Positions 1 to 49,996 of a stretch of 49,996 nt of DNA are shown piece after piece. The notes beneath the pieces were generated by a model that saw nothing but the letters and a program-made list of their open reading frames with translations, did no database searches and had not been told where the DNA came from. The translations under genes and the position numbers were made by a program. The DNA is from an uncultured Leptolinea sp. (GTDB lineage: Bacteria; Chloroflexota; Anaerolineae; Anaerolineales; Anaerolineaceae). Location: the NCBI GenBank assembly GCA_903828565.1, contig CAIKMQ010000004.1, positions 1 to 49,996 on the forward strand, in the 5' to 3' direction. Within the stretch, counting starts at the first letter, position 1; each line of letters starts with the position of its first letter.

Positions 1-261
1 CAATATACCCGGCGCGAGATGCTGAAAAATGCCGGGCACTAAAAATGCCAGTGGCATCTTGTTCGTCCAAAATCCGTAATCCTGAAAGGGCCTGTAGTCC
101 CCTGAGATAAAGTAATATCCCTTGTAAGCGTAAGAACCTTCGTCAAAGTTAATTGGCGTGTATAGAATACAGTAAATGCTGAACACTAAGTAGACCAGAA
201 GTGATAGCATGGCTGGTACGTAAAATAAATAATTCCTGGCAATGATTTTTCTTCTCATCAT
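1..261 (-). CDS. Membrane glycosyltransferase, GT39/ArnT-like, N-terminal fragment
   Basis: The open frame runs from an ATG at 261 to the window edge, so only the first 87 residues are visible. They begin with a basic tip (MMRRKIIARN), one hydrophobic segment at about residues 11-35, and then a loop with an acidic DE pair (NFDEGSYAYKGYYF) followed by DYGFWTNKMPL. A DE pair in the first extracytoplasmic loop is typical of the PMT/ArnT/GT39 family of polyprenyl-phosphate-sugar transferases; the family call is inference from this short piece. A TATAAT box lies 26 bases upstream of the ATG. An in-frame TTG further upstream would add about ten residues, but the ATG pair is preferred. Confidence 0.6.
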   Translation of the reverse strand, partial: MMRRKIIARNYLFYVPAMLSLLVYLVFSIYCILYTPINFDEGSYAYKGYYFISGDYRPFQDYGFWTNKMPLAFLVPGIFQHLAPGIL

Positions 262-287
262 TTCCAATCGCTTCAAGGCATTAATCA

Positions 288-293
288 ATTATA
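288..293 (-). promoter_or_regulatory. Possible -10 box of the GT39-like gene
   Basis: A perfect TATAAT on the minus strand, with a leader of about 20 nt to the ATG at 261. No convincing -35 hexamer is seen at 16-18 bp, so this is tentative. Confidence 0.3.
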
Positions 294-378
294 CTTAATT
301 ACGCTCAAGGTATGATCACCAACCTGCCTTGCGCTAACATATTTTCTACCGAATAAAGGCTCCCAGGTTCCAGGCGTT

Positions 379-2259
379 ATGCCCCTTCTGACAGCAACTT
401 CTCTGAAAAAATCGTTTGGCGCTGAAGATCTCTTCACAGATATCAGCTTCAGCCTGCCACACCGGGCACGCATCGCATTGGTTGGCCCGAATGGAATCGG
501 TAAGACCACCCTGCTGCGCATCCTACTGAAACAGGAAGAAGCCTCGGGCGGAAGTGTTCATTATGCCCGTAATATCCGCATCGGGTACCTGCCGCAGGAA
601 GCCACCTTTGAAACCGACAACGACCTGTGGGGCGAATGTATGCTGGTATTCGCTGACCTCCACAGCCGGCAGGCTGAGCTGACAGATCTGGAACACGCAA
701 TTTCCTCCGGTAAAGCCGACCCGGATGACCTGGAGAGATACGGGCGGTTGCAGCAGCTTTTTGATCACCTGGGTGGTTACAACTATGAGAATCAGATCAA
801 ACAAACCCTTACAGGGCTCGGTTTTTCCCATCAGGATTATCACCGTCCGCTCAAACACCTTTCCGGCGGACAGCGAACCCGCGCGCTTTTAGCCCGTCTG
901 CTGCTCTCTAACCCCGACCTATTATTGCTGGATGAACCGACCAACCATCTGGACATTGCAGCAGTTGAATGGTTGGAAGGTTTCATGCGTGATTGGGATG
1001 GCGCAGTCCTCTTTGTTTCGCATGACCGCTATTTTATTGACCAAGTCGCCAACACCATCTATGAGATGTCTCCTGACCTGGAGATCTTCCGCGGCAATTA
1101 CAGTGCATACCTGGTTCAAAGGGAGGAGAGGTATCGCAGATTAAAGCTGGAGTATGAAGCCCAGCAGGAATTCGTTGCGAAAGAAGAGGAATACATTCGC
1201 CGTAACATGGCGGGGCAGAACACCCGGCAGGCACAGGGACGATTGAAACGGCTGGAGAGGTTGGTTGCTGAAAGCACGCTGTCTCGTCCGCGAAAAAAAC
1301 GCGCGTTGAAATTCGGGATCCAATCCGGAGACCGCTCCGGCAATCTGGTATTACGAACCTATGGGCTGCAGGTAGGTTATGCAGATGAGAAAGAACCATT
1401 GTTCACTGCGCCAGATCTGGTCTTCAAGCGGTTGGAATGCGCCGCTGTCATCGGTCCCAACGGTGCCGGCAAAACAACCTTCCTGAAAACGATCTTGCAA
1501 AAGATCCCACCCTTCAAAGGTGAGGTGGATCTGGGTGCCGCGTTGACCATTGGGTACTTTGCCCAGGCTCACGAAGGTTTGAACCCAAACCATACCCTGT
1601 TGGAAGAGATCGACTCGGTCGCTCCTTCCATGCTTCCTGGAGAGATCCGTGACTACCTGGCCAAGTTCCTGTTTACCGGGGAAGACTACCAGAAACCTGT
1701 CAGCTTGCTTTCAGGTGGAGAACGTGGCCGGCTGGCACTGGCCAAACTTGCCCTGGAGAATTACAACCTGCTGTTGCTGGATGAACCCACCAACCACCTA
1801 GATCTGCCTTCACAGGAGGTTTTGCAAAATGTGCTTTCTGAATACCGCGGTACGATCCTGCTGGTATCGCACGACCGCTACCTGATCGACGCCCTGGCTA
1901 CACAGATATGGGAGGTTCTTCCCGAAGAAAAAACCTTGCGTCAATTCTTTGGAACCTTCAGCGAATATCGCGCTGAGTTGACCGCAGAAACAGTAGTCAC
2001 CGCTCCGCAGAAAAAAGAAGCCGCTCATACAGCGGCAGAAACGCGAAAGGGATTATCCCCCTGGAAACGCCAGCAACTCATCCAAAAAGTGGAGGAGCGA
2101 ATAGCCGGCATTGAGAGTCAGATGGCATTGGTGTCAGGGAAGCTCGCCAACCCGCCGTCCGATCCTGCCGCGGTACAACACTTGGGGAGCGAGTATGTGC
2201 GGCTGGAGAAAGATCACGCGGAACTGATGGATGAGTGGAGCCTCCTCATGGAGGAGTAA
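379..2259 (+). CDS. ABC-F family ATPase (Uup/EttA-like)
   Basis: A soluble protein of 626 residues with two ABC ATPase domains in tandem and no membrane segment, the hallmark of ABC-F translation factors that act at the ribosomal E site. Domain 1 has Walker A GPNGIGKT (36-43), signature LSGGQ (161-165), Walker B LLLLDEP (181-187) and switch SHDRY. A basic helical linker (about 245-310) is the region that contacts P-site tRNA in known members. Domain 2 has GPNGAGKT (359-366), LSGGE (444-448) and LLLLDEPTNHLD. The last 75 residues form a charged predicted coiled coil like that of Uup/YdiF. Only a weak AGG precedes the ATG. Whether it is housekeeping or an antibiotic-resistance type cannot be decided from sequence alone. 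Confidence 0.92.
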   Translation: MPLLTATSLKKSFGAEDLFTDISFSLPHRARIALVGPNGIGKTTLLRILLKQEEASGGSVHYARNIRIGYLPQEATFETDNDLWGECMLVFADLHSRQAELTDLEHAISSGKADPDDLERYGRLQQLFDHLGGYNYENQIKQTLTGLGFSHQDYHRPLKHLSGGQRTRALLARLLLSNPDLLLLDEPTNHLDIAAVEWLEGFMRDWDGAVLFVSHDRYFIDQVANTIYEMSPDLEIFRGNYSAYLVQREERYRRLKLEYEAQQEFVAKEEEYIRRNMAGQNTRQAQGRLKRLERLVAESTLSRPRKKRALKFGIQSGDRSGNLVLRTYGLQVGYADEKEPLFTAPDLVFKRLECAAVIGPNGAGKTTFLKTILQKIPPFKGEVDLGAALTIGYFAQAHEGLNPNHTLLEEIDSVAPSMLPGEIRDYLAKFLFTGEDYQKPVSLLSGGERGRLALAKLALENYNLLLLDEPTNHLDLPSQEVLQNVLSEYRGTILLVSHDRYLIDALATQIWEVLPEEKTLRQFFGTFSEYRAELTAETVVTAPQKKEAAHTAAETRKGLSPWKRQQLIQKVEERIAGIESQMALVSGKLANPPSDPAAVQHLGSEYVRLEKDHAELMDEWSLLMEE

Positions 2260-2360
2260 GTTGATTAAGCCAGAAACCAAATTAGACATTCAGAATATTC
2301 TCAGTACATGTCCCACCAGATGATGCGCACGTACTTGTGGCTTCCAGAAAAGAACATAGG

Positions 2361-2717
2361 ATGAACTCAACTAACCATTTGATCAATCTGCTCGATCACT
2401 CAGGCAGAAAAACCGGCTTATGGGAAGAGTACTACACCGATGGTACACTGATGAGCCGCGGCATGTATGAAGCCGGCTTGAAACAAGGTGAATGGCAAAT
2501 CTATTACCGGAAGGGAAACATCCGGGCCCGGGGAGCGTATACAAACCACCAGATGAGCGGCGAATGGGTGTTCTATCGGGAAACGGGTGATCTCTGGCAG
2601 GTTGGTTCATTTCATTGCGATCAAAAACACGGCATTTTTGTTCGATACAACCGCGATGGATCGATCCAGGATGAAACGCCTTTTGTGAATGGGCGAAAGT
2701 CCAACATAACCCGCTGA
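2361..2717 (+). CDS. MORN-like repeat protein
   Basis: A small soluble protein of 118 residues made of repeats of the form G-x-W-x-x-Y(Y/F)-x-(D/E)-G-x-(L/I)-x-x-x-G, for example GLWEEYYTDGTLMSRG and GEWQIYYRKGNIRARG. This is the MORN-variant repeat of YwqK-type proteins, whose role is generally unknown. The frame is open from a GTG at 2337, which would add eight residues. The ATG at 2361 gives the more usual start, although its AGG is directly adjacent, so the start is uncertain. It follows the ABC-F gene by about 100 bp on the same strand and converges on the MFS gene. No signal peptide is visible. Confidence 0.7.
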   Translation: MNSTNHLINLLDHSGRKTGLWEEYYTDGTLMSRGMYEAGLKQGEWQIYYRKGNIRARGAYTNHQMSGEWVFYRETGDLWQVGSFHCDQKHGIFVRYNRDGSIQDETPFVNGRKSNITR

Positions 2718-2750
2718 TATCTGTCTTCTTTTACCCCCCCACCCACACTT

Positions 2751-4010
2751 TTATTTTGTAGCTGCCGGGTAACCATCTGCGGCTCCCGCGGACTCATGGC
2801 CATCAAATGCCCGCAATTGGGGATATTTACGTAAAACCAGTACTGCCGCAGCCACACATCCAGCTCCACCGACCACAATCGCTGCGGGGATGCCCAGCAG
2901 TTGCGCAGCAATGCCAGATTCCATCTCACCCAATTGCGGGCCGCCCTTGAAGAATATCTGATTGATGCTCACCATTCTGCCGCGCAGGGCATCCGGTGTT
3001 TGTAACTGTCGCACAGTGTTGCGGATGATCGTACTCAATCCATCCGCAGCACCCATAATGATCAAAGCGGCCATCACCAACCAGAAGCTGCGCGCCAGGC
3101 CAAGTGTGATCGTTGCCAACCCGAAAATGATTACTGCAGTCGACAGAATGATCCCTTGCCGGCGTATCCGTCCTTTTTGAGAGATCACTAGCGCAACCGA
3201 AACATCCCCAATGGATTGGGCCGCCGAAAGCCAGCCGTATTGCACAGCTCCGACCCGCAGGATATCCCTGGCAACAAAAGGCAGCAAGGTGTTCGCGCTG
3301 GAGAAAAAGGTGGCAAAAAAGTCCAGGATCATACTGGACAGGATGATCGGCTGTTTCAGGATAAACTGGATCCCTTCGCGAATATCCGCTCGAATTCCGC
3401 CGGTAACTGCTGGCTTACTCTGTACATTGGTTGTGATCTTCCCCATAAGAACAAGCGCCAGGATCACAGCCAGGTATGAGATTGCATTCAGCCAGTAGAC
3501 CCAGCGCAAACCGGCATAAGCGATCACCAGCCCTGAAAGTGCCGGACCCAGGATGGCACCAACATTGACCGCGATGGAGTTCATACTGAAAGCATTGGGT
3601 AATTCATCCTGCGGCACCAGGTTTGGGATGAGAGCCTGGCGGGCAGGCAGATCAAAGGTAATGGCGATAGATTGCAGAACAGACAGCCCATATATCCAGC
3701 CGAGAGAGATCACACCACTATTTGTTAGTACACCGAATGCCAGCGCAACCAATCCCAGAGTCACCTGGGTAACAATGGCAACCTTGCGCCGGTTGAAACG
3801 ATCTGCCAACAAGCCGGCAAAGAGTGAAAGCAATAAAACCGGGACAAAACGAACCAACCCCAGGACGCTCACCGCAATCGGCTGGTCCGTGATCTCGCGG
3901 ATATGCCAGTAAAGCGCCCAGATTTGCATCTGGCTTCCGGTGATGGAAATGAGTAACCCCACCCACAGGTACAGATATGGGCGGCGTTTTAACGAAGGTG
4001 GAATGACCAT
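2751..4010 (-). CDS. MFS transporter (EntS/MFS_3-like)
   Basis: A 419-residue polytopic membrane protein with about 12 predicted helices. The first helix pair is followed by the MFS motif A variant GLLADRFNRRKV in the cytoplasmic loop between TM2 and TM3. The N-terminal sequence (YLYLWVGLLISITGSQMQ) resembles the MFS_3 / enterobactin-exporter group. It is probably an exporter, but the substrate cannot be predicted. It starts six bases after the nadE stop on the same strand, so it is likely co-transcribed with the NAD synthetase genes; a functional link is not obvious. The start has no strong Shine-Dalgarno, consistent with translational coupling to nadE. Confidence 0.85.
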   Translation of the reverse strand: MVIPPSLKRRPYLYLWVGLLISITGSQMQIWALYWHIREITDQPIAVSVLGLVRFVPVLLLSLFAGLLADRFNRRKVAIVTQVTLGLVALAFGVLTNSGVISLGWIYGLSVLQSIAITFDLPARQALIPNLVPQDELPNAFSMNSIAVNVGAILGPALSGLVIAYAGLRWVYWLNAISYLAVILALVLMGKITTNVQSKPAVTGGIRADIREGIQFILKQPIILSSMILDFFATFFSSANTLLPFVARDILRVGAVQYGWLSAAQSIGDVSVALVISQKGRIRRQGIILSTAVIIFGLATITLGLARSFWLVMAALIIMGAADGLSTIIRNTVRQLQTPDALRGRMVSINQIFFKGGPQLGEMESGIAAQLLGIPAAIVVGGAGCVAAAVLVLRKYPQLRAFDGHESAGAADGYPAATK

Positions 4011-4016
4011 GAAAAC

Positions 4017-4862
4017 TCAGGTGCCCCAGTCTCGCAGGTATAGAAAGTCGTATCCGACTGTGCGATTGGTCAGTTTGGCAATCGGTGGCAGCATCCGTTT
4101 GAACTGGTTCCGGCGGATCCGTTCCACCACCCGCTCGACTAAGCCTTGTTCATAACCTGCGGCAACACAATCCAGGATCGTATACCGTTCATCCACAAGC
4201 AGGTAGAGCAGCGGATCGATGAAAGCATAGGTATAGCCCAGGTCTCCTTCATCCGTCTGACCGGCAAACAGGTCTGCGGTCGGTGGTTTGGCAACAATCA
4301 CTTCAGGAACACCCAGGTCTCGCGATAACTGTCGTACCTGGGTCTTGTACAGATCACCCAAAGGATTCAATGCACAGGCGGAATCTCCAAATAATGTGGA
4401 ATACCCCAACAGGATTTCTGTTTTATTACCAGTACCAATAACCAACCCGTGATGTTCTGCTGACAGATCATACAGTACGATCATACGACAGCGAGCCATA
4501 ATATTGCCCCGGCGGGTATTATCCATTTTCGGGTTATGGGAGATGAGAGCGTCTGCCATATCGGTAATGGGAATGGTCAGCAAGTCAATCCCAAGATTGT
4601 CCGCAACCATCATCGCATGGTCGAGGGATTCCTGTGAAGATGTGCGGTACGGCATGCGGACAGCCACCATGTTCGTGGGGCCCAATGCCTCCACAGCCAA
4701 AACGCAAGCCAGGGCAGAATCGACCCCGCCTGAAAGCCCGAGGACGGCCTTACTGATACCCACCCTTGCCAGCTCGCTCCGGATAAAGCCTGCCAATATC
4801 TGACGGGCGAGATTCGGGTTGATGTTCAGGTCCACAAGTGCCGGGTTTGGTTTGTCGGTCAT
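4017..4862 (-). CDS. nadE: NAD+ synthetase, synthetase subunit
   Basis: An N-type ATP pyrophosphatase that amidates nicotinate adenine dinucleotide to NAD+. The P-loop SGGVDS is at residues 44-49, GTGNKTE at 143-149, and the KPPTADL...QTDE segment near 192-205 is typical of NadE. The chosen ATG (protein starts MTDKPNP) has GGGTG eight bases upstream. A longer TTG start at 4883 would overlap the preceding gene and looks worse. At 281 residues it is the synthetase half only. The glutaminase half is the separate gene immediately upstream, four bases away, so the two products presumably form a complex that channels ammonia from glutamine, as fused NadE enzymes do. Confidence 0.93.
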   Translation of the reverse strand: MTDKPNPALVDLNINPNLARQILAGFIRSELARVGISKAVLGLSGGVDSALACVLAVEALGPTNMVAVRMPYRTSSQESLDHAMMVADNLGIDLLTIPITDMADALISHNPKMDNTRRGNIMARCRMIVLYDLSAEHHGLVIGTGNKTEILLGYSTLFGDSACALNPLGDLYKTQVRQLSRDLGVPEVIVAKPPTADLFAGQTDEGDLGYTYAFIDPLLYLLVDERYTILDCVAAGYEQGLVERVVERIRRNQFKRMLPPIAKLTNRTVGYDFLYLRDWGT

Positions 4863-4866
4863 CTGA

Positions 4867-5739
4867 TCACCCTTTATTAACAATCCGATTCAATTCTGCA
4901 TTCACCAGTGAGGTGCGTTCATCCCTCAAAAGAGGGAGCCTTGCCCGTGTTCGGTGCAGCCATCCCAGATCCACAGTCGCCAGCGTCAATGCTTCTTCAT
5001 GGTAAGGAGCCTGAGCGACCAATCCACCATCCGGGTTGAAGATGGTGGAGCCACCCCAAAAATGGAGCCCATCCTCATACCCCACCCGGTTGGTGTGTAC
5101 GACAAAGCTGGTGAATAGGCTGGCATACGCGCGGTTGATATGTTCCACCCAGCGGGCGGATTCCAGCTTTGGTTCGCGGGTCAACCCGCGGCCGGGAGAT
5201 GCCGATGAAAACAAAAGCAGGTCAGCCCCATCCAACCACAACAGGTAAGGGGGAGAAGCATGCCAGAAATCTTCGCAGATCAACATGCCCACCCGGCCAA
5301 ACCGGGTATCGAACGCACGAATCTCATCACCCCAGGCAAAAAACCGGCCTTCATCGAACAAGCCATAGGTCGGCAGGTAGACTTTGTGATGTACATGTGC
5401 TACCTGTCCGCGGGATAAATATGCCTGCGATATATAGAACCTGTGCCGGTCATCTTCGTCGACAAAACCTGCCACAATATCGATCTTACGGCTGGCTTCA
5501 AGTAAAGGCCCAAAGATCGGGTCATCCGCCCGGGGTTTACAGGCAACGATCGGGGCCAGGTCCTGCAAAACATAGCCAGTCAAGGATAATTCTGGAAAGA
5601 TGATCAAGTCTGCCGCTTGAGAAACAGCCTGATCGATATAGTCAATATGCTTCCTCAGATTTGCTGAGACGTCACCCAGGACGGTATTGATCTGCGCCAG
5701 TGCGATATGTATCTCTGTCATTTCACTATTGTACCGCAT
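4867..5739 (-). CDS. Nitrilase-superfamily glutaminase partner of NadE
   Basis: A carbon-nitrogen hydrolase of 290 residues. The catalytic triad is visible: Glu50 in FPELSLTGY, Lys119 in HHKVYLPTYGLFDEGRFF and Cys155 in ICEDFWH. LPTYGLFDEGRFF is especially close to the glutaminase domain of glutamine-dependent NAD synthetases, and the next gene is nadE, so the likely role is supplying ammonia to NadE (inference from family and adjacency). A second ATG at 5721 gives a protein starting MTEIHIALAQIN. Neither start has a clear Shine-Dalgarno. The gene is first in a minus-strand operon and is divergent from the NfeD gene. Confidence 0.88.
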   Translation of the reverse strand: MRYNSEMTEIHIALAQINTVLGDVSANLRKHIDYIDQAVSQAADLIIFPELSLTGYVLQDLAPIVACKPRADDPIFGPLLEASRKIDIVAGFVDEDDRHRFYISQAYLSRGQVAHVHHKVYLPTYGLFDEGRFFAWGDEIRAFDTRFGRVGMLICEDFWHASPPYLLWLDGADLLLFSSASPGRGLTREPKLESARWVEHINRAYASLFTSFVVHTNRVGYEDGLHFWGGSTIFNPDGGLVAQAPYHEEALTLATVDLGWLHRTRARLPLLRDERTSLVNAELNRIVNKG

Positions 5740-5788
5740 CCCAACTACCCGTCAGCAAGTTGTAATCATCAGCCGGATGAAATGAATG

Positions 5789-5794
5789 TATAAT
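5789..5794 (+). promoter_or_regulatory. -10 box for the nfeD-slipin operon
   Basis: TATAAT 26 bp before the NfeD start, followed by a strong AGGAGGG Shine-Dalgarno. The -35 region is not recognisable at the expected spacing. Confidence 0.4.
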
Positions 5795-5819
5795 AAAGTA
5801 GGAGGGAGCAAAGGATTTT

Positions 5820-6434
5820 ATGGATATTTTACTTAATCCCAATATCGCTTATCTGGTGATTGTCATTGGTTTTCTCATCGCCATCCTTGCCCTGTTCACA
5901 CCCGGCACAGGCGCATTAGAAATTGTCGCCCTGGTTTTACTCGTGGTGGCTGGTTGGCAGATCACCCAATTGGATTTCAATTGGTTCGCGCTCATCCTGA
6001 TGCTGGTCGGTGTTTTCCCATTCCTGCTGGCTTTGCGCAAAACCGGAAAATGGTACCATTTCGCGATTGCATTATTAGCGCTCACACTGGGAAGCACGTT
6101 CCTGTTTGTAAAACAGGGTTGGAAACCAGAAGTCAATCCATTTTTAGCTGCCATTATCAACCTGCTGGTTATCGGGTTCTTCTGGCTAATCTTACGAAAG
6201 GGTTGGGATGCCTTGCTATCAAAACCGCGCAATACGCTGGCTGAAACGATTGGCGCAGAAGGGGAGACGCGCTCTAAAGTCCACACAGAAGGTTCTGTAT
6301 ACCTGATGGGTGAGCTATGGAGCGCCAACAGTGTTCGACCGATCGAACCTAATAAAAAAGTGAAGGTCGTATCACGCAAAGGATACACGCTGACTGTGGA
6401 GGAAATCATTACCTCCGAAAATAAAAAATCATAG
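5820..6434 (+). CDS. NfeD-family membrane protein (short form)
   Basis: A 204-residue protein with about five hydrophobic helices (approximately 9-29, 33-48, 56-72, 80-96, 107-124) and a C-terminal soluble domain from about residue 135 (IGAEGETRSKVHTEGSVYLMG) that fits the NfeD OB-fold. The ClpP-like serine protease domain of long NfeD proteins is absent. It has a strong Shine-Dalgarno. A slipin gene follows 12 bases downstream, the conserved NfeD/slipin pairing seen across bacteria and archaea. In that pairing NfeD is thought to bind or regulate the SPFH protein in membrane microdomains; the exact role here is inferred. Confidence 0.87.
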   Translation: MDILLNPNIAYLVIVIGFLIAILALFTPGTGALEIVALVLLVVAGWQITQLDFNWFALILMLVGVFPFLLALRKTGKWYHFAIALLALTLGSTFLFVKQGWKPEVNPFLAAIINLLVIGFFWLILRKGWDALLSKPRNTLAETIGAEGETRSKVHTEGSVYLMGELWSANSVRPIEPNKKVKVVSRKGYTLTVEEIITSENKKS

Positions 6435-6446
6435 AAGGAGAATCAA

Positions 6447-7346
6447 ATGGATAGCCCGCAAATTCTAATCTTATGCGCCATCGGTGTTGTTTTTATGCTG
6501 GTACTCATCTTCCTGGTGAATGCCATCAAAGTAGTTCCCGAATACTATCGCCTCGTAGTTTTCCGCCTCGGCCGCTGCATTGGCGATAAAGGCCCTGGAC
6601 TGGTACTGTTGATCCCGTTCATAGACCGCCCGGTTCGCGTAGACTTGCGCGAACAAGTACGCGAGATACCACACCAGGTAAGCATCACCAAAGATAACGC
6701 CCCCATCTCGATCGACTTCCTCTGGTTCTACAAAGTTCTAACCCCGACCGATTCTGTCGTGCAGGTAGGCAACTTTGAAATGGCTGCGCAGGGTATGGCT
6801 TCTACCACCCTGCGGTCTGTGATCGGCGGCATCATGCTGGATGCAGTCCTCTCAGAACGCGAGCACATCAACAACCTGCTGCGCACGCGGTTGGATGAAG
6901 TCACCGAACGCTGGGGTGTCAAAGTAACCAACGTAGAGATCCGCGAGATTGTTCCGCCCCGGGAAGTACAGGATGCAATGAACCGCCAGCTCTCCGCTGA
7001 ACGTAACCGCCGTGCCGTGGTGACTGAATCCACCGGCCAACGCGAAGCCGCCATTAATGTGGCTGATGGCCAAAAACAATCCGCCATCCTGCAGGCTGAA
7101 GGTGAAAAACAATCCAACATCCTGCGTGCGGAAGGCGATCAGATGGCTCAGGTGTTGCGTGCAGAAGGTTACTCCAATGCCCTCTCCAAGATCAACTCTG
7201 TCGCCAAGACCGTGGATCAGAAGGCTCTTACCGTTCAGTACTTTGAAACGCTGAAGACCATGGCATCCGGTGCTTCCACCAAGTTCATCTTCCCAATGGA
7301 ATTCACCAGCTTGCTGGGCAATTTCATCAAAGCCAACAAAGATTAA
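6447..7346 (+). CDS. Slipin / stomatin-like SPFH-domain protein
   Basis: A 299-residue protein with one N-terminal membrane helix (about 5-27), a band-7/PHB domain (about 28-190, including KVVPEYYRLVVFRLGR and VEIREIVPPREVQDAMNRQL), and an Ala/Glu/Gln-rich helical stretch with repeated QAEGEKQSNILRAEGDQ units (about 200-245) that drives oligomerisation in this family. The C-terminus is short and hydrophobic (FIFPMEFTSLLGNF). AGAAGGAG precedes the ATG. It forms an operon with NfeD and ends at a perfect 16-bp hairpin. Slipins scaffold membrane microdomains and some are processed by NfeD proteases; the partner here has no protease domain. Confidence 0.93.
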   Translation: MDSPQILILCAIGVVFMLVLIFLVNAIKVVPEYYRLVVFRLGRCIGDKGPGLVLLIPFIDRPVRVDLREQVREIPHQVSITKDNAPISIDFLWFYKVLTPTDSVVQVGNFEMAAQGMASTTLRSVIGGIMLDAVLSEREHINNLLRTRLDEVTERWGVKVTNVEIREIVPPREVQDAMNRQLSAERNRRAVVTESTGQREAAINVADGQKQSAILQAEGEKQSNILRAEGDQMAQVLRAEGYSNALSKINSVAKTVDQKALTVQYFETLKTMASGASTKFIFPMEFTSLLGNFIKANKD

Positions 7347-7364
7347 CCTCAGTACAGCTGAACC

Positions 7365-7402
7365 AGTAACAGCGAAGGGAAAACTCTCCCTTCGCTGTTA
7401 CT
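7365..7402 (+). terminator. Intrinsic terminator of the nfeD-slipin operon
   Basis: A perfect 16-bp stem with a 6-nt loop (AAACTC), followed by a short and weak T-tract. It lies 14 bp before the next gene. Confidence 0.75.
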
Positions 7403-7415
7403 TTACAATAAACTT

Positions 7416-7853
7416 ATGATCGAGATCACTGAAGCATCCATCCGCGACCTGATGGATCTGCGCCGCCTGGAGCAGGCCTGTTTCGACTTGGATGCCTGGC
7501 CGCTGCTGGATCTGGCCGGGGTACTTTCCTTACCCGGTATTATCCGGTTGCGCGCCCTGGTCAATGGTACCTGGGCCGGTTTTATCGCTGCTGAAGTAGA
7601 TGCGAAGAAGATCGGCTGGATCACCACACTGGGTGTGTTCCCAGCATACCGCCGGCAAGGTGTAGCCAGGGCTCTCCTGCATGCGTGTGAGGCAGCCCTG
7701 CTAGTATCCGATATCCGTCTGACACTACGCGCCGGAAATACCGGGGCTATCCAACTCTACAACCACGGGGGCTATACGGTCATTGACCGCTGGTTTCGTT
7801 ATTATAAGGATGACGAAGACGGCCTGGTAATGCGCCGGCTGATGGCAAAATAA
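7416..7853 (+). CDS. GNAT N-acetyltransferase (RimI-like)
   Basis: A 145-residue single-domain GNAT protein. The acetyl-CoA motif A is clear (LGVFPAYRRQGVARALL, about 72-88, with the R/Q-x-x-G-x-A signature), followed by RAGNTGAIQLYNHGGY (about 105-120). That second motif is typical of RimI-type protein N-terminal acetyltransferases, and the substrate could equally be a small molecule. No TsaB or TsaD gene, the frequent RimI neighbours, is seen here. It is a monocistronic unit bounded by two hairpins. Confidence 0.8.
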   Translation: MIEITEASIRDLMDLRRLEQACFDLDAWPLLDLAGVLSLPGIIRLRALVNGTWAGFIAAEVDAKKIGWITTLGVFPAYRRQGVARALLHACEAALLVSDIRLTLRAGNTGAIQLYNHGGYTVIDRWFRYYKDDEDGLVMRRLMAK

Positions 7854-7883
7854 AAGCACCCCTTCATAATCAGGGGTGCTTTT
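7852..7883. terminator. Bidirectional terminator between the GNAT gene and nrfA
   Basis: The stem AAAAGCACCCC pairs with GGGGTGCTTTT around a 10-nt loop. The A and T flanks give a T-tract in both directions, suiting the convergent genes on each side. Confidence 0.85.
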
Positions 7884-7899
7884 GAGACTACTGGTCGCA

Positions 7900-9219
7900 T
7901 TACTGGGGTGCTGCGTAATACACACCGGTGATCAATAGTGCCGGGTTACCAACGGACTGTGCCGCCAGCATCTGAGCCTGCCGGGAATAGTTGGTGGATT
8001 CTGCTAGTATTTTCAAAGCATACTCCGGGTTATGAAAACCGGTACTGTTTTCAGCCGAAACAAAATCCCAGAGGAATTGAGCTCTACGATACAGTTGTTT
8101 CGCCTGGTCCAGCAAAGCGCTATCATTGGGTGAGATGGCATTTGCCGCTTTGATGGCTGTGATCGCATCGATCAGGGCATCTTCGGCAGAGATCTTGGTA
8201 ATGCTTACCTGGCCTTGGATCTCCTGCACGCGCCCTGTGACATATTCCACATCTGTGTGGCAGGTACCACAGGATTTCTCGGGGTTCAACAACGGGCTGT
8301 GGATATCGTGCATGGAGTACTTGGCAGCTCCATCGCGGACGTACGGCATGTGGCAATCCGCGCAGGATACCCCGGCCTCATAATGCGTGCTGCCAGCGCT
8401 GAAGAATTCAAATTCCGGGTGCTGCGCCTTGAGCATTGGCACACCGGCATCCGGATACTCCCAATCCTTAAAGCCCAGATCATTATAATAACCCACGATG
8501 GAATCAATGTCTGTGCCATCTTTCCAGGGGACGTTCAGGACTTTATTTTCACCGCTCATATAGTATTCCACATGGCAGTTGGCACAAACCACCGTGCGCA
8601 TCTCCTGCCGGCTGAATTGTGTCCAGTCGATCCCCTGGGCTTCAAAGCCCGCAATGACTGCCGGGTTGGTCAGTACCAGTTTCATGGTGTTGGCTTCATG
8701 GCAGTTTGCACAGCCTATCGGTTCAGAGATCTGCTCACCCAGTTCGGCAAATGGCATCTTGCTGAATGCTTCCAGACCAATGGTGTCCCAAATGGCTGGG
8801 TTATTGGATGATTTACAGGCATAACAGGTACCGGGTGTTTTCTCGTTAACCCGTTTCGTGTTGCGCACATCTTCCAGACTCCATTCATGCCCGCGGTCGT
8901 CATTGTACTCCTTGCTGAAGCCATAACCCGCGAATAAGACCAGCTGTCGTGGATCTCGCTCCAGCCAGGAAAAGCCTGAAGACCCGCCGAACTCGGTATC
9001 TGTTTTGTTGGTCTTTGTTTTCAAAAGAGAATCATACTGGTTTGGAAAGTTGAGGCCCCATTTCGAAGAATCCGGCTCCAGCGCAGGGATCGTCTGAAGT
9101 GGTTCAGTAGCCCGGTTCTGTATCGGTTGATTCTTAAGAAAGACCAGGATGCCAACTAGGATCGCAGCCAGAATGATGATGACAGCAACTAAAATGATGG
9201 TGGTCAAGTGTTTTTTCAT
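7900..9219 (-). CDS. nrfA: Pentahaem cytochrome c nitrite reductase, ammonia-forming
   Basis: This enzyme reduces nitrite to ammonium with six electrons. One N-terminal membrane or signal helix (about 5-28) leads to an extracytoplasmic domain. There are five haem motifs: the diagnostic active-site CYACK (132-136, lysine-ligated) and CANCH (170), CANCH (212), CADCH (286) and CGTCH (317). Catalytic residues can be placed at Tyr219 or Tyr220 in CHVEYYMSG and His267 in AQHPEF. The 439-residue length is normal. Its ATG overlaps the nrfH stop by four bases (ATGA), so the genes are translationally coupled. The dedicated CXXCK haem-lyase genes (nrfEFG) are not in the window. Confidence 0.96.
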   Translation of the reverse strand: MKKHLTTIILVAVIIILAAILVGILVFLKNQPIQNRATEPLQTIPALEPDSSKWGLNFPNQYDSLLKTKTNKTDTEFGGSSGFSWLERDPRQLVLFAGYGFSKEYNDDRGHEWSLEDVRNTKRVNEKTPGTCYACKSSNNPAIWDTIGLEAFSKMPFAELGEQISEPIGCANCHEANTMKLVLTNPAVIAGFEAQGIDWTQFSRQEMRTVVCANCHVEYYMSGENKVLNVPWKDGTDIDSIVGYYNDLGFKDWEYPDAGVPMLKAQHPEFEFFSAGSTHYEAGVSCADCHMPYVRDGAAKYSMHDIHSPLLNPEKSCGTCHTDVEYVTGRVQEIQGQVSITKISAEDALIDAITAIKAANAISPNDSALLDQAKQLYRRAQFLWDFVSAENSTGFHNPEYALKILAESTNYSRQAQMLAAQSVGNPALLITGVYYAAPQ

Positions 9220-9728
9220 TCGAGTCCTCGCTTTTCTTCAACAGGGTAAATCAGGGAATCTTGTACCGGCAGCAGGGTGATGCCTCGTACACCGTGGGCA
9301 ACATCCCGGTGGCAGTTCCAGCAGTTGCGCCCCATATCGTGGGCGCTCAACTCAACCACGGTTTCTGTATGACAACGGATGCAGTTGGATTGGATGATCT
9401 CCGCTGTCTCAGTGTGGATGCGGATAGCATCCGGGGTCTTCCCGGTGGAGAAATATAAAACATCATGCGCACCCGATTCAAATTTGACATAATAGTATGA
9501 AAAGATATTGCCGTGTGGCAGGTGGCAATCTACACACTTTGTAACTTTTTCATGGGGAGCATGGTACCAGTTCTCATAGGCTGCATCCATCACATGGCAA
9601 TTCGTGCAGGTTCGCGGAGAACTGGTGATATATTTCGGCATATCGGTGACAGATACAAATACCACCAGGACTGTCAGCAGCGCAGCTACAGCCAGTAAGA
9701 TCGGTGGTGATTTCAGTAATATTTTCAC
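9216..9728 (-). CDS. nrfH: NrfH-type tetrahaem quinol dehydrogenase
   Basis: A NapC/NrfH-family membrane cytochrome of 170 residues that passes electrons from menaquinol to NrfA. One N-terminal membrane helix (about 8-28) precedes four CXXCH motifs at 41-45, 65-69, 116-120 and 136-140. The first reads CTNCHVM, and a Met two residues after the His is the axial ligand pattern described for NrfH haem 1. The start is GTG, selected by a very strong Shine-Dalgarno (AAAGGAGGTG). It is first in a two-gene operon with nrfA. The upstream region is A/T-rich with two TATAAT boxes; I saw no FNR-type TTGAT-N4-ATCAA site. Confidence 0.94.
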   Translation of the reverse strand: MKILLKSPPILLAVAALLTVLVVFVSVTDMPKYITSSPRTCTNCHVMDAAYENWYHAPHEKVTKCVDCHLPHGNIFSYYYVKFESGAHDVLYFSTGKTPDAIRIHTETAEIIQSNCIRCHTETVVELSAHDMGRNCWNCHRDVAHGVRGITLLPVQDSLIYPVEEKRGLE

Positions 9729-9771
9729 CCGGCACCTCCTTTATTATGACTATTATTGTCTATTTTATCAC

Positions 9772-9777
9772 ATTATA
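9772..9777 (-). promoter_or_regulatory. Candidate -10 box of nrfHA
   Basis: A minus-strand TATAAT 43 bp upstream of the GTG start. A second TATAAT lies 28 bp further up at 9800-9805. Neither has a good -35 partner, which would suit an activator-dependent promoter. Confidence 0.35.
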
Positions 9778-9840
9778 AATAGATTAAAGAGGCTGATTCA
9801 TTATAGATTATCCCCGCACTCCGGGTCAATAGCAGACAAT

Positions 9841-9866
9841 AATAAAACCGGCCTTTCCAGCCGGCT
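9841..9866 (-). terminator. Terminator of the degenerate receiver gene
   Basis: Read on the minus strand, AGCCGGC pairs with GCCGGTT (one G-T wobble) around a 7-nt loop and is followed by TTTTATTATT. It separates the regulatory genes from nrfHA. Confidence 0.65.
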
Positions 9867-9891
9867 GTGATCCAGGGTACCCGCTGCTTCC

Positions 9892-10284
9892 TTATGGAGC
9901 TACAGGGGGTAAGATTGCGTCTTTCAGGTGGTTGTGGATGGAGCCTTTCACAAAAGCCGCATAAACTCCCTGCTCCACAGCCCGGTGGACCCCCTGCGAA
10001 TCATCCACCAGCATGACAATCTTCAAATGCGGGTTGACCTTCACAGCATCCTTTAACCAGACGGCATCCTGCCAAGTTCCGGATGGATCCGCTTTCAACA
10101 GGTCACAGTCAATGACCAGAATATCTGTATGTACCAGCTTCATGAACAGGATGGCATCATCCAGTGTTTCGAGTAATGGATGGAGATAAATATTCTCAAG
10201 CGTCAATATATACGAATTTAATGAGCTCCGCATGATCCCCCGTGGAGCAGCGATCAGAACATGGACCGGGATCTTTTCTTCCAT
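9892..10284 (-). CDS. Lone degenerate response-regulator receiver
   Basis: A 130-residue protein with the size and secondary-structure rhythm of a CheY-like receiver and no output domain. The core VHVLIAAPRG aligns with the usual VLIVDDHP but lacks the metal-binding acidic pair. LVIDCDL supplies a possible phospho-acceptor Asp59 (or Asp61), AAFVKGSI supplies the conserved Lys113, and the conserved Thr/Ser appears replaced in VMLVDDSQ. It is therefore probably a pseudo-receiver that cannot be phosphorylated normally. It lies 77 bp downstream of the NarL-type regulator, in the same direction, and carries upstream an element shared with the beta-helix genes. Function unknown; a role modulating the adjacent two-component system is inference. 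Confidence 0.65.
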   Translation of the reverse strand: MEEKIPVHVLIAAPRGIMRSSLNSYILTLENIYLHPLLETLDDAILFMKLVHTDILVIDCDLLKADPSGTWQDAVWLKDAVKVNPHLKIVMLVDDSQGVHRAVEQGVYAAFVKGSIHNHLKDAILPPVAP

Positions 10285-10328
10285 GTCTTGAGTTTACCTA
10301 GATTAAACAACTTCCGCATCACGGATTT

Positions 10329-10358
10329 GTTTATTTCTGACTAAATACTATCTAAACA
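10329..10358 (-). promoter_or_regulatory. Candidate operator upstream of the degenerate receiver gene
   Basis: On the plus strand GTTTATTT is followed 12 bp later by CTAAATA and after a further 11 bp by CTAAACA. The same GTTTATTT...CTAAACA arrangement occurs upstream of both beta-helix genes. It lies about 45-74 bp upstream of the start codon. Confidence 0.4.
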
Positions 10359-10361
10359 GTC

Positions 10362-11009
10362 CTACGGCGCAGGATGCTTCAGGGCGTAATCCACCAGGTC
10401 ACTACGCTCATGAAGCTTCAGCTTCTCCATGATGTTGTAAATATGCACCCTCACGGTAGATTCAGTAATGAACAGCGCTTCGGCGATCTGCCGGTTATTC
10501 ATACCCCTGCCGACGCGCTCGGTCACTTCGATCTCGCGAATCGTCAGCGAGGATTGGTCGTTCAGGTTTTCCATCTGCATGGCATTGGCAAGTTTTCTGG
10601 CTACCTCAGGCGAAAGGTGTTTATTCCCCCGGGCGACATCGCGGATGCCTTCAATAACCTCATTCCTGTTTGAATCTTTGATCAGAAATCCTTCTGCTCC
10701 GGCCCTCAGTGCCACAGCCACTTTTTCATCTTCATTGGAACTGGTGAGGATCAGTACCCTCGAATCTGGAAACTCAGCCCGAATCCTCCGCGTGGCTGTA
10801 ATCCCATCCATGACCGGCATGTAGACGTCCATCAATACCACGTCCGGCCTAACCTCTTCCACTTTCAGCAGCGCAATCTGGCCGTTCTCAGCCTGTCCCA
10901 CTACTTCCATATCGGCTTCCGTCTCAACCAGCCCGATCAGTGCCTCACGCATTAGCGGATGGTCATCCACGATCAATACACGGATTCGATGATCGTTATT
11001 CATATCCAT
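10362..11009 (-). CDS. NarL/FixJ-family response regulator
   Basis: A 215-residue regulator. The receiver has the acidic pair Asp15-Asp16 (VLIVDDHP), phospho-acceptor Asp61 (VVLMDVYMP), LTSS near 88-91 and Lys111 (FLIKDSN). A LuxR-type helix-turn-helix occupies about 150-210, including LTIREIEV, NNRQIAEALFITESTVRVHI and NIMEKL. It starts nine bases after the kinase gene, so the two form an operon and a cognate pair. Likely targets nearby, judging from a shared upstream element, are the beta-helix genes and the degenerate receiver, but this is inference. nrfHA is another possible target. Confidence 0.93.
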   Translation of the reverse strand: MDMNNDHRIRVLIVDDHPLMREALIGLVETEADMEVVGQAENGQIALLKVEEVRPDVVLMDVYMPVMDGITATRRIRAEFPDSRVLILTSSNEDEKVAVALRAGAEGFLIKDSNRNEVIEGIRDVARGNKHLSPEVARKLANAMQMENLNDQSSLTIREIEVTERVGRGMNNRQIAEALFITESTVRVHIYNIMEKLKLHERSDLVDYALKHPAP

Positions 11010-11018
11010 ATTCTCCCA

Positions 11019-12950
11019 TCATAAGCTGTTAACCAAGTTACTGGATAGGAAAACTTCCACACTTGTACCCTTACCAGGCGTTGAAAGTAATTTGTACAAC
11101 GCTCCAACACGGTTGCACCGCTCACGCATGTTCTTCAACCCCATACCCCCGGTATGTTCATCCAAAGGGTTAAAGCCAATCCCATCATCTTGAATTCTGA
11201 TCCACATTCCACTTGCTTCTACCTCAAAATTCACAGAGACTTGACTGGCATGCGCATGTTTCAGGCTGTTATTCAGCGCTTCCATCATAAAGGGATACAT
11301 CTCCACTTCCACATTCTTCGGCAGGAAGAAACCATTATCTTCCTTGAAACTCACGTGGACGCCCGCTCTTTTTTCCACAGCCGCCACGCGATTGCGAATC
11401 AGGCTCACCAAGTTGGTTTCACTGGGATTGCTCAAACGCAGCTCATACAACAGCATGCGCATTTCCTTTAATGCCTGGCGGGATCCTGTGGAGATCATTT
11501 CCAACGTCTTGTGCAGCTTTTCCGGGCTGGTGGTCTGTTGCACCTGGGCAGTCTCTGCTGAGAATATCAACCCCTGTAGTGATTGGGTGACTGAATCATG
11601 CAGATCCTGAGCCAAGCGCCGGCGTTCCTGCATCTTCGCTGTGTCCGCAATGATATGGTTCAAACGCGAATACTCGAAGAGCAAACCGAATGTATCGGTG
11701 GTTCCATTGATAAAGATAATCTCATCTACCCCAAACTCATGCGGCTCTTCCCACAAAGCGCAGATATAGCCGATCACTTTCCCGCGGATCTGGATGGATT
11801 TACCTGCGGCTGCTTTGTACATATCCCCGAGAAAGATTATGGGAAAGCTAGACTCTCCACCGGGATGTGGAGCCATCTGTACTTCAGGCGCAGCCTGATG
11901 CCAATCGGGTCGGATTGCTAGCAAATAATTCGAGGCATCTTCGGTCAGACCGATACTGCCCGTCAGCCGCATGGTATTCTCCTCCTGCTTGAAAAACACC
12001 AACGCCTGGCAGCTTAAGATCTCTCGGATTTTGACCAGGGAACCGGAAATAAGATCCCCGCCAACCTGGGTTTCATTGCTGATGAGCACCATATCAAAAA
12101 GACTAATAAGGTTGGAATTCAAAGCCGACAACCGGGCAGAGATCTCTTCCCGAGAAGAGAGCAAGTCAGATTCCAATTGCTGGCGCAGGTGTATCTGCTC
12201 ATTTAAATCGCGGATCGACTGGCTCATATCCTGCTGCCGCATTAGATTCCGTTCTCGCTCTTCGATCTGCAGATCCAGTTCCAGGAGGAAACCTGATATC
12301 ACAAATGCAAAAGTCGCCAGTTCCAGGCCTTCCAGAGGGCTGAAACCGAACACATACACCCCGTTTGCCAGCCAGGGAAGGATACCTGCCAACCCGATGC
12401 GAATGACCGTACCCCGGTTTTCCTTGCGCTGCTTGACCGCCCAGCGGAAAAGGATGCTGCCGGCGATCAACATGATCAGATAGGAATAACCAACCGTGAG
12501 TACCCAGAAGAGGATGCCGTGCCCATATACCAGCAGATTCTTTCCGGCCGGGCTGGGAGTGAACGTTGTCCAGATAAGGTGATGGTATTCATTCGTTGCC
12601 GTAAATAGAATGGTGATGACTGGAATAACGAAGAGCCAGAGAATATGGCGTCGCAAGAATTGCCAGTCATGATGACTAATCAGAAGGGCATGATTTAGGA
12701 ACAACACGGGGATGGTCAGTAAGCCCAGGTACTCTAATTTGGCCCAGAGCACCTTCGTCTCCACATCGACGGCAGCATATTCCATCGCCAAAAAGATGCA
12801 CCAGAAGAACATCACCCCAAGCATCACGCTCAGACTTTTATCTTTTTGAGTACCGCGGAAAAGCGCGTAGATGCCGATCACCAGTGCAAAGGTAGCTGAA
12901 ACGGCATTATATAGCACAAATTCTGTCAGTACGTAAGCTGGCTCTGCCAT
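11019..12950 (-). CDS. Sensor histidine kinase with N-terminal 7TM domain
   Basis: A 643-residue kinase. The first 225 residues contain about seven membrane helices resembling the His_kinase_7TM_N module. A coiled coil (about 225-290) leads to a GAF-like domain (about 285-430), then a HisKA_3 dimerisation box RRRLAQDLHDSVTQSLQGL with phospho-acceptor His451. The HATPase_c domain shows the N-box around MMEALNNSLKHAHA (555-568), DDGIGF (588-593) and GGMGLKNMRERC. The stimulus is unknown; the 7TM module suggests a membrane-associated or small-molecule ligand. AGGAAAG precedes the ATG. It is first in the operon with the NarL-type regulator. Confidence 0.92.
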   Translation of the reverse strand: MAEPAYVLTEFVLYNAVSATFALVIGIYALFRGTQKDKSLSVMLGVMFFWCIFLAMEYAAVDVETKVLWAKLEYLGLLTIPVLFLNHALLISHHDWQFLRRHILWLFVIPVITILFTATNEYHHLIWTTFTPSPAGKNLLVYGHGILFWVLTVGYSYLIMLIAGSILFRWAVKQRKENRGTVIRIGLAGILPWLANGVYVFGFSPLEGLELATFAFVISGFLLELDLQIEERERNLMRQQDMSQSIRDLNEQIHLRQQLESDLLSSREEISARLSALNSNLISLFDMVLISNETQVGGDLISGSLVKIREILSCQALVFFKQEENTMRLTGSIGLTEDASNYLLAIRPDWHQAAPEVQMAPHPGGESSFPIIFLGDMYKAAAGKSIQIRGKVIGYICALWEEPHEFGVDEIIFINGTTDTFGLLFEYSRLNHIIADTAKMQERRRLAQDLHDSVTQSLQGLIFSAETAQVQQTTSPEKLHKTLEMISTGSRQALKEMRMLLYELRLSNPSETNLVSLIRNRVAAVEKRAGVHVSFKEDNGFFLPKNVEVEMYPFMMEALNNSLKHAHASQVSVNFEVEASGMWIRIQDDGIGFNPLDEHTGGMGLKNMRERCNRVGALYKLLSTPGKGTSVEVFLSSNLVNSL

Positions 12951-13113
12951 CGTTTTCTTTCCTGTGATAATTCCTGCCGAAGTATCCTTTTATCCTTTCA
13001 GCCGTCGCCAAACAGCCCTAGAAGTTGCACTCTCTAATGGTACTCTGATTGAACCAGCAGCGCAACCAACACGCTCACGGAGTAACGGAAAACATTCTGG
13101 ATATGAAAGTAAA

Positions 13114-13143
13114 ATTACCCGGCAGAATACTCCACCGGGTAAT
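13114..13143 (-). terminator. Terminator of beta-helix gene A
   Basis: ATTACCCGG pairs with CCGGGTAAT around a 12-nt loop, and on the minus strand it is followed by TTTTACTTTC. It begins 20 bp after the stop codon. Confidence 0.85.
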
Positions 13144-13162
13144 CAATTACTTTATTGCCTTG

Positions 13163-13640
13163 TTACTTCTGTACCACTACGAAGGTGCCGGTGAAGTTCA
13201 CCGAGAAGCGCGCGGTGCCTTCAGCGGTGTAGGTTACACCCGTCAGCACTTTGTACGCCGGGTTGGATGCGGAGAAGGAGCCTTCGCTGCCGACCACCGG
13301 GATCTTCACCCAGGCACTCGCGCCGGCATCCCAGTACAACACACTCAGATTAGCCGGGTTGCCGCCAGCCACCAGGTTCAGTTCGGCGCTGCCGTCTTCA
13401 GGGATGACACCATCTACGGCACCGGCTACTGTCTCGGTGTACGCACTGATAAAGGTCCAGCCATCGTTCAGGGTCCCGGGCAGGCTGCCGCTCTGCACCG
13501 TAGTGAAGGCCGCATCGCTGCCGCAGAAACCGTCAAAGGCCACGGTGTCGCCCGTCCCCAATACCAGGGAGGTGAAGCCGTATCCGCATTCCACTGCTAC
13601 GCTCTGCCCTGAGGTTACCGGTACGATATGGCCGGATACG
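13163..13640 (-). repeat. Conserved C-terminal segment, copy A
   Basis: Direct repeat partner of 16248-16725. The two align at a constant offset of 3085 bases, with no indel over at least 458 bp from the stop codon inward and long identical runs. It encodes the shared C-terminal domain of the two beta-helix proteins. Confidence 0.9.
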
Positions 13641-16015
13641 CCGGGTTGTTTGATTGGGTCGTTACTTTGTCCGATGCAATCAGTGAATTCGATCAGATTG
13701 CCACTCCAATCCATCGAGAACTCCGAAAGACCATCTGCTCCATTGCCAGTAAAAGTGACTCCGGCCAATGTGACATCGTTCAATCCGTAAGCTTCAAACC
13801 CGGGATAGTCTGTTTGGACGCCATTGTATTCGAATGTGGTGCAGTTGAAAACCATGTTCTGCACACCATCCACTACGATATAAGCGCCAGATTCACCCGA
13901 ATTGGAGACTTTGACATTTGTCAATGTAAGGGTATTCATGATCTCATCCAGATACAACCCGTTACTTTTAGCCTCATCAATGGTCGTATCTGTTATTGAA
14001 AGATCATCTAAGTAGTAGGCATCAATGCCAAAACTGCCGCCGTTGATCGTGGTGTCACTGATCGTAACACCGTTGGCATACTCTATATCGATACCTGTAC
14101 TCAGGAAGTTGTCGATCTGAACACCGGCGATCTCCAGGTCATCGACCTCGTAAGATTCGATCCCATACGCGCCATCTGTAATAGTCGTATTCTGGATGCT
14201 GGCGGATAAAGTATCATTGATAGCGATGCCTGTAGTATATTCAGTGATCTCATCACCCTCTTGTTCGATACCGGTCGAGCTTACAGTTGTATTGGAAATA
14301 GTAACACTATCCAAAGACTCCAGTGCAAGGCTATCATAGTTGTTGGTATAGGTGCTGTCAGACACCGTCACATTACCGGCGATCGATATGTATGTACCGG
14401 TACAGCTGTTCAGCCAGCCATTGTGGGAGGATGCAATGCCAGACAGGTCAACCTGGTCATTTTCCCACAGGTAGATACCATCGCAGGCGCTGTTGCTGGT
14501 GCTGATATCTGTGATGGTGACATCCTGGTCGTAATTGCCGCCGATGCGCAGGTTATCCCAGCTTTGCGTGTCCCAGATTCCACTACTCTGGAAATCCACC
14601 GGTACAGCCCCATCCAGGGTGATGCTGTCGATGTTCACCACTGCAGAGATAGGATCACTGTTCTCATCCACCAGCCCGGTGTTATCAATACCGACCTGGG
14701 CATACCAGTTACCAGTGTAATTACCACCTTCGATCGTGATGTCTGGTGAGTTATAGATCTGCAGGCCGTTGCAATCGTTATCATTGCTATAAGAATCAGT
14801 ACAATCTTCGATTCCAGAGGCATTATTTTTGGCATCCGTATCCTGGATAAGGACACTGTCAGCGCCATCAATCATAATGCCGGTGTAGGTGTTGTTATTT
14901 GCCACAGTATTGCTGATGCTGACGTTCCCGACATCCGCCAGGTAGATTCCATATCCATCTTCTGTGGTATTGGAAAACTCGCTCGGTTTTGCGGCATCAG
15001 AACTGTTGATATTCACATTACCGACATTCCAAACAGCCAACCCATCCCAGGCAGTGTAATTAACCTTCACATCGGTCAACACCAGAGAATCCGTTGCGCC
15101 ATCTGCAGCAGTAGAGTTATCCCACTGGATGCCGTTAAGAGAAGTGGTTCCAACAACTATTTGACTGAGACCAACCGCATCCGCATCACCGATGAAAATA
15201 CCTCTACCGGCATCATCCACGAGGATTTCGCTCATAGTGATATTCCCATCCGCTTCCACTGCAAAGCCCACATCCGAGCTGTCATAAACAGAGGAACTTG
15301 TCACTTGTATATTCCCACCAGCGTCCAGAGACATCCCGGAAACATCAGCCAGGTCGCCCGCAGGAGCCCCAACTACAACATCATCCACAGTGATATCACC
15401 GGTAGTGATGATATCCAGGCCATTGCTTGATATAGCATGGGTGCCTGGGTTCGATACTCCCGGGTTATAGATGGACAGACCGGAAACAGTGATGTCTGCT
15501 GTTTGGTTGATCAAGGAGATACCCATTAAGAATGTTTGTCCGCTGCTAGCACCCTGAATGCCTGTAAACCCGGCATAGGCGGTATCAATATAGATCGCCT
15601 CGTTGAAAGTTCCGGCAACAATTGTTAACGGGCCGCCAACTGTCAGATTGCCATTCTTGCAAGAATCAAGGCCGATCAACGCATTGGCTATCGTTGTATA
15701 GGATACTTGTTGGCCATCGCAGTAAAACGATGCAATGTTATTCGGCGTTCCCTTGAGAGCGTCACTGGCTTCTGTAGAGGCCAAAGGCAGCTGTTCCCCC
15801 TCTACATTGAGAACCACCAGATCTACTTCTTCCGGCAGCAATTCAAGTACCTCAGCTGGTGCTGATTCCTCGGGAACTGCAACCTCTTCGGTCGGCGCGG
15901 GTTCCACCGGTTGTTCATCCTGTGCGTACACGCTCAGCGGGCGAGCAAAGGAGAAGATGAAAGTAAATACGACGATCAAAGATGTTATCCGCAAGATCTG
16001 GTTGTTTTTCGACAT
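13163..16015 (-). CDS. Secreted right-handed beta-helix protein A
   Basis: A large extracellular protein of 950 residues. A Sec signal peptide (basic MSKNNQILRI, hydrophobic core, likely cleavage after Ala31 in SVYAQDEQ) is followed by a Pro/Glu-rich linker. Residues of about 130-780 are parallel beta-helix (PbH1/NosD-like) repeats of about 22-25 residues, many with the form ITISDTTINGGSFGIDAYYL. The last 150 residues form a separate conserved C-terminal domain (SGQSVAVECGYGF to NFTGTFVVVQK) shared almost unchanged with the neighbouring paralog. No LPXTG, PEP-CTERM or lipobox is visible, so anchoring is unknown. Pectate-lyase-like catalysis cannot be supported; an adhesin or surface-layer role is a guess. 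Confidence 0.85.
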   Translation of the reverse strand: MSKNNQILRITSLIVVFTFIFSFARPLSVYAQDEQPVEPAPTEEVAVPEESAPAEVLELLPEEVDLVVLNVEGEQLPLASTEASDALKGTPNNIASFYCDGQQVSYTTIANALIGLDSCKNGNLTVGGPLTIVAGTFNEAIYIDTAYAGFTGIQGASSGQTFLMGISLINQTADITVSGLSIYNPGVSNPGTHAISSNGLDIITTGDITVDDVVVGAPAGDLADVSGMSLDAGGNIQVTSSSVYDSSDVGFAVEADGNITMSEILVDDAGRGIFIGDADAVGLSQIVVGTTSLNGIQWDNSTAADGATDSLVLTDVKVNYTAWDGLAVWNVGNVNINSSDAAKPSEFSNTTEDGYGIYLADVGNVSISNTVANNNTYTGIMIDGADSVLIQDTDAKNNASGIEDCTDSYSNDNDCNGLQIYNSPDITIEGGNYTGNWYAQVGIDNTGLVDENSDPISAVVNIDSITLDGAVPVDFQSSGIWDTQSWDNLRIGGNYDQDVTITDISTSNSACDGIYLWENDQVDLSGIASSHNGWLNSCTGTYISIAGNVTVSDSTYTNNYDSLALESLDSVTISNTTVSSTGIEQEGDEITEYTTGIAINDTLSASIQNTTITDGAYGIESYEVDDLEIAGVQIDNFLSTGIDIEYANGVTISDTTINGGSFGIDAYYLDDLSITDTTIDEAKSNGLYLDEIMNTLTLTNVKVSNSGESGAYIVVDGVQNMVFNCTTFEYNGVQTDYPGFEAYGLNDVTLAGVTFTGNGADGLSEFSMDWSGNLIEFTDCIGQSNDPIKQPGVSGHIVPVTSGQSVAVECGYGFTSLVLGTGDTVAFDGFCGSDAAFTTVQSGSLPGTLNDGWTFISAYTETVAGAVDGVIPEDGSAELNLVAGGNPANLSVLYWDAGASAWVKIPVVGSEGSFSASNPAYKVLTGVTYTAEGTARFSVNFTGTFVVVQK

Positions 16016-16086
16016 GTTTCCTCCGAATTATGGTATATTCCACCATTAATAGTAAATGGTTTTTCTTGTGGATGTATCGCATCTTC

Positions 16087-16114
16087 GTTTATTTATCCTA
16101 AACAGTTTGTTTAT
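16087..16114 (-). promoter_or_regulatory. Candidate operator of beta-helix gene A
   Basis: GTTTATTTAT followed by CTAAACA-GTT-TGTTTAT, an inverted repeat with one arm mismatch. Its centre is 91 bp upstream of the start codon. A further CTAAAC half-site lies at 16121. The paralog promoter carries the same arrangement at nearly the same distance, although the rest of the upstream DNA differs. Confidence 0.5.
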
Positions 16115-16159
16115 CTTTCTCTAAACTGTTCTTCACCCCCCCGGAAGTAGGGAAAAAAA

Positions 16160-16191
16160 GAACAGGGAGATCCTTTCGGCTCTCCCTGTTC
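16160..16191 (-). terminator. Terminator of beta-helix gene B
   Basis: GAACAGGGAGA pairs with TCTCCCTGTTC around a 10-nt loop, followed on the minus strand by seven T residues. This makes genes A and B separate transcription units. Confidence 0.92.
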
Positions 16192-16247
16192 GATCTACTT
16201 CTTATTGTCGCAGGCACATTTATTGCTTGCGGATCCAATTCCGGTGT

Positions 16248-16725
16248 TTACTTCTGTACCACTACGAAGGTGCCGGTGAAGTTCACCGAGAAGCGCGCGG
16301 TGCCGTCAGCGGTGTAGGTCACACCGGTCAGTACTTTGTACGCCGGGTTGGATGCGGAGAAGGAGCCTTCGCTGCCGACCACCGGGATCTCTACCCAGGC
16401 GCTCGCGCCGGCATCCCAGTACAACACGCTCAGGTTCGCCGGGTTGCCGCCAGCCGCCAAATTCAACTGGGCGCTGCCATCTTCAGGGATGACACCATCT
16501 ACGGCACCGGCTACTGTCTCGGTGTACGCACTGATGAAGATCCAGCCATCGGTCAGGGTACCGGGCAGGCTGCCGCTCTCCACCGCTGTGAAAGCCGCGT
16601 CGCTGCCGCAGAATCCGTCAAAGGCCACGGTGTCGCCCGACCCCAATACCAGGGAGGTATAGACATAGCCGCATTCCACTGGCACGCTCTGGCCGGAGAT
16701 CACCGGTACCACATGGCTGGACGGA
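16248..16725 (-). repeat. Conserved C-terminal segment, copy B
   Basis: Direct repeat partner of 13163-13640, in the same orientation and encoding the same C-terminal domain. The substitutions are scattered and many are at third codon positions, so the protein level is under constraint. Confidence 0.9.
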
Positions 16726-19571
16726 CCTGAATCCGGAGTAGAAGGCTTCTGGTCAACAACGACACAATCTGTAAAGGTAAGCAGGGTGCCGCTGTACTCC
16801 AGGTAGAGGTCGGTGCCATTATCCGTTGTGGTGATACCTGCCAGGGTGGCATTGACGCCATTGTACATTTCCACGCCGTATCCACCATTGCCACTGAAGG
16901 AAGAGCAATTAAGCGTGGTCAGTGAGCCGTCATCCCCGGTGACATCCAGGTAAATACCACTATCATCATTCGAGTCGGAGAGTACATTCGTAATGGTAAT
17001 CTGCGGGTTTGCAGAACTGGTTGAGATCAGGGAGATACCCGATTTGGCATTTTGCCCAAAATTTGAATCGCTTAGTTCTACGTCTCCGTGGAATTCGCTC
17101 ATCGCTAGCCCCTGCCCATTGTTATACATGGCTTCCACCCCTGTCATGCTCACATCCCCTTGAACATCTGCCAGGAAGATACCGGCATCTTCGTCACCAA
17201 AGGCACCATTCTCATCAAAGAATGAATCGGTGATCGTCAGATCATTAATGTAGCTGCCATACATACCACCATAACCATTGGCATTGAACTCGCTGTTCTC
17301 AATATCCAACTGATCTATTTCGTATAGATCGAACCCGTATTGCCCATTCTGGTTCATCGTGACATTAGAAATAAGTAAATTGGATCCTTGTTCAAAATTG
17401 AAAGCTGTCAAGCCCCAGTAAATATTCTCATCAAGATTATTTTCAGAAATGGTAGCATCACCATTAATGTATTCCAGATACAAGCCGTAGTCGTTATAGT
17501 TGGCGGTAATGTTCTCAACGGTGACATCATTGGCGCAATCGATATATATGCCTTCCTGATTGTTTGTAAACACTTTGGCATCACCGGATATATCCACCGT
17601 CCCTGAAGCACAGATCGATATACCTTGATTGTTATTGCTGGATTCGATCGGATTAGTCATGGTGACATTGCCATAATCGGAATCCTCATCATTCCAGGCT
17701 TGGACAGCCAACCCCGAACCAGCATTTCCGAGGGAATTGGCCGTCTCAAAATCATAACCGCCGTAGAGTTGGGTCCCATTTAAGGTGATATTGCCGCCAT
17801 CCCACCAGCTGGCATCATCCCAATTAATGTCCCACTCCGCGTATTCTTCATCAAAGTAAGCTTCATACAATCCACTCTGAAGGAAGGCCCCGGGACCATC
17901 ATAGGTGGATTGGGCGGTAACCGTATCGCTATCAGAAGTACCCAGCGTGATATTGCCCAGGGTGTTGACAGCCAAACCGGCTTCAAAGTTCCCGATAAAG
18001 TTATTTTCTCCACTGATGGTCACATCATAATCGTTCAGATCATAGTCAGGATCTTCTATGTCCGGCAGCATGTAGCAGAACATATCTCCATAATCATAGA
18101 AACCCGGACAAGATGCGAATAATACACCCACATAGTTATTTGAAGCATTCAGATTGCTGGCTGAGATGGTGCCATCTATGAAAGCTTCCAAACCGTTACC
18201 AGAATTGTCATTGAAGGTATTGGTACCGGTCAGAGTCAGAGAACCACCCAGGCCTTGCGCCGGGGCATCATAAATGCCCCAGTAATCTTCCAGGTCGAAA
18301 TCATACTCAAATAGATTATGGATGGATGCGCCGGTTGTCCCATTTTCATTGGCTGTCAGGTTATTGATGGTAATATCCTGATTGGCCCAGATCAACAATC
18401 CATTACTCATATTATTGTTAACTGTATTGCTGCCCAGTAATGAGATCGGTTGGGTGGTGGTGGTGTCTTCACGCCAGATCTCAACGCCGTTCCCATCATT
18501 AGAAGAAGCTGTGAGGTTGGAATCCTCCGCCTGGGAGATCAACCCGCCAGCATTCACCAGAAGCCCGGTATAATTGTTGCTATTAAACGTGTTGGCGCCT
18601 TCCATCGTGAGCGAGCCGGAACCACTGCACGTGCCAAGAAGGTCATCGTACATGCAGTTGTCTATGTCTGCCCCGTTTCCGCCATTCCCGTTCGCTGTTA
18701 CGCCATCCAGCACCACATTCCCGGTCGTGTCAATGTCCAAACCGGTAGTTACATTACTATTGAACTGGCTGTCGGTGATTGTCACATCGCCTTCGGTCGA
18801 GATGAGAAAGCCAGGCCGATAATTTACAACACCCACGACCGCGTCCCCGCCTGAGGCGGTTACCTGCACATCTTCCACCACCACATCGCCTGTGCCATAA
18901 ACCCCGAACACCCCGTATGAATTGTAGCCGGTGGTGTTCGCGAAATGGATATCATTGATAGTGACCGTATCCGCCCAGTGGGTCACCATCATTGTGCCTG
19001 TCCCAAAATCAAAGGTGGAATATGGCGTGGTAGCGTCCATCGAGTTTGAGGTGAAATTCCAGCCGCCTTGCAGCGTCAGGTTATCCAGATTGCTTAGAGA
19101 TGTCTGATCAAAAGTAATATTTTGACCATAGTCATCCCCCAGGGTGGAAGCATACGCGGAAGTTACATAGACCGTCCCGTTGCCGCTCTTGGTGCTTAAA
19201 ACCGCCAACAAGTCCGTCAGGCTGTCATATTTCAAGGTGCAGCTGGCATCCCCCGGTAATTTATCTACAGGGCACCAGGTAGTGGAACCAACCCAGCCTG
19301 TTTTTAAAGCTTCTTCAGAGGCTAAAGGTAGAGGTTCACCTTCAGAGGAAAGTACGATGACATCTGTATTCTCTGGTACCTGTGCCAGTATCTCGCTGAG
19401 CTCCGGGATGGTCGTTGGCTCTTCCGCCGGAAGTGTGACCTCTTCTGTCGGCGTGGGTTCCACCGGCTGTTCATCTTGCGCGTACACGCTCAACGGGCGC
19501 GCAAAAGAGAAGATAAAGGTAAAAACGACGATCAAAGCTGTAATCCGTAACACCCGTTTATTTTTAGACAT
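16248..19571 (-). CDS. Secreted right-handed beta-helix protein B
   Basis: A 1107-residue paralog of the downstream gene. The signal peptide is almost identical (MSKNKRVLRI start, SVYAQDEQ cleavage region), followed by a Pro/Thr/Glu linker. The central part (about 130-940) is parallel beta-helix with many Asn-ladder repeats such as NNNQGISICASGTVDISG, plus acidic loops rich in Asp, Tyr and Trp that may bind calcium. The final 150 residues match the C-terminal domain of protein A (SGQSVPVECGYVY to TFVVVQK). The centre is strongly diverged from A while both ends are conserved. Extracellular location is well supported. The function is unknown, and no catalytic motif is recognisable. Confidence 0.85.
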   Translation of the reverse strand: MSKNKRVLRITALIVVFTFIFSFARPLSVYAQDEQPVEPTPTEEVTLPAEEPTTIPELSEILAQVPENTDVIVLSSEGEPLPLASEEALKTGWVGSTTWCPVDKLPGDASCTLKYDSLTDLLAVLSTKSGNGTVYVTSAYASTLGDDYGQNITFDQTSLSNLDNLTLQGGWNFTSNSMDATTPYSTFDFGTGTMMVTHWADTVTINDIHFANTTGYNSYGVFGVYGTGDVVVEDVQVTASGGDAVVGVVNYRPGFLISTEGDVTITDSQFNSNVTTGLDIDTTGNVVLDGVTANGNGGNGADIDNCMYDDLLGTCSGSGSLTMEGANTFNSNNYTGLLVNAGGLISQAEDSNLTASSNDGNGVEIWREDTTTTQPISLLGSNTVNNNMSNGLLIWANQDITINNLTANENGTTGASIHNLFEYDFDLEDYWGIYDAPAQGLGGSLTLTGTNTFNDNSGNGLEAFIDGTISASNLNASNNYVGVLFASCPGFYDYGDMFCYMLPDIEDPDYDLNDYDVTISGENNFIGNFEAGLAVNTLGNITLGTSDSDTVTAQSTYDGPGAFLQSGLYEAYFDEEYAEWDINWDDASWWDGGNITLNGTQLYGGYDFETANSLGNAGSGLAVQAWNDEDSDYGNVTMTNPIESSNNNQGISICASGTVDISGDAKVFTNNQEGIYIDCANDVTVENITANYNDYGLYLEYINGDATISENNLDENIYWGLTAFNFEQGSNLLISNVTMNQNGQYGFDLYEIDQLDIENSEFNANGYGGMYGSYINDLTITDSFFDENGAFGDEDAGIFLADVQGDVSMTGVEAMYNNGQGLAMSEFHGDVELSDSNFGQNAKSGISLISTSSANPQITITNVLSDSNDDSGIYLDVTGDDGSLTTLNCSSFSGNGGYGVEMYNGVNATLAGITTTDNGTDLYLEYSGTLLTFTDCVVVDQKPSTPDSGPSSHVVPVISGQSVPVECGYVYTSLVLGSGDTVAFDGFCGSDAAFTAVESGSLPGTLTDGWIFISAYTETVAGAVDGVIPEDGSAQLNLAAGGNPANLSVLYWDAGASAWVEIPVVGSEGSFSASNPAYKVLTGVTYTADGTARFSVNFTGTFVVVQK

Positions 19572-19642
19572 AAATCCTCCTGATAAGGTTTAATACCATC
19601 TATATTTATAAACTATGGGCCTGCGGGACACATCACTATTTT

Positions 19643-19671
19643 GTTTATTTATTTCTAAACATTTTGTTTAG
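19643..19671 (-). promoter_or_regulatory. Candidate operator of beta-helix gene B
   Basis: GTTTATTTAT followed by a perfect inverted repeat CTAAACA-TTT-TGTTTAG at 19655-19671, centred 92 bp upstream of the start codon. A possible -10 (TATAAA, minus strand) lies near 19605-19612, which would put the dyad at an activator-like position. Confidence 0.5.
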
Positions 19672-19722
19672 ATACGATGATCATCGTTCACCAGTAATAC
19701 TTACAGCCCCGGTAGAAAAAGA

Positions 19723-19753
19723 AAACAGGATGGACCTGAGGTCCATCCTGTTT
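19723..19753 (-). terminator. Terminator of groESL
   Basis: A 14-bp perfect stem (AAACAGGATGGACC with its complement) and a 3-nt loop, followed on the minus strand by TTCTTTTTCT. Confidence 0.93.
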
Positions 19754-19775
19754 GAAATGCTTTGCTAAGCCTGGT

Positions 19776-21407
19776 TTAGTATTCCGGCGGGGGCATCGGG
19801 GCCGGTTTGTCCTTTTCCGGTACGTCGGTGATCAACGCTTCGGTGGTCAGGATCATGGCGGCAATCGATGCCGCGTTTTCCAGCGCGCCGCGGGTTACCT
19901 TGGCAGGGTCAATGACTCCAGCCTTCACCAGGTCCAGGTATTCTTCTTTGAGGACATCGTAACCGGTGTGCAGGTTCTTGCTGCTCTTCTGCGCCTGGCG
20001 GACGTTTTCCACCACGACGGAGCCATCTTTGCCGGCGTTCTCAGCGATCTTGCGCATGGGAACTTCAAGCGACTTGCGGACGATGGCGACACCGATGCGG
20101 GCGTCTTCGTTCTCAACCTTGAGGGCATCCAGGCCGGCAATGGCATTGATAAGCGCTACGCCGCCGCCGGGAACGATACCTTCTTCAACTGCAGCACGGG
20201 TGGCAGAAAGAGCGTCTTCCACGCGGTGCTTCTTTTCCTTCAATTCGGTCTCAGTGGCAGCGCCAACACGGATGATGGCCACACCACCGGAAAGCTTGGC
20301 AAGCCTTTCCTGCAGTTTTTCGCGGTCATAATCGCTGGTGGTGTTGTCAATTTCCACGCGGATCTGGTCGATGCGGCCCTTGATGGCTTTGCCATCGCCT
20401 TTGCCGCCGATGAGGGTGGTGTTATCCTTGTCAACTTCCACTTTCTCAGCGTGACCCAGGTCATTCAGGGCAGCGGTTTCGATCTTGCGGCCGGTCTCTT
20501 CAGAGATGACAGTAGCGCCGGTCAGGATGGCAATATCCTGCAGCATGGCCTTGCGGCGATCGCCAAAACCGGGGGCTTTGACGGCGACGACATTGAGCAT
20601 GCCGCGCAGCTTGTTCAATACCAGAGTGGCCAGTGCTTCGCCGTCAATATCCTCGGCGATGATGAGCAGCTCGCGCTTGCCGATCTGCACCAGTTTCTCG
20701 AGCAGTGGGACGATGTCGGTGGCAGCAGAGATCTTCTTGTCGTAGATCAATACATACGGGTCAGCTATCACGGCTTCCATGTGCTCGGGGTCGGTCACGA
20801 AGTAAGCAGAGATGTAACCGCGGTCAAACTGCATGCCTTCCACATATTCGGTCTCAAATTCCAGGCCTTTGGATTCTTCAACGGTGATGACGCCGTCTTT
20901 ACCGACCTTGTCCATCACATCTGCAATCAGGGAACCGATATTGCGATCCTGGGCAGAGATGGTGGCGACATTGGCAATCTCATCCTTGGTGGTGATCTCG
21001 ATGGCCTGTTCTTTAATCTTGGCAGCAACTGCCTTGGCAGCAGCTTCGATACCGCCCTTGAGCAGCATCGGGTTCGCACCGGCGGCCAGGTTCTTCAGGC
21101 CTTCGGTGACGATGGCGTGTGCCAACACAGTGGAGGTAGTGGTACCATCACCGGCAATGTCATTGGTCTTGGTGGCAGCTTCTTTTAAGAGCTGAGCTCC
21201 CATATTCTCAAACGGGTCTTCCAGTTCGATCTCTTTGGCAACGGTCACACCGTCATGGGTGATGGTGGGGGAACCGAATTTGCGATCCAGCGCTACATTG
21301 CGGCCTTTTGGGCCGAGGGTGGTCGCAACAGCGTTTGCCACCATATCCACACCGCTCTTCAAACGGCGGCGGGCATCTTCACCAAATACAAGTTGTTTTG
21401 CTCCCAT
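19776..21407 (-). CDS. groEL: Chaperonin GroEL (Hsp60)
   Basis: A 543-residue chaperonin subunit. Clear hallmarks are [18 protein letters not shown], the nucleotide-binding GDGTTT near residue 86, and [10 protein letters not shown] near 410. Length and sequence are normal except at the C-terminus, which ends in a proline-rich tail ([14 protein letters not shown]) instead of the GGM-repeat tail common in bacterial GroEL. It follows groES by 31 bp and shares its CIRCE-controlled promoter. It would form the 14-mer folding chamber with GroES in the cytoplasm. Confidence 0.98.
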
Positions 21408-21438
21408 AATATTTCTCCTTCGTTCTTTCTGGTATTAG

Positions 21439-21735
21439 CTAGCCTTCAACGATCGCAAGCAGGTCCGATTCGCGCAGGATGAGCAGTTTCTTGCCATCTA
21501 GTTTGATCTCGGTTCCGCTGTACTTGGCATACAGAACCACATCGCCCACTGTTACATCCATGGCGATACGTTTGCCCTCATCGTCACGATCACCAGGGCC
21601 GACAGAAAGGACGGTGCCTTTTTGCGGTTTCTCTTTGGCGGTTTCAGGGAGTACCAGACCGCTTGGGAGTACTTCTTCCTGCTCGATGGGTTCGACAACC
21701 ACACGGCTGCCCAGGGGTTTCATATTCACTGCCAT
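21439..21735 (-). CDS. groES: Co-chaperonin GroES (Hsp10)
   Basis: A 98-residue co-chaperonin that caps GroEL. It starts [17 protein letters not shown] (after MAVN) and contains the mobile-loop region [18 protein letters not shown] and the end [14 protein letters not shown] typical of the family. AGGAAAG precedes the ATG. It is first in the groES-groEL operon, directly behind CIRCE. Confidence 0.98.
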
Positions 21736-21771
21736 ACTTTCCTCCGATATTGAATAACTTTTTTCGTAAGT

Positions 21772-21798
21772 TTAGCACTCACGATACGAGAGTGCTAA
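21772..21798. promoter_or_regulatory. CIRCE operator (HrcA site)
   Basis: TTAGCACTC-N9-GAGTGCTAA, the exact consensus inverted repeat bound by the heat-shock repressor HrcA. It sits just downstream of the groES -10 box and covers the expected transcription start. hrcA itself is not in the window. Confidence 0.97.
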
Positions 21799-21806
21799 CA
21801 CGCTCT

Positions 21807-21835
21807 ATGATACCTGTAATGGTAATCAGAGTCAA
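21807..21835 (-). promoter_or_regulatory. Sigma-70-type promoter of groESL
   Basis: Minus-strand TTGACT, 17-bp spacer, TATCAT. The -10 ends nine bases before the CIRCE element, so HrcA binding would block initiation. Confidence 0.88.
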
Positions 21836-21892
21836 GCCTGCCCACAGGATTCTTACACAATTCTTATATACCCCGGTGAAATGGTACAAAGT

Positions 21893-23257
21893 CTAGGGAG
21901 AACGCGGCGTCGGCGTGGCGTACAACGATTCGCAGATCTGCTCGCCTGCTTCCACGATGCTCATAATATCCTTATCCCGATGGTATTGTGCCCGCACTTC
22001 AGAAAACACCCTGGTCGATTCAGTGCAGTAATCGTTTGTCTCACGCGCCAAGCCGGCCAATACCGAACCGTAGGTGTAGTAATACACCACCGTGGTATTC
22101 GAAAGCGGCAGGCCGGTGATTACGATCTCCGGATCGGTCTCCGGGTTGCACTGACGTGCGGTACAACTCTCCACCGCATTACAGCCGTACACCGCGCACT
22201 TCAACGCCGGGATGGAGCCTTCATAGTTCTTGGCTTTGAAATAAACGATGCCCAGCTGGCCGTAAACATCCGCGTTGGAAGGGTCGAATGTCAGCGCTTT
22301 TTGCACATTGCGGGATGCGATGAAGAACTCACCCATCTGCGAATAGGTCTTGGAAATCGACAGGTACGGTATGGGATCCAATATACCGATCTGTTCATTG
22401 ATATCCGCCGCCCTGGCAAAATATTCCAGTGAACTGACATAATAGGGAGAAGCCGGGTCGTTGGCGGCCATGCGGCGGTAGTTGGCTCCGATATAGATGT
22501 ATAAGAAGGTCATATTTGGCATGACCTCCACAGCCTTTTTATACTCCTCGATCGCGGAGGGATAATCCCCCATGGATTCCCACAGCTGGCCGTAGATGCG
22601 GTGGACATCCATTAAGGAAGGATCCTGCGCAATAGCCTGTTCGATATACTGCTGCGCTTGCGGCCATTTTAATGAGTCGATCAGGATCTCAGCATAGAAA
22701 GCCAGTGCCAGGCTGTTGCGGTTATCCAACTGCAAAGCGCGCACAGCTTCCTGTTCGGCTTCTGTCAGATATTCCTGCGTCTTCTCCCCCGCCACAATCG
22801 GGTTGGCGCTCCAATCCAGCACAAAAGCGCGGATGGCGTGCACTTGCGAACTGTCCGGGGACAGGTCGCGGGCTTTGTTGATGGATTCCAACGCCTGCAC
22901 CAGGCGATCCCGGCGGGCCGCGTCGGTCGTCATCCCAGCAGATGAATACACCTGAATACGTGCGAGTTCAGCATACAGCAGGCCGTCATCCGGTGCCAAC
23001 TCGATCGCTTTCTGGTATGCCGCGATAGCCGCGTTCAGGTTGCCTGCCTCGAATTGCGTTTCAGCTTCCAGAACGTAAGACCGGTTCGTGCGGGTCGGTG
23101 TGAGAGTGGCCGAGAATAACGGTTTCACTTCTCCACGGTCTATTGCCCGCAGCAGGTATACCCCACCCAGGATGATCACGAGCAGGAAAAGCAGCCTGTA
23201 CGGATTGAACAGCCTTTTCCGGGTGTGGAAAGACATCTGCTTGCCGGTGAGGTTCAT
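21893..23257 (-). CDS. Membrane-anchored TPR protein 1
   Basis: A 454-residue protein. The basic N-terminus (KRLFNPYR) and one membrane helix (about 18-35) are followed by a TPT linker and about seven to nine tetratricopeptide repeats (for example NLNAAIAAYQKAIELAPDDG, then DYPSAIEEYKKAVEVMPN), presumably outside the membrane. Near residue 365 it has a four-cysteine loop (CAVYGCNAVESCTARQC) that its neighbour lacks, and it ends YATPTPRSP. An alternative ATG (MSFHTRK) lies seven codons in. It begins one base after the stop of the upstream TPR gene and is a clear paralog of it, so the two were made by tandem duplication and are co-transcribed. TPR proteins scaffold other proteins; no partner is evident. 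Confidence 0.82.
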   Translation of the reverse strand: MNLTGKQMSFHTRKRLFNPYRLLFLLVIILGGVYLLRAIDRGEVKPLFSATLTPTRTNRSYVLEAETQFEAGNLNAAIAAYQKAIELAPDDGLLYAELARIQVYSSAGMTTDAARRDRLVQALESINKARDLSPDSSQVHAIRAFVLDWSANPIVAGEKTQEYLTEAEQEAVRALQLDNRNSLALAFYAEILIDSLKWPQAQQYIEQAIAQDPSLMDVHRIYGQLWESMGDYPSAIEEYKKAVEVMPNMTFLYIYIGANYRRMAANDPASPYYVSSLEYFARAADINEQIGILDPIPYLSISKTYSQMGEFFIASRNVQKALTFDPSNADVYGQLGIVYFKAKNYEGSIPALKCAVYGCNAVESCTARQCNPETDPEIVITGLPLSNTTVVYYYTYGSVLAGLARETNDYCTESTRVFSEVRAQYHRDKDIMSIVEAGEQICESLYATPTPRSP

Positions 23258-23258
23258 A

Positions 23259-24539
23259 TTATGGCTGGGGTGTCTCGGTAGGGATTGCCGTGGGAAGCTC
23301 TTCCACTGTTGGCGTGATCTTGAGGTTGGCCTGGCAGATGTTCACGATTTCATCCGCATTATAAAAGGCTGTTTCGTCATTCGGTACGCCCTGCTTCAGC
23401 AGCGCGGATACCTGAACGGCCTCATTGCACTGATTTAATTTAGCCAGCGTCAACCCATAGAGGTAATAATACTCGGCAATACGCCCATAATCCAGCGGCA
23501 GGCCGATGACCACCTGATCGCTCTCCGGCACATTTCCCCCGCGCACTGCCAATTGGAACGGCAAGACGGCATCTTCATATTGCAGATTGCGATAGTACAT
23601 GGTCCCCAGGTTGCCCCACATGTACGGATCAGTTGGCGCATCGTTCTTCGCCTGCTCGGCATATTGAATAGCCTTGGCATATTCGCCAATTGTGACGTAA
23701 GTTCTGGCGATGTATGTATCAGGCAGTGGATCCGCCGGATTGAGCGCGTTGGCTCTGGTGAACTCCTCCACCGCCTGGTCATATTGGGGAGGATCGAGCG
23801 ACCGGTATGCCAACCCGAGAGAAAGGTGCAGGTCCGGCAGGTTGGGGTTCAAATTAATGGCTGTCAGGTATTCCTGTATCGCCAACTCGTAATTGGCCGT
23901 ATGATGCAAAACAATGCCGCGGGCGCGGTGCGTCTCCATCATCGCCGGTTCCAGTGCCAGCGCCAACCGTGATTCATCAGTCGCTTTCTCCACCGCGTTG
24001 ATGGGAGCCTGATCCGCTTCCAGCATACGCACCATCAACTCTGCATAGACAGCATGAGCCAGGGCATTATTCGCATCCAGCTCCAATGCACGCTTGACAG
24101 CCGCTTCAGCCGGCAGGTATTCATCCTGAGCGGTCAGCGCCCAGGCCCGCATGGCATACGCCTGCGGATTGCTTGGATTGAGCAGCAGGGCATTCTCGGC
24201 GGATGTTTGCGCCTCTTTATACTGTTGTGAATAGATCTGGACCTTTGCCAGATTGACATAATTCGCAGCGTTTTGCGGGTCCACCGTAATAGCCTGCTGG
24301 TAGGCGTCGATTGCCTGCAGGTATTTGCCATCCTTGGTCAAAGCTTCAGCATCCGCGATGTAAGCTTCAGGTGGCCGTGTAGGTGTTTGGGTTGGGATAA
24401 ACAATGGCGGGGTTACCGGTACGATCACCCGGTCAAAATATACCGCTCCGCCAATCAATACCAGTAAAAAGAAGATGCGCCCCAATTTCAAGGGTTTACG
24501 CTTCTTCAGCATGCTCCATTTACTACCTTTTAAGTACAT
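23259..24539 (-). CDS. Membrane-anchored TPR protein 2
   Basis: A 426-residue paralog of the next gene with the same plan: a basic start (KKRKPLKLGR), one membrane helix (about 20-37), a TPTQTPTRP linker, and a long array of TPRs (GKYLQAIDAYQQAITVDPQN, YLPAEAAVKRALELDANN, ANYELAIQEYLTAINLNPN and others). It ends in a Thr/Pro-rich tail (EELPTAIPTETPQP). An internal ATG nine codons in has GGAG close upstream and may be the real start. It is first in a two-gene operon; I see no clear promoter in the 90 bp upstream. Confidence 0.82.
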   Translation of the reverse strand: MYLKGSKWSMLKKRKPLKLGRIFFLLVLIGGAVYFDRVIVPVTPPLFIPTQTPTRPPEAYIADAEALTKDGKYLQAIDAYQQAITVDPQNAANYVNLAKVQIYSQQYKEAQTSAENALLLNPSNPQAYAMRAWALTAQDEYLPAEAAVKRALELDANNALAHAVYAELMVRMLEADQAPINAVEKATDESRLALALEPAMMETHRARGIVLHHTANYELAIQEYLTAINLNPNLPDLHLSLGLAYRSLDPPQYDQAVEEFTRANALNPADPLPDTYIARTYVTIGEYAKAIQYAEQAKNDAPTDPYMWGNLGTMYYRNLQYEDAVLPFQLAVRGGNVPESDQVVIGLPLDYGRIAEYYYLYGLTLAKLNQCNEAVQVSALLKQGVPNDETAFYNADEIVNICQANLKITPTVEELPTAIPTETPQP

Positions 24540-24632
24540 GGTAGGATATTACCTTTATCCACGGGATGCGTCAAGCACCCGGCTTTGTGCCTTACCATCT
24601 CGCAGATCAGTCCGTCTGACCCGGAAGGTCGA

Positions 24633-25121
24633 TCACTTCATATCTTTTCGGACGGGGTTGATCACCAGGTATACCAGAACGAGAGGGAAAAGATGGATAA
24701 TCGCAGGTATATACTGACCTGTTGCCAAGAAAAACAGAGAAGGAAGTAGAACGATCCCCACATAGAGATAGACGAGGTTCAAATCCCTTTTAAGTTTCAG
24801 CACCATGACAATAACCGCTGCCGCCACGCTCAAAACTGCGTCGATCCATAAGATCCAGGAGCCATTTTTCAATGCAGTCGAAGTTGACACAAATGCTGAA
24901 TACATACTCCCAATCGCGGCTAGATCCAGCAGAATGCTGGTGGCTTTCCACTGCCTGGCGACACGCTGGCTAGCTTTTTCATCTTGCTGCTTGTGATGGG
25001 TGACTTTTACAGGAGGAACCAGTTCAGCCAATTCCTTTTTCTGTTTGTTGATGGCTTTAATTGTGAAGATCACAACCAGAACCAGGATACCGACAGCCAA
25101 TGCTATTTTCTTAATATCCAT
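24633..25121 (-). CDS. Small membrane protein of unknown function
   Basis: A 162-residue protein with an N-terminal helix (about 6-24), a charged Lys/Gln-rich cytoplasmic stretch (about 27-58) and about four further hydrophobic segments (about 60-80, 89-108, 116-133, 137-153). It ends in a basic tail, NPVRKDMK. I recognise no family. It lies alone between the TPR operon and the symporter gene on the same strand, and a hairpin upstream isolates it from the latter. Confidence 0.6.
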   Translation of the reverse strand: MDIKKIALAVGILVLVVIFTIKAINKQKKELAELVPPVKVTHHKQQDEKASQRVARQWKATSILLDLAAIGSMYSAFVSTSTALKNGSWILWIDAVLSVAAAVIVMVLKLKRDLNLVYLYVGIVLLPSLFFLATGQYIPAIIHLFPLVLVYLVINPVRKDMK

Positions 25122-25163
25122 ATTTCATCTCTTTCTACCAGACCGAATCGCTTATTCAACATT

Positions 25164-25194
25164 CAGGCATCCGAGAAACCTCCTCGGATGCCTG
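25164..25194 (-). terminator. Hairpin after the symporter gene
   Basis: A 12-bp perfect stem (CAGGCATCCGAG with its complement) and a 7-nt loop, 42 bp beyond the symporter stop. The T-tract is poor on both strands, so termination may be weak. Confidence 0.55.
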
Positions 25195-25235
25195 TTGTTA
25201 TACCAGCCATTCGGGTCTACATCAACCCGTCCGGA

Positions 25236-26900
25236 TTATGTGTTTTCCTGTTCCTCTGGTTTGATCTTTCTGAAGGCATCTTTGATCGGGAGGAAGCCCA
25301 GGTTCAGCTTGAAGTTGGGATCCAACGGCTCACCGTAGTAGTCAGTCAGTTCCCGTGGCGGGGAGATCTTCTGGCTGCAAAGGGATACCACGATCATCAG
25401 CAGCATGGATGCAAAGAAGGCTACGAAGGAGCCGATGTAAACGGCATCCCAGAAGGCGCACCACCAGGCATCACTGTATACACCCAAATCAGCCGAGAAT
25501 TCACAAACGGCTGCGGTGGATTGACCGCCCAAACCGATGTTGAAGAAGAACCAGATCGCCACACCCCATGTCACGAAACCACCCACGAAGGCCGAGACGG
25601 CGCCCCAACTGTTGGCTTTCTTCCAGTACATGCCAAAAGCGAATGGCACGAACAGGCCTACCAGCAACAGTGACCATGCCATGACGGAAAGTTCGTAGAT
25701 CGTTTGCGCCCAGAGTGCGATGGAAATACCCACCACACCATTGAAGATTACCATACCGCGGGTCCACCAGAGGGCTGTCTTGCCTTCGAGCTTCTTGCCA
25801 GTGATTACCGGGATGAGGTTCTCGGTGACGGCAGACGCGCCTGCCAGCAGTGAGCTGTCTGATGTACTCATCAAGGCGGAGGTCAGGGCTGCGATGAAAA
25901 TGGCCGTCAGGATAGGAGAGAGATGATCCATTGCGGCTTTTACCAGCAGGTAGCTGGTATCTTCCATACCCGGGCTGAGTTTGTACATCATGATACCGAT
26001 CAACGGTGACATGACACCAAACACCAGATAGAGTACACCCGCGCCGTAAGAGCCGTAGACCGAGGTTGCCTGGTTACGGGCAGCCATAGAGCGCTGCATC
26101 AGGTCTTGCGTGGCAACAGAGCCTAAGCCGATCGCCATCCAGGCTGCCAGCCAGTACATCCATCCGGTCGCCCCGGTATAACCCAGGTAACCCTCGCCTG
26201 CCATCGGCAGAAGAGTGAAGGGGTTTGAAACGTAGGTAGAGCCGGCACCTGTCACCAAACCCTGCCATCCACCCACAGCGCCAAGCATGCTGATGAAGAC
26301 CAGCGTGATACCGCCGGCTGTGAAGAACATCTGCATGAAGTCCAGCAGGGTATCGGCCAGCATACCACCCATGGAAGTGTACGCGGCAACGATCGTGATG
26401 ATGACCACACTACCGATCGTAGAGTCGATCCCGAACAAGCCCTGGGCAATAGCGCCACCGGCTACGATCTGCGCGGCTGTCCATGAGAAGTAGGTCAGCA
26501 TTTGCGCGACGACCGAAAGGACGATCATGGGCTTGTTGTAGCGTCGTTCAAAGAAATCTACGACGGTCATGTATTTCGCGCGGCGCATCAACCTCACAAA
26601 GAAAATACCTGAGAGGAAAAGGCAGAAAGCTGCGCCGAACGGGTCAAAAACCACACCCTGGAAACCATAGTCATAGGCTGTTTGAGAAGCGCCCATCAAT
26701 GTTTCCGCGGCAAACCAGGTTGCCATGATCGATGCGGCTGCCATGTAGATCGGCAGCCGGTGACCGGCGACCACATAATCTTCATTGCTCTTTACGGTAG
26801 TACCTGCCCAGATGCCAACCCCCAGCCGGACAGCAAAGAAGATGACAATGAAAACTAGTACCAACCACCAGTGCTCATAAGTAGTAAGCAACCCTTCCAT
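25236..26900 (-). CDS. Sodium:solute symporter (SSS family)
   Basis: A 554-residue transporter with about 13 membrane helices. SSF features include DYVVAGHRLPIYMAAAS near the first loop, GGAIAQGLFG, AAYTSMGGMLADTLLDFMQ and ALTSALMSTSDSSLLAGAS (TM8 Na+-site region). The start is decided by the ribosome site: GGAGG abuts an ATG at 26909, leaving no spacer, but is nine bases from the ATG at 26900, which is chosen. It follows patA by about 47 bp on the same strand. Uptake of an amine or amino acid feeding PatA is a plausible inference; the substrate cannot be read from sequence. Confidence 0.88.
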   Translation of the reverse strand: MEGLLTTYEHWWLVLVFIVIFFAVRLGVGIWAGTTVKSNEDYVVAGHRLPIYMAAASIMATWFAAETLMGASQTAYDYGFQGVVFDPFGAAFCLFLSGIFFVRLMRRAKYMTVVDFFERRYNKPMIVLSVVAQMLTYFSWTAAQIVAGGAIAQGLFGIDSTIGSVVIITIVAAYTSMGGMLADTLLDFMQMFFTAGGITLVFISMLGAVGGWQGLVTGAGSTYVSNPFTLLPMAGEGYLGYTGATGWMYWLAAWMAIGLGSVATQDLMQRSMAARNQATSVYGSYGAGVLYLVFGVMSPLIGIMMYKLSPGMEDTSYLLVKAAMDHLSPILTAIFIAALTSALMSTSDSSLLAGASAVTENLIPVITGKKLEGKTALWWTRGMVIFNGVVGISIALWAQTIYELSVMAWSLLLVGLFVPFAFGMYWKKANSWGAVSAFVGGFVTWGVAIWFFFNIGLGGQSTAAVCEFSADLGVYSDAWWCAFWDAVYIGSFVAFFASMLLMIVVSLCSQKISPPRELTDYYGEPLDPNFKLNLGFLPIKDAFRKIKPEEQENT

Positions 26901-26947
26901 CTTATACATCCTCCTTCTATTTGTTTATGAGTAAAGATAATTGTCAA

Positions 26948-28306
26948 CTACAGAGTCTTGTTGACTTCTGTAAGTACTTCCTCTAATTTGGCCAGCACGG
27001 TATCCAGTTGTTCGTAGGTGATGACCAATGGCGGTTCGATGCGGATGGTGTGAGCGCTGGTAAGCGTACCGGCGACCAAGACACCCCGCTTGAAGAGTCC
27101 GCTGGCGATCTGGAACCCGATTTCAGGGCTCTTGAAATGCTGACCGATAAGCAAGCCTTTACCGCTGACATAGTCATAGATATTGGGGAACCGTTCGGCG
27201 AGTTTTTGCAGCTTGGGCATGAGGTAATCGCCCTTTTCTTTCGCCATCTTCGGGAAGTCATCGCGGATGGCCACATTGATAGCAGCAATGGCTGCCGAGC
27301 AGGCTAATGCGCCGCCGCCAGTGGTAGTGGTATGGATGAACGGGTTCGGGTCCATCATGCACTGCCAGATCTCTTCAGTAGAGCAGAAAGCAGAGATTGG
27401 CATGACGCCGCCGCCGAGGGACTTGGCAACTGCCAGGATATCAGGGACAACACCCCAGTGCTCGACGCCCCACATCTTGCCCGTGCGGCCAAGGCCGGTC
27501 TGTACTTCGTCGGCAATCAGCAAGACACCGTGTTTCTTCGTGGCTGCACGAATGCGAGGCCAGAAATCATCGGGCGGTACCACTGCGCCGGCTTCGCCCT
27601 GGATGGGCTCCATCAGCACAGCCGCAATCCCAATACCTACTGTGTCACAAATTTCCAGTTGCTTTTCAACAGCCGCAGCATCACCGTATGGAACATGGTA
27701 TACCGGCCCGCCATACATGATGCCCGGGGGAACGCGGTAATCAGCCTTACCCATCATGGAGAGGGAACCCATGGTCTTGCCGTGGAAGGCCTTGGTGGCA
27801 ACAATAAAGCCTGCCTTCTTTGTGTACATCTTGGCAAGCTTTATGGCACCTTCGATCGCTTCGGTTCCACTGGCGCAGAAGAACGAGTATTTAATATCGC
27901 CAGGGGTGATGGAAGCCATCAAATGGGCTAACACACCGCGCAGGGGATCGATCAGTTCCTGGCTCGGCATGGGTGTGCGCTGTAATTGCGCAGACACTGC
28001 CTTGACCACATCTGGGTGGCTCCAACCGTGATCCATCATACCGTATCCGCCCAGGCAGTCGATGTACTCTCTGCCTAGAACGTCCTGGAAGATGGCTCCG
28101 CGGCCAGTCCATTCGGTCGCTGCCCATCCACCCGCTTCAGTCACGGATTTCCGATATTCCAGCCAACCTTTATTGAAGTATTCTGCAAAATTCTCTTTGC
28201 ATTCATCTATAATGGCTTTGCCTTCTTCCATAGATACAGATGGCTTTTGAATGATCTCCAACCATTTCTCGGAATAAGCCAAAGCTTCCTTCAAGTTTTG
28301 CGGCAT
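26948..28306 (-). CDS. patA: Putrescine aminotransferase (class III, PLP)
   Basis: A 452-residue PLP enzyme that moves the amino group of putrescine (or a related diamine) to 2-oxoglutarate. It resembles E. coli PatA/YgjG along its length, including FLEYRKSVT-like, EFIDCLGG-like and TPGDIKYSFFCASGTEA segments. Asp266 (IADEVQTG) and the PLP lysine Lys295 (AVAKSLGGGVMPI) are present, and RVLVAGTL-like plus TIRIEPPL occur near the end. The ATG at 28306 has AGGAGG seven bases upstream; the longer frame to 28363 lacks this. Acetylornithine or 4-aminobutyrate transaminase is a less likely alternative. It is first in an operon with a sodium symporter, behind a strong promoter with a palindrome at the start site. 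Confidence 0.88.
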   Translation of the reverse strand: MPQNLKEALAYSEKWLEIIQKPSVSMEEGKAIIDECKENFAEYFNKGWLEYRKSVTEAGGWAATEWTGRGAIFQDVLGREYIDCLGGYGMMDHGWSHPDVVKAVSAQLQRTPMPSQELIDPLRGVLAHLMASITPGDIKYSFFCASGTEAIEGAIKLAKMYTKKAGFIVATKAFHGKTMGSLSMMGKADYRVPPGIMYGGPVYHVPYGDAAAVEKQLEICDTVGIGIAAVLMEPIQGEAGAVVPPDDFWPRIRAATKKHGVLLIADEVQTGLGRTGKMWGVEHWGVVPDILAVAKSLGGGVMPISAFCSTEEIWQCMMDPNPFIHTTTTGGGALACSAAIAAINVAIRDDFPKMAKEKGDYLMPKLQKLAERFPNIYDYVSGKGLLIGQHFKSPEIGFQIASGLFKRGVLVAGTLTSAHTIRIEPPLVITYEQLDTVLAKLEEVLTEVNKTL

Positions 28307-28363
28307 ATCAACGCCTCCTGGGGAAATAAATATAATCTGCGCGGTAGGTGAATGGGTATACAA

Positions 28364-28379
28364 ACGGTCGCGCGTCCGT
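28364..28379. promoter_or_regulatory. Palindrome at the predicted patA transcription start
   Basis: ACGGTCGCGCGTCCGT is self-complementary except for one symmetric base pair (14 of 16 positions). It begins eight bases downstream of the -10 box, where a repressor would occlude initiation. Confidence 0.45.
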
Positions 28380-28387
28380 ATGCTCTG

Positions 28388-28415
28388 ATTATGAAGTTTC
28401 CTGCGACAATGTCAA
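28388..28415 (-). promoter_or_regulatory. Sigma-70-type promoter of patA
   Basis: Minus-strand TTGACA, 16-bp spacer, CATAAT, giving a leader of about 75 nt before the chosen patA start. Confidence 0.8.
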
Positions 28416-28482
28416 TTAGTATCGCAAATCATTCGTCATAATCCGTCACGCTAAAAGTCATTTTAACATATTTTTAATGAAC

Positions 28483-28506
28483 AATAGCAGCCGAAAGGCT
28501 GCTATT
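28483..28506 (-). terminator. Hairpin after rnz
   Basis: A 10-bp stem (AATAGCAGCC with its complement) and a GAAA loop on the plus strand. It lies 29 bp past the rnz stop and before the patA promoter. The T-tract on the minus strand is moderate. Confidence 0.65.
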
Positions 28507-28534
28507 TTGCTGATATTCAACAGTTTATTGAAGT

Positions 28535-29452
28535 TTATTTCCGTTTTGAACTAAAAGTATCAAAATCCCTGGCAACAATGGTATTGGGGAAGATTGCCTG
28601 GGCTTCGGCCAAAACATCTTTTTCGCGGTATCTGCGGGAAATATGCGTCAATAATAGCTGACCGACTTTGCAGGTGGATGCCAGCTCAGCCGCCCGCCGC
28701 GCAGTCAGATGCGCAAATTGGCGCGCCATATCGGCTTCTTCTTCCAGGTAAGTCGCTTCGATCACCAGGGTATCGGCTCCCATACACTCTGCCACCAGGT
28801 TATCCGTGGAACCCACATCCCCTACATGAACGAACCGGGTGCCGGCTTTCATCGGCCCCAGCACTTCATCGGGCTGGATGATACGGCCGCCGGGTAAAGT
28901 GACTGCCTGCCCGCCGGCAAGATCCTTGCGCAATGGGCCGGGTTCCACGCCCAATTGCTCAGCTTTCTCCACCAAAAAGGGACGCTTACCTTTTTCTTCA
29001 AAACGGTAGCCGAAGCAATCCTGCCCGCGGTGGAAGACAGGGAATGCCGTCACTGAAAAGTCATCTTCATCTACTATAATCCCCGGCTGGATCTGAACCA
29101 GGTGGATGGGCATAGGAGCAGGTGTGTTGCGCAGAACCACCCCGTAAAGCAGGTCGTGTATACGCTCGATGGATGCCTTGCCGGCATATATGTCCAGGTA
29201 CTCTATCGCCTCCCACCGCATAAACGTGGAAAGAAGACCGGCCAACCCCAGGATGTGGTCCAGGTGACTGTGGGTGATCAGAATGCGATTCAGGTTCTTG
29301 AAGCCAATTCCGGATTGTAATATCTGGCGCTGGGTACCTTCGCCGCAATCTACGAGGAAGCGGTATTCATTGTGCTTGATCACCTGCGCGGAAAGGCCGC
29401 GGTGAACTGATGGCGCGGAGGCGGATGTCCCCAGGAAAACGATCTCGAACAA
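28535..29452 (-). CDS. rnz: Ribonuclease Z (tRNA 3' endonuclease)
   Basis: A metallo-beta-lactamase-fold enzyme of 305 residues that removes 3' trailers from tRNA precursors. The family start FLGTSASAPS and the zinc motif HSHLDH (61-66) are clear, with HVGDVG and LLTHISRRY supplying further metal ligands downstream. The length matches short-form RNase Z. The start is TTG: a stop codon four codons upstream leaves no ATG, and AAAGG lies about nine bases away. The leader just before the TTG is almost identical to that of an unlinked gene at 47282. Confidence 0.93.
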   Translation of the reverse strand: MFEIVFLGTSASAPSVHRGLSAQVIKHNEYRFLVDCGEGTQRQILQSGIGFKNLNRILITHSHLDHILGLAGLLSTFMRWEAIEYLDIYAGKASIERIHDLLYGVVLRNTPAPMPIHLVQIQPGIIVDEDDFSVTAFPVFHRGQDCFGYRFEEKGKRPFLVEKAEQLGVEPGPLRKDLAGGQAVTLPGGRIIQPDEVLGPMKAGTRFVHVGDVGSTDNLVAECMGADTLVIEATYLEEEADMARQFAHLTARRAAELASTCKVGQLLLTHISRRYREKDVLAEAQAIFPNTIVARDFDTFSSKRK

Positions 29453-29543
29453 TGGAAAGCCTTTCTAAAGCAGATTGAAGCTAATTTTACCTTATACCAG
29501 GTCAGTTTGCTGCTGTTAGGGGTGTTTGTAACAGGAAAATAAA

Positions 29544-29567
29544 AAAAGCAGGCATTTGCCTGCTTTT
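29544..29567. terminator. Terminator of the SWIM gene
   Basis: A 10-bp stem AAAAGCAGGC with its complement and an ATTT loop, T-rich on the minus strand (TTTTATTTTCC), 14 bp after the SWIM gene. Confidence 0.85.
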
Positions 29568-29581
29568 GGGGCAGTGTCTTT

Positions 29582-29824
29582 TTACTCCAATGCCTGTTCA
29601 GGCACCAGGCCTTCCAGAATAATCTCCAGCGCCATGGTATGGCTGCAGCGCGAGCGGGTCTGAAAGAAATCGCAGTCGCATTTCCAGGAGCCATCCTTGA
29701 AATCGACCACATGATCATTATTCTCGCCCTCGAAGGTAACGGTCAAGCTATTCACATGAATCCGTTTCCGTTCCTCGGCATATCTTTTTGCCTTATCGAT
29801 CTTACCGATCATTCCATAGTCCAT
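29582..29824 (-). CDS. Small SWIM zinc-finger protein
   Basis: An 80-residue protein whose second half is a SWIM domain: Cys49-x-Cys51 (WKCDCDF) and Cys60-x-His62 (RCSHTMALE) form the CxC...CxH zinc site. SWIM domains bind DNA or protein in helicase-, transposase- and recombination-linked proteins; here the domain stands nearly alone. The N-terminus is basic and helical (KIDKAKRYAEERKRIHV). It lies between two hairpins, so it is probably transcribed by itself. The function is not predictable. Confidence 0.8.
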   Translation of the reverse strand: MDYGMIGKIDKAKRYAEERKRIHVNSLTVTFEGENNDHVVDFKDGSWKCDCDFFQTRSRCSHTMALEIILEGLVPEQALE

Positions 29825-29853
29825 TAGGCGCTCCTTGGTTAATATTGAAAAAA

Positions 29854-29883
29854 AGCAGCATGCGAATCTGTTCGCATGCTGCT
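29854..29883 (-). terminator. Terminator downstream of the V4R gene
   Basis: A perfect 13-bp stem AGCAGCATGCGAA with its complement and a 4-nt loop, followed on the minus strand by seven T residues. Confidence 0.9.
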
Positions 29884-29989
29884 AAATGCCTGACACCGTA
29901 TGTTCAACCAATCCTCGCATAGTGTGTACCGTAACCTATTTCACAGTATAGTGTATTCTGAGTGTCAAGTCAAATGACAACTGGTGTTC

Positions 29990-30562
29990 CTAATCCAAGG
30001 GGTTCGTATGAATAGTAAAAGTGCAGGTTGTATTCCCGGCAGCCCGGCAACTGGTTTCTTCCACCAGGTAATTTCGCCCTCCCCCGCACCAGGACATGAA
30101 TTCTTTCATGAAACCAACCAGGATAGGACAGGGCAGCGGGTACGGCTGCTGTGGATCATAGGAGCCTGGCAGAATCAACTGAATCCGCGCTGCCTGCTCT
30201 TTGATCTGGACATCCACTCCGGTCAACCGCGTGTATTCAGCACAGATAAGCCGTAATCCGATGATCGCTTTCTTCCGGAAAGGTTGATAGAGCACTTCCG
30301 GTATAAAGAAACCCAACGGTTCTGCGGCATTACGCAAGAATCCGCGGAATAAAGCCTGGCCGATCCGATCTTCGAGACCACGGCATGCGAGGCTGCCAGC
30401 AACTTTTTCAAGCGCAAGGTGTGATCCGGCAAGATCCAACGGTACTCCCGATTTTACTGAAACACCAGTGAAGTCGCGCGGACCGAGAATCTCCAAGATA
30501 GCCTGAACGGCCAAGTCCAACCAGTTGATCTCAAATGGAGTATTGCTGATAGAGAGTTCGAT
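29990..30562 (-). CDS. V4R-domain protein (BchJ-like), start non-canonical
   Basis: A soluble protein with a C-terminal 4-vinyl-reductase (V4R) domain. The last 40 residues, SWCGGGRNYLVEETSCRAAG followed by NTTCTFTI, carry the usual pattern of a small-molecule-binding V4R fold, and the N-terminal LAVQAILEILGPRDF helix suits related Chloroflexota proteins. The latest standard start is a TTG at 30520 (176 residues) with only GAG nine bases before it. The frame stays open and protein-like up to an ATC at 30562, which has GGAG eight bases upstream and TATAAT at the correct distance above, so I favour translation from near there (190 residues). It could be an odd start or a base error. The ligand is unknown. 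Confidence 0.65.
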   Translation of the reverse strand: MELSISNTPFEINWLDLAVQAILEILGPRDFTGVSVKSGVPLDLAGSHLALEKVAGSLACRGLEDRIGQALFRGFLRNAAEPLGFFIPEVLYQPFRKKAIIGLRLICAEYTRLTGVDVQIKEQAARIQLILPGSYDPQQPYPLPCPILVGFMKEFMSWCGGGRNYLVEETSCRAAGNTTCTFTIHTNPLD

Positions 30563-30588
30563 GGTTAATTCTCCGGTATTTTTTGCCT

Positions 30589-30594
30589 ATTATA
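30589..30594 (-). promoter_or_regulatory. -10 box of the V4R gene
   Basis: Minus-strand TATAAT, predicting a leader of about 20 nt before the GGAG-supported ATC codon. The -35 is weak. Confidence 0.45.
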
Positions 30595-30685
30595 CTTGTA
30601 TCGTACAACTTTCTCTTTACCAGGTAAATACGCAGGATGTTGATGTTCTCGCAACAGGCAGAAGCTGAGTCTGGCTTGCCCCCTC

Positions 30686-30694
30686 TGGTATAAT
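30686..30694 (+). promoter_or_regulatory. Extended -10 promoter giving a leaderless mRNA
   Basis: TGGTATAAT is an extended -10 (TGN-TATAAT) placed six bases before the ATG of the LysM gene, so initiation at the usual distance coincides with the A of ATG. No Shine-Dalgarno is present. Confidence 0.6.
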
Positions 30695-30700
30695 CTTTCT

Positions 30701-31627
30701 ATGCGCAGCGATCGTCTTCTGGTGCCGCTTCTGCTAACCATCCTGTGGTTTACATCCGGCTGCACACAACCATCCGAGACCGCACTGGTTTCCTCCTCCC
30801 GATTGACACCTTATCTGCCATCTCCCTCATCCACCGCACCCATAGCGGTGAACACCTCCACTCCAGCAGTTATTCTTAACCCGACAGCCACACCAATCAT
30901 ACATATCATCCAACCAGATGAACTCGTTTCATCCATCGCGCTGAGATACGGCGTCACACTGGCACAGATCCAGGCTGCCAACCCGGGGTTGGATCTGAAT
31001 TTCCCCGGTGAGAACACCCCCCTGATCATCCCTGCACCGCAATCCACGCCTGGTGCCCTCGCTCAGCCAACACCTGCTCCCCTGGCCATCATCAACCCGA
31101 CCTGCTATTCAGTTGCGGATGGCGCCGCGCTCTGCCTGGCGCTGGCAACTAATGCCAATTCCTTCCCGGTAAGCTATATCACTGGCGAGTTCATCGTCCA
31201 GACGGACGACGAACAAATCGTTCGATCTTTTTCAGCCCTTTTGGACACATTGCCTGCCGGCGCATCCCTCCCTATCTACGCATATTTCCCGGCTCCCTTC
31301 CCTTATCCGTTTAGTGTATCGGTCGTTATCCATTCAGCCTTCGGGAACACCGATCACACTGACCCTGGATTGACAGCCATCATCGACCAGGTCGATATCT
31401 CTTCAGATGGAATCGGTGCCCGCGTGACAGGAAAGATCACATCGACCACCAGCCTGCCATCCCGCATCGCTCTTGTCGCAGCCGCTTATTCCGCGGATGA
31501 TCCCGCCGGTATCCGCCGGATCGAACTGACACCAACCAGCGGAATAACTGAGGCGCCTTTCACCATCTGGATCTATAGTGCCGGACCCGCGCTCGACAGG
31601 GTGGAGGTTTTTACAGAACCATTTTAA
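30701..31627 (+). CDS. LysM-domain lipoprotein
   Basis: A 308-residue secreted protein. The lipoprotein signal ends in the lipobox FTSGC (lipidated Cys21) and is followed by a Ser/Thr/Pro-rich linker. A LysM domain (about 67-111: IQPDELVSSIALRYGVTLAQ...ANPGL...PLIIP) would bind peptidoglycan or related glycans. The C-terminal 170 residues look like beta-sandwich material (LALATNANSFPVSYITGEF onward), family not recognised. No catalytic residues are evident, so it is probably a cell-wall-binding envelope protein. It is expressed from an apparent leaderless promoter, divergent from the V4R gene and convergent with the S41-like gene. Confidence 0.85.
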   Translation: MRSDRLLVPLLLTILWFTSGCTQPSETALVSSSRLTPYLPSPSSTAPIAVNTSTPAVILNPTATPIIHIIQPDELVSSIALRYGVTLAQIQAANPGLDLNFPGENTPLIIPAPQSTPGALAQPTPAPLAIINPTCYSVADGAALCLALATNANSFPVSYITGEFIVQTDDEQIVRSFSALLDTLPAGASLPIYAYFPAPFPYPFSVSVVIHSAFGNTDHTDPGLTAIIDQVDISSDGIGARVTGKITSTTSLPSRIALVAAAYSADDPAGIRRIELTPTSGITEAPFTIWIYSAGPALDRVEVFTEPF

Positions 31628-31648
31628 TAAACTCACCAATAAAAATAC

Positions 31649-31678
31649 AGATCCCGGAAGAGGAATCTCCCGGGATCT
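31649..31678 (-). terminator. Terminator between the LysM and S41-like genes
   Basis: AGATCCCGG pairs with CCGGGATCT around a 12-nt loop. The T-rich run (GTATTTTTATT) is on the minus strand, so it mainly serves the S41-like gene. Confidence 0.75.
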
Positions 31679-31698
31679 ATTGGTTGTGTATCTCTTGC

Positions 31699-34188
31699 CT
31701 ACGGCTTTACATAGACAGCGTAATCATAGGTGAACACACCTTTTGGGTATTCCCCCATGCCATCATTGATCTTGGTTTTGAAAGTGACCAACATCTGTAA
31801 ATGATGCTCACCCGCTGGCCATTGATCCAGGTTATACGCAACCACCCGGCAAGCCTGACCCTGGTTGGGGAAATCTTCGCTAAAAAGATCCTCGGACGTT
31901 TGTTTGACGCCATTCAGAGTGAAATCCAGCTTGATATTCTGGAAGTTTTGCTCGAGTGTCGCCTGATCGGCGGCGCACCAGAAGTATCCCCACAGGATCT
32001 GCTGGCTATCTTTCAATGGAACTGTATAAGTATAGGTCTCTCCCGGGAGGCTCAGGTCATCATAACTTTCCTGAGCCAGGTCTTCCAGAATCAACGCTTC
32101 GCCGCTGTACAAGAAAGCCCGGGCGACCTCAACTGATGTGACAATCGGGCTGCCAGATGGAACAATTCCGGCTCCCTCCGGTTTGAGGATGGCATTCTCC
32201 GCTGCTTCGAGGATGTAATCACCACCAGATAAGACATTTTCTACAGTGACAGGGACCGGGTTCGTAAGCTGAACACCCTTCCCTTCCAGAAAGATACTGC
32301 CATCCGGAAGAGTGAAACGGCCGGTGGGTGCCTGCAGGCTGATGCCATCGGGCAGGCTGAATTGGCCGCGCCCTACCTCAGCCTCGACTCCGGCACTGGG
32401 TGTCTCACCAAAAACCATCATCCCCGGCACCTGGCTGAAACCGTACGCTTCGATCTCACAGGCGCTGGCACAGGCCTGCCCTACCAGTACTGCCATCTTA
32501 TCGAACTGGAATTGTTCCTGGCTGGGCAGTACTTTCTCCGCCAATCCTTCCGGTTCAAATTTTCCGGTGGTGTCTGAGTAATACTCCAACTGACCCAGCG
32601 GGATTTCTTTGTTATAGAGATAACCCGCCAACCCCAGCGGGCTGCCGCCGCCATTTTGTCTCAGGTCGATGATGATGCCCGCAACTTCATTGGCTTCAAA
32701 GGTCTTTAATGCCCGCGTGAATAGCCGGATGATCAGGTTCAGATCATCATAGTTACTGTTGATCTTCACATAGCCTACGCCGCTATCCAATATTTTGAAT
32801 TCCACCGGAAGCGCGTTGGGATCAGACCCGTTATATATAGAAGTGATGCTGTAACTATCCCATTCGGGTACCGCGGTAATAGAGACTTTTCTTTCTTTGC
32901 CAGTTGCTGTAAGAAAAGTAAACTCCGTCTTGGTGCCCTGTAATGCACGCAGCAGGTAGCGCGCTTGCTGATACTCCAGCGAAAAATCTGTGGAGAAAGG
33001 TGCCGATAGGGGTTTGATTGCCGCCAGAGATTCTTTGACCGGTACCCCATCCATCGAGATCAGTACATCTCCCTGTTTGACACCCGCCTGGTCAGCCGGG
33101 CCTCCCTGTGTCACGAACGTTGTGATCACACTACCATCATCCAATACGCGGATGGCAAAACCATATCCGCTGTTTACCGCGTCCTGGTAAATCTGGCTTT
33201 CCAGATCACCGCCACTCAAGCCGACATGCCCGTCATGGAATGCCCAGGTAAAATTACGAATGGCCAGATAGAAGGCTGTCGCATCTTTGGAATCTTCAGC
33301 TGCCTGAATCTTTGGCATCAGATCCGCATACAACCCATCCCAATCCGGCGCTTTTCCCTCGATGCCGTTGAAAGCATATTCTTTCTTCAGGATATCGAAC
33401 ATCTTCTGGAAAGCCACGGTGTAAGAATCCCCTGAAAAATCTTTAATGGCTACATCAGCCGGTTCATACAGGGTAAATTCCGGTTTTGCTTCCCGGCTGA
33501 AATGGAACGGGGATGCATCCAGATCCACCACGGTGTAACCTGCGGAAACAGGGGCGACCGGGTCATCCGCTGTGAACAGCATAGCGTCCTCGCCAAAACC
33601 GCTGGGGAATTGCTGGTTTTCATCCGGTGACCAGATGATCAATTTACCGCCAGTTACTTCATCTTTGTTCTCTGTATCGGTATGAACCGATGCCAGGTAA
33701 GTCGGCCATCCAAATGAAGGATCATCGCCTTCAGAGTAAGGCCCACCCGCCATATTCGGCCAGTAAGCTACCGAGAAGATCTGTACACCTTTATCAGAAT
33801 CCCCGGTAGGATCCACAATATTGAGTTCACCCCGGGGTTGGAGGGGTAACTGAACCCAGAATGTTGCTTTGTTGTTCTCATAATCGGGCTGCATAAAACC
33901 GAGTGTTTGAGATTCGGTGGTAGTTAGATATTCGCGGTCTCTGCGCACAAATCCGGTCATATCCGCCAGCGCGACTGCCTGTTCTACCATGTATGTTTCG
34001 ACAACAAAATCATTGGAATAGGTGAAACTTCCGGTGATTTCAACAGGGCCGGTATCTGAATCTTGCGTCAGGTCAGCCGCTGCTTCCGGGGTTGCACCTC
34101 CCCCGGAAAGGGGGGCGGGTTGACCCTGACAACCTACCATTAAAAGAACGAGGATTAAACCGATGAGTAGAACGAAACCCTTCTTCAT
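31699..34188 (-). CDS. S41-like (tail-specific/tricorn-type) peptidase lipoprotein
   Basis: An 829-residue lipoprotein with lipobox LLMVGC (Cys20). An N-terminal beta-rich region of unknown family (about 45-245) precedes an S41 N-terminal helical region (FHDGHVGL at 317-324), a PDZ domain (about 342-390: GYGFAIRVLDDGSVITTFVT, GDVLISMDGVPV) and the S41 catalytic core (IIIDLRQNGGGSPLG at 505-519; ACASACE with candidate nucleophile Ser575). The lysine of CtpA-type enzymes (usually GKG after the nucleophile) is replaced by VFGETPSAG, as in the IRBP/tricorn-like S41B group. A C-terminal domain of about 150 residues follows. Extracytoplasmic proteolysis is likely, but the substrate is unknown. Confidence 0.82.
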   Translation of the reverse strand: MKKGFVLLIGLILVLLMVGCQGQPAPLSGGGATPEAAADLTQDSDTGPVEITGSFTYSNDFVVETYMVEQAVALADMTGFVRRDREYLTTTESQTLGFMQPDYENNKATFWVQLPLQPRGELNIVDPTGDSDKGVQIFSVAYWPNMAGGPYSEGDDPSFGWPTYLASVHTDTENKDEVTGGKLIIWSPDENQQFPSGFGEDAMLFTADDPVAPVSAGYTVVDLDASPFHFSREAKPEFTLYEPADVAIKDFSGDSYTVAFQKMFDILKKEYAFNGIEGKAPDWDGLYADLMPKIQAAEDSKDATAFYLAIRNFTWAFHDGHVGLSGGDLESQIYQDAVNSGYGFAIRVLDDGSVITTFVTQGGPADQAGVKQGDVLISMDGVPVKESLAAIKPLSAPFSTDFSLEYQQARYLLRALQGTKTEFTFLTATGKERKVSITAVPEWDSYSITSIYNGSDPNALPVEFKILDSGVGYVKINSNYDDLNLIIRLFTRALKTFEANEVAGIIIDLRQNGGGSPLGLAGYLYNKEIPLGQLEYYSDTTGKFEPEGLAEKVLPSQEQFQFDKMAVLVGQACASACEIEAYGFSQVPGMMVFGETPSAGVEAEVGRGQFSLPDGISLQAPTGRFTLPDGSIFLEGKGVQLTNPVPVTVENVLSGGDYILEAAENAILKPEGAGIVPSGSPIVTSVEVARAFLYSGEALILEDLAQESYDDLSLPGETYTYTVPLKDSQQILWGYFWCAADQATLEQNFQNIKLDFTLNGVKQTSEDLFSEDFPNQGQACRVVAYNLDQWPAGEHHLQMLVTFKTKINDGMGEYPKGVFTYDYAVYVKP

Positions 34189-34286
34189 AGCACGCTCCTA
34201 ATATTGTTTATTTATATGTAAGAACTATGATTGATTATAGTAGAAACTCATGCCAGGGGGGTCATCGGATGCAGAGATTTCATCCC

Positions 34287-34314
34287 TTGACGCGACCTCC
34301 TTTTAATGGATAAT
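34287..34314 (+). promoter_or_regulatory. Sigma-70-type promoter of the pheST leader
   Basis: TTGACG, 16-bp spacer, GATAAT, placing transcription start near 34321, just ahead of T-box stem I. Confidence 0.78.
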
Positions 34315-34333
34315 TACATAGAACAGCAACGAC

Positions 34334-34575
34334 AGAGGAAAGTAATCCGGCACTCCCTGCCAGGGAAGCAGCGGGCATAGACTGAAACCCGCGCCCAGGT
34401 GCGACCGAACGAAGTTCCCTCTCGAGCTGCCCGGGTGAACTTGGTTATGTAGTCCGGGTCGCATGCCCTGCGTTACCTGGGCAGCAGGTCAGATTTACTG
34501 CCTGCGTGAGTGGGCTGACAGCAGCCAAATTGGGTGGTACCGCGGAATATTCCGTCCCAATCCGGGACGGTTTTT
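34334..34575 (+). promoter_or_regulatory. T-box leader, phenylalanine specifier
   Basis: This element senses uncharged tRNA-Phe and controls pheST. Stem I closes as AGAGG (34334-34338) with CCTCT (34418-34422). The internal loop has the AGTA S-turn strand (34341-34344) opposite GAAGTTC, so the specifier triplet reads TTC (34415-34417), a Phe codon. The invariant T-box sequence GGGTGGTACCGCGG is at 34532-34545. The terminator is CCGTCCC with GGGACGG (34552-34570) followed by TTTTT, and the T-box bulge strand can compete with it to form the antiterminator. With the promoter, this accounts for most of the gap of about 400 bp before pheS; I see nothing else at 34200-34286 apart from A/T-rich DNA. 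Confidence 0.93.
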
Positions 34576-34596
34576 ATTTTAATGTGAGGAGCAAGA

Positions 34597-35634
34597 ATGA
34601 CTGAACCAGTATTACCAGATCTTGAAAGCGCCCGGGTGGATGGCCTCAGCGCATTAATTGAGGTCCATACATCCGAAAACCTGGCGCTGTGGAAGACAGC
34701 ACACCTGGGAAAAAGCTCGCCCGTCATGCTGGCACTTTCCGGCCTGGGTAAACTACCCGCAGATATCCGACCGCGTGCCGGCCAACTTGCCAACCAGGCC
34801 CGGCAGGCTCTGGAAGCAGCTTACGAAGAGAAGTCTGCAGCCATCCGCCAGGAAAACCTGTTACGAACGCTGGAGGACGATCGTGTGGATATAACACTGC
34901 CGGGTCGCCCCGCACGGCGAGGCAGGCTTCACCCTGCCATGCAAAACCTGCGGGATATTTATCATGTCTTCGCTGAGATGGGTTTTCAGGTTTTCCGCTC
35001 GCCGGATGTGGAAACAGATGAATATAACTTTGAGTTACTTAACATTCCTGCGCATCACCCGGCGAGAGATATGTGGCAGACATTCTATACCACCCGTCCC
35101 GGTGTTCTGCTGCGGACGCACACATCCCCCGGACAAATCTGGGCTATGCGCGAACGCGCGCCAGAATCAATCCGCGTCATCCTGCCCGGTATGTGTTACC
35201 GCTACGAACAGATCACCACCCGTTCTGAGATCCAGTTTCACCAGGTAGAAGGCTTGATGGTCGGCCGGAATGTCACCTTCGCTGACCTGAAAGGCACGCT
35301 GACAGACTTTGCCCGCCGCATGTTCGGCGACTCGGTACGCACGCGTTTCCGCCCCAGCTACTTCCCTTTCACAGAACCATCCGCCGAGATGGATGTGGAA
35401 TGCTTCTTGTGCGGCGGCGCAGGCTGCACTGTCTGTAAGAATGCCGGTTGGCTTGAGATCCTCGGCTGCGGTATGGTGCACCCGGTGGTACTCAGCAATG
35501 GCGGCTACGATCCTGAGATCTTCAGCGGTTTCGCATTTGGGATGGGACCTGAACGCATCACCATGCTGCGCCGCAAGATCGATGATATCCGCTATTTCTG
35601 GGGTAACGATACCCGCTTCCTCGAACAATTCTAA
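34597..35634 (+). CDS. pheS: Phenylalanine-tRNA ligase alpha subunit
   Basis: The catalytic subunit of the alpha2-beta2 class II synthetase that charges tRNA-Phe, 345 residues. The N-terminal coiled-coil arm (about 45-105) is followed by HPAMQNLRDIYHVFAEMGF at the start of the catalytic domain, motif 2 around GMCYRYEQITTRSEIQFHQV (about 191-210), and motif 3 in FSGFAFGMGPERITMLR near the end. A CLCGGAGCTVCK-type four-cysteine segment (about 270-281) is seen in some bacterial PheS. GAGGAGC precedes the ATG. It is first in the T-box-controlled operon, with pheT starting ten bases downstream. Confidence 0.97.
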   Translation: MTEPVLPDLESARVDGLSALIEVHTSENLALWKTAHLGKSSPVMLALSGLGKLPADIRPRAGQLANQARQALEAAYEEKSAAIRQENLLRTLEDDRVDITLPGRPARRGRLHPAMQNLRDIYHVFAEMGFQVFRSPDVETDEYNFELLNIPAHHPARDMWQTFYTTRPGVLLRTHTSPGQIWAMRERAPESIRVILPGMCYRYEQITTRSEIQFHQVEGLMVGRNVTFADLKGTLTDFARRMFGDSVRTRFRPSYFPFTEPSAEMDVECFLCGGAGCTVCKNAGWLEILGCGMVHPVVLSNGGYDPEIFSGFAFGMGPERITMLRRKIDDIRYFWGNDTRFLEQF

Positions 35635-35644
35635 AGGTGAGATC

Positions 35645-38179
35645 ATGAAACTACCCCTTTCCTGGTTGAAAGATTATGTAGATATCAAGCTAGACCTGGA
35701 GCAGCTGGCAAAAACGCTGACGATGGCCGGCCTTGAAGTGGACGGAGTTACCCTCGTTGGTTTACCCATGCCGCCCGGTAACAAACATGAATTCAAGTAC
35801 AACGGCCTGACGTGGGATCGCGATAAGCTCGTAGTCGCTGAGATCCTTGAAGTAAAACCGCATCCCAATGCGGACCGGCTGGTCCTTTGCCGCCTGAACG
35901 ATGGACAGCAGGTGTATGAAGAGATCCTGACAGGCGCACCGAACCTGTTCCAGTTTAAAGGCCTTGGCCCATTGCACCCGCCGATCAAAGTGGCATACGC
36001 CAAAGAAGGCGCGCGCATTTACGATGGACATCAACCCGGCCTTGAATTGACCACATTGAAGCGCGCGAAGATCCGCGGCGTGGAATCATTCTCCATGGTC
36101 TGTTCTGAAAAAGAACTGGGCATTTCAGAAGAGCATGATGGCATCATCCTTTTTGATGCAGATGCCCCTACCGGTATGCCGTTGGCAGATTATTTCGGCG
36201 ATGCAGTCTTCGAGCTCAGCATCCTGCCTAACATGATCCGGAATGCCTGCGTGGTTGGAGTGGCCAGAGAATTAGCCGCGATCACCGATCAACCTTTGCG
36301 AAAGCCATCCCTTGCTGTTCAGGCAGAAGGGCCGGCAATCGCCGGCAAGGTTCATTTGGATATCCGAACGCCGGAACTCAATCCACGCTTTGTTGCCGGA
36401 CTGGTGGAAAATATTACCGTCCAACCGTCACCATTCATCGTGCAGCACCGCCTAAAGCTGGCTGGCATGCGTCCCATCAATAATATTGTGGATGCCACCA
36501 ACTACCTCATGCTGGAACTTGGCCAACCGCTGCACGCGTTTGATTATGATGCCCTGAAGGCACGCGCTGCCGGCAAGACACCCACCATCGTCACCCGCCA
36601 GGCAACTGCTGGCGAGAAACTGACCACCCTGGACGGTGTGGAACGCAAACTGGATCCATTTACCGTGCTTGTATGCGATACAGCCGGTCCGCTTTCCATT
36701 GCCGGTGTTATGGGCGGCGCTGAAACCGAGGTCAGCTCATCCACCCGCAACGTACTGCTTGAAGGCGCAAGTTGGAATTTCATCAACATCCGTAAGACGG
36801 TCGCATCGCAAAAACTGGCATCAGAAGCCGGTTATCGCTTCAGCCGCGGAGTGCATCCTGCCCTCGCGGAAGGATCCGTCACACGCTGCCTGGAATTCAT
36901 GCGCCAGTGGTCCGGTGGTGTGGTGGATGCCGGGCTGGTGGATGCCTACCCGTTGCCCCCTTCTCCGGTGGTTGTTACGGTCACCGAGAAAGACGTTGTC
37001 CGTCTCCTGGGTATCACACTGAAAGCCAATGAGACTGCAAGCCTGCTCGAACGGCTCGGGTTCACCTGCCGTGTCTCCGGAGAAGAAGTGACAGTCACCG
37101 CGCCTGATTTCCGCCTGGATATCGGTACCGGTGCTGCCGGCCGCGCGGATGTTTTGGAGGAGATTGCCCGACTCTATGGCTATGAGCACATCCCTGAAAC
37201 CCGGTTGGAAGACAAAATGCCTCCCCAGTTCGGCAACCCGGTGCTGGAACGCGAGGAACGCCTGCGCGATGTGCTGGCAAACCTGGGATTGCAGGAAGTC
37301 GTTTCTTACCGCTTGACAACACCTGAGCGGGAAGCCAGACTGACCCTTGCCGGCTCCCCCGTGCATGATGGCGAATATATCGCACTACAGAATCCGATCA
37401 CACCGGAACGGCGGGTGATGCGGCGCAGCCTGCTCTCGAGCGTGATGGATGCCCTGGAAAAAAATGCCCGCGTCACAGATACCCTGGCCCTCTTCGAGAT
37501 CGGCAATGTGTACACGCCACAAGATGGGCAGATCCTCCCCGATGAGCAGCCTCGTCTGGCAATTGCTCTTGCCGGGTTGCGCCACCCACGCGCCTGGGAC
37601 GTGAAGGAACCTCCTTGCTTTGATTTCTATGACCTGAAAGGTATATTGCTGGATCTGGCTGCTGCCTTCCAGCTGCCTGATGTTCGCGTGGAGGGTTCGG
37701 CCAACCCCGCCTTCCACCCTGGAAAGCAAGCCAGCCTGATCAGCGGTGAAATCATCCTCGGGCAGTTCGGATCCCTGCATCCTGTTGTCAAAGCCCGGTA
37801 TGAAACCACCTATGCAGAAATACTCGCAGCAGATATTGACCTGCGCCTTTTCAACGAGTGTGCCAGCAAGTCCGGCCAACTGGTGCCTGTTCCGGCATTC
37901 CCGCCTATTCTGGAGGATATAGCCATCATTGTTGATGAAAACATCCCCGCCGGGCAAATCGAAACTCTTATCCGCCAGACCGGTGGCAAGCTGCTGGCGG
38001 AGGTCCGTCTGTTTGATATCTTCCGCGGCACGCAGGTGGGCGAAGGAAAAAAGTCGATGGCATACAGCCTGACCTATCAAGCCCCTGACCGCACATTGAC
38101 GGATAAAGATGCAACCGCCATCCGTCAGAAGATTATCCGCCGGCTGGAGATGGAATTCAACGCCAAATTGCGCAGCTAA
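35645..38179 (+). CDS. pheT: Phenylalanine-tRNA ligase beta subunit
   Basis: An 844-residue partner of PheS. The chosen ATG (protein starts MKLPLSWLKDYVD, the family's standard opening) has AAGGTGA just upstream; the frame stays open into pheS, but that part is not coding. Domains in order: a tRNA-binding OB domain (about 45-165, including LEVKPHPNADRLVLCRL), the B3/B4 editing region (about 215-400), B5 (about 405-480), the class II-like core, and a C-terminal ferredoxin-fold anticodon-binding domain (about 750-844, FPPILEDIAIIVDE onward). It ends just before a strong terminator. Confidence 0.97.
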   Translation: MKLPLSWLKDYVDIKLDLEQLAKTLTMAGLEVDGVTLVGLPMPPGNKHEFKYNGLTWDRDKLVVAEILEVKPHPNADRLVLCRLNDGQQVYEEILTGAPNLFQFKGLGPLHPPIKVAYAKEGARIYDGHQPGLELTTLKRAKIRGVESFSMVCSEKELGISEEHDGIILFDADAPTGMPLADYFGDAVFELSILPNMIRNACVVGVARELAAITDQPLRKPSLAVQAEGPAIAGKVHLDIRTPELNPRFVAGLVENITVQPSPFIVQHRLKLAGMRPINNIVDATNYLMLELGQPLHAFDYDALKARAAGKTPTIVTRQATAGEKLTTLDGVERKLDPFTVLVCDTAGPLSIAGVMGGAETEVSSSTRNVLLEGASWNFINIRKTVASQKLASEAGYRFSRGVHPALAEGSVTRCLEFMRQWSGGVVDAGLVDAYPLPPSPVVVTVTEKDVVRLLGITLKANETASLLERLGFTCRVSGEEVTVTAPDFRLDIGTGAAGRADVLEEIARLYGYEHIPETRLEDKMPPQFGNPVLEREERLRDVLANLGLQEVVSYRLTTPEREARLTLAGSPVHDGEYIALQNPITPERRVMRRSLLSSVMDALEKNARVTDTLALFEIGNVYTPQDGQILPDEQPRLAIALAGLRHPRAWDVKEPPCFDFYDLKGILLDLAAAFQLPDVRVEGSANPAFHPGKQASLISGEIILGQFGSLHPVVKARYETTYAEILAADIDLRLFNECASKSGQLVPVPAFPPILEDIAIIVDENIPAGQIETLIRQTGGKLLAEVRLFDIFRGTQVGEGKKSMAYSLTYQAPDRTLTDKDATAIRQKIIRRLEMEFNAKLRS

Positions 38180-38181
38180 TC

Positions 38182-38214
38182 AAAAACCGGGAGGTCAGAG
38201 ACCTCCCGGTTTTT
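38182..38214 (+). terminator. Terminator of the pheST operon
   Basis: A 15-bp perfect stem including the A/T flanks (AAAAACCGGGAGGTC), a 3-nt loop and a run of T residues, two bases after the pheT stop codon. Confidence 0.95.
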
Positions 38215-38252
38215 TCCACTGAACAGTAATACCTTCTGGCGATCCGTCTACC

Positions 38253-38699
38253 TTAGTTTGCCCTTTTCATGCATTGAGGGCAAACTCCATAATAGACCAT
38301 TCGCATGCCAATAATTGAATACCCCGAGCCGGACAATCGCTGTTGCTGCACTACAAGGGTATGGTCCTCCGGCAAGTCTTCAATTCGATGGCAGAAACTG
38401 CATGTAAAATGCGCGTGCGGTTGAACATTGCCATCGAAATGCTCACTGCCATCACCCGCCTGCCCAACAGTGGTGATCAGCCCCATATCAGCCAGCCGGT
38501 TGAGCGTGTTATACACTGTCATCAAAGACAGAGTCTTGTAATGCTGCTTAATCTCACGGTAGATCTCTTCCGCGGTCGGGTGTGAGCAGGAATTCTAGAG
38601 CATCCGGCAAATGGCTGCCCGCTGTGGCGTTAACCGCATCCCCGTCCCTGAAAAAGACTTTTCCAGTGTGCCTGTTCGTTCCATCACAGTCGTGCTCAT
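38253..38699 (-). pseudogene. Fur/PerR-family regulator interrupted by an in-frame TAG
   Basis: Read from the ATG at 38699 (with AAGGGAC upstream), codons 1-34 encode a normal Fur-type start ending LTPQRAAICRML. Codon 35 is TAG (38595-38597). The same frame then continues without any shift as NSCSHPTAEEIYREIKQHYK, the recognition helix LMTVYNTLNRLADMGLI, GSEHFDG, HAHFTC, and two CxxC zinc motifs (CSFC, CPQC) to the end. At 149 codons the length is exactly that of the family. It is one nonsense change in an otherwise intact gene, so either a recent pseudogene, a sequencing error, or a suppressed codon. Restart at 38525 would keep the dimerisation half only. PerR versus Fur is undecided. Confidence 0.85.
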
Positions 38700-38765
38700 T
38701 GGGTCCCTTATCTAGGAATATCTGCGATGATGTGTCCTTCGATGGTTATGAAGGGCAGCCTTTGA

Positions 38766-40163
38766 TCAGATCTGTGTGGATTGCCCGGTCGCAATATGCG
38801 AAGCTTCCATGACGACCTCGCTCAGTGTCGGGTGCGCGTGAATATTGGCAGCAACATCCTCAGCCGTCAAGTCCATCCGCTGCGCGAGAGTCAGTTCCGG
38901 TAGCAACTCTGAAACCTCCACCCCGATCATGTGTGCTCCCAGGAGCTTGCCAGTATTTTCTTCGGTCACCAGTTTGCAGAAACCGGCACTTTCAGCCATA
39001 CCCAGTGCTTTGCCGTTAGCCTGCAGAGGGAACTTGCCAACTTTTACATTGAAACCTTTTTCCCGTGCTTGCGCTTCCGTCAATCCAAATGATGCAATCT
39101 GCGGATGGCTGTAAGTTGCCCGCGGTACCATGGTGTAATCGATCGGATGCGTCACCTTCCCGGCGATTGCCTCGGCAGCCAGGATCCCCTGCGTGGAAGC
39201 CACATGCGCCAGCAGCAATTTACCAGTAATATCGCCAATCGCCCAGATGCCGGGCACAGTCGTTGCCATGCGTTCATCCACTTCAACATACCCGCGCGGG
39301 CTGACCTTTACCCCCACCTCTTCAAGCCCGATGCCGGCAGTGTTCGGCTTGAAACCTATTGCTACCAGCGCCTGTTCAGCCAGGATAGCTTTTTCGCCAT
39401 CGGGACCGGATACGACCACCTTTACGCCTTCTCCTTCCGCTGAGATCGACAGCACCCGATGCCCCGCCAACAGATCCATACCGCGCTTCGTGAAGGCACG
39501 CGCCAACTCCTGGCTGACTTCTTCATCCTCTAGTGGAGCGATTCGCGGGAGCATTTCGACCAGTGTGATCTTCGCGCCATAACTGCTCCAGACGGTCGCG
39601 AACTCTAAACCCAGCGCCCCACCGCCGATGATCACCGCGGACGACGGAACAGATTCCTGCAGGATGGCTTCCTGATAGGTCAGTATCTTTTTCCCGTCAA
39701 TGGTGATTCCCGGCACACCGCTGGCGCTTGAACCGGTTGCCAGGATGATATTATTCGCCTTTAGAGTTTGCTCACTGCCATCTTCGCCTGTCACCACTAC
39801 CGTATTTTTGGCCGTCAGTTTCGCAGAGCCGCTGAAAACGGGAATATTATTTTTCTTCATTAAAAAACCAACGCCCTTCACCAGGCGGTCAGATACCTGA
39901 CGGCTGCGTTTCAAGGCAGCGGAGTAATCCAACCTCAGGTTATCGAAAGAGAAGCCAAAATCCTTGCCGCGCTCGCGCAGGATGTGCGCTACTTCAGCAT
40001 TCTTGAGCAGTGATTTCGATGGGATGCAGCCTACATTCAGGCAGACCCCGCCCAGCCATTTCTTTTCAACGATCGCCGTATTCAGCCCGAGTTGGGCTGC
40101 CTTGATGGCTGCTACATATCCGCCGGGACCGGCACCAATCACCACTACATCGAATTCATTCAT
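38766..40163 (-). CDS. lpdA: Dihydrolipoamide dehydrogenase (E3)
   Basis: A flavin disulfide reductase of 465 residues that reoxidises lipoamide in 2-oxoacid dehydrogenase or glycine-cleavage complexes. The FAD-binding GAGPGGYVAAIKAAQLG, redox disulfide Cys41/Cys46 (GGVCLNVGCIPSK), NAD-binding GGGALGLEFA, GDITGKLLLAHVAS and the C-terminal catalytic HAHPTLSE are all present. The ATG at 40163 has AAGGAAG six bases upstream; the longer open frame is not coding. The other complex subunits are not in the window. It is divergent from polA, and the broken Fur-family gene follows on the same strand after 66 bp. Confidence 0.96.
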   Translation of the reverse strand: MNEFDVVVIGAGPGGYVAAIKAAQLGLNTAIVEKKWLGGVCLNVGCIPSKSLLKNAEVAHILRERGKDFGFSFDNLRLDYSAALKRSRQVSDRLVKGVGFLMKKNNIPVFSGSAKLTAKNTVVVTGEDGSEQTLKANNIILATGSSASGVPGITIDGKKILTYQEAILQESVPSSAVIIGGGALGLEFATVWSSYGAKITLVEMLPRIAPLEDEEVSQELARAFTKRGMDLLAGHRVLSISAEGEGVKVVVSGPDGEKAILAEQALVAIGFKPNTAGIGLEEVGVKVSPRGYVEVDERMATTVPGIWAIGDITGKLLLAHVASTQGILAAEAIAGKVTHPIDYTMVPRATYSHPQIASFGLTEAQAREKGFNVKVGKFPLQANGKALGMAESAGFCKLVTEENTGKLLGAHMIGVEVSELLPELTLAQRMDLTAEDVAANIHAHPTLSEVVMEASHIATGQSTQI

Positions 40164-40206
40164 GTTTGCTTCCTTTCGTCTCATTGCGTTCTTTCTGCAG
40201 GTATTG

Positions 40207-40212
40207 ATTATA
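40207..40212 (-). promoter_or_regulatory. Possible -10 box of lpdA
   Basis: Minus-strand TATAAT, 44 bp upstream of the lpdA start. No clear -35 is seen. Confidence 0.35.
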
Positions 40213-40224
40213 AAGGATAACTGC

Positions 40225-40253
40225 TTGCCACTGATTCCTGCGCGTGATAGACT
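40225..40253 (+). promoter_or_regulatory. Promoter of polA
   Basis: TTGCCA, 17-bp spacer, TAGACT, with a TGA extension directly before the -10. It lies 35 bp upstream of the polA ATG. Confidence 0.6.
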
Positions 40254-40288
40254 ATCCATACAGATGTAGGAAGGATGGAAAAAGACAC

Positions 40289-43141
40289 ATGCCACCCACA
40301 TTGATCCTTATTGATGGCCATGCCCTGGCTTACCGCTCGTATTTTGCCCTGAACCCCGCCAACTCACTGGATAATCGCTGGGTGACCAGCAAAGGTGAAT
40401 CCACCGCCGGTGTATTCGGTTTTGCCAGTGTACTGCTGCGCGTTCTGGAGCAGGAAAAACCTGAGTACCTGGCAGTTGCTTTTGATACCGGGAAAACCTT
40501 TCGCGATGCGATCTACCCGGATTATAAAGGCACCCGCGCGAAAATGCCGGATGACCTGCGCGCCCAGATCGAACGTATTCGCCAGCTGGTAGATGCCTTC
40601 AACATCCCCCGGCTGGAGTTGGATAATTACGAAGCTGATGATGTGCTTGGTACCATTGCCAGGCAGGCGGAAGACGCTGGTCTGGGGGTCAAGATCATCA
40701 CCGGGGATAAAGACCTGCTGCAATTGGTCACCAGCCGCGTGATCGTCAACCTGCCTTCCGGCCGCATGTCCGACGCGAAGGATTACTCGCCGGCAGATGT
40801 GATGGAATTCCTGGGTGTACGCCCCGATCAGGTGGTGGATTACAAAGCCCTGCTGGGAGATAAATCAGATAACATTCCAGGGGTTGCCGGCATCGGAGAA
40901 AAAACAGCATCCAACCTGCTGCAGACCTACGGCACGCTGGAAGCCATCTATGAGAACCTGGATAAGCTGGCTGCAGGAGTCCGTACCAGGCTGGAAACTG
41001 GCCGTGAGATGGCCAACCTCAGCCGGGAACTGGCCCGCATCGACACCCACGCGCCGATCCAGTTGGACCAGCAGCAGGCTGTCAGCACCGATTTTGATAT
41101 AGCCCGCGTGGATGCCATCTTCCGCGAACTGGAATTCCGCGCGCTGCGTGAGCGGGTGCAAAAACTGGGAAGGATCGCCCGGCCAAACACAGCTTTACAG
41201 CAACCTTCACTCTTTGATGATGCCTCCTCCGCAGCAGCCCGGCTTTCCACGCCACGCAACGAGCCCGCCCAACCGGCAGCTTTTCGGCCCTCTCTGGCAG
41301 TCCCTCAGGTATCCACGCTGGAAGTAACGATCGTGGACACCCCAGAGGCCCTGGCGTCTCTGGTGCTCGACCTTCGGGCACATACCCTGATCGCGCTGGA
41401 TACCGAAACAACATCCACCGACCCGATGCGCGCCGACCTGGTTGGCATCTCTTTCAGCGTTCAGCCAGGCAAGGCCTATTACATACCTGTCGGGCACACC
41501 TTCCCGGGGGTGAAACAACCGCGTCTGGCTGAAGTTCAAGCCACGCTCGCACCCATCCTCTCAGACCCGGGCATCGGCAAAGCCGGCCATAATATTAAAT
41601 TTGATGCGCTGATGCTCAAACGTCACGGTATGCCTGTTTCACCACTGACCTTCGATACCATGATCGCCGAGTTCCTGATCAACCCCAACAGCCGCAACCT
41701 GGGCTTGAAAAGCCTGGCATGGATCCGCCTGGGATTGCAGATGACCCGTATTGAAGAACTGATCGGCAGCGGCAAGAACCAGGTATCCATGGCTGAGGTG
41801 GATGTGGCCCTTGCCGCGCCTTACGCCGCTGCGGATGCAGAGGCCACCCTTCGCCTGATTCCGATCCTGGAAAAGGATATGACCAGCGGGAATGCAGCAG
41901 AATTGCTCAAGACCATGGAAATGCCACTTGTTTCAGTTCTGCTGGAAATGGAAGAAGCCGGCATCGCGCTGGATATCGCCTTCTTTGAGCGATTCGGCAA
42001 AGAACTGCAGACCCGCCTGGTGGAACTGGAAGACCAGGTATACCAATCCGCAGGGATGCCATTCAACCTCAATTCCACGCAGCAACTTTCACGCATCCTC
42101 TTCGAAACACTCCACCTGTCACCCCCCGACCGCGGTAAAAAGACCAGCTCCGGCCTTTACTCCACCTCAGCGGATGTACTGGACACCCTGCGGGGACAGC
42201 ATCCCATCATAGAATGGATATTGGAGTACCGCGAACTCTCGAAATTAAAATCAACCTATGTGGATACTTTGCCGCAGGAAGTCAATCCATCCACGGGACG
42301 GGTGCACACATCGTACAACCAGGTGGGTGCCGTAACCGGGCGGATTGCTTCATCAGAGCCAAACCTGCAGAACATCCCCACCCGCACCGAACAGGGCCGC
42401 CGGGTACGGGAAGGTTTTGTGGCGGCTCCCGGCTGCCTGCTGCTTTCGGTGGACTACAGCCAGATCGAACTGCGCATTGCCGCCCACATGTCCGGCGACC
42501 AGGCGATGATGGATGCCTTCCGCGCGGGAGAAGATATCCACGCCGCGACTGCCGCCGCAGTGAACGGCATCCCCCTGAACCAGGTGACCAAAGACCAGCG
42601 CCGAGCCGCCAAAGCGATCAACTTCGGCATTCTGTACGGTATGGGCGCTTTTTCGCTCTCGCAATCTCTGGGAATCACCCTGGCTGAAGGGGAAAACTTT
42701 ATCAAAGCCTATTACCAGCAGTTTCCGCGGGTTAAGGAATTTTTAGATGCATTGCGCCTTTCCGCCGCGCGCGAGGGATATGTAGAGACCATGCTCGGCA
42801 GACGTCGCTACTTCCCCGGTCTGGCCGGGCAATCCAATCAGGCCATCCGCCAGCGTGAAGAACGCGAAGCCATCAATGCCCCCATCCAGGGCACCGCGGC
42901 AGATATCATGAAGCTGGCCATGTTGAAGATCCCGGGTGCTTTAAAATCCGCCGGCTTGCGTGCCAGGTTAATCTTGCAGGTGCATGACGAACTGGTACTG
43001 GAATGCCCGCGGGAAGAGCTTGGGGCGACAGCCGGGGTGGTCCAGCACGAGATGGAGACTGCCTATAAATTGGATATACCGCTCACGACCGAAGCGCGTG
43101 CCGGAGCGAACTGGGGAGCGCTCACTGTGCTCGAAGACTGA
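40289..43141 (+). CDS. polA: DNA polymerase I
   Basis: A family A polymerase of 950 residues with all three domains. The N-terminal 5'-3' flap nuclease (about 1-290) starts LILIDGHALAYRSYFAL. The 3'-5' proofreading domain (about 355-530) keeps its acidic residues: DTE in IALDTETTS, NIKFD in the second motif and YAAAD in the third, so it is probably active, unlike in Taq. The polymerase domain has motif A VDYSQIELRIAAH, motif B RRAAKAINFGILYGMGAFS and motif C LQVHDELVLE. The ATG is chosen because IDGHALAYR is at the usual distance from the N-terminus; the frame is open 45 bases further up. It ends three bases before the convergent DegV gene. Confidence 0.97.
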   Translation: MPPTLILIDGHALAYRSYFALNPANSLDNRWVTSKGESTAGVFGFASVLLRVLEQEKPEYLAVAFDTGKTFRDAIYPDYKGTRAKMPDDLRAQIERIRQLVDAFNIPRLELDNYEADDVLGTIARQAEDAGLGVKIITGDKDLLQLVTSRVIVNLPSGRMSDAKDYSPADVMEFLGVRPDQVVDYKALLGDKSDNIPGVAGIGEKTASNLLQTYGTLEAIYENLDKLAAGVRTRLETGREMANLSRELARIDTHAPIQLDQQQAVSTDFDIARVDAIFRELEFRALRERVQKLGRIARPNTALQQPSLFDDASSAAARLSTPRNEPAQPAAFRPSLAVPQVSTLEVTIVDTPEALASLVLDLRAHTLIALDTETTSTDPMRADLVGISFSVQPGKAYYIPVGHTFPGVKQPRLAEVQATLAPILSDPGIGKAGHNIKFDALMLKRHGMPVSPLTFDTMIAEFLINPNSRNLGLKSLAWIRLGLQMTRIEELIGSGKNQVSMAEVDVALAAPYAAADAEATLRLIPILEKDMTSGNAAELLKTMEMPLVSVLLEMEEAGIALDIAFFERFGKELQTRLVELEDQVYQSAGMPFNLNSTQQLSRILFETLHLSPPDRGKKTSSGLYSTSADVLDTLRGQHPIIEWILEYRELSKLKSTYVDTLPQEVNPSTGRVHTSYNQVGAVTGRIASSEPNLQNIPTRTEQGRRVREGFVAAPGCLLLSVDYSQIELRIAAHMSGDQAMMDAFRAGEDIHAATAAAVNGIPLNQVTKDQRRAAKAINFGILYGMGAFSLSQSLGITLAEGENFIKAYYQQFPRVKEFLDALRLSAAREGYVETMLGRRRYFPGLAGQSNQAIRQREEREAINAPIQGTAADIMKLAMLKIPGALKSAGLRARLILQVHDELVLECPREELGATAGVVQHEMETAYKLDIPLTTEARAGANWGALTVLED

Positions 43142-43144
43142 CCT

Positions 43145-43990
43145 TTACTCAGGCGCAACTTCAAAAACCAGGCCCACCGCTCCCGGGCCGGTGTGCGTGC
43201 CGATCACCGGTGTCACATCGGTGAATTCTGGTACAAGTTCCAGGTTTAAATATGGACGGATCTCTTCGTAGAGCGCATGCACCCGTTCAAGCGCGTTCGC
43301 GTGGACCATTGCGACCTGGCGCAGCGGCCCGTATTTACCCGCCACCTCCACCAGCCGTTTCATCGCGTTCACACGCGTGCGGTGTAATTCGAGGGAGATC
43401 TTGCCATCATGCACTTTGGCAATCGGCTTGATCTGCAGCAGCCCGGCCAGGTTCATCCCCAGGTGTGCCACCCGTCCGCCCCGGTTCAGGTACTCCAGCG
43501 TGTCGAGCGCCGCAAAGGTATAGATCTGTTTAGCCTTCTGCACGACCTTCTCTGTGATCTCATCCAACTTCATGCCTGCCCGGGCAAATTCTGCCGCGGC
43601 GGCAGCCTGCATACCGATGCCCATGCTCACCTGGCCGGAATCGACGATGCAGATGGGTAATTTCCCTTCGAACTTCCGCGCGGCAATGCGGGCAGCGTTA
43701 ATGATATTGCTCAGGCGCTCCGCCACATGGATGGAAATGATGCCCGTCGCCCCGGAATCCACTGCCTGCTGGTAAGCCGCTTCGAACATCGGCACCCCGG
43801 GGGCGGCGGTGGTGGGTGGAACCTTCCAATGCGGCAGCTGATCGTAAAACTCAGTACGGCTCATGTCCACGCCATCCAGGTAGCTGCGGCCATCCACATT
43901 GATGTAACAGGGGACCAGGGTGATATCATACTTTTGCGCCAGGCTGGCTGGCAGGTCGCTGACACTGTCTGTGATGATCTTGATCGTCAT
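43145..43990 (-). CDS. DegV-family fatty-acid-binding protein
   Basis: A 281-residue DegV (FakB-type) protein. It shows the family opening IKIITDSVSDLP, the PTTAAPG loop, a DSGQVSMGIG segment and LEYLNRGGRV...AGLLQIKP. Such proteins bind fatty acids and can present them to the kinase FakA; fakA is not in the window. It lies 42 bp downstream of a kinase/regulator pair on the same strand and may be co-transcribed with it. Its 3' end almost touches polA. Confidence 0.9.
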   Translation of the reverse strand: MTIKIITDSVSDLPASLAQKYDITLVPCYINVDGRSYLDGVDMSRTEFYDQLPHWKVPPTTAAPGVPMFEAAYQQAVDSGATGIISIHVAERLSNIINAARIAARKFEGKLPICIVDSGQVSMGIGMQAAAAAEFARAGMKLDEITEKVVQKAKQIYTFAALDTLEYLNRGGRVAHLGMNLAGLLQIKPIAKVHDGKISLELHRTRVNAMKRLVEVAGKYGPLRQVAMVHANALERVHALYEEIRPYLNLELVPEFTDVTPVIGTHTGPGAVGLVFEVAPE

Positions 43991-44032
43991 TCGCGCTCCG
44001 CTTCAGAGGCATAAATTTACCTCTCCGGATAT

Positions 44033-45418
44033 TTAAACCCCGGCATCCCCTGCAGGGTTGCGCAATTTATAGCGCATGGTCAGCGTGGTACCTTCACCCG
44101 GTGCAGAGTGGATGCCGGCATCTGCCCCGATAAGCGCCGCCCGTTCCAGAATCCCCACCAAACCGAAATGCCCATCCGCCGCGAGGGTATCCACTCTCTC
44201 AGGTACGATAAACCCGCTGCCGTCATCGCTGAGCGTCATTTCAAGCATCTCTGCGCTGTACACCAGCTGCAAGTCCACCCGGGTCGCCCCGGCATGTTTT
44301 TGAACATTCATCAGGCCTTCCTGCGCCACACGAAAGAAAGCCAGTTCCACATCTGCTGGCAGGCGGTACTCTTCACCCTGCACCGTAAATGTCACAGGCA
44401 GGCCGCCGTCCTTCTGCGCGATCACAGCCAGGCTCTCCAGCGCTGCCGTCAGCCCCAGGTCTTCCAGCATCACCGGGCGTAACCCCCGCACCAGTGCCCG
44501 CAGGTCATCGATCACACTCTGCAGCACCTGTGGTTGAACGCTGCCCCGGCTGCCAGCCTGGGACTGATGCTTCAGCGCGATGAGCGATTGCAGCGGCTGG
44601 TCGTGGAGTTCACGTGCGATGCGCATTCTTTCCTCTTCCACCCCGCGTGTGATGGAACCAATATATCCTTTGAGGTTTTGCCGTGCCTGGCGCAAATTTT
44701 CCGCCATGGCAGCCATGCGCTGTTGCAGCGAGCGGATCTCATCAATACCGCCGACGGGAGCAGCGAGCGCGGAATAATCACCAGCCCCCAGTGCCTGCGT
44801 CTGTTTTTCCAGGCGCTGCAGCGGCATTACCACCTGGCGCAGGATGAGGAACAGTACAGCGAATGCCAGCACGGTAAAGGGGATCAGAATAAGCGGGGCG
44901 GTCTGGGTGGTATCCAGCTCCGTGGATGAGACATCCTGCCAGGCTTCATCCATCACCAGCACCCAGCCGGTGGATGGCAGAGGCGCATAGGCGATGACGT
45001 GGGAACCACCACCGTGGGTATGCCCGCCATCCGGAAAAGCCACCCCGCTGCCGCCATCCAGGCCGGCAAGCACGCTGTCATGGTACGCCAGGTGGTCCAC
45101 CAGCGGCGAGCGCCCGGCTTCATACACCAACGCGTGGTCCGCATTGTAGATTTGCAGGGAGACCAGGCCGGGCTGTGCCAGCCGGCCTGCCAGTTCGGTA
45201 AAAGCTTGTTCAGCCGGATCGCCAGCCTGAATACGCCCGTCTACGGCTTGCGCCAGCACCTGCACAGTGCGCAGGTTGCGCTCCGCCACCATCTGCTGCA
45301 TGGCAATATGGTGCAGGTCTTGTGAATAGAAAGAAAGGATGATGGCAGCCAGTGTCAGCGGCAGCAGGATGGCCAGAATGATCTGCAGGGACAGGCTGCG
45401 CCAACGCAGGATTTTCAC
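44033..45418 (-). CDS. Sensor histidine kinase (HisKA_3) with His-rich sensor loop
   Basis: A 461-residue kinase with two membrane helices (about 12-30 and 172-194) enclosing an extracytoplasmic sensor domain of about 140 residues. That domain contains GGHTHGGGSH (131-140), a candidate metal-binding patch. A HAMP-like region (about 195-250), phospho-acceptor His272 in RMRIARELHDQPLQSL, and HATPase_c motifs (AQEGLMNVQKHAGA, DDGSGF, GLVGILERA) follow. The start is GTG, overlapping the regulator stop by four bases (GTGA), so translation is coupled. The stimulus is unknown. Confidence 0.92.
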   Translation of the reverse strand: MKILRWRSLSLQIILAILLPLTLAAIILSFYSQDLHHIAMQQMVAERNLRTVQVLAQAVDGRIQAGDPAEQAFTELAGRLAQPGLVSLQIYNADHALVYEAGRSPLVDHLAYHDSVLAGLDGGSGVAFPDGGHTHGGGSHVIAYAPLPSTGWVLVMDEAWQDVSSTELDTTQTAPLILIPFTVLAFAVLFLILRQVVMPLQRLEKQTQALGAGDYSALAAPVGGIDEIRSLQQRMAAMAENLRQARQNLKGYIGSITRGVEEERMRIARELHDQPLQSLIALKHQSQAGSRGSVQPQVLQSVIDDLRALVRGLRPVMLEDLGLTAALESLAVIAQKDGGLPVTFTVQGEEYRLPADVELAFFRVAQEGLMNVQKHAGATRVDLQLVYSAEMLEMTLSDDGSGFIVPERVDTLAADGHFGLVGILERAALIGADAGIHSAPGEGTTLTMRYKLRNPAGDAGV

Positions 45419-46080
45419 AGTCCACCTTTCACGCCGGGGTGCAGAATCAAACCCAGGGAGATGGCGCGCGTGACCGCCTCGGTACGGGAGGAGGCATGCA
45501 GCTGCTGTAAAATGCTGGCAATATGATTCTGCACCGTCCGTTCGCTGAGGGATAACTTTGCGGCGATCTGGCGGTTGGTCAACCCTTCACCCGCCAGGGC
45601 CAACACCTCCAGCTCGCGGGTGGAAAGCAGCGCGCGCTTCAGGTCGCCCGGCAGCTGCTGCCGGTTTTCCAGTGTCTGCTGAATGGTGGATGAGATCGCG
45701 GCTTCACCAGCCACCACGCGGTACACCGCCTGAATGATCTCCTGCGGTGCGGCGGTCTTGACCTCATATCCATCCGCGCCGGCTTTCAACGCTGCCTGCA
45801 CGTAGGGGATGTCGTCAAAAGCGGAGAGAATGAGCACGCGTGTCGCCAACCCTTCACGCCGCAGCCAGCGCGTGACCTCAATGCCGTTCATTCCCGGCAT
45901 CTGAATATCCAGCACCGCCAGCGCAGGCGCTAATTCGCGGATCAGCCGGCAGGCTTCTGTGCCATCAACCGCTTCGGCTACAACATGCAGACCCGGGTCG
46001 GCATCCAGGAACTGGCGGATGCCCGCCCTGACGATGGCATGGTCATCCGCCAGCAGGATGGTAATGCGCTCTGTATGCAT
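45415..46080 (-). CDS. NarL/LuxR-family response regulator
   Basis: A 221-residue regulator paired with the overlapping kinase gene. The receiver has Asp12-Asp13 (LLADDHAIVRAG), Asp58 (LAVLDIQMPGMNG) and Lys108 (GYEVKTAA). The LuxR-type DNA-binding domain (about 150-212) contains LLSTRELEVLAL, LTNRQIAAKLSLSERTVQNH and ILQQL. The ATG at 46080 is chosen because a TATAAT box lies six bases before it and MHTERITILLADD is the normal receiver opening; an upstream in-frame start would add about 20 unlikely residues. It is probably translated from a leaderless mRNA. Confidence 0.93.
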   Translation of the reverse strand: MHTERITILLADDHAIVRAGIRQFLDADPGLHVVAEAVDGTEACRLIRELAPALAVLDIQMPGMNGIEVTRWLRREGLATRVLILSAFDDIPYVQAALKAGADGYEVKTAAPQEIIQAVYRVVAGEAAISSTIQQTLENRQQLPGDLKRALLSTRELEVLALAGEGLTNRQIAAKLSLSERTVQNHIASILQQLHASSRTEAVTRAISLGLILHPGVKGGL

Positions 46081-46086
46081 AGTTCG

Positions 46087-46092
46087 ATTATA
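46087..46092 (-). promoter_or_regulatory. -10 box giving a leaderless regulator mRNA
   Basis: Minus-strand TATAAT, six bases (CGAACT) before the ATG, the same spacing as at the LysM gene. No Shine-Dalgarno is present. Confidence 0.5.
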
Positions 46093-46157
46093 CAACCGCG
46101 CGCCGCCTGCAACACTGCAGGGAGGGCAGGGTATAAACATTCTGTCCGGGGTTGCTG

Positions 46158-47282
46158 CTAACCCAGGTTCTTTATGAACACCCGGCGGCGCTTGTGCTGC
46201 CGTTTTTCAAAATACTTCCACTGACTCTGCACCAGGTCATTCGTCTCCAACTCGGGGTTGGATTCCACCTTCGTGATGCCGCGCCGTTGATAGGTCTTCA
46301 GGATATGGTCCATCAGGATGGCATTCACCCCTTTACCGCGGTAACCATCGCGGACGCCGATCAGATACAGGTCTGCACGGTCATTCTGCTTCAAAGCCTT
46401 CAGCAGGTGGATGAAGCCGAAGGGGAAAAGCTCCCCGCCCGATTTTTGCAGCGCGAGTGACAGTGAGGGCATAGTGATGCCAAAGCCCACCAGCTCATCC
46501 TGATCGTTGATCACGAACGGCACGAATTCCGGCAGGACGAGGCCGAAATACTGCTTGACCGCCATCGCCACCTGTTTATCGGTCAGCGGGACGACTCCGT
46601 ACAGGTTGCGGTAGGCTTCATTGAACACCGCGAACATCTGCCCGGCATATTTCAGCATGTCTTTCTTGTGTTTCACTTTGAGGATGTGCAGGTTGCTGCG
46701 CTGTTTGGCCGCCTCTGCCACCCGCGAAATGGCTTCTACCGGTTCCGCGGGGACCGTGATCTCGTATTCCACCCAGTCGATGGCCTTGGCATAACCCAAG
46801 CGCTCGAGATGCTCGCGGTAGTAGGGATGGTTGTAGAAAGTCACCATGGTGCTCAGCTGGTCAAAACCTTCGATCAGCATGCCTTCGCGGTCCATGTCGG
46901 TGAACCCCAGCGGACCGTGGATAGCCTCCACATGGAAACCTTTCACCCAGGCTTCCACCGTTTCCAGCAGTGCCCGGGATACATCCGGGTCATCAATAAA
47001 ATCGATCCAGTTGAAACGCCCGTAATTCACGCCCCAGCTTTGCTTGTACAGCTTGTTCACAATGCCAGCTACGCGGCCCACCACCTGGCCATCCTGGTAA
47101 GCCAACCAGTAGCGCGCTTCGCAGTGTTCAAAGGCCGGGTTGCGGTCCCGGCGCAGCGTGGAATAATCGTCCGCGAAGAGCGCCGGCACATAGTACGGGT
47201 TATCTTTATATAGCTGCCTGGGAAAGCGGACGAATGTCCGCAAGTCTTTGAGAGTGGTAACTTCTTTGATGATTGGCTGCAT
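46158..47282 (-). CDS. GNAT-like protein of unknown substrate
   Basis: A 374-residue soluble protein. The C-terminal half has an acyl-CoA-binding GNAT pattern: LVGFGITMPSLSLAL as a beta strand region and YLIGVRDGYRGKGVNAILMDHILKTYQRRG (shown in part: GVRDGYRGKGVNA) as motif A, followed by KVESNPELETN. The N-terminal half (LYKDNPYYVPALFADDYSTL, ARYWLAYQDGQVVGRVAGIV) also resembles a GNAT fold, so it may be a tandem or dimer-like GNAT. Related proteins are annotated only as conserved hypotheticals. Its leader is nearly identical to that of rnz. Transcription is probably separate from the downstream regulator pair. Confidence 0.72.
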   Translation of the reverse strand: MQPIIKEVTTLKDLRTFVRFPRQLYKDNPYYVPALFADDYSTLRRDRNPAFEHCEARYWLAYQDGQVVGRVAGIVNKLYKQSWGVNYGRFNWIDFIDDPDVSRALLETVEAWVKGFHVEAIHGPLGFTDMDREGMLIEGFDQLSTMVTFYNHPYYREHLERLGYAKAIDWVEYEITVPAEPVEAISRVAEAAKQRSNLHILKVKHKKDMLKYAGQMFAVFNEAYRNLYGVVPLTDKQVAMAVKQYFGLVLPEFVPFVINDQDELVGFGITMPSLSLALQKSGGELFPFGFIHLLKALKQNDRADLYLIGVRDGYRGKGVNAILMDHILKTYQRRGITKVESNPELETNDLVQSQWKYFEKRQHKRRRVFIKNLG

Positions 47283-47463
47283 GGAAAGGCCTTTCTAAAG
47301 CGGGGATGCATGGCACAACCCATTATATTACCAAAGCAGCCCGGATCGCTGAGTGCCGGCAGGTGTTTTAGCATAAACTTTCACCCTATCGGATTTCGAG
47401 GTTATGAACCGTTCTAAGCAGGCCGGGGGTCGCTCAACCCAACCAGAGAGGAATATCCCCACC

Positions 47464-49996
47464 CTAGTACGGATCGTTGTCGTCATCCGATTCCAGCTCG
47501 TCTTCGTCCGCGTCCAATTCCACATCATCCAGGCTGTAGCTTTGGATGGTTTCCCCCCAGGTCCGGTGCCGGTATTCCAATAACATGCCTGTGATCTCGA
47601 CCTTCTGTGCTTTAGCGGACCAATCCACCATGTCGATGTACTTTTTCAGCGGGATGGTCACCATCTCCAGCAAAAACGTCAGCATCTCGAGATTGTTGTC
47701 TTTTGCCAACTTCTGGATGGTGAGCCTGGCATGTTGGATGAGGTACTGCTCGTAAGCCAGCTTGTATCGTTCGCTCAGTTCATACGGAAAGCGCAACCGG
47801 CAGAGCGCGATCAGGGCTTTATCATACAGGACCTGATTTGGGTTTTCTAAATGATCAGGATACCTTTCAAAGAAGGTGTCATATTCGCTGATGCTCTGCA
47901 CGCCGCCTAGGAGCAGCCTTGTTGCCCAGTACCCGTATGCTGAGGGGTAGAGTTGGTAATTCTCCTCATCATACTCATCACCCCTCGTTATCTCCGCGGG
48001 GATGTAGACCCGGCAGAGAAACATTCCGGCTGTGTCTACGATCTGAAGGTAAACATCGGAAAAGCCATACTTAGACTCTACTGTTGTTCCTTCCCCTTGC
48101 CATAGAGTTACCTCCGCAACGCACCCCCGGGCGAAATTGTGGCCAACTGTTTGGATCCCTCGAGGTAATTGGAACACCACTTTCTGGCTAAACGGGTAAG
48201 AGATTTTTTGGCCTAGATCGAAAGCCCACTCCCCTATCTCCGTCACCCCCTCAGGGATCAATACTGACTGAAGGCTGCTGCAATTACTGAAGGCGCCATC
48301 CCCTATTTCCTTCACCCCCTGCGGGATCACTACTTCTGATGCATTACCGCGATAACGCAAAACCTGCTGATTCCATATTTGGAGATCCCCAGGAATATTC
48401 TCCAAAAAAGGTGTGCCTTCAAACATTCCACGGTTTATGCTCACCCCATCCGGGATTACCACTGACTGTAGGCTTTCGCACTTAGAAAAGGCAAAATTCC
48501 CGATCTGCGTCATCCCCTGCGGGATCACCACCGACTGCAGGCTGCTGCAGCCATAGAAGGCGCGTATCCCGATCTCTGTCACCCCCTGCGGGATCACCAC
48601 CGACTGCAGGCTGTGGTAAAAATAGAAGGCGTGGTCCCCTATCCGCGTCACCCCTACCGGGATCACTATTTCTGAAGCGGTCCCACTGTTACGCAAAACC
48701 TGCTGATTCCATATTCGGAGATCCCCAGGAATATTCTCTAAAAAAGGTGTGTCTTCAAACATTTCACAGTTTATGCTCATCCCCTCTGGGATCATCACTG
48801 ATTGCAGGCTGCTACAGCCATAGAAGGCATTTTCACCTATCTGCGTCACCCCCTGCGTGATCACCACAGACCGTAAGCTGCAGCAATCAGAGAAGGCGCT
48901 CTTCCCGATCCATGTCACCCCCTGCGGGATCACCACCGACTGCAGGCTGCCGCATTCATAGAAGGCATAATCCCCGATCTGCGTCACACTATCCGGGATC
49001 TCCACCGACTGCAGGCTGCTGCAGCCAGAGAAGGCATCCTCCCCGATTTGCGTCACACTATCCGGGATCTCCACCGACTGCAGGCTTTTACATTCAGAGA
49101 AGGCCTCACTCCCGATCTGCGTCACACTATCCGGGATCTCCACCGACTGCAGGCTGCTGCAGCCAGAGAAGGCATCCTCCCCGATCTGCGTCACCCCCTC
49201 GGGGATCACCACCGACTGCAGACTGCTGCAGCCACAGAAGGCAAGATTCCCGATCTGCGTCACCCCCTGCGGGATCACCACCGACTGCAGGCGGCTGCAG
49301 CCACAGAAGGCAAAATTCCCGATCTGCGTCACCTCCTGCGGGATCACCATCGACTGCAGGCTGCTGCATTCATAGAAGGCTCTATCCCCGATCTGCGTCA
49401 CCCCCTGCGGGATCACCACTTCTGATGCATTACCGCGATAACGTAAAACCTGCTGATTCAATATTTGGAGATCTCCCGGGATTTTCTTTAAAAAGGGAGT
49501 GCCTTCAAACATTCCATAATTTATACTCACTCCCTCTGGAATCACCACCGACTGCAGGCTGCTGCAATCAGAGAAGGCCCAATCCCCTATCTCTGTCACC
49601 CCCTGCGGGATCTCCGCCGACTGCAGACTGCTGCATTCATAGAAGGCGCACCTCCCAATCTCCGTCACCCCCTGCGGGACCACCACCGACTGCAGGCTAA
49701 TGCAACCTCTGAAGGCTTCACTCCTGATCTCTGTCACTCCCTCCGGGATCACTACCGACTGCAGGCTGCTGCATTCATAGAAGGCACAATCCCCGATCTC
49801 TGTCACCCCCTGCGGGATCACCACCGACTGCAGGCTAATGCAACCTCTGAAGGCCGCGTACCCGATCTCTGACACCCCTTGCGGGATCACTACAGACTGC
49901 AGGCTTTTACATTCAGAGAAGGCCTCACTCCCGATCTGCGTCACACTATCCGGGATCTCCACCGACTGCAGGCTGCTGCAGCCAGAGAAGGCATCC
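47464..49996 (-). CDS. BspA-type leucine-rich-repeat protein, N-terminus outside the window
   Basis: The frame is open to the window end, so at least 840 residues are coded and the true start lies beyond. About 20 TpLRR/LRR_5 repeats of 23 residues are visible (pattern IPQGVTEIGDCAFYECSSLQ), with one conserved cysteine per repeat. They are broken three times by a longer unit (GMFEGTPFL...IPGDLQIWNQQVLRYRGNASE). The C-terminal 240 residues are non-repetitive: a beta-rich part, then helical segments (ERYKLAYEQYLIQHARLTIQ, EITGMLLEYRHR) like the ankyrin-like tails of gut Firmicutes LRR proteins, and a very acidic end (DADEDELESDDDNDPY). Secretion cannot be judged without the N-terminus. Surface adhesion is common for the family but only inferred here. 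Confidence 0.85.
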   Translation of the reverse strand, partial: DAFSGCSSLQSVEIPDSVTQIGSEAFSECKSLQSVVIPQGVSEIGYAAFRGCISLQSVVIPQGVTEIGDCAFYECSSLQSVVIPEGVTEIRSEAFRGCISLQSVVVPQGVTEIGRCAFYECSSLQSAEIPQGVTEIGDWAFSDCSSLQSVVIPEGVSINYGMFEGTPFLKKIPGDLQILNQQVLRYRGNASEVVIPQGVTQIGDRAFYECSSLQSMVIPQEVTQIGNFAFCGCSRLQSVVIPQGVTQIGNLAFCGCSSLQSVVIPEGVTQIGEDAFSGCSSLQSVEIPDSVTQIGSEAFSECKSLQSVEIPDSVTQIGEDAFSGCSSLQSVEIPDSVTQIGDYAFYECGSLQSVVIPQGVTWIGKSAFSDCCSLRSVVITQGVTQIGENAFYGCSSLQSVMIPEGMSINCEMFEDTPFLENIPGDLRIWNQQVLRNSGTASEIVIPVGVTRIGDHAFYFYHSLQSVVIPQGVTEIGIRAFYGCSSLQSVVIPQGMTQIGNFAFSKCESLQSVVIPDGVSINRGMFEGTPFLENIPGDLQIWNQQVLRYRGNASEVVIPQGVKEIGDGAFSNCSSLQSVLIPEGVTEIGEWAFDLGQKISYPFSQKVVFQLPRGIQTVGHNFARGCVAEVTLWQGEGTTVESKYGFSDVYLQIVDTAGMFLCRVYIPAEITRGDEYDEENYQLYPSAYGYWATRLLLGGVQSISEYDTFFERYPDHLENPNQVLYDKALIALCRLRFPYELSERYKLAYEQYLIQHARLTIQKLAKDNNLEMLTFLLEMVTIPLKKYIDMVDWSAKAQKVEITGMLLEYRHRTWGETIQSYSLDDVELDADEDELESDDDNDPY
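48220..49996 (-). repeat. Tandem 69-bp LRR-coding repeats
   Basis: About 20 copies of a 69-bp unit, many nearly identical in DNA (for example the recurring GGGATCACCACCGACTGCAG on the plus strand). They are grouped into blocks that each close with a longer GTPFL-containing unit. The array continues beyond the window. Confidence 0.92.

Follow-up and report, generated by a model that had tools for sequence, protein, structure and literature searches.

A recurrent upstream element is probably the site through which a NarL-type regulator turns on surface-protein genes in an uncultured Leptolinea

What is the role of a short element that recurs upstream of three genes on the reverse strand of the window, by which we mean the whole 49,996-nucleotide stretch of uncultured Leptolinea DNA analyzed here? 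Two of these genes encode the secreted beta-helix proteins B1 (950 aa, 13163..16015; Pfam Beta_helix, 1.6e-27), with an N-terminal hydrophobic stretch in its translation, and B2 (1107 aa, 16248..19571; likewise assigned by Pfam), which have a C-terminal domain in common (92% over 147 aa). The third, R (9892..10284), encodes a pseudo-receiver, that is, a predicted receiver fold without the acidic pair. On the same strand lie the gene for a 215-aa response regulator (10362..11009) and, adjoining it, that for its partner histidine kinase (11019..12950; Pfam HisKA_7TM, HisKA_3 at 1.1e-16, and HATPase_c). The regulator belongs to the NarL/FixJ family, as both its receiver (Response_reg, 4.4e-29) and its LuxR-type helix-turn-helix (GerE, 1.4e-18) score above the Pfam cut-offs. 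We propose that the element is probably the docking site through which this regulator turns on cell-surface genes.

A string search of the window finds GTTTATTT at 10329, 16087, and 19643, together with CTAAATA at 10341 and CTAAACA at 10352 upstream of R, and CTAAACA at 16098 on the B1 side and at 19655 on the B2 side. Every motif string reported in an earlier note on this DNA is present at its place, including the palindromes at 16098-16114 and 19655-19671, whose centers lie 91 bp (B1) and 92 bp (B2) from the respective starts, 16015 and 19571. The divergence of the intervening DNA is also borne out: when the 120-bp upstream regions of the two genes are aligned globally, the longest stretches of identity fall in the element and the Shine-Dalgarno. 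The borders formerly drawn for the element were wrong, in that its most constant part reaches further downstream. On the gene strand this part reads ATAAAC-N7-(TGATGT-like hexamer)-N19-(-10 box), and CTAAACA/TGTTTAG are additional upstream half-sites outside it. The predicted promoter/operator of R (10291..10334, reverse strand, as are all that follow) comprises ATAAAC (10329-10334), N7, TGATGC (10316-10321), N19, and the -10 box TAAACT (10291-10296), with upstream half-sites (10341..10358) TATTTAG at 10341-10347 and TGTTTAG at 10352-10358. That of B2 (19605..19648) comprises ATAAAC (19643-19648), N7, TGATGT (19630-19635), N19, and TATAAA (19605-19610), preceded by a perfect inverted repeat, CTAAACAAAATGTTTAG (19655..19671). 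That of B1 (16049..16092) comprises ATAAAC (16087-16092), N7, CGATAC (16074-16079), N19, and TACTAT (16049-16054), preceded by the inverted repeat ATAAACAAACTGTTTAG (16098..16114); its degenerate hexamer and its -10 box were placed by spacing.

The palindrome had been taken for the core of the element. Among the sites compared, TAAAC-N5-GTTTA is found only at B1, B2, and two related loci, L047 and L048, and is absent from R, from locus L065, and from the three sites of locus L049, which have 10-bp direct repeats instead. The idea of spacing in helical turns is supported, with upstream half-sites lying 10, 22-23, or 32 bp off, or about one, two, or three turns. A supposed look-alike before the kinase gene (CCAAACAGCCCTA, 13008-13020) has no ATAAAC-N8-GATG near it, the surrounding 17 kb holding only two copies, and was discounted. 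Another, GTTTATTT...CTAAA starting at 28533, is unlike TTTAG-N2-6-AAATAAAC and was set aside as chance. At gathering cut-offs, the sole Rfam match in the window is a T-box at 34320-34562, and the reading of the repeats as an RNA element was rejected.

A search confined to the window for CTAAACA-N3-TGTTTAG, allowing at most three mismatches, gives 2 matches against 1.17 expected, which is not significant, and the weight therefore rests on genome-wide counts and on relatives. In the 2.22-Mb genome, TTTAG-N2-6-AAATAAAC has three matches, all on the gene strand, upstream of R, B1, and B2 and nowhere else (reversed control, 1). The genome-wide search that had been suggested, run here for CTAAACA-N3-TGTTTA with at most one mismatch, returns four hits in 2,224,945 bases, these being the B1 and B2 places on both strands (reversed control, 1 + 1); both patterns were derived from the window sites themselves. 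The recurrence of the repeats in the window is not due to chance.

Nine ATAAAC sites are present in five genomes, namely our own, a Chloroflexi MAG, an Oscillochloris MAG, an Anaerolineae MAG, and Pelolinea submarina. All nine adjoin an orthologous kinase-regulator pair, a nearness that follows from selection, given that the loci were found via the kinase. Comparison of upstream regions, which had been put forward as a check, places the element directly upstream of pseudo-receiver and/or secreted genes in distant genomes. The hexamer is recognizable at seven of the nine sites and lies exactly 7 bp from ATAAAC in all seven; it is degenerate at our B1 and at L047 (CATTGG, placed by spacing). In G002, the genome of L047, the syntenic kinase is 34% identical to that of the window over 615 positions, R is 25-28% identical, and TAAACGCCCTGTTTAG-N14-AATAAAC follows the regulator gene, a pattern whose type matches in only 3 of 147 family genomes (control, 0). 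ATAAAC-N8-GATG is carried by L048, which has CTAAACGCCCCGTTTAG-...-ATAAACACCCCGCTGATG with a gap of 62% GC and a weak -10 box (GATGCT, 3/6 matches); by L049 at three sites, those of R and two secreted proteins; and by L065 (Pelolinea) at a surface protein with a sortase domain. It occurs in 1 of 843 other upstream regions, that of the second secreted gene of L049 under an alternative start, and in none of 18 further (test) upstream regions. The targets are secreted or surface proteins, as judged from their N-termini and not by a prediction program, with the exception of R. Besides Beta_helix in our B1 and B2, Pfam assigns Sortase, Beta_helix_3, and Flg_new to L065, SdrD_B to L053, Laminin_G_3 to L056, and Big_7 to L052 and L070; the second L049 protein has Cohesin just below the cut-off, and the first L049 protein and the L048 target have no Pfam match. 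Thus, from the module postulated earlier, the kinase, NarL-type regulator, pseudo-receiver, secreted proteins, and element do recur together in distant genomes, and the look-alike of the kinase gene drops out.

The recognition helix of the window regulator reads TVRVHIYNI, and T(V/I)RVH is found in all five regulators at ATAAAC sites and, among the other regulators read, only in that of L050 (genome G380). Only genomes with regulators from a single clade (91/96 support) have ATAAAC-N8-GATG, and for this reason the match between helix and operator represents a single evolutionary event. G380, as the sixth T(V/I)RVH genome, was a predicted carrier, yet has no composite match; two of its 12 looser matches were placed, both inside one gene. 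In the same-genus genome G001 (85% complete), R, a kinase orthologue (E <= 1e-50), and the B1/B2 domain all went undetected. On the 8.5-kb contig of G002, no secreted gene follows R, and ABC-transporter genes follow instead. An order-wide composite scan gave 12 matches, not above the 15 of its reversed control, and five of these are at kinase-regulator loci themselves used to build the pattern. Four of the seven away from known loci (L193, L194, L197, L201) were rejected as lying inside frames of at least 150 aa, and no such frame was shown for L200 or L202; L198 is intergenic, before a large secreted protein, and no T(V/I)RVH regulator was seen in the ten loci fetched from the 17 kinase matches of its genome. 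Also discarded were matches inside genes in G030 (L027, an ABC permease gene), G072 (1032328), and G400 (C29), the latter two loose, and, among four R matches outside our own genome, of which three were inspected, the ordinary regulators L010 and L011, the G002 protein being a true R.

A spacing rule extends to promoters beyond the ATAAAC sites. GATG-N20-TANNNT is found at 9 of 14 discovery sites and in 8 of 18 test regions, some of which may not be R orthologues; shuffles of the latter have a mean of 0.16 and a maximum of 2 matches, and the gap length peaks at 20 alone in both sets. The spacing was noted ahead of reading the test set and the exact regular expression was written afterwards. 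The set comprised 23 upstream regions, from which duplicates of discovery loci (L157, L158, L159) and unresolved starts (L169, L174) were dropped. The pattern fails at five of the 14 discovery sites, including our own B1 and B2; our R fits the GATG-N20 rule, B2 does so with TATAAA, and B1 only with its degenerate hexamer. It occurs in 13 of 843 other upstream regions, one of which belongs to a target and five of which lie directly after a regulator gene.

This geometry, in which a site overlaps the -35 region at a fixed distance from the -10 box, is that of class II activation. The proximal site, ATAAAC-N7-TGATGT-like hexamer, would cover the inferred -50 to -32, overlapping and making up for a weak -35 box in a promoter of the sigma-70 type (at a 17-bp spacing, no more than 1-4/6 positions agree with TTGACA). 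The constant distance of 19 bp to the -10 box points to class II activation, with the regulator bound and presumably phosphorylated, and the upstream half-sites or inverted repeat would probably recruit more regulator molecules cooperatively. Given the genome-wide rarity, conservation, spacing, and synteny, we are fairly confident that the regulator encoded at 10362-11009 would use this element as its operator for class II activation of surface genes and R, its predicted targets in the window being B1, B2, and R.

GATG persists where the regulator helix and upstream box differ, and therefore the regulator may not be the reader of GATG. Alternatively, GATG-N20-TA could be a specialized sigma promoter and ATAAAC a separate activator or UP-like box, with the regulator acting only on part of the element or elsewhere. 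The persistence of GATG and its -10 spacing, and the rigidity of that spacing, as with sigma contacts, would fit such an arrangement. We nevertheless regard it as unlikely, given that the -10 hexamers are near TATAAT (3-5/6 positions), with an extended TG at 10 of 14 discovery sites, and that ATAAAC keeps its 7 bp from every recognizable hexamer. Furthermore, the signature clusters behind the regulator gene: 18 of 73 loci have it in the 500 bp that follow this gene, versus about 1.5 expected and 0-6 for other gap lengths. Seven of these 18 belong to the discovery set, and the promoter of L078 duplicates L170 of the test set. In the remainder of the loci the signature is rare (90 in 2.2 Mb). 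Among the 83 loci inspected, all picked for the similarity of their kinase, 75 have a regulator gene after the kinase gene.

It is similarly improbable that the regulator is a repressor that sits on the -35 region and blocks polymerase until a signal relieves the block. The proximal site does overlap the -35, an overlap that alone is silent on sign, but a steric block needs no fixed phase to the -10 box, and the poor -35 hexamers combined with extended -10 boxes are typical of activator-dependent promoters. That the element is a mere AT-rich remnant of a B1/B2 duplication, without regulatory role, is hardly credible: the two genes do represent recent paralogues, at least over the C-terminal 147 aa of their products, but the unrelated R gene of the same genome carries the element, and distant orthologous loci, one with a GC-rich gap, hold it at the same spacing.

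With the element read as the operator of the regulator, R stands out among the targets. It has no Pfam match at E 0.01, and it is confidently predicted to have a receiver fold: its AlphaFold2 model (pLDDT 86.2) has a receiver-like order of strands and helices, and the nearest chains in Foldseek are the receivers of DesR, VraR, and RcsB (probability 1.00, TM by query 0.65-0.73). Both residues of the acidic pair are kept in none of nine aligned R proteins (L053 has one Glu), and our R has IAAPRG where the regulator reads IVDDHP. Because its start codon lies 6 nt after the inferred -10 box, the mRNA of our R is probably leaderless, starting at or next to the start codon; in five R genes this distance is 6-7 nt. 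R, under the same operator, would most likely act in feedback, with the kinase or the regulator as its partner. More tentatively, HisKA_7TM kinases and their NarL-type regulators may, as a family, drive box-N7-nGATGn-N19-extended -10 surface promoters throughout the Chloroflexota, with a co-made, often leaderless pseudo-receiver as a regulator decoy that would mimic the receiver of the regulator and set a feedback limit, either by forming a pair with the regulator or by inhibiting the kinase.

How Anaerolineae adhere, flocculate, and behave as filaments is of consequence in sludge and sediments. Our literature search found no description of this kinase-regulator-pseudo-receiver system and no account of surface-protein control in Anaerolineae. 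The analysis offers a concrete regulator, an operator predicted at the level of bases, and a strict-spacing promoter rule for such proteins, and Pelolinea submarina MO-CFX1 (L065), a named strain whose genome is complete, carries the element beside such a kinase-regulator pair. A further outcome is a family of separate pseudo-receivers, encoded under the promoter signature of the regulator's presumed targets. The abstract of PMC12632262 calls the switching of pseudo-receivers a "mystery", and the words chloroflex-, single-domain, and stand-alone are absent from its main text; in contrast to the pseudo-receivers treated there, R is a separate protein without an output domain and has the same promoter signature as the surface genes.

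The closest solved sequences to the regulator are chains named VraR (E 2.6e-45 to 1.2e-42), and the window resembles VraSR/LiaSR-type systems in that a NarL-family regulator adjoins a HisKA_3 kinase. Those systems likewise have envelope-linked outputs. The operators known from them differ from the one proposed here, and the kinase of the window, unlike theirs, has an N-terminal HisKA_7TM region. In class II activation of the DevR/NarL type, a proximal box overlaps the -35 and further boxes lie upstream; the inferred site center near -41, the -35 overlap, and the helically phased upstream boxes are alike, whereas the proximal site predicted here, ATAAAC-N7-TGATGT, is asymmetric. In the three-component LiaFSR/VraTSR systems the third gene is LiaF or VraT, LiaF being an inhibitor according to the abstract of PMC7191749, whereas the third gene of the window encodes a predicted receiver-fold protein. 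Thus, the system is of a known kind and is unusual in its conserved pseudo-receiver.

In the window a putative promoter element is shared by three minus-strand genes, the pseudo-receiver gene R (9892-10284) and B1 (13163-16015) and B2 (16248-19571), which encode secreted beta-helix proteins (Pfam Beta_helix) with a common C-terminal domain. The strings claimed in the earlier note are all present; on the gene strand the sites read TGTTTAG-GAT-AAATAAAC (B1), TGTTTAG-AAAT-AAATAAAC (B2) and TATTTAG-TCAG-AAATAAAC (R). Taken by itself, the window gives no significant result for the palindrome CTAAACA-N3-TGTTTAG at up to 3 mismatches (2 matches vs 1.17 expected). We scanned the whole genome (2,224,945 bases, 48 contigs) with two patterns derived from the sites themselves. 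CTAAACA-N3-TGTTTA (at most 1 mismatch) proved rare, occurring at B1 and B2 only (reversed control 1 + 1), and TTTAG-N2-6-AAATAAAC has three matches, one each before R, B1 and B2 and all in the orientation of the gene (reversed control 1). B1 and B2 are the only matches to the C-terminal domain in this genome, and the element precedes both. ATAAAC-N8-GATG has ten matches in the genome vs 3 in the control, with TGATG only in the two at R and B2. Over 147 aa (13163-13606 and 16248-16691, minus strand) the two C-terminal domains share 92% identity, pointing to a recent duplication or to gene conversion. Distant matches to this domain turned up in 10 of 100 other genomes searched. Elsewhere in the window a T-box leader (34320-34562, plus strand; 97.7 bits, cut-off 93) directly precedes an ORF at 34597-35634.

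The neighboring minus-strand genes encode a NarL/FixJ-family regulator (10362-11009; Response_reg and GerE) and a kinase (11019-12950; HisKA_7TM, HisKA_3 and HATPase_c). R has no Pfam match at E 0.01; its predicted structure is a receiver fold (pLDDT 86.2), nearest to the receivers of DesR, VraR and RcsB, and the acidic pair is incomplete in all nine R proteins of an alignment. In G013 a 142-aa frame after the regulator (L010, 763-1191, minus strand), followed by a 4Fe-4S protein, resembles by eye a receiver lacking the acidic pair.

Searching 61 genomes for R gave matches in 5, this one counted; in two other genomes the match proved to be an ordinary regulator. The match in G002 is an R, in the order kinase-regulator-R (identities 34%, 47% and 27%, respectively), with TAAACGCCCTGTTTAG-N14-AATAAAC downstream of the regulator gene. 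Among 147 family genomes the pattern matched twice in this genome, once in G002, once in G030 and in no other (control 0); the G030 match lies within a permease gene and was rejected. Of 350 genomes in the order, 8 (this one counted) hold a kinase match at E 1e-50; further loci came from a species collection (361 confirmed loci, 80 kept). The order kinase-regulator-R-secreted protein(s) recurs at L048, L049, L053, L056 and L070, and at L052 but with a short frame interposed, whereas Pelolinea submarina MO-CFX1 (L065) has kinase-regulator-surface protein. By Pfam the surface proteins carry sortase, beta-helix and Flg_new (L065), SdrD_B (L053), Laminin_G_3 (L056), Big_7 and N_BRCA1_IG (L052, L070) or, slightly below cut-off, cohesin (second secreted protein of L049); the L048 protein and the first of L049 have no Pfam domain. 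G001, the sole other genome of the genus seen (85% complete), has no detectable R, B1/B2 C-terminal domain or kinase orthologue at E 1e-50, so the module is unevenly distributed even between close relatives.

The core ATAAAC-N8-GATG lies upstream of R and B2 here, R of L048, R and both secreted genes of L049, and the L065 surface gene; its one match in 843 other upstream regions is again that of the second L049 secreted gene, under an alternative start codon. Nine ATAAAC sites are known across five genomes, seven with a recognizable hexamer (TGATGT, TGATGC or GGATGC), always exactly 7 bp off; those of B1 (CGATAC) and L047, the G002 locus (CATTGG), were assigned by spacing. A -10-like hexamer follows at 19 bp, likewise assigned by spacing in B1, L047 and L048. 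If its first base is -12, we infer that the whole site is centered near -41, with ATAAAC at -50 to -45 and the TGATGT-like hexamer at -37 to -32. The next TAAAC upstream lies 22 (B1), 23 (B2), 32 (L047, L048), 10 (R and the first secreted gene of L049) or 10 and 22 bp away (second L049 gene), about one, two or three helical turns; R of the window and L065 have TTTAG half-sites instead. In L043, L056 and L070 the upstream boxes are GTTGAG/CTCAAC vs GTTTAG/CTAAAC in the window, as if the half-site had drifted by one base, and in L056 ATCAAC replaces ATAAAC.

The rule hexamer-N19-TAnnnT was noted down before the test set was read. GATG-N20-TANNNT occurs in 9 of the 14 discovery promoters and 8 of 18 further R-like upstream regions, vs a mean of 0.16 (maximum 2) in dinucleotide shuffles of those 18. 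Across gap lengths 8-33 both sets peak at 20 (9, others 0-2; 8, others 0-3). Of 843 other upstream regions 13 match, one a target and five (L071, L076, L086, L091, L108) directly after a regulator gene. Without choosing the next gene, the pattern lies within 500 bp past the regulator gene at 18 of 73 kinase-regulator loci (seven being discovery loci, and L078 duplicating a test-set promoter), vs 0-6 for gaps 14-19 and 21-26 and ~1.5 predicted from density elsewhere. ATAAAC-N8-GATG itself occurs in 0 of the 18 test regions, which marks the box preceding GATG as specific to a lineage. With other regulators (L165, L166, L178, L092, L093) the -35-like box is GACCGATG, including before an opposite-strand, possibly hydantoinase-like gene in L092 and L093 (tentatively named from its N-terminus).

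Extending ATAAAC-N6-S-TGATG-N20-TA to 400 genomes gave 12 matches in 10 genomes vs 15 in the reversed control, so the order-wide total is not above chance. Five (R and B2 here, the Pelolinea surface gene, R and the second secreted gene in G400) had served to build the pattern; only this genome and G400 have two. A variant one base longer gave 6 matches (control 7), none at kinase-regulator loci. One of the other seven, in G049, precedes a ~1,500-residue SdrD_B/GEVED secreted protein (L198; L217, minus strand, site 8165, gene 3550-8112), which shares 40% identity with the R-linked L053 surface protein across 1029 columns. None of the ten loci read in G049 encodes a T(V/I)RVH regulator, and the gene is a candidate member of the regulon.

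Regulators at ATAAAC sites carry the recognition helix T(V/I)RVH in 5/5 genomes; others have RTH, RSH, RIH, RNH, RFH or GKH, except RVH at L050 (G380), where neither R nor a surface gene follows and no operator site was confirmed. In L051 and L054 the helix was not recognized. Since the RVH proteins, with L051, form one group in a tree (support 91/96), the match of helix and operator is one event, not independent proof.

The data are best explained by class II activation, with the regulator binding cooperatively at upstream sites as well: the -10 phase is rigid, the -35 hexamers are poor (1-4 of 6 consensus matches) and an extended TG occurs in 10/14. GATG is retained where regulator helix and upstream box differ, so it may instead be contacted by polymerase or a sigma factor. 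The common operator suggests that R may act in feedback. From the -10 hexamer to the R start codon there are 6 nt here and in L048, L049 and L056 and 7 in G343, from which a leaderless R mRNA is inferred; the gap is 10 in L047, 46 in L053, 117 in L070 and 20-109 in ten further regions (L052, its start codon unsettled, is omitted). B1 and B2 instead have Shine-Dalgarno sequences. In open-licence papers we found no description of the operator, the regulon or the conserved separate pseudo-receiver; the ingredients of the system are individually known.
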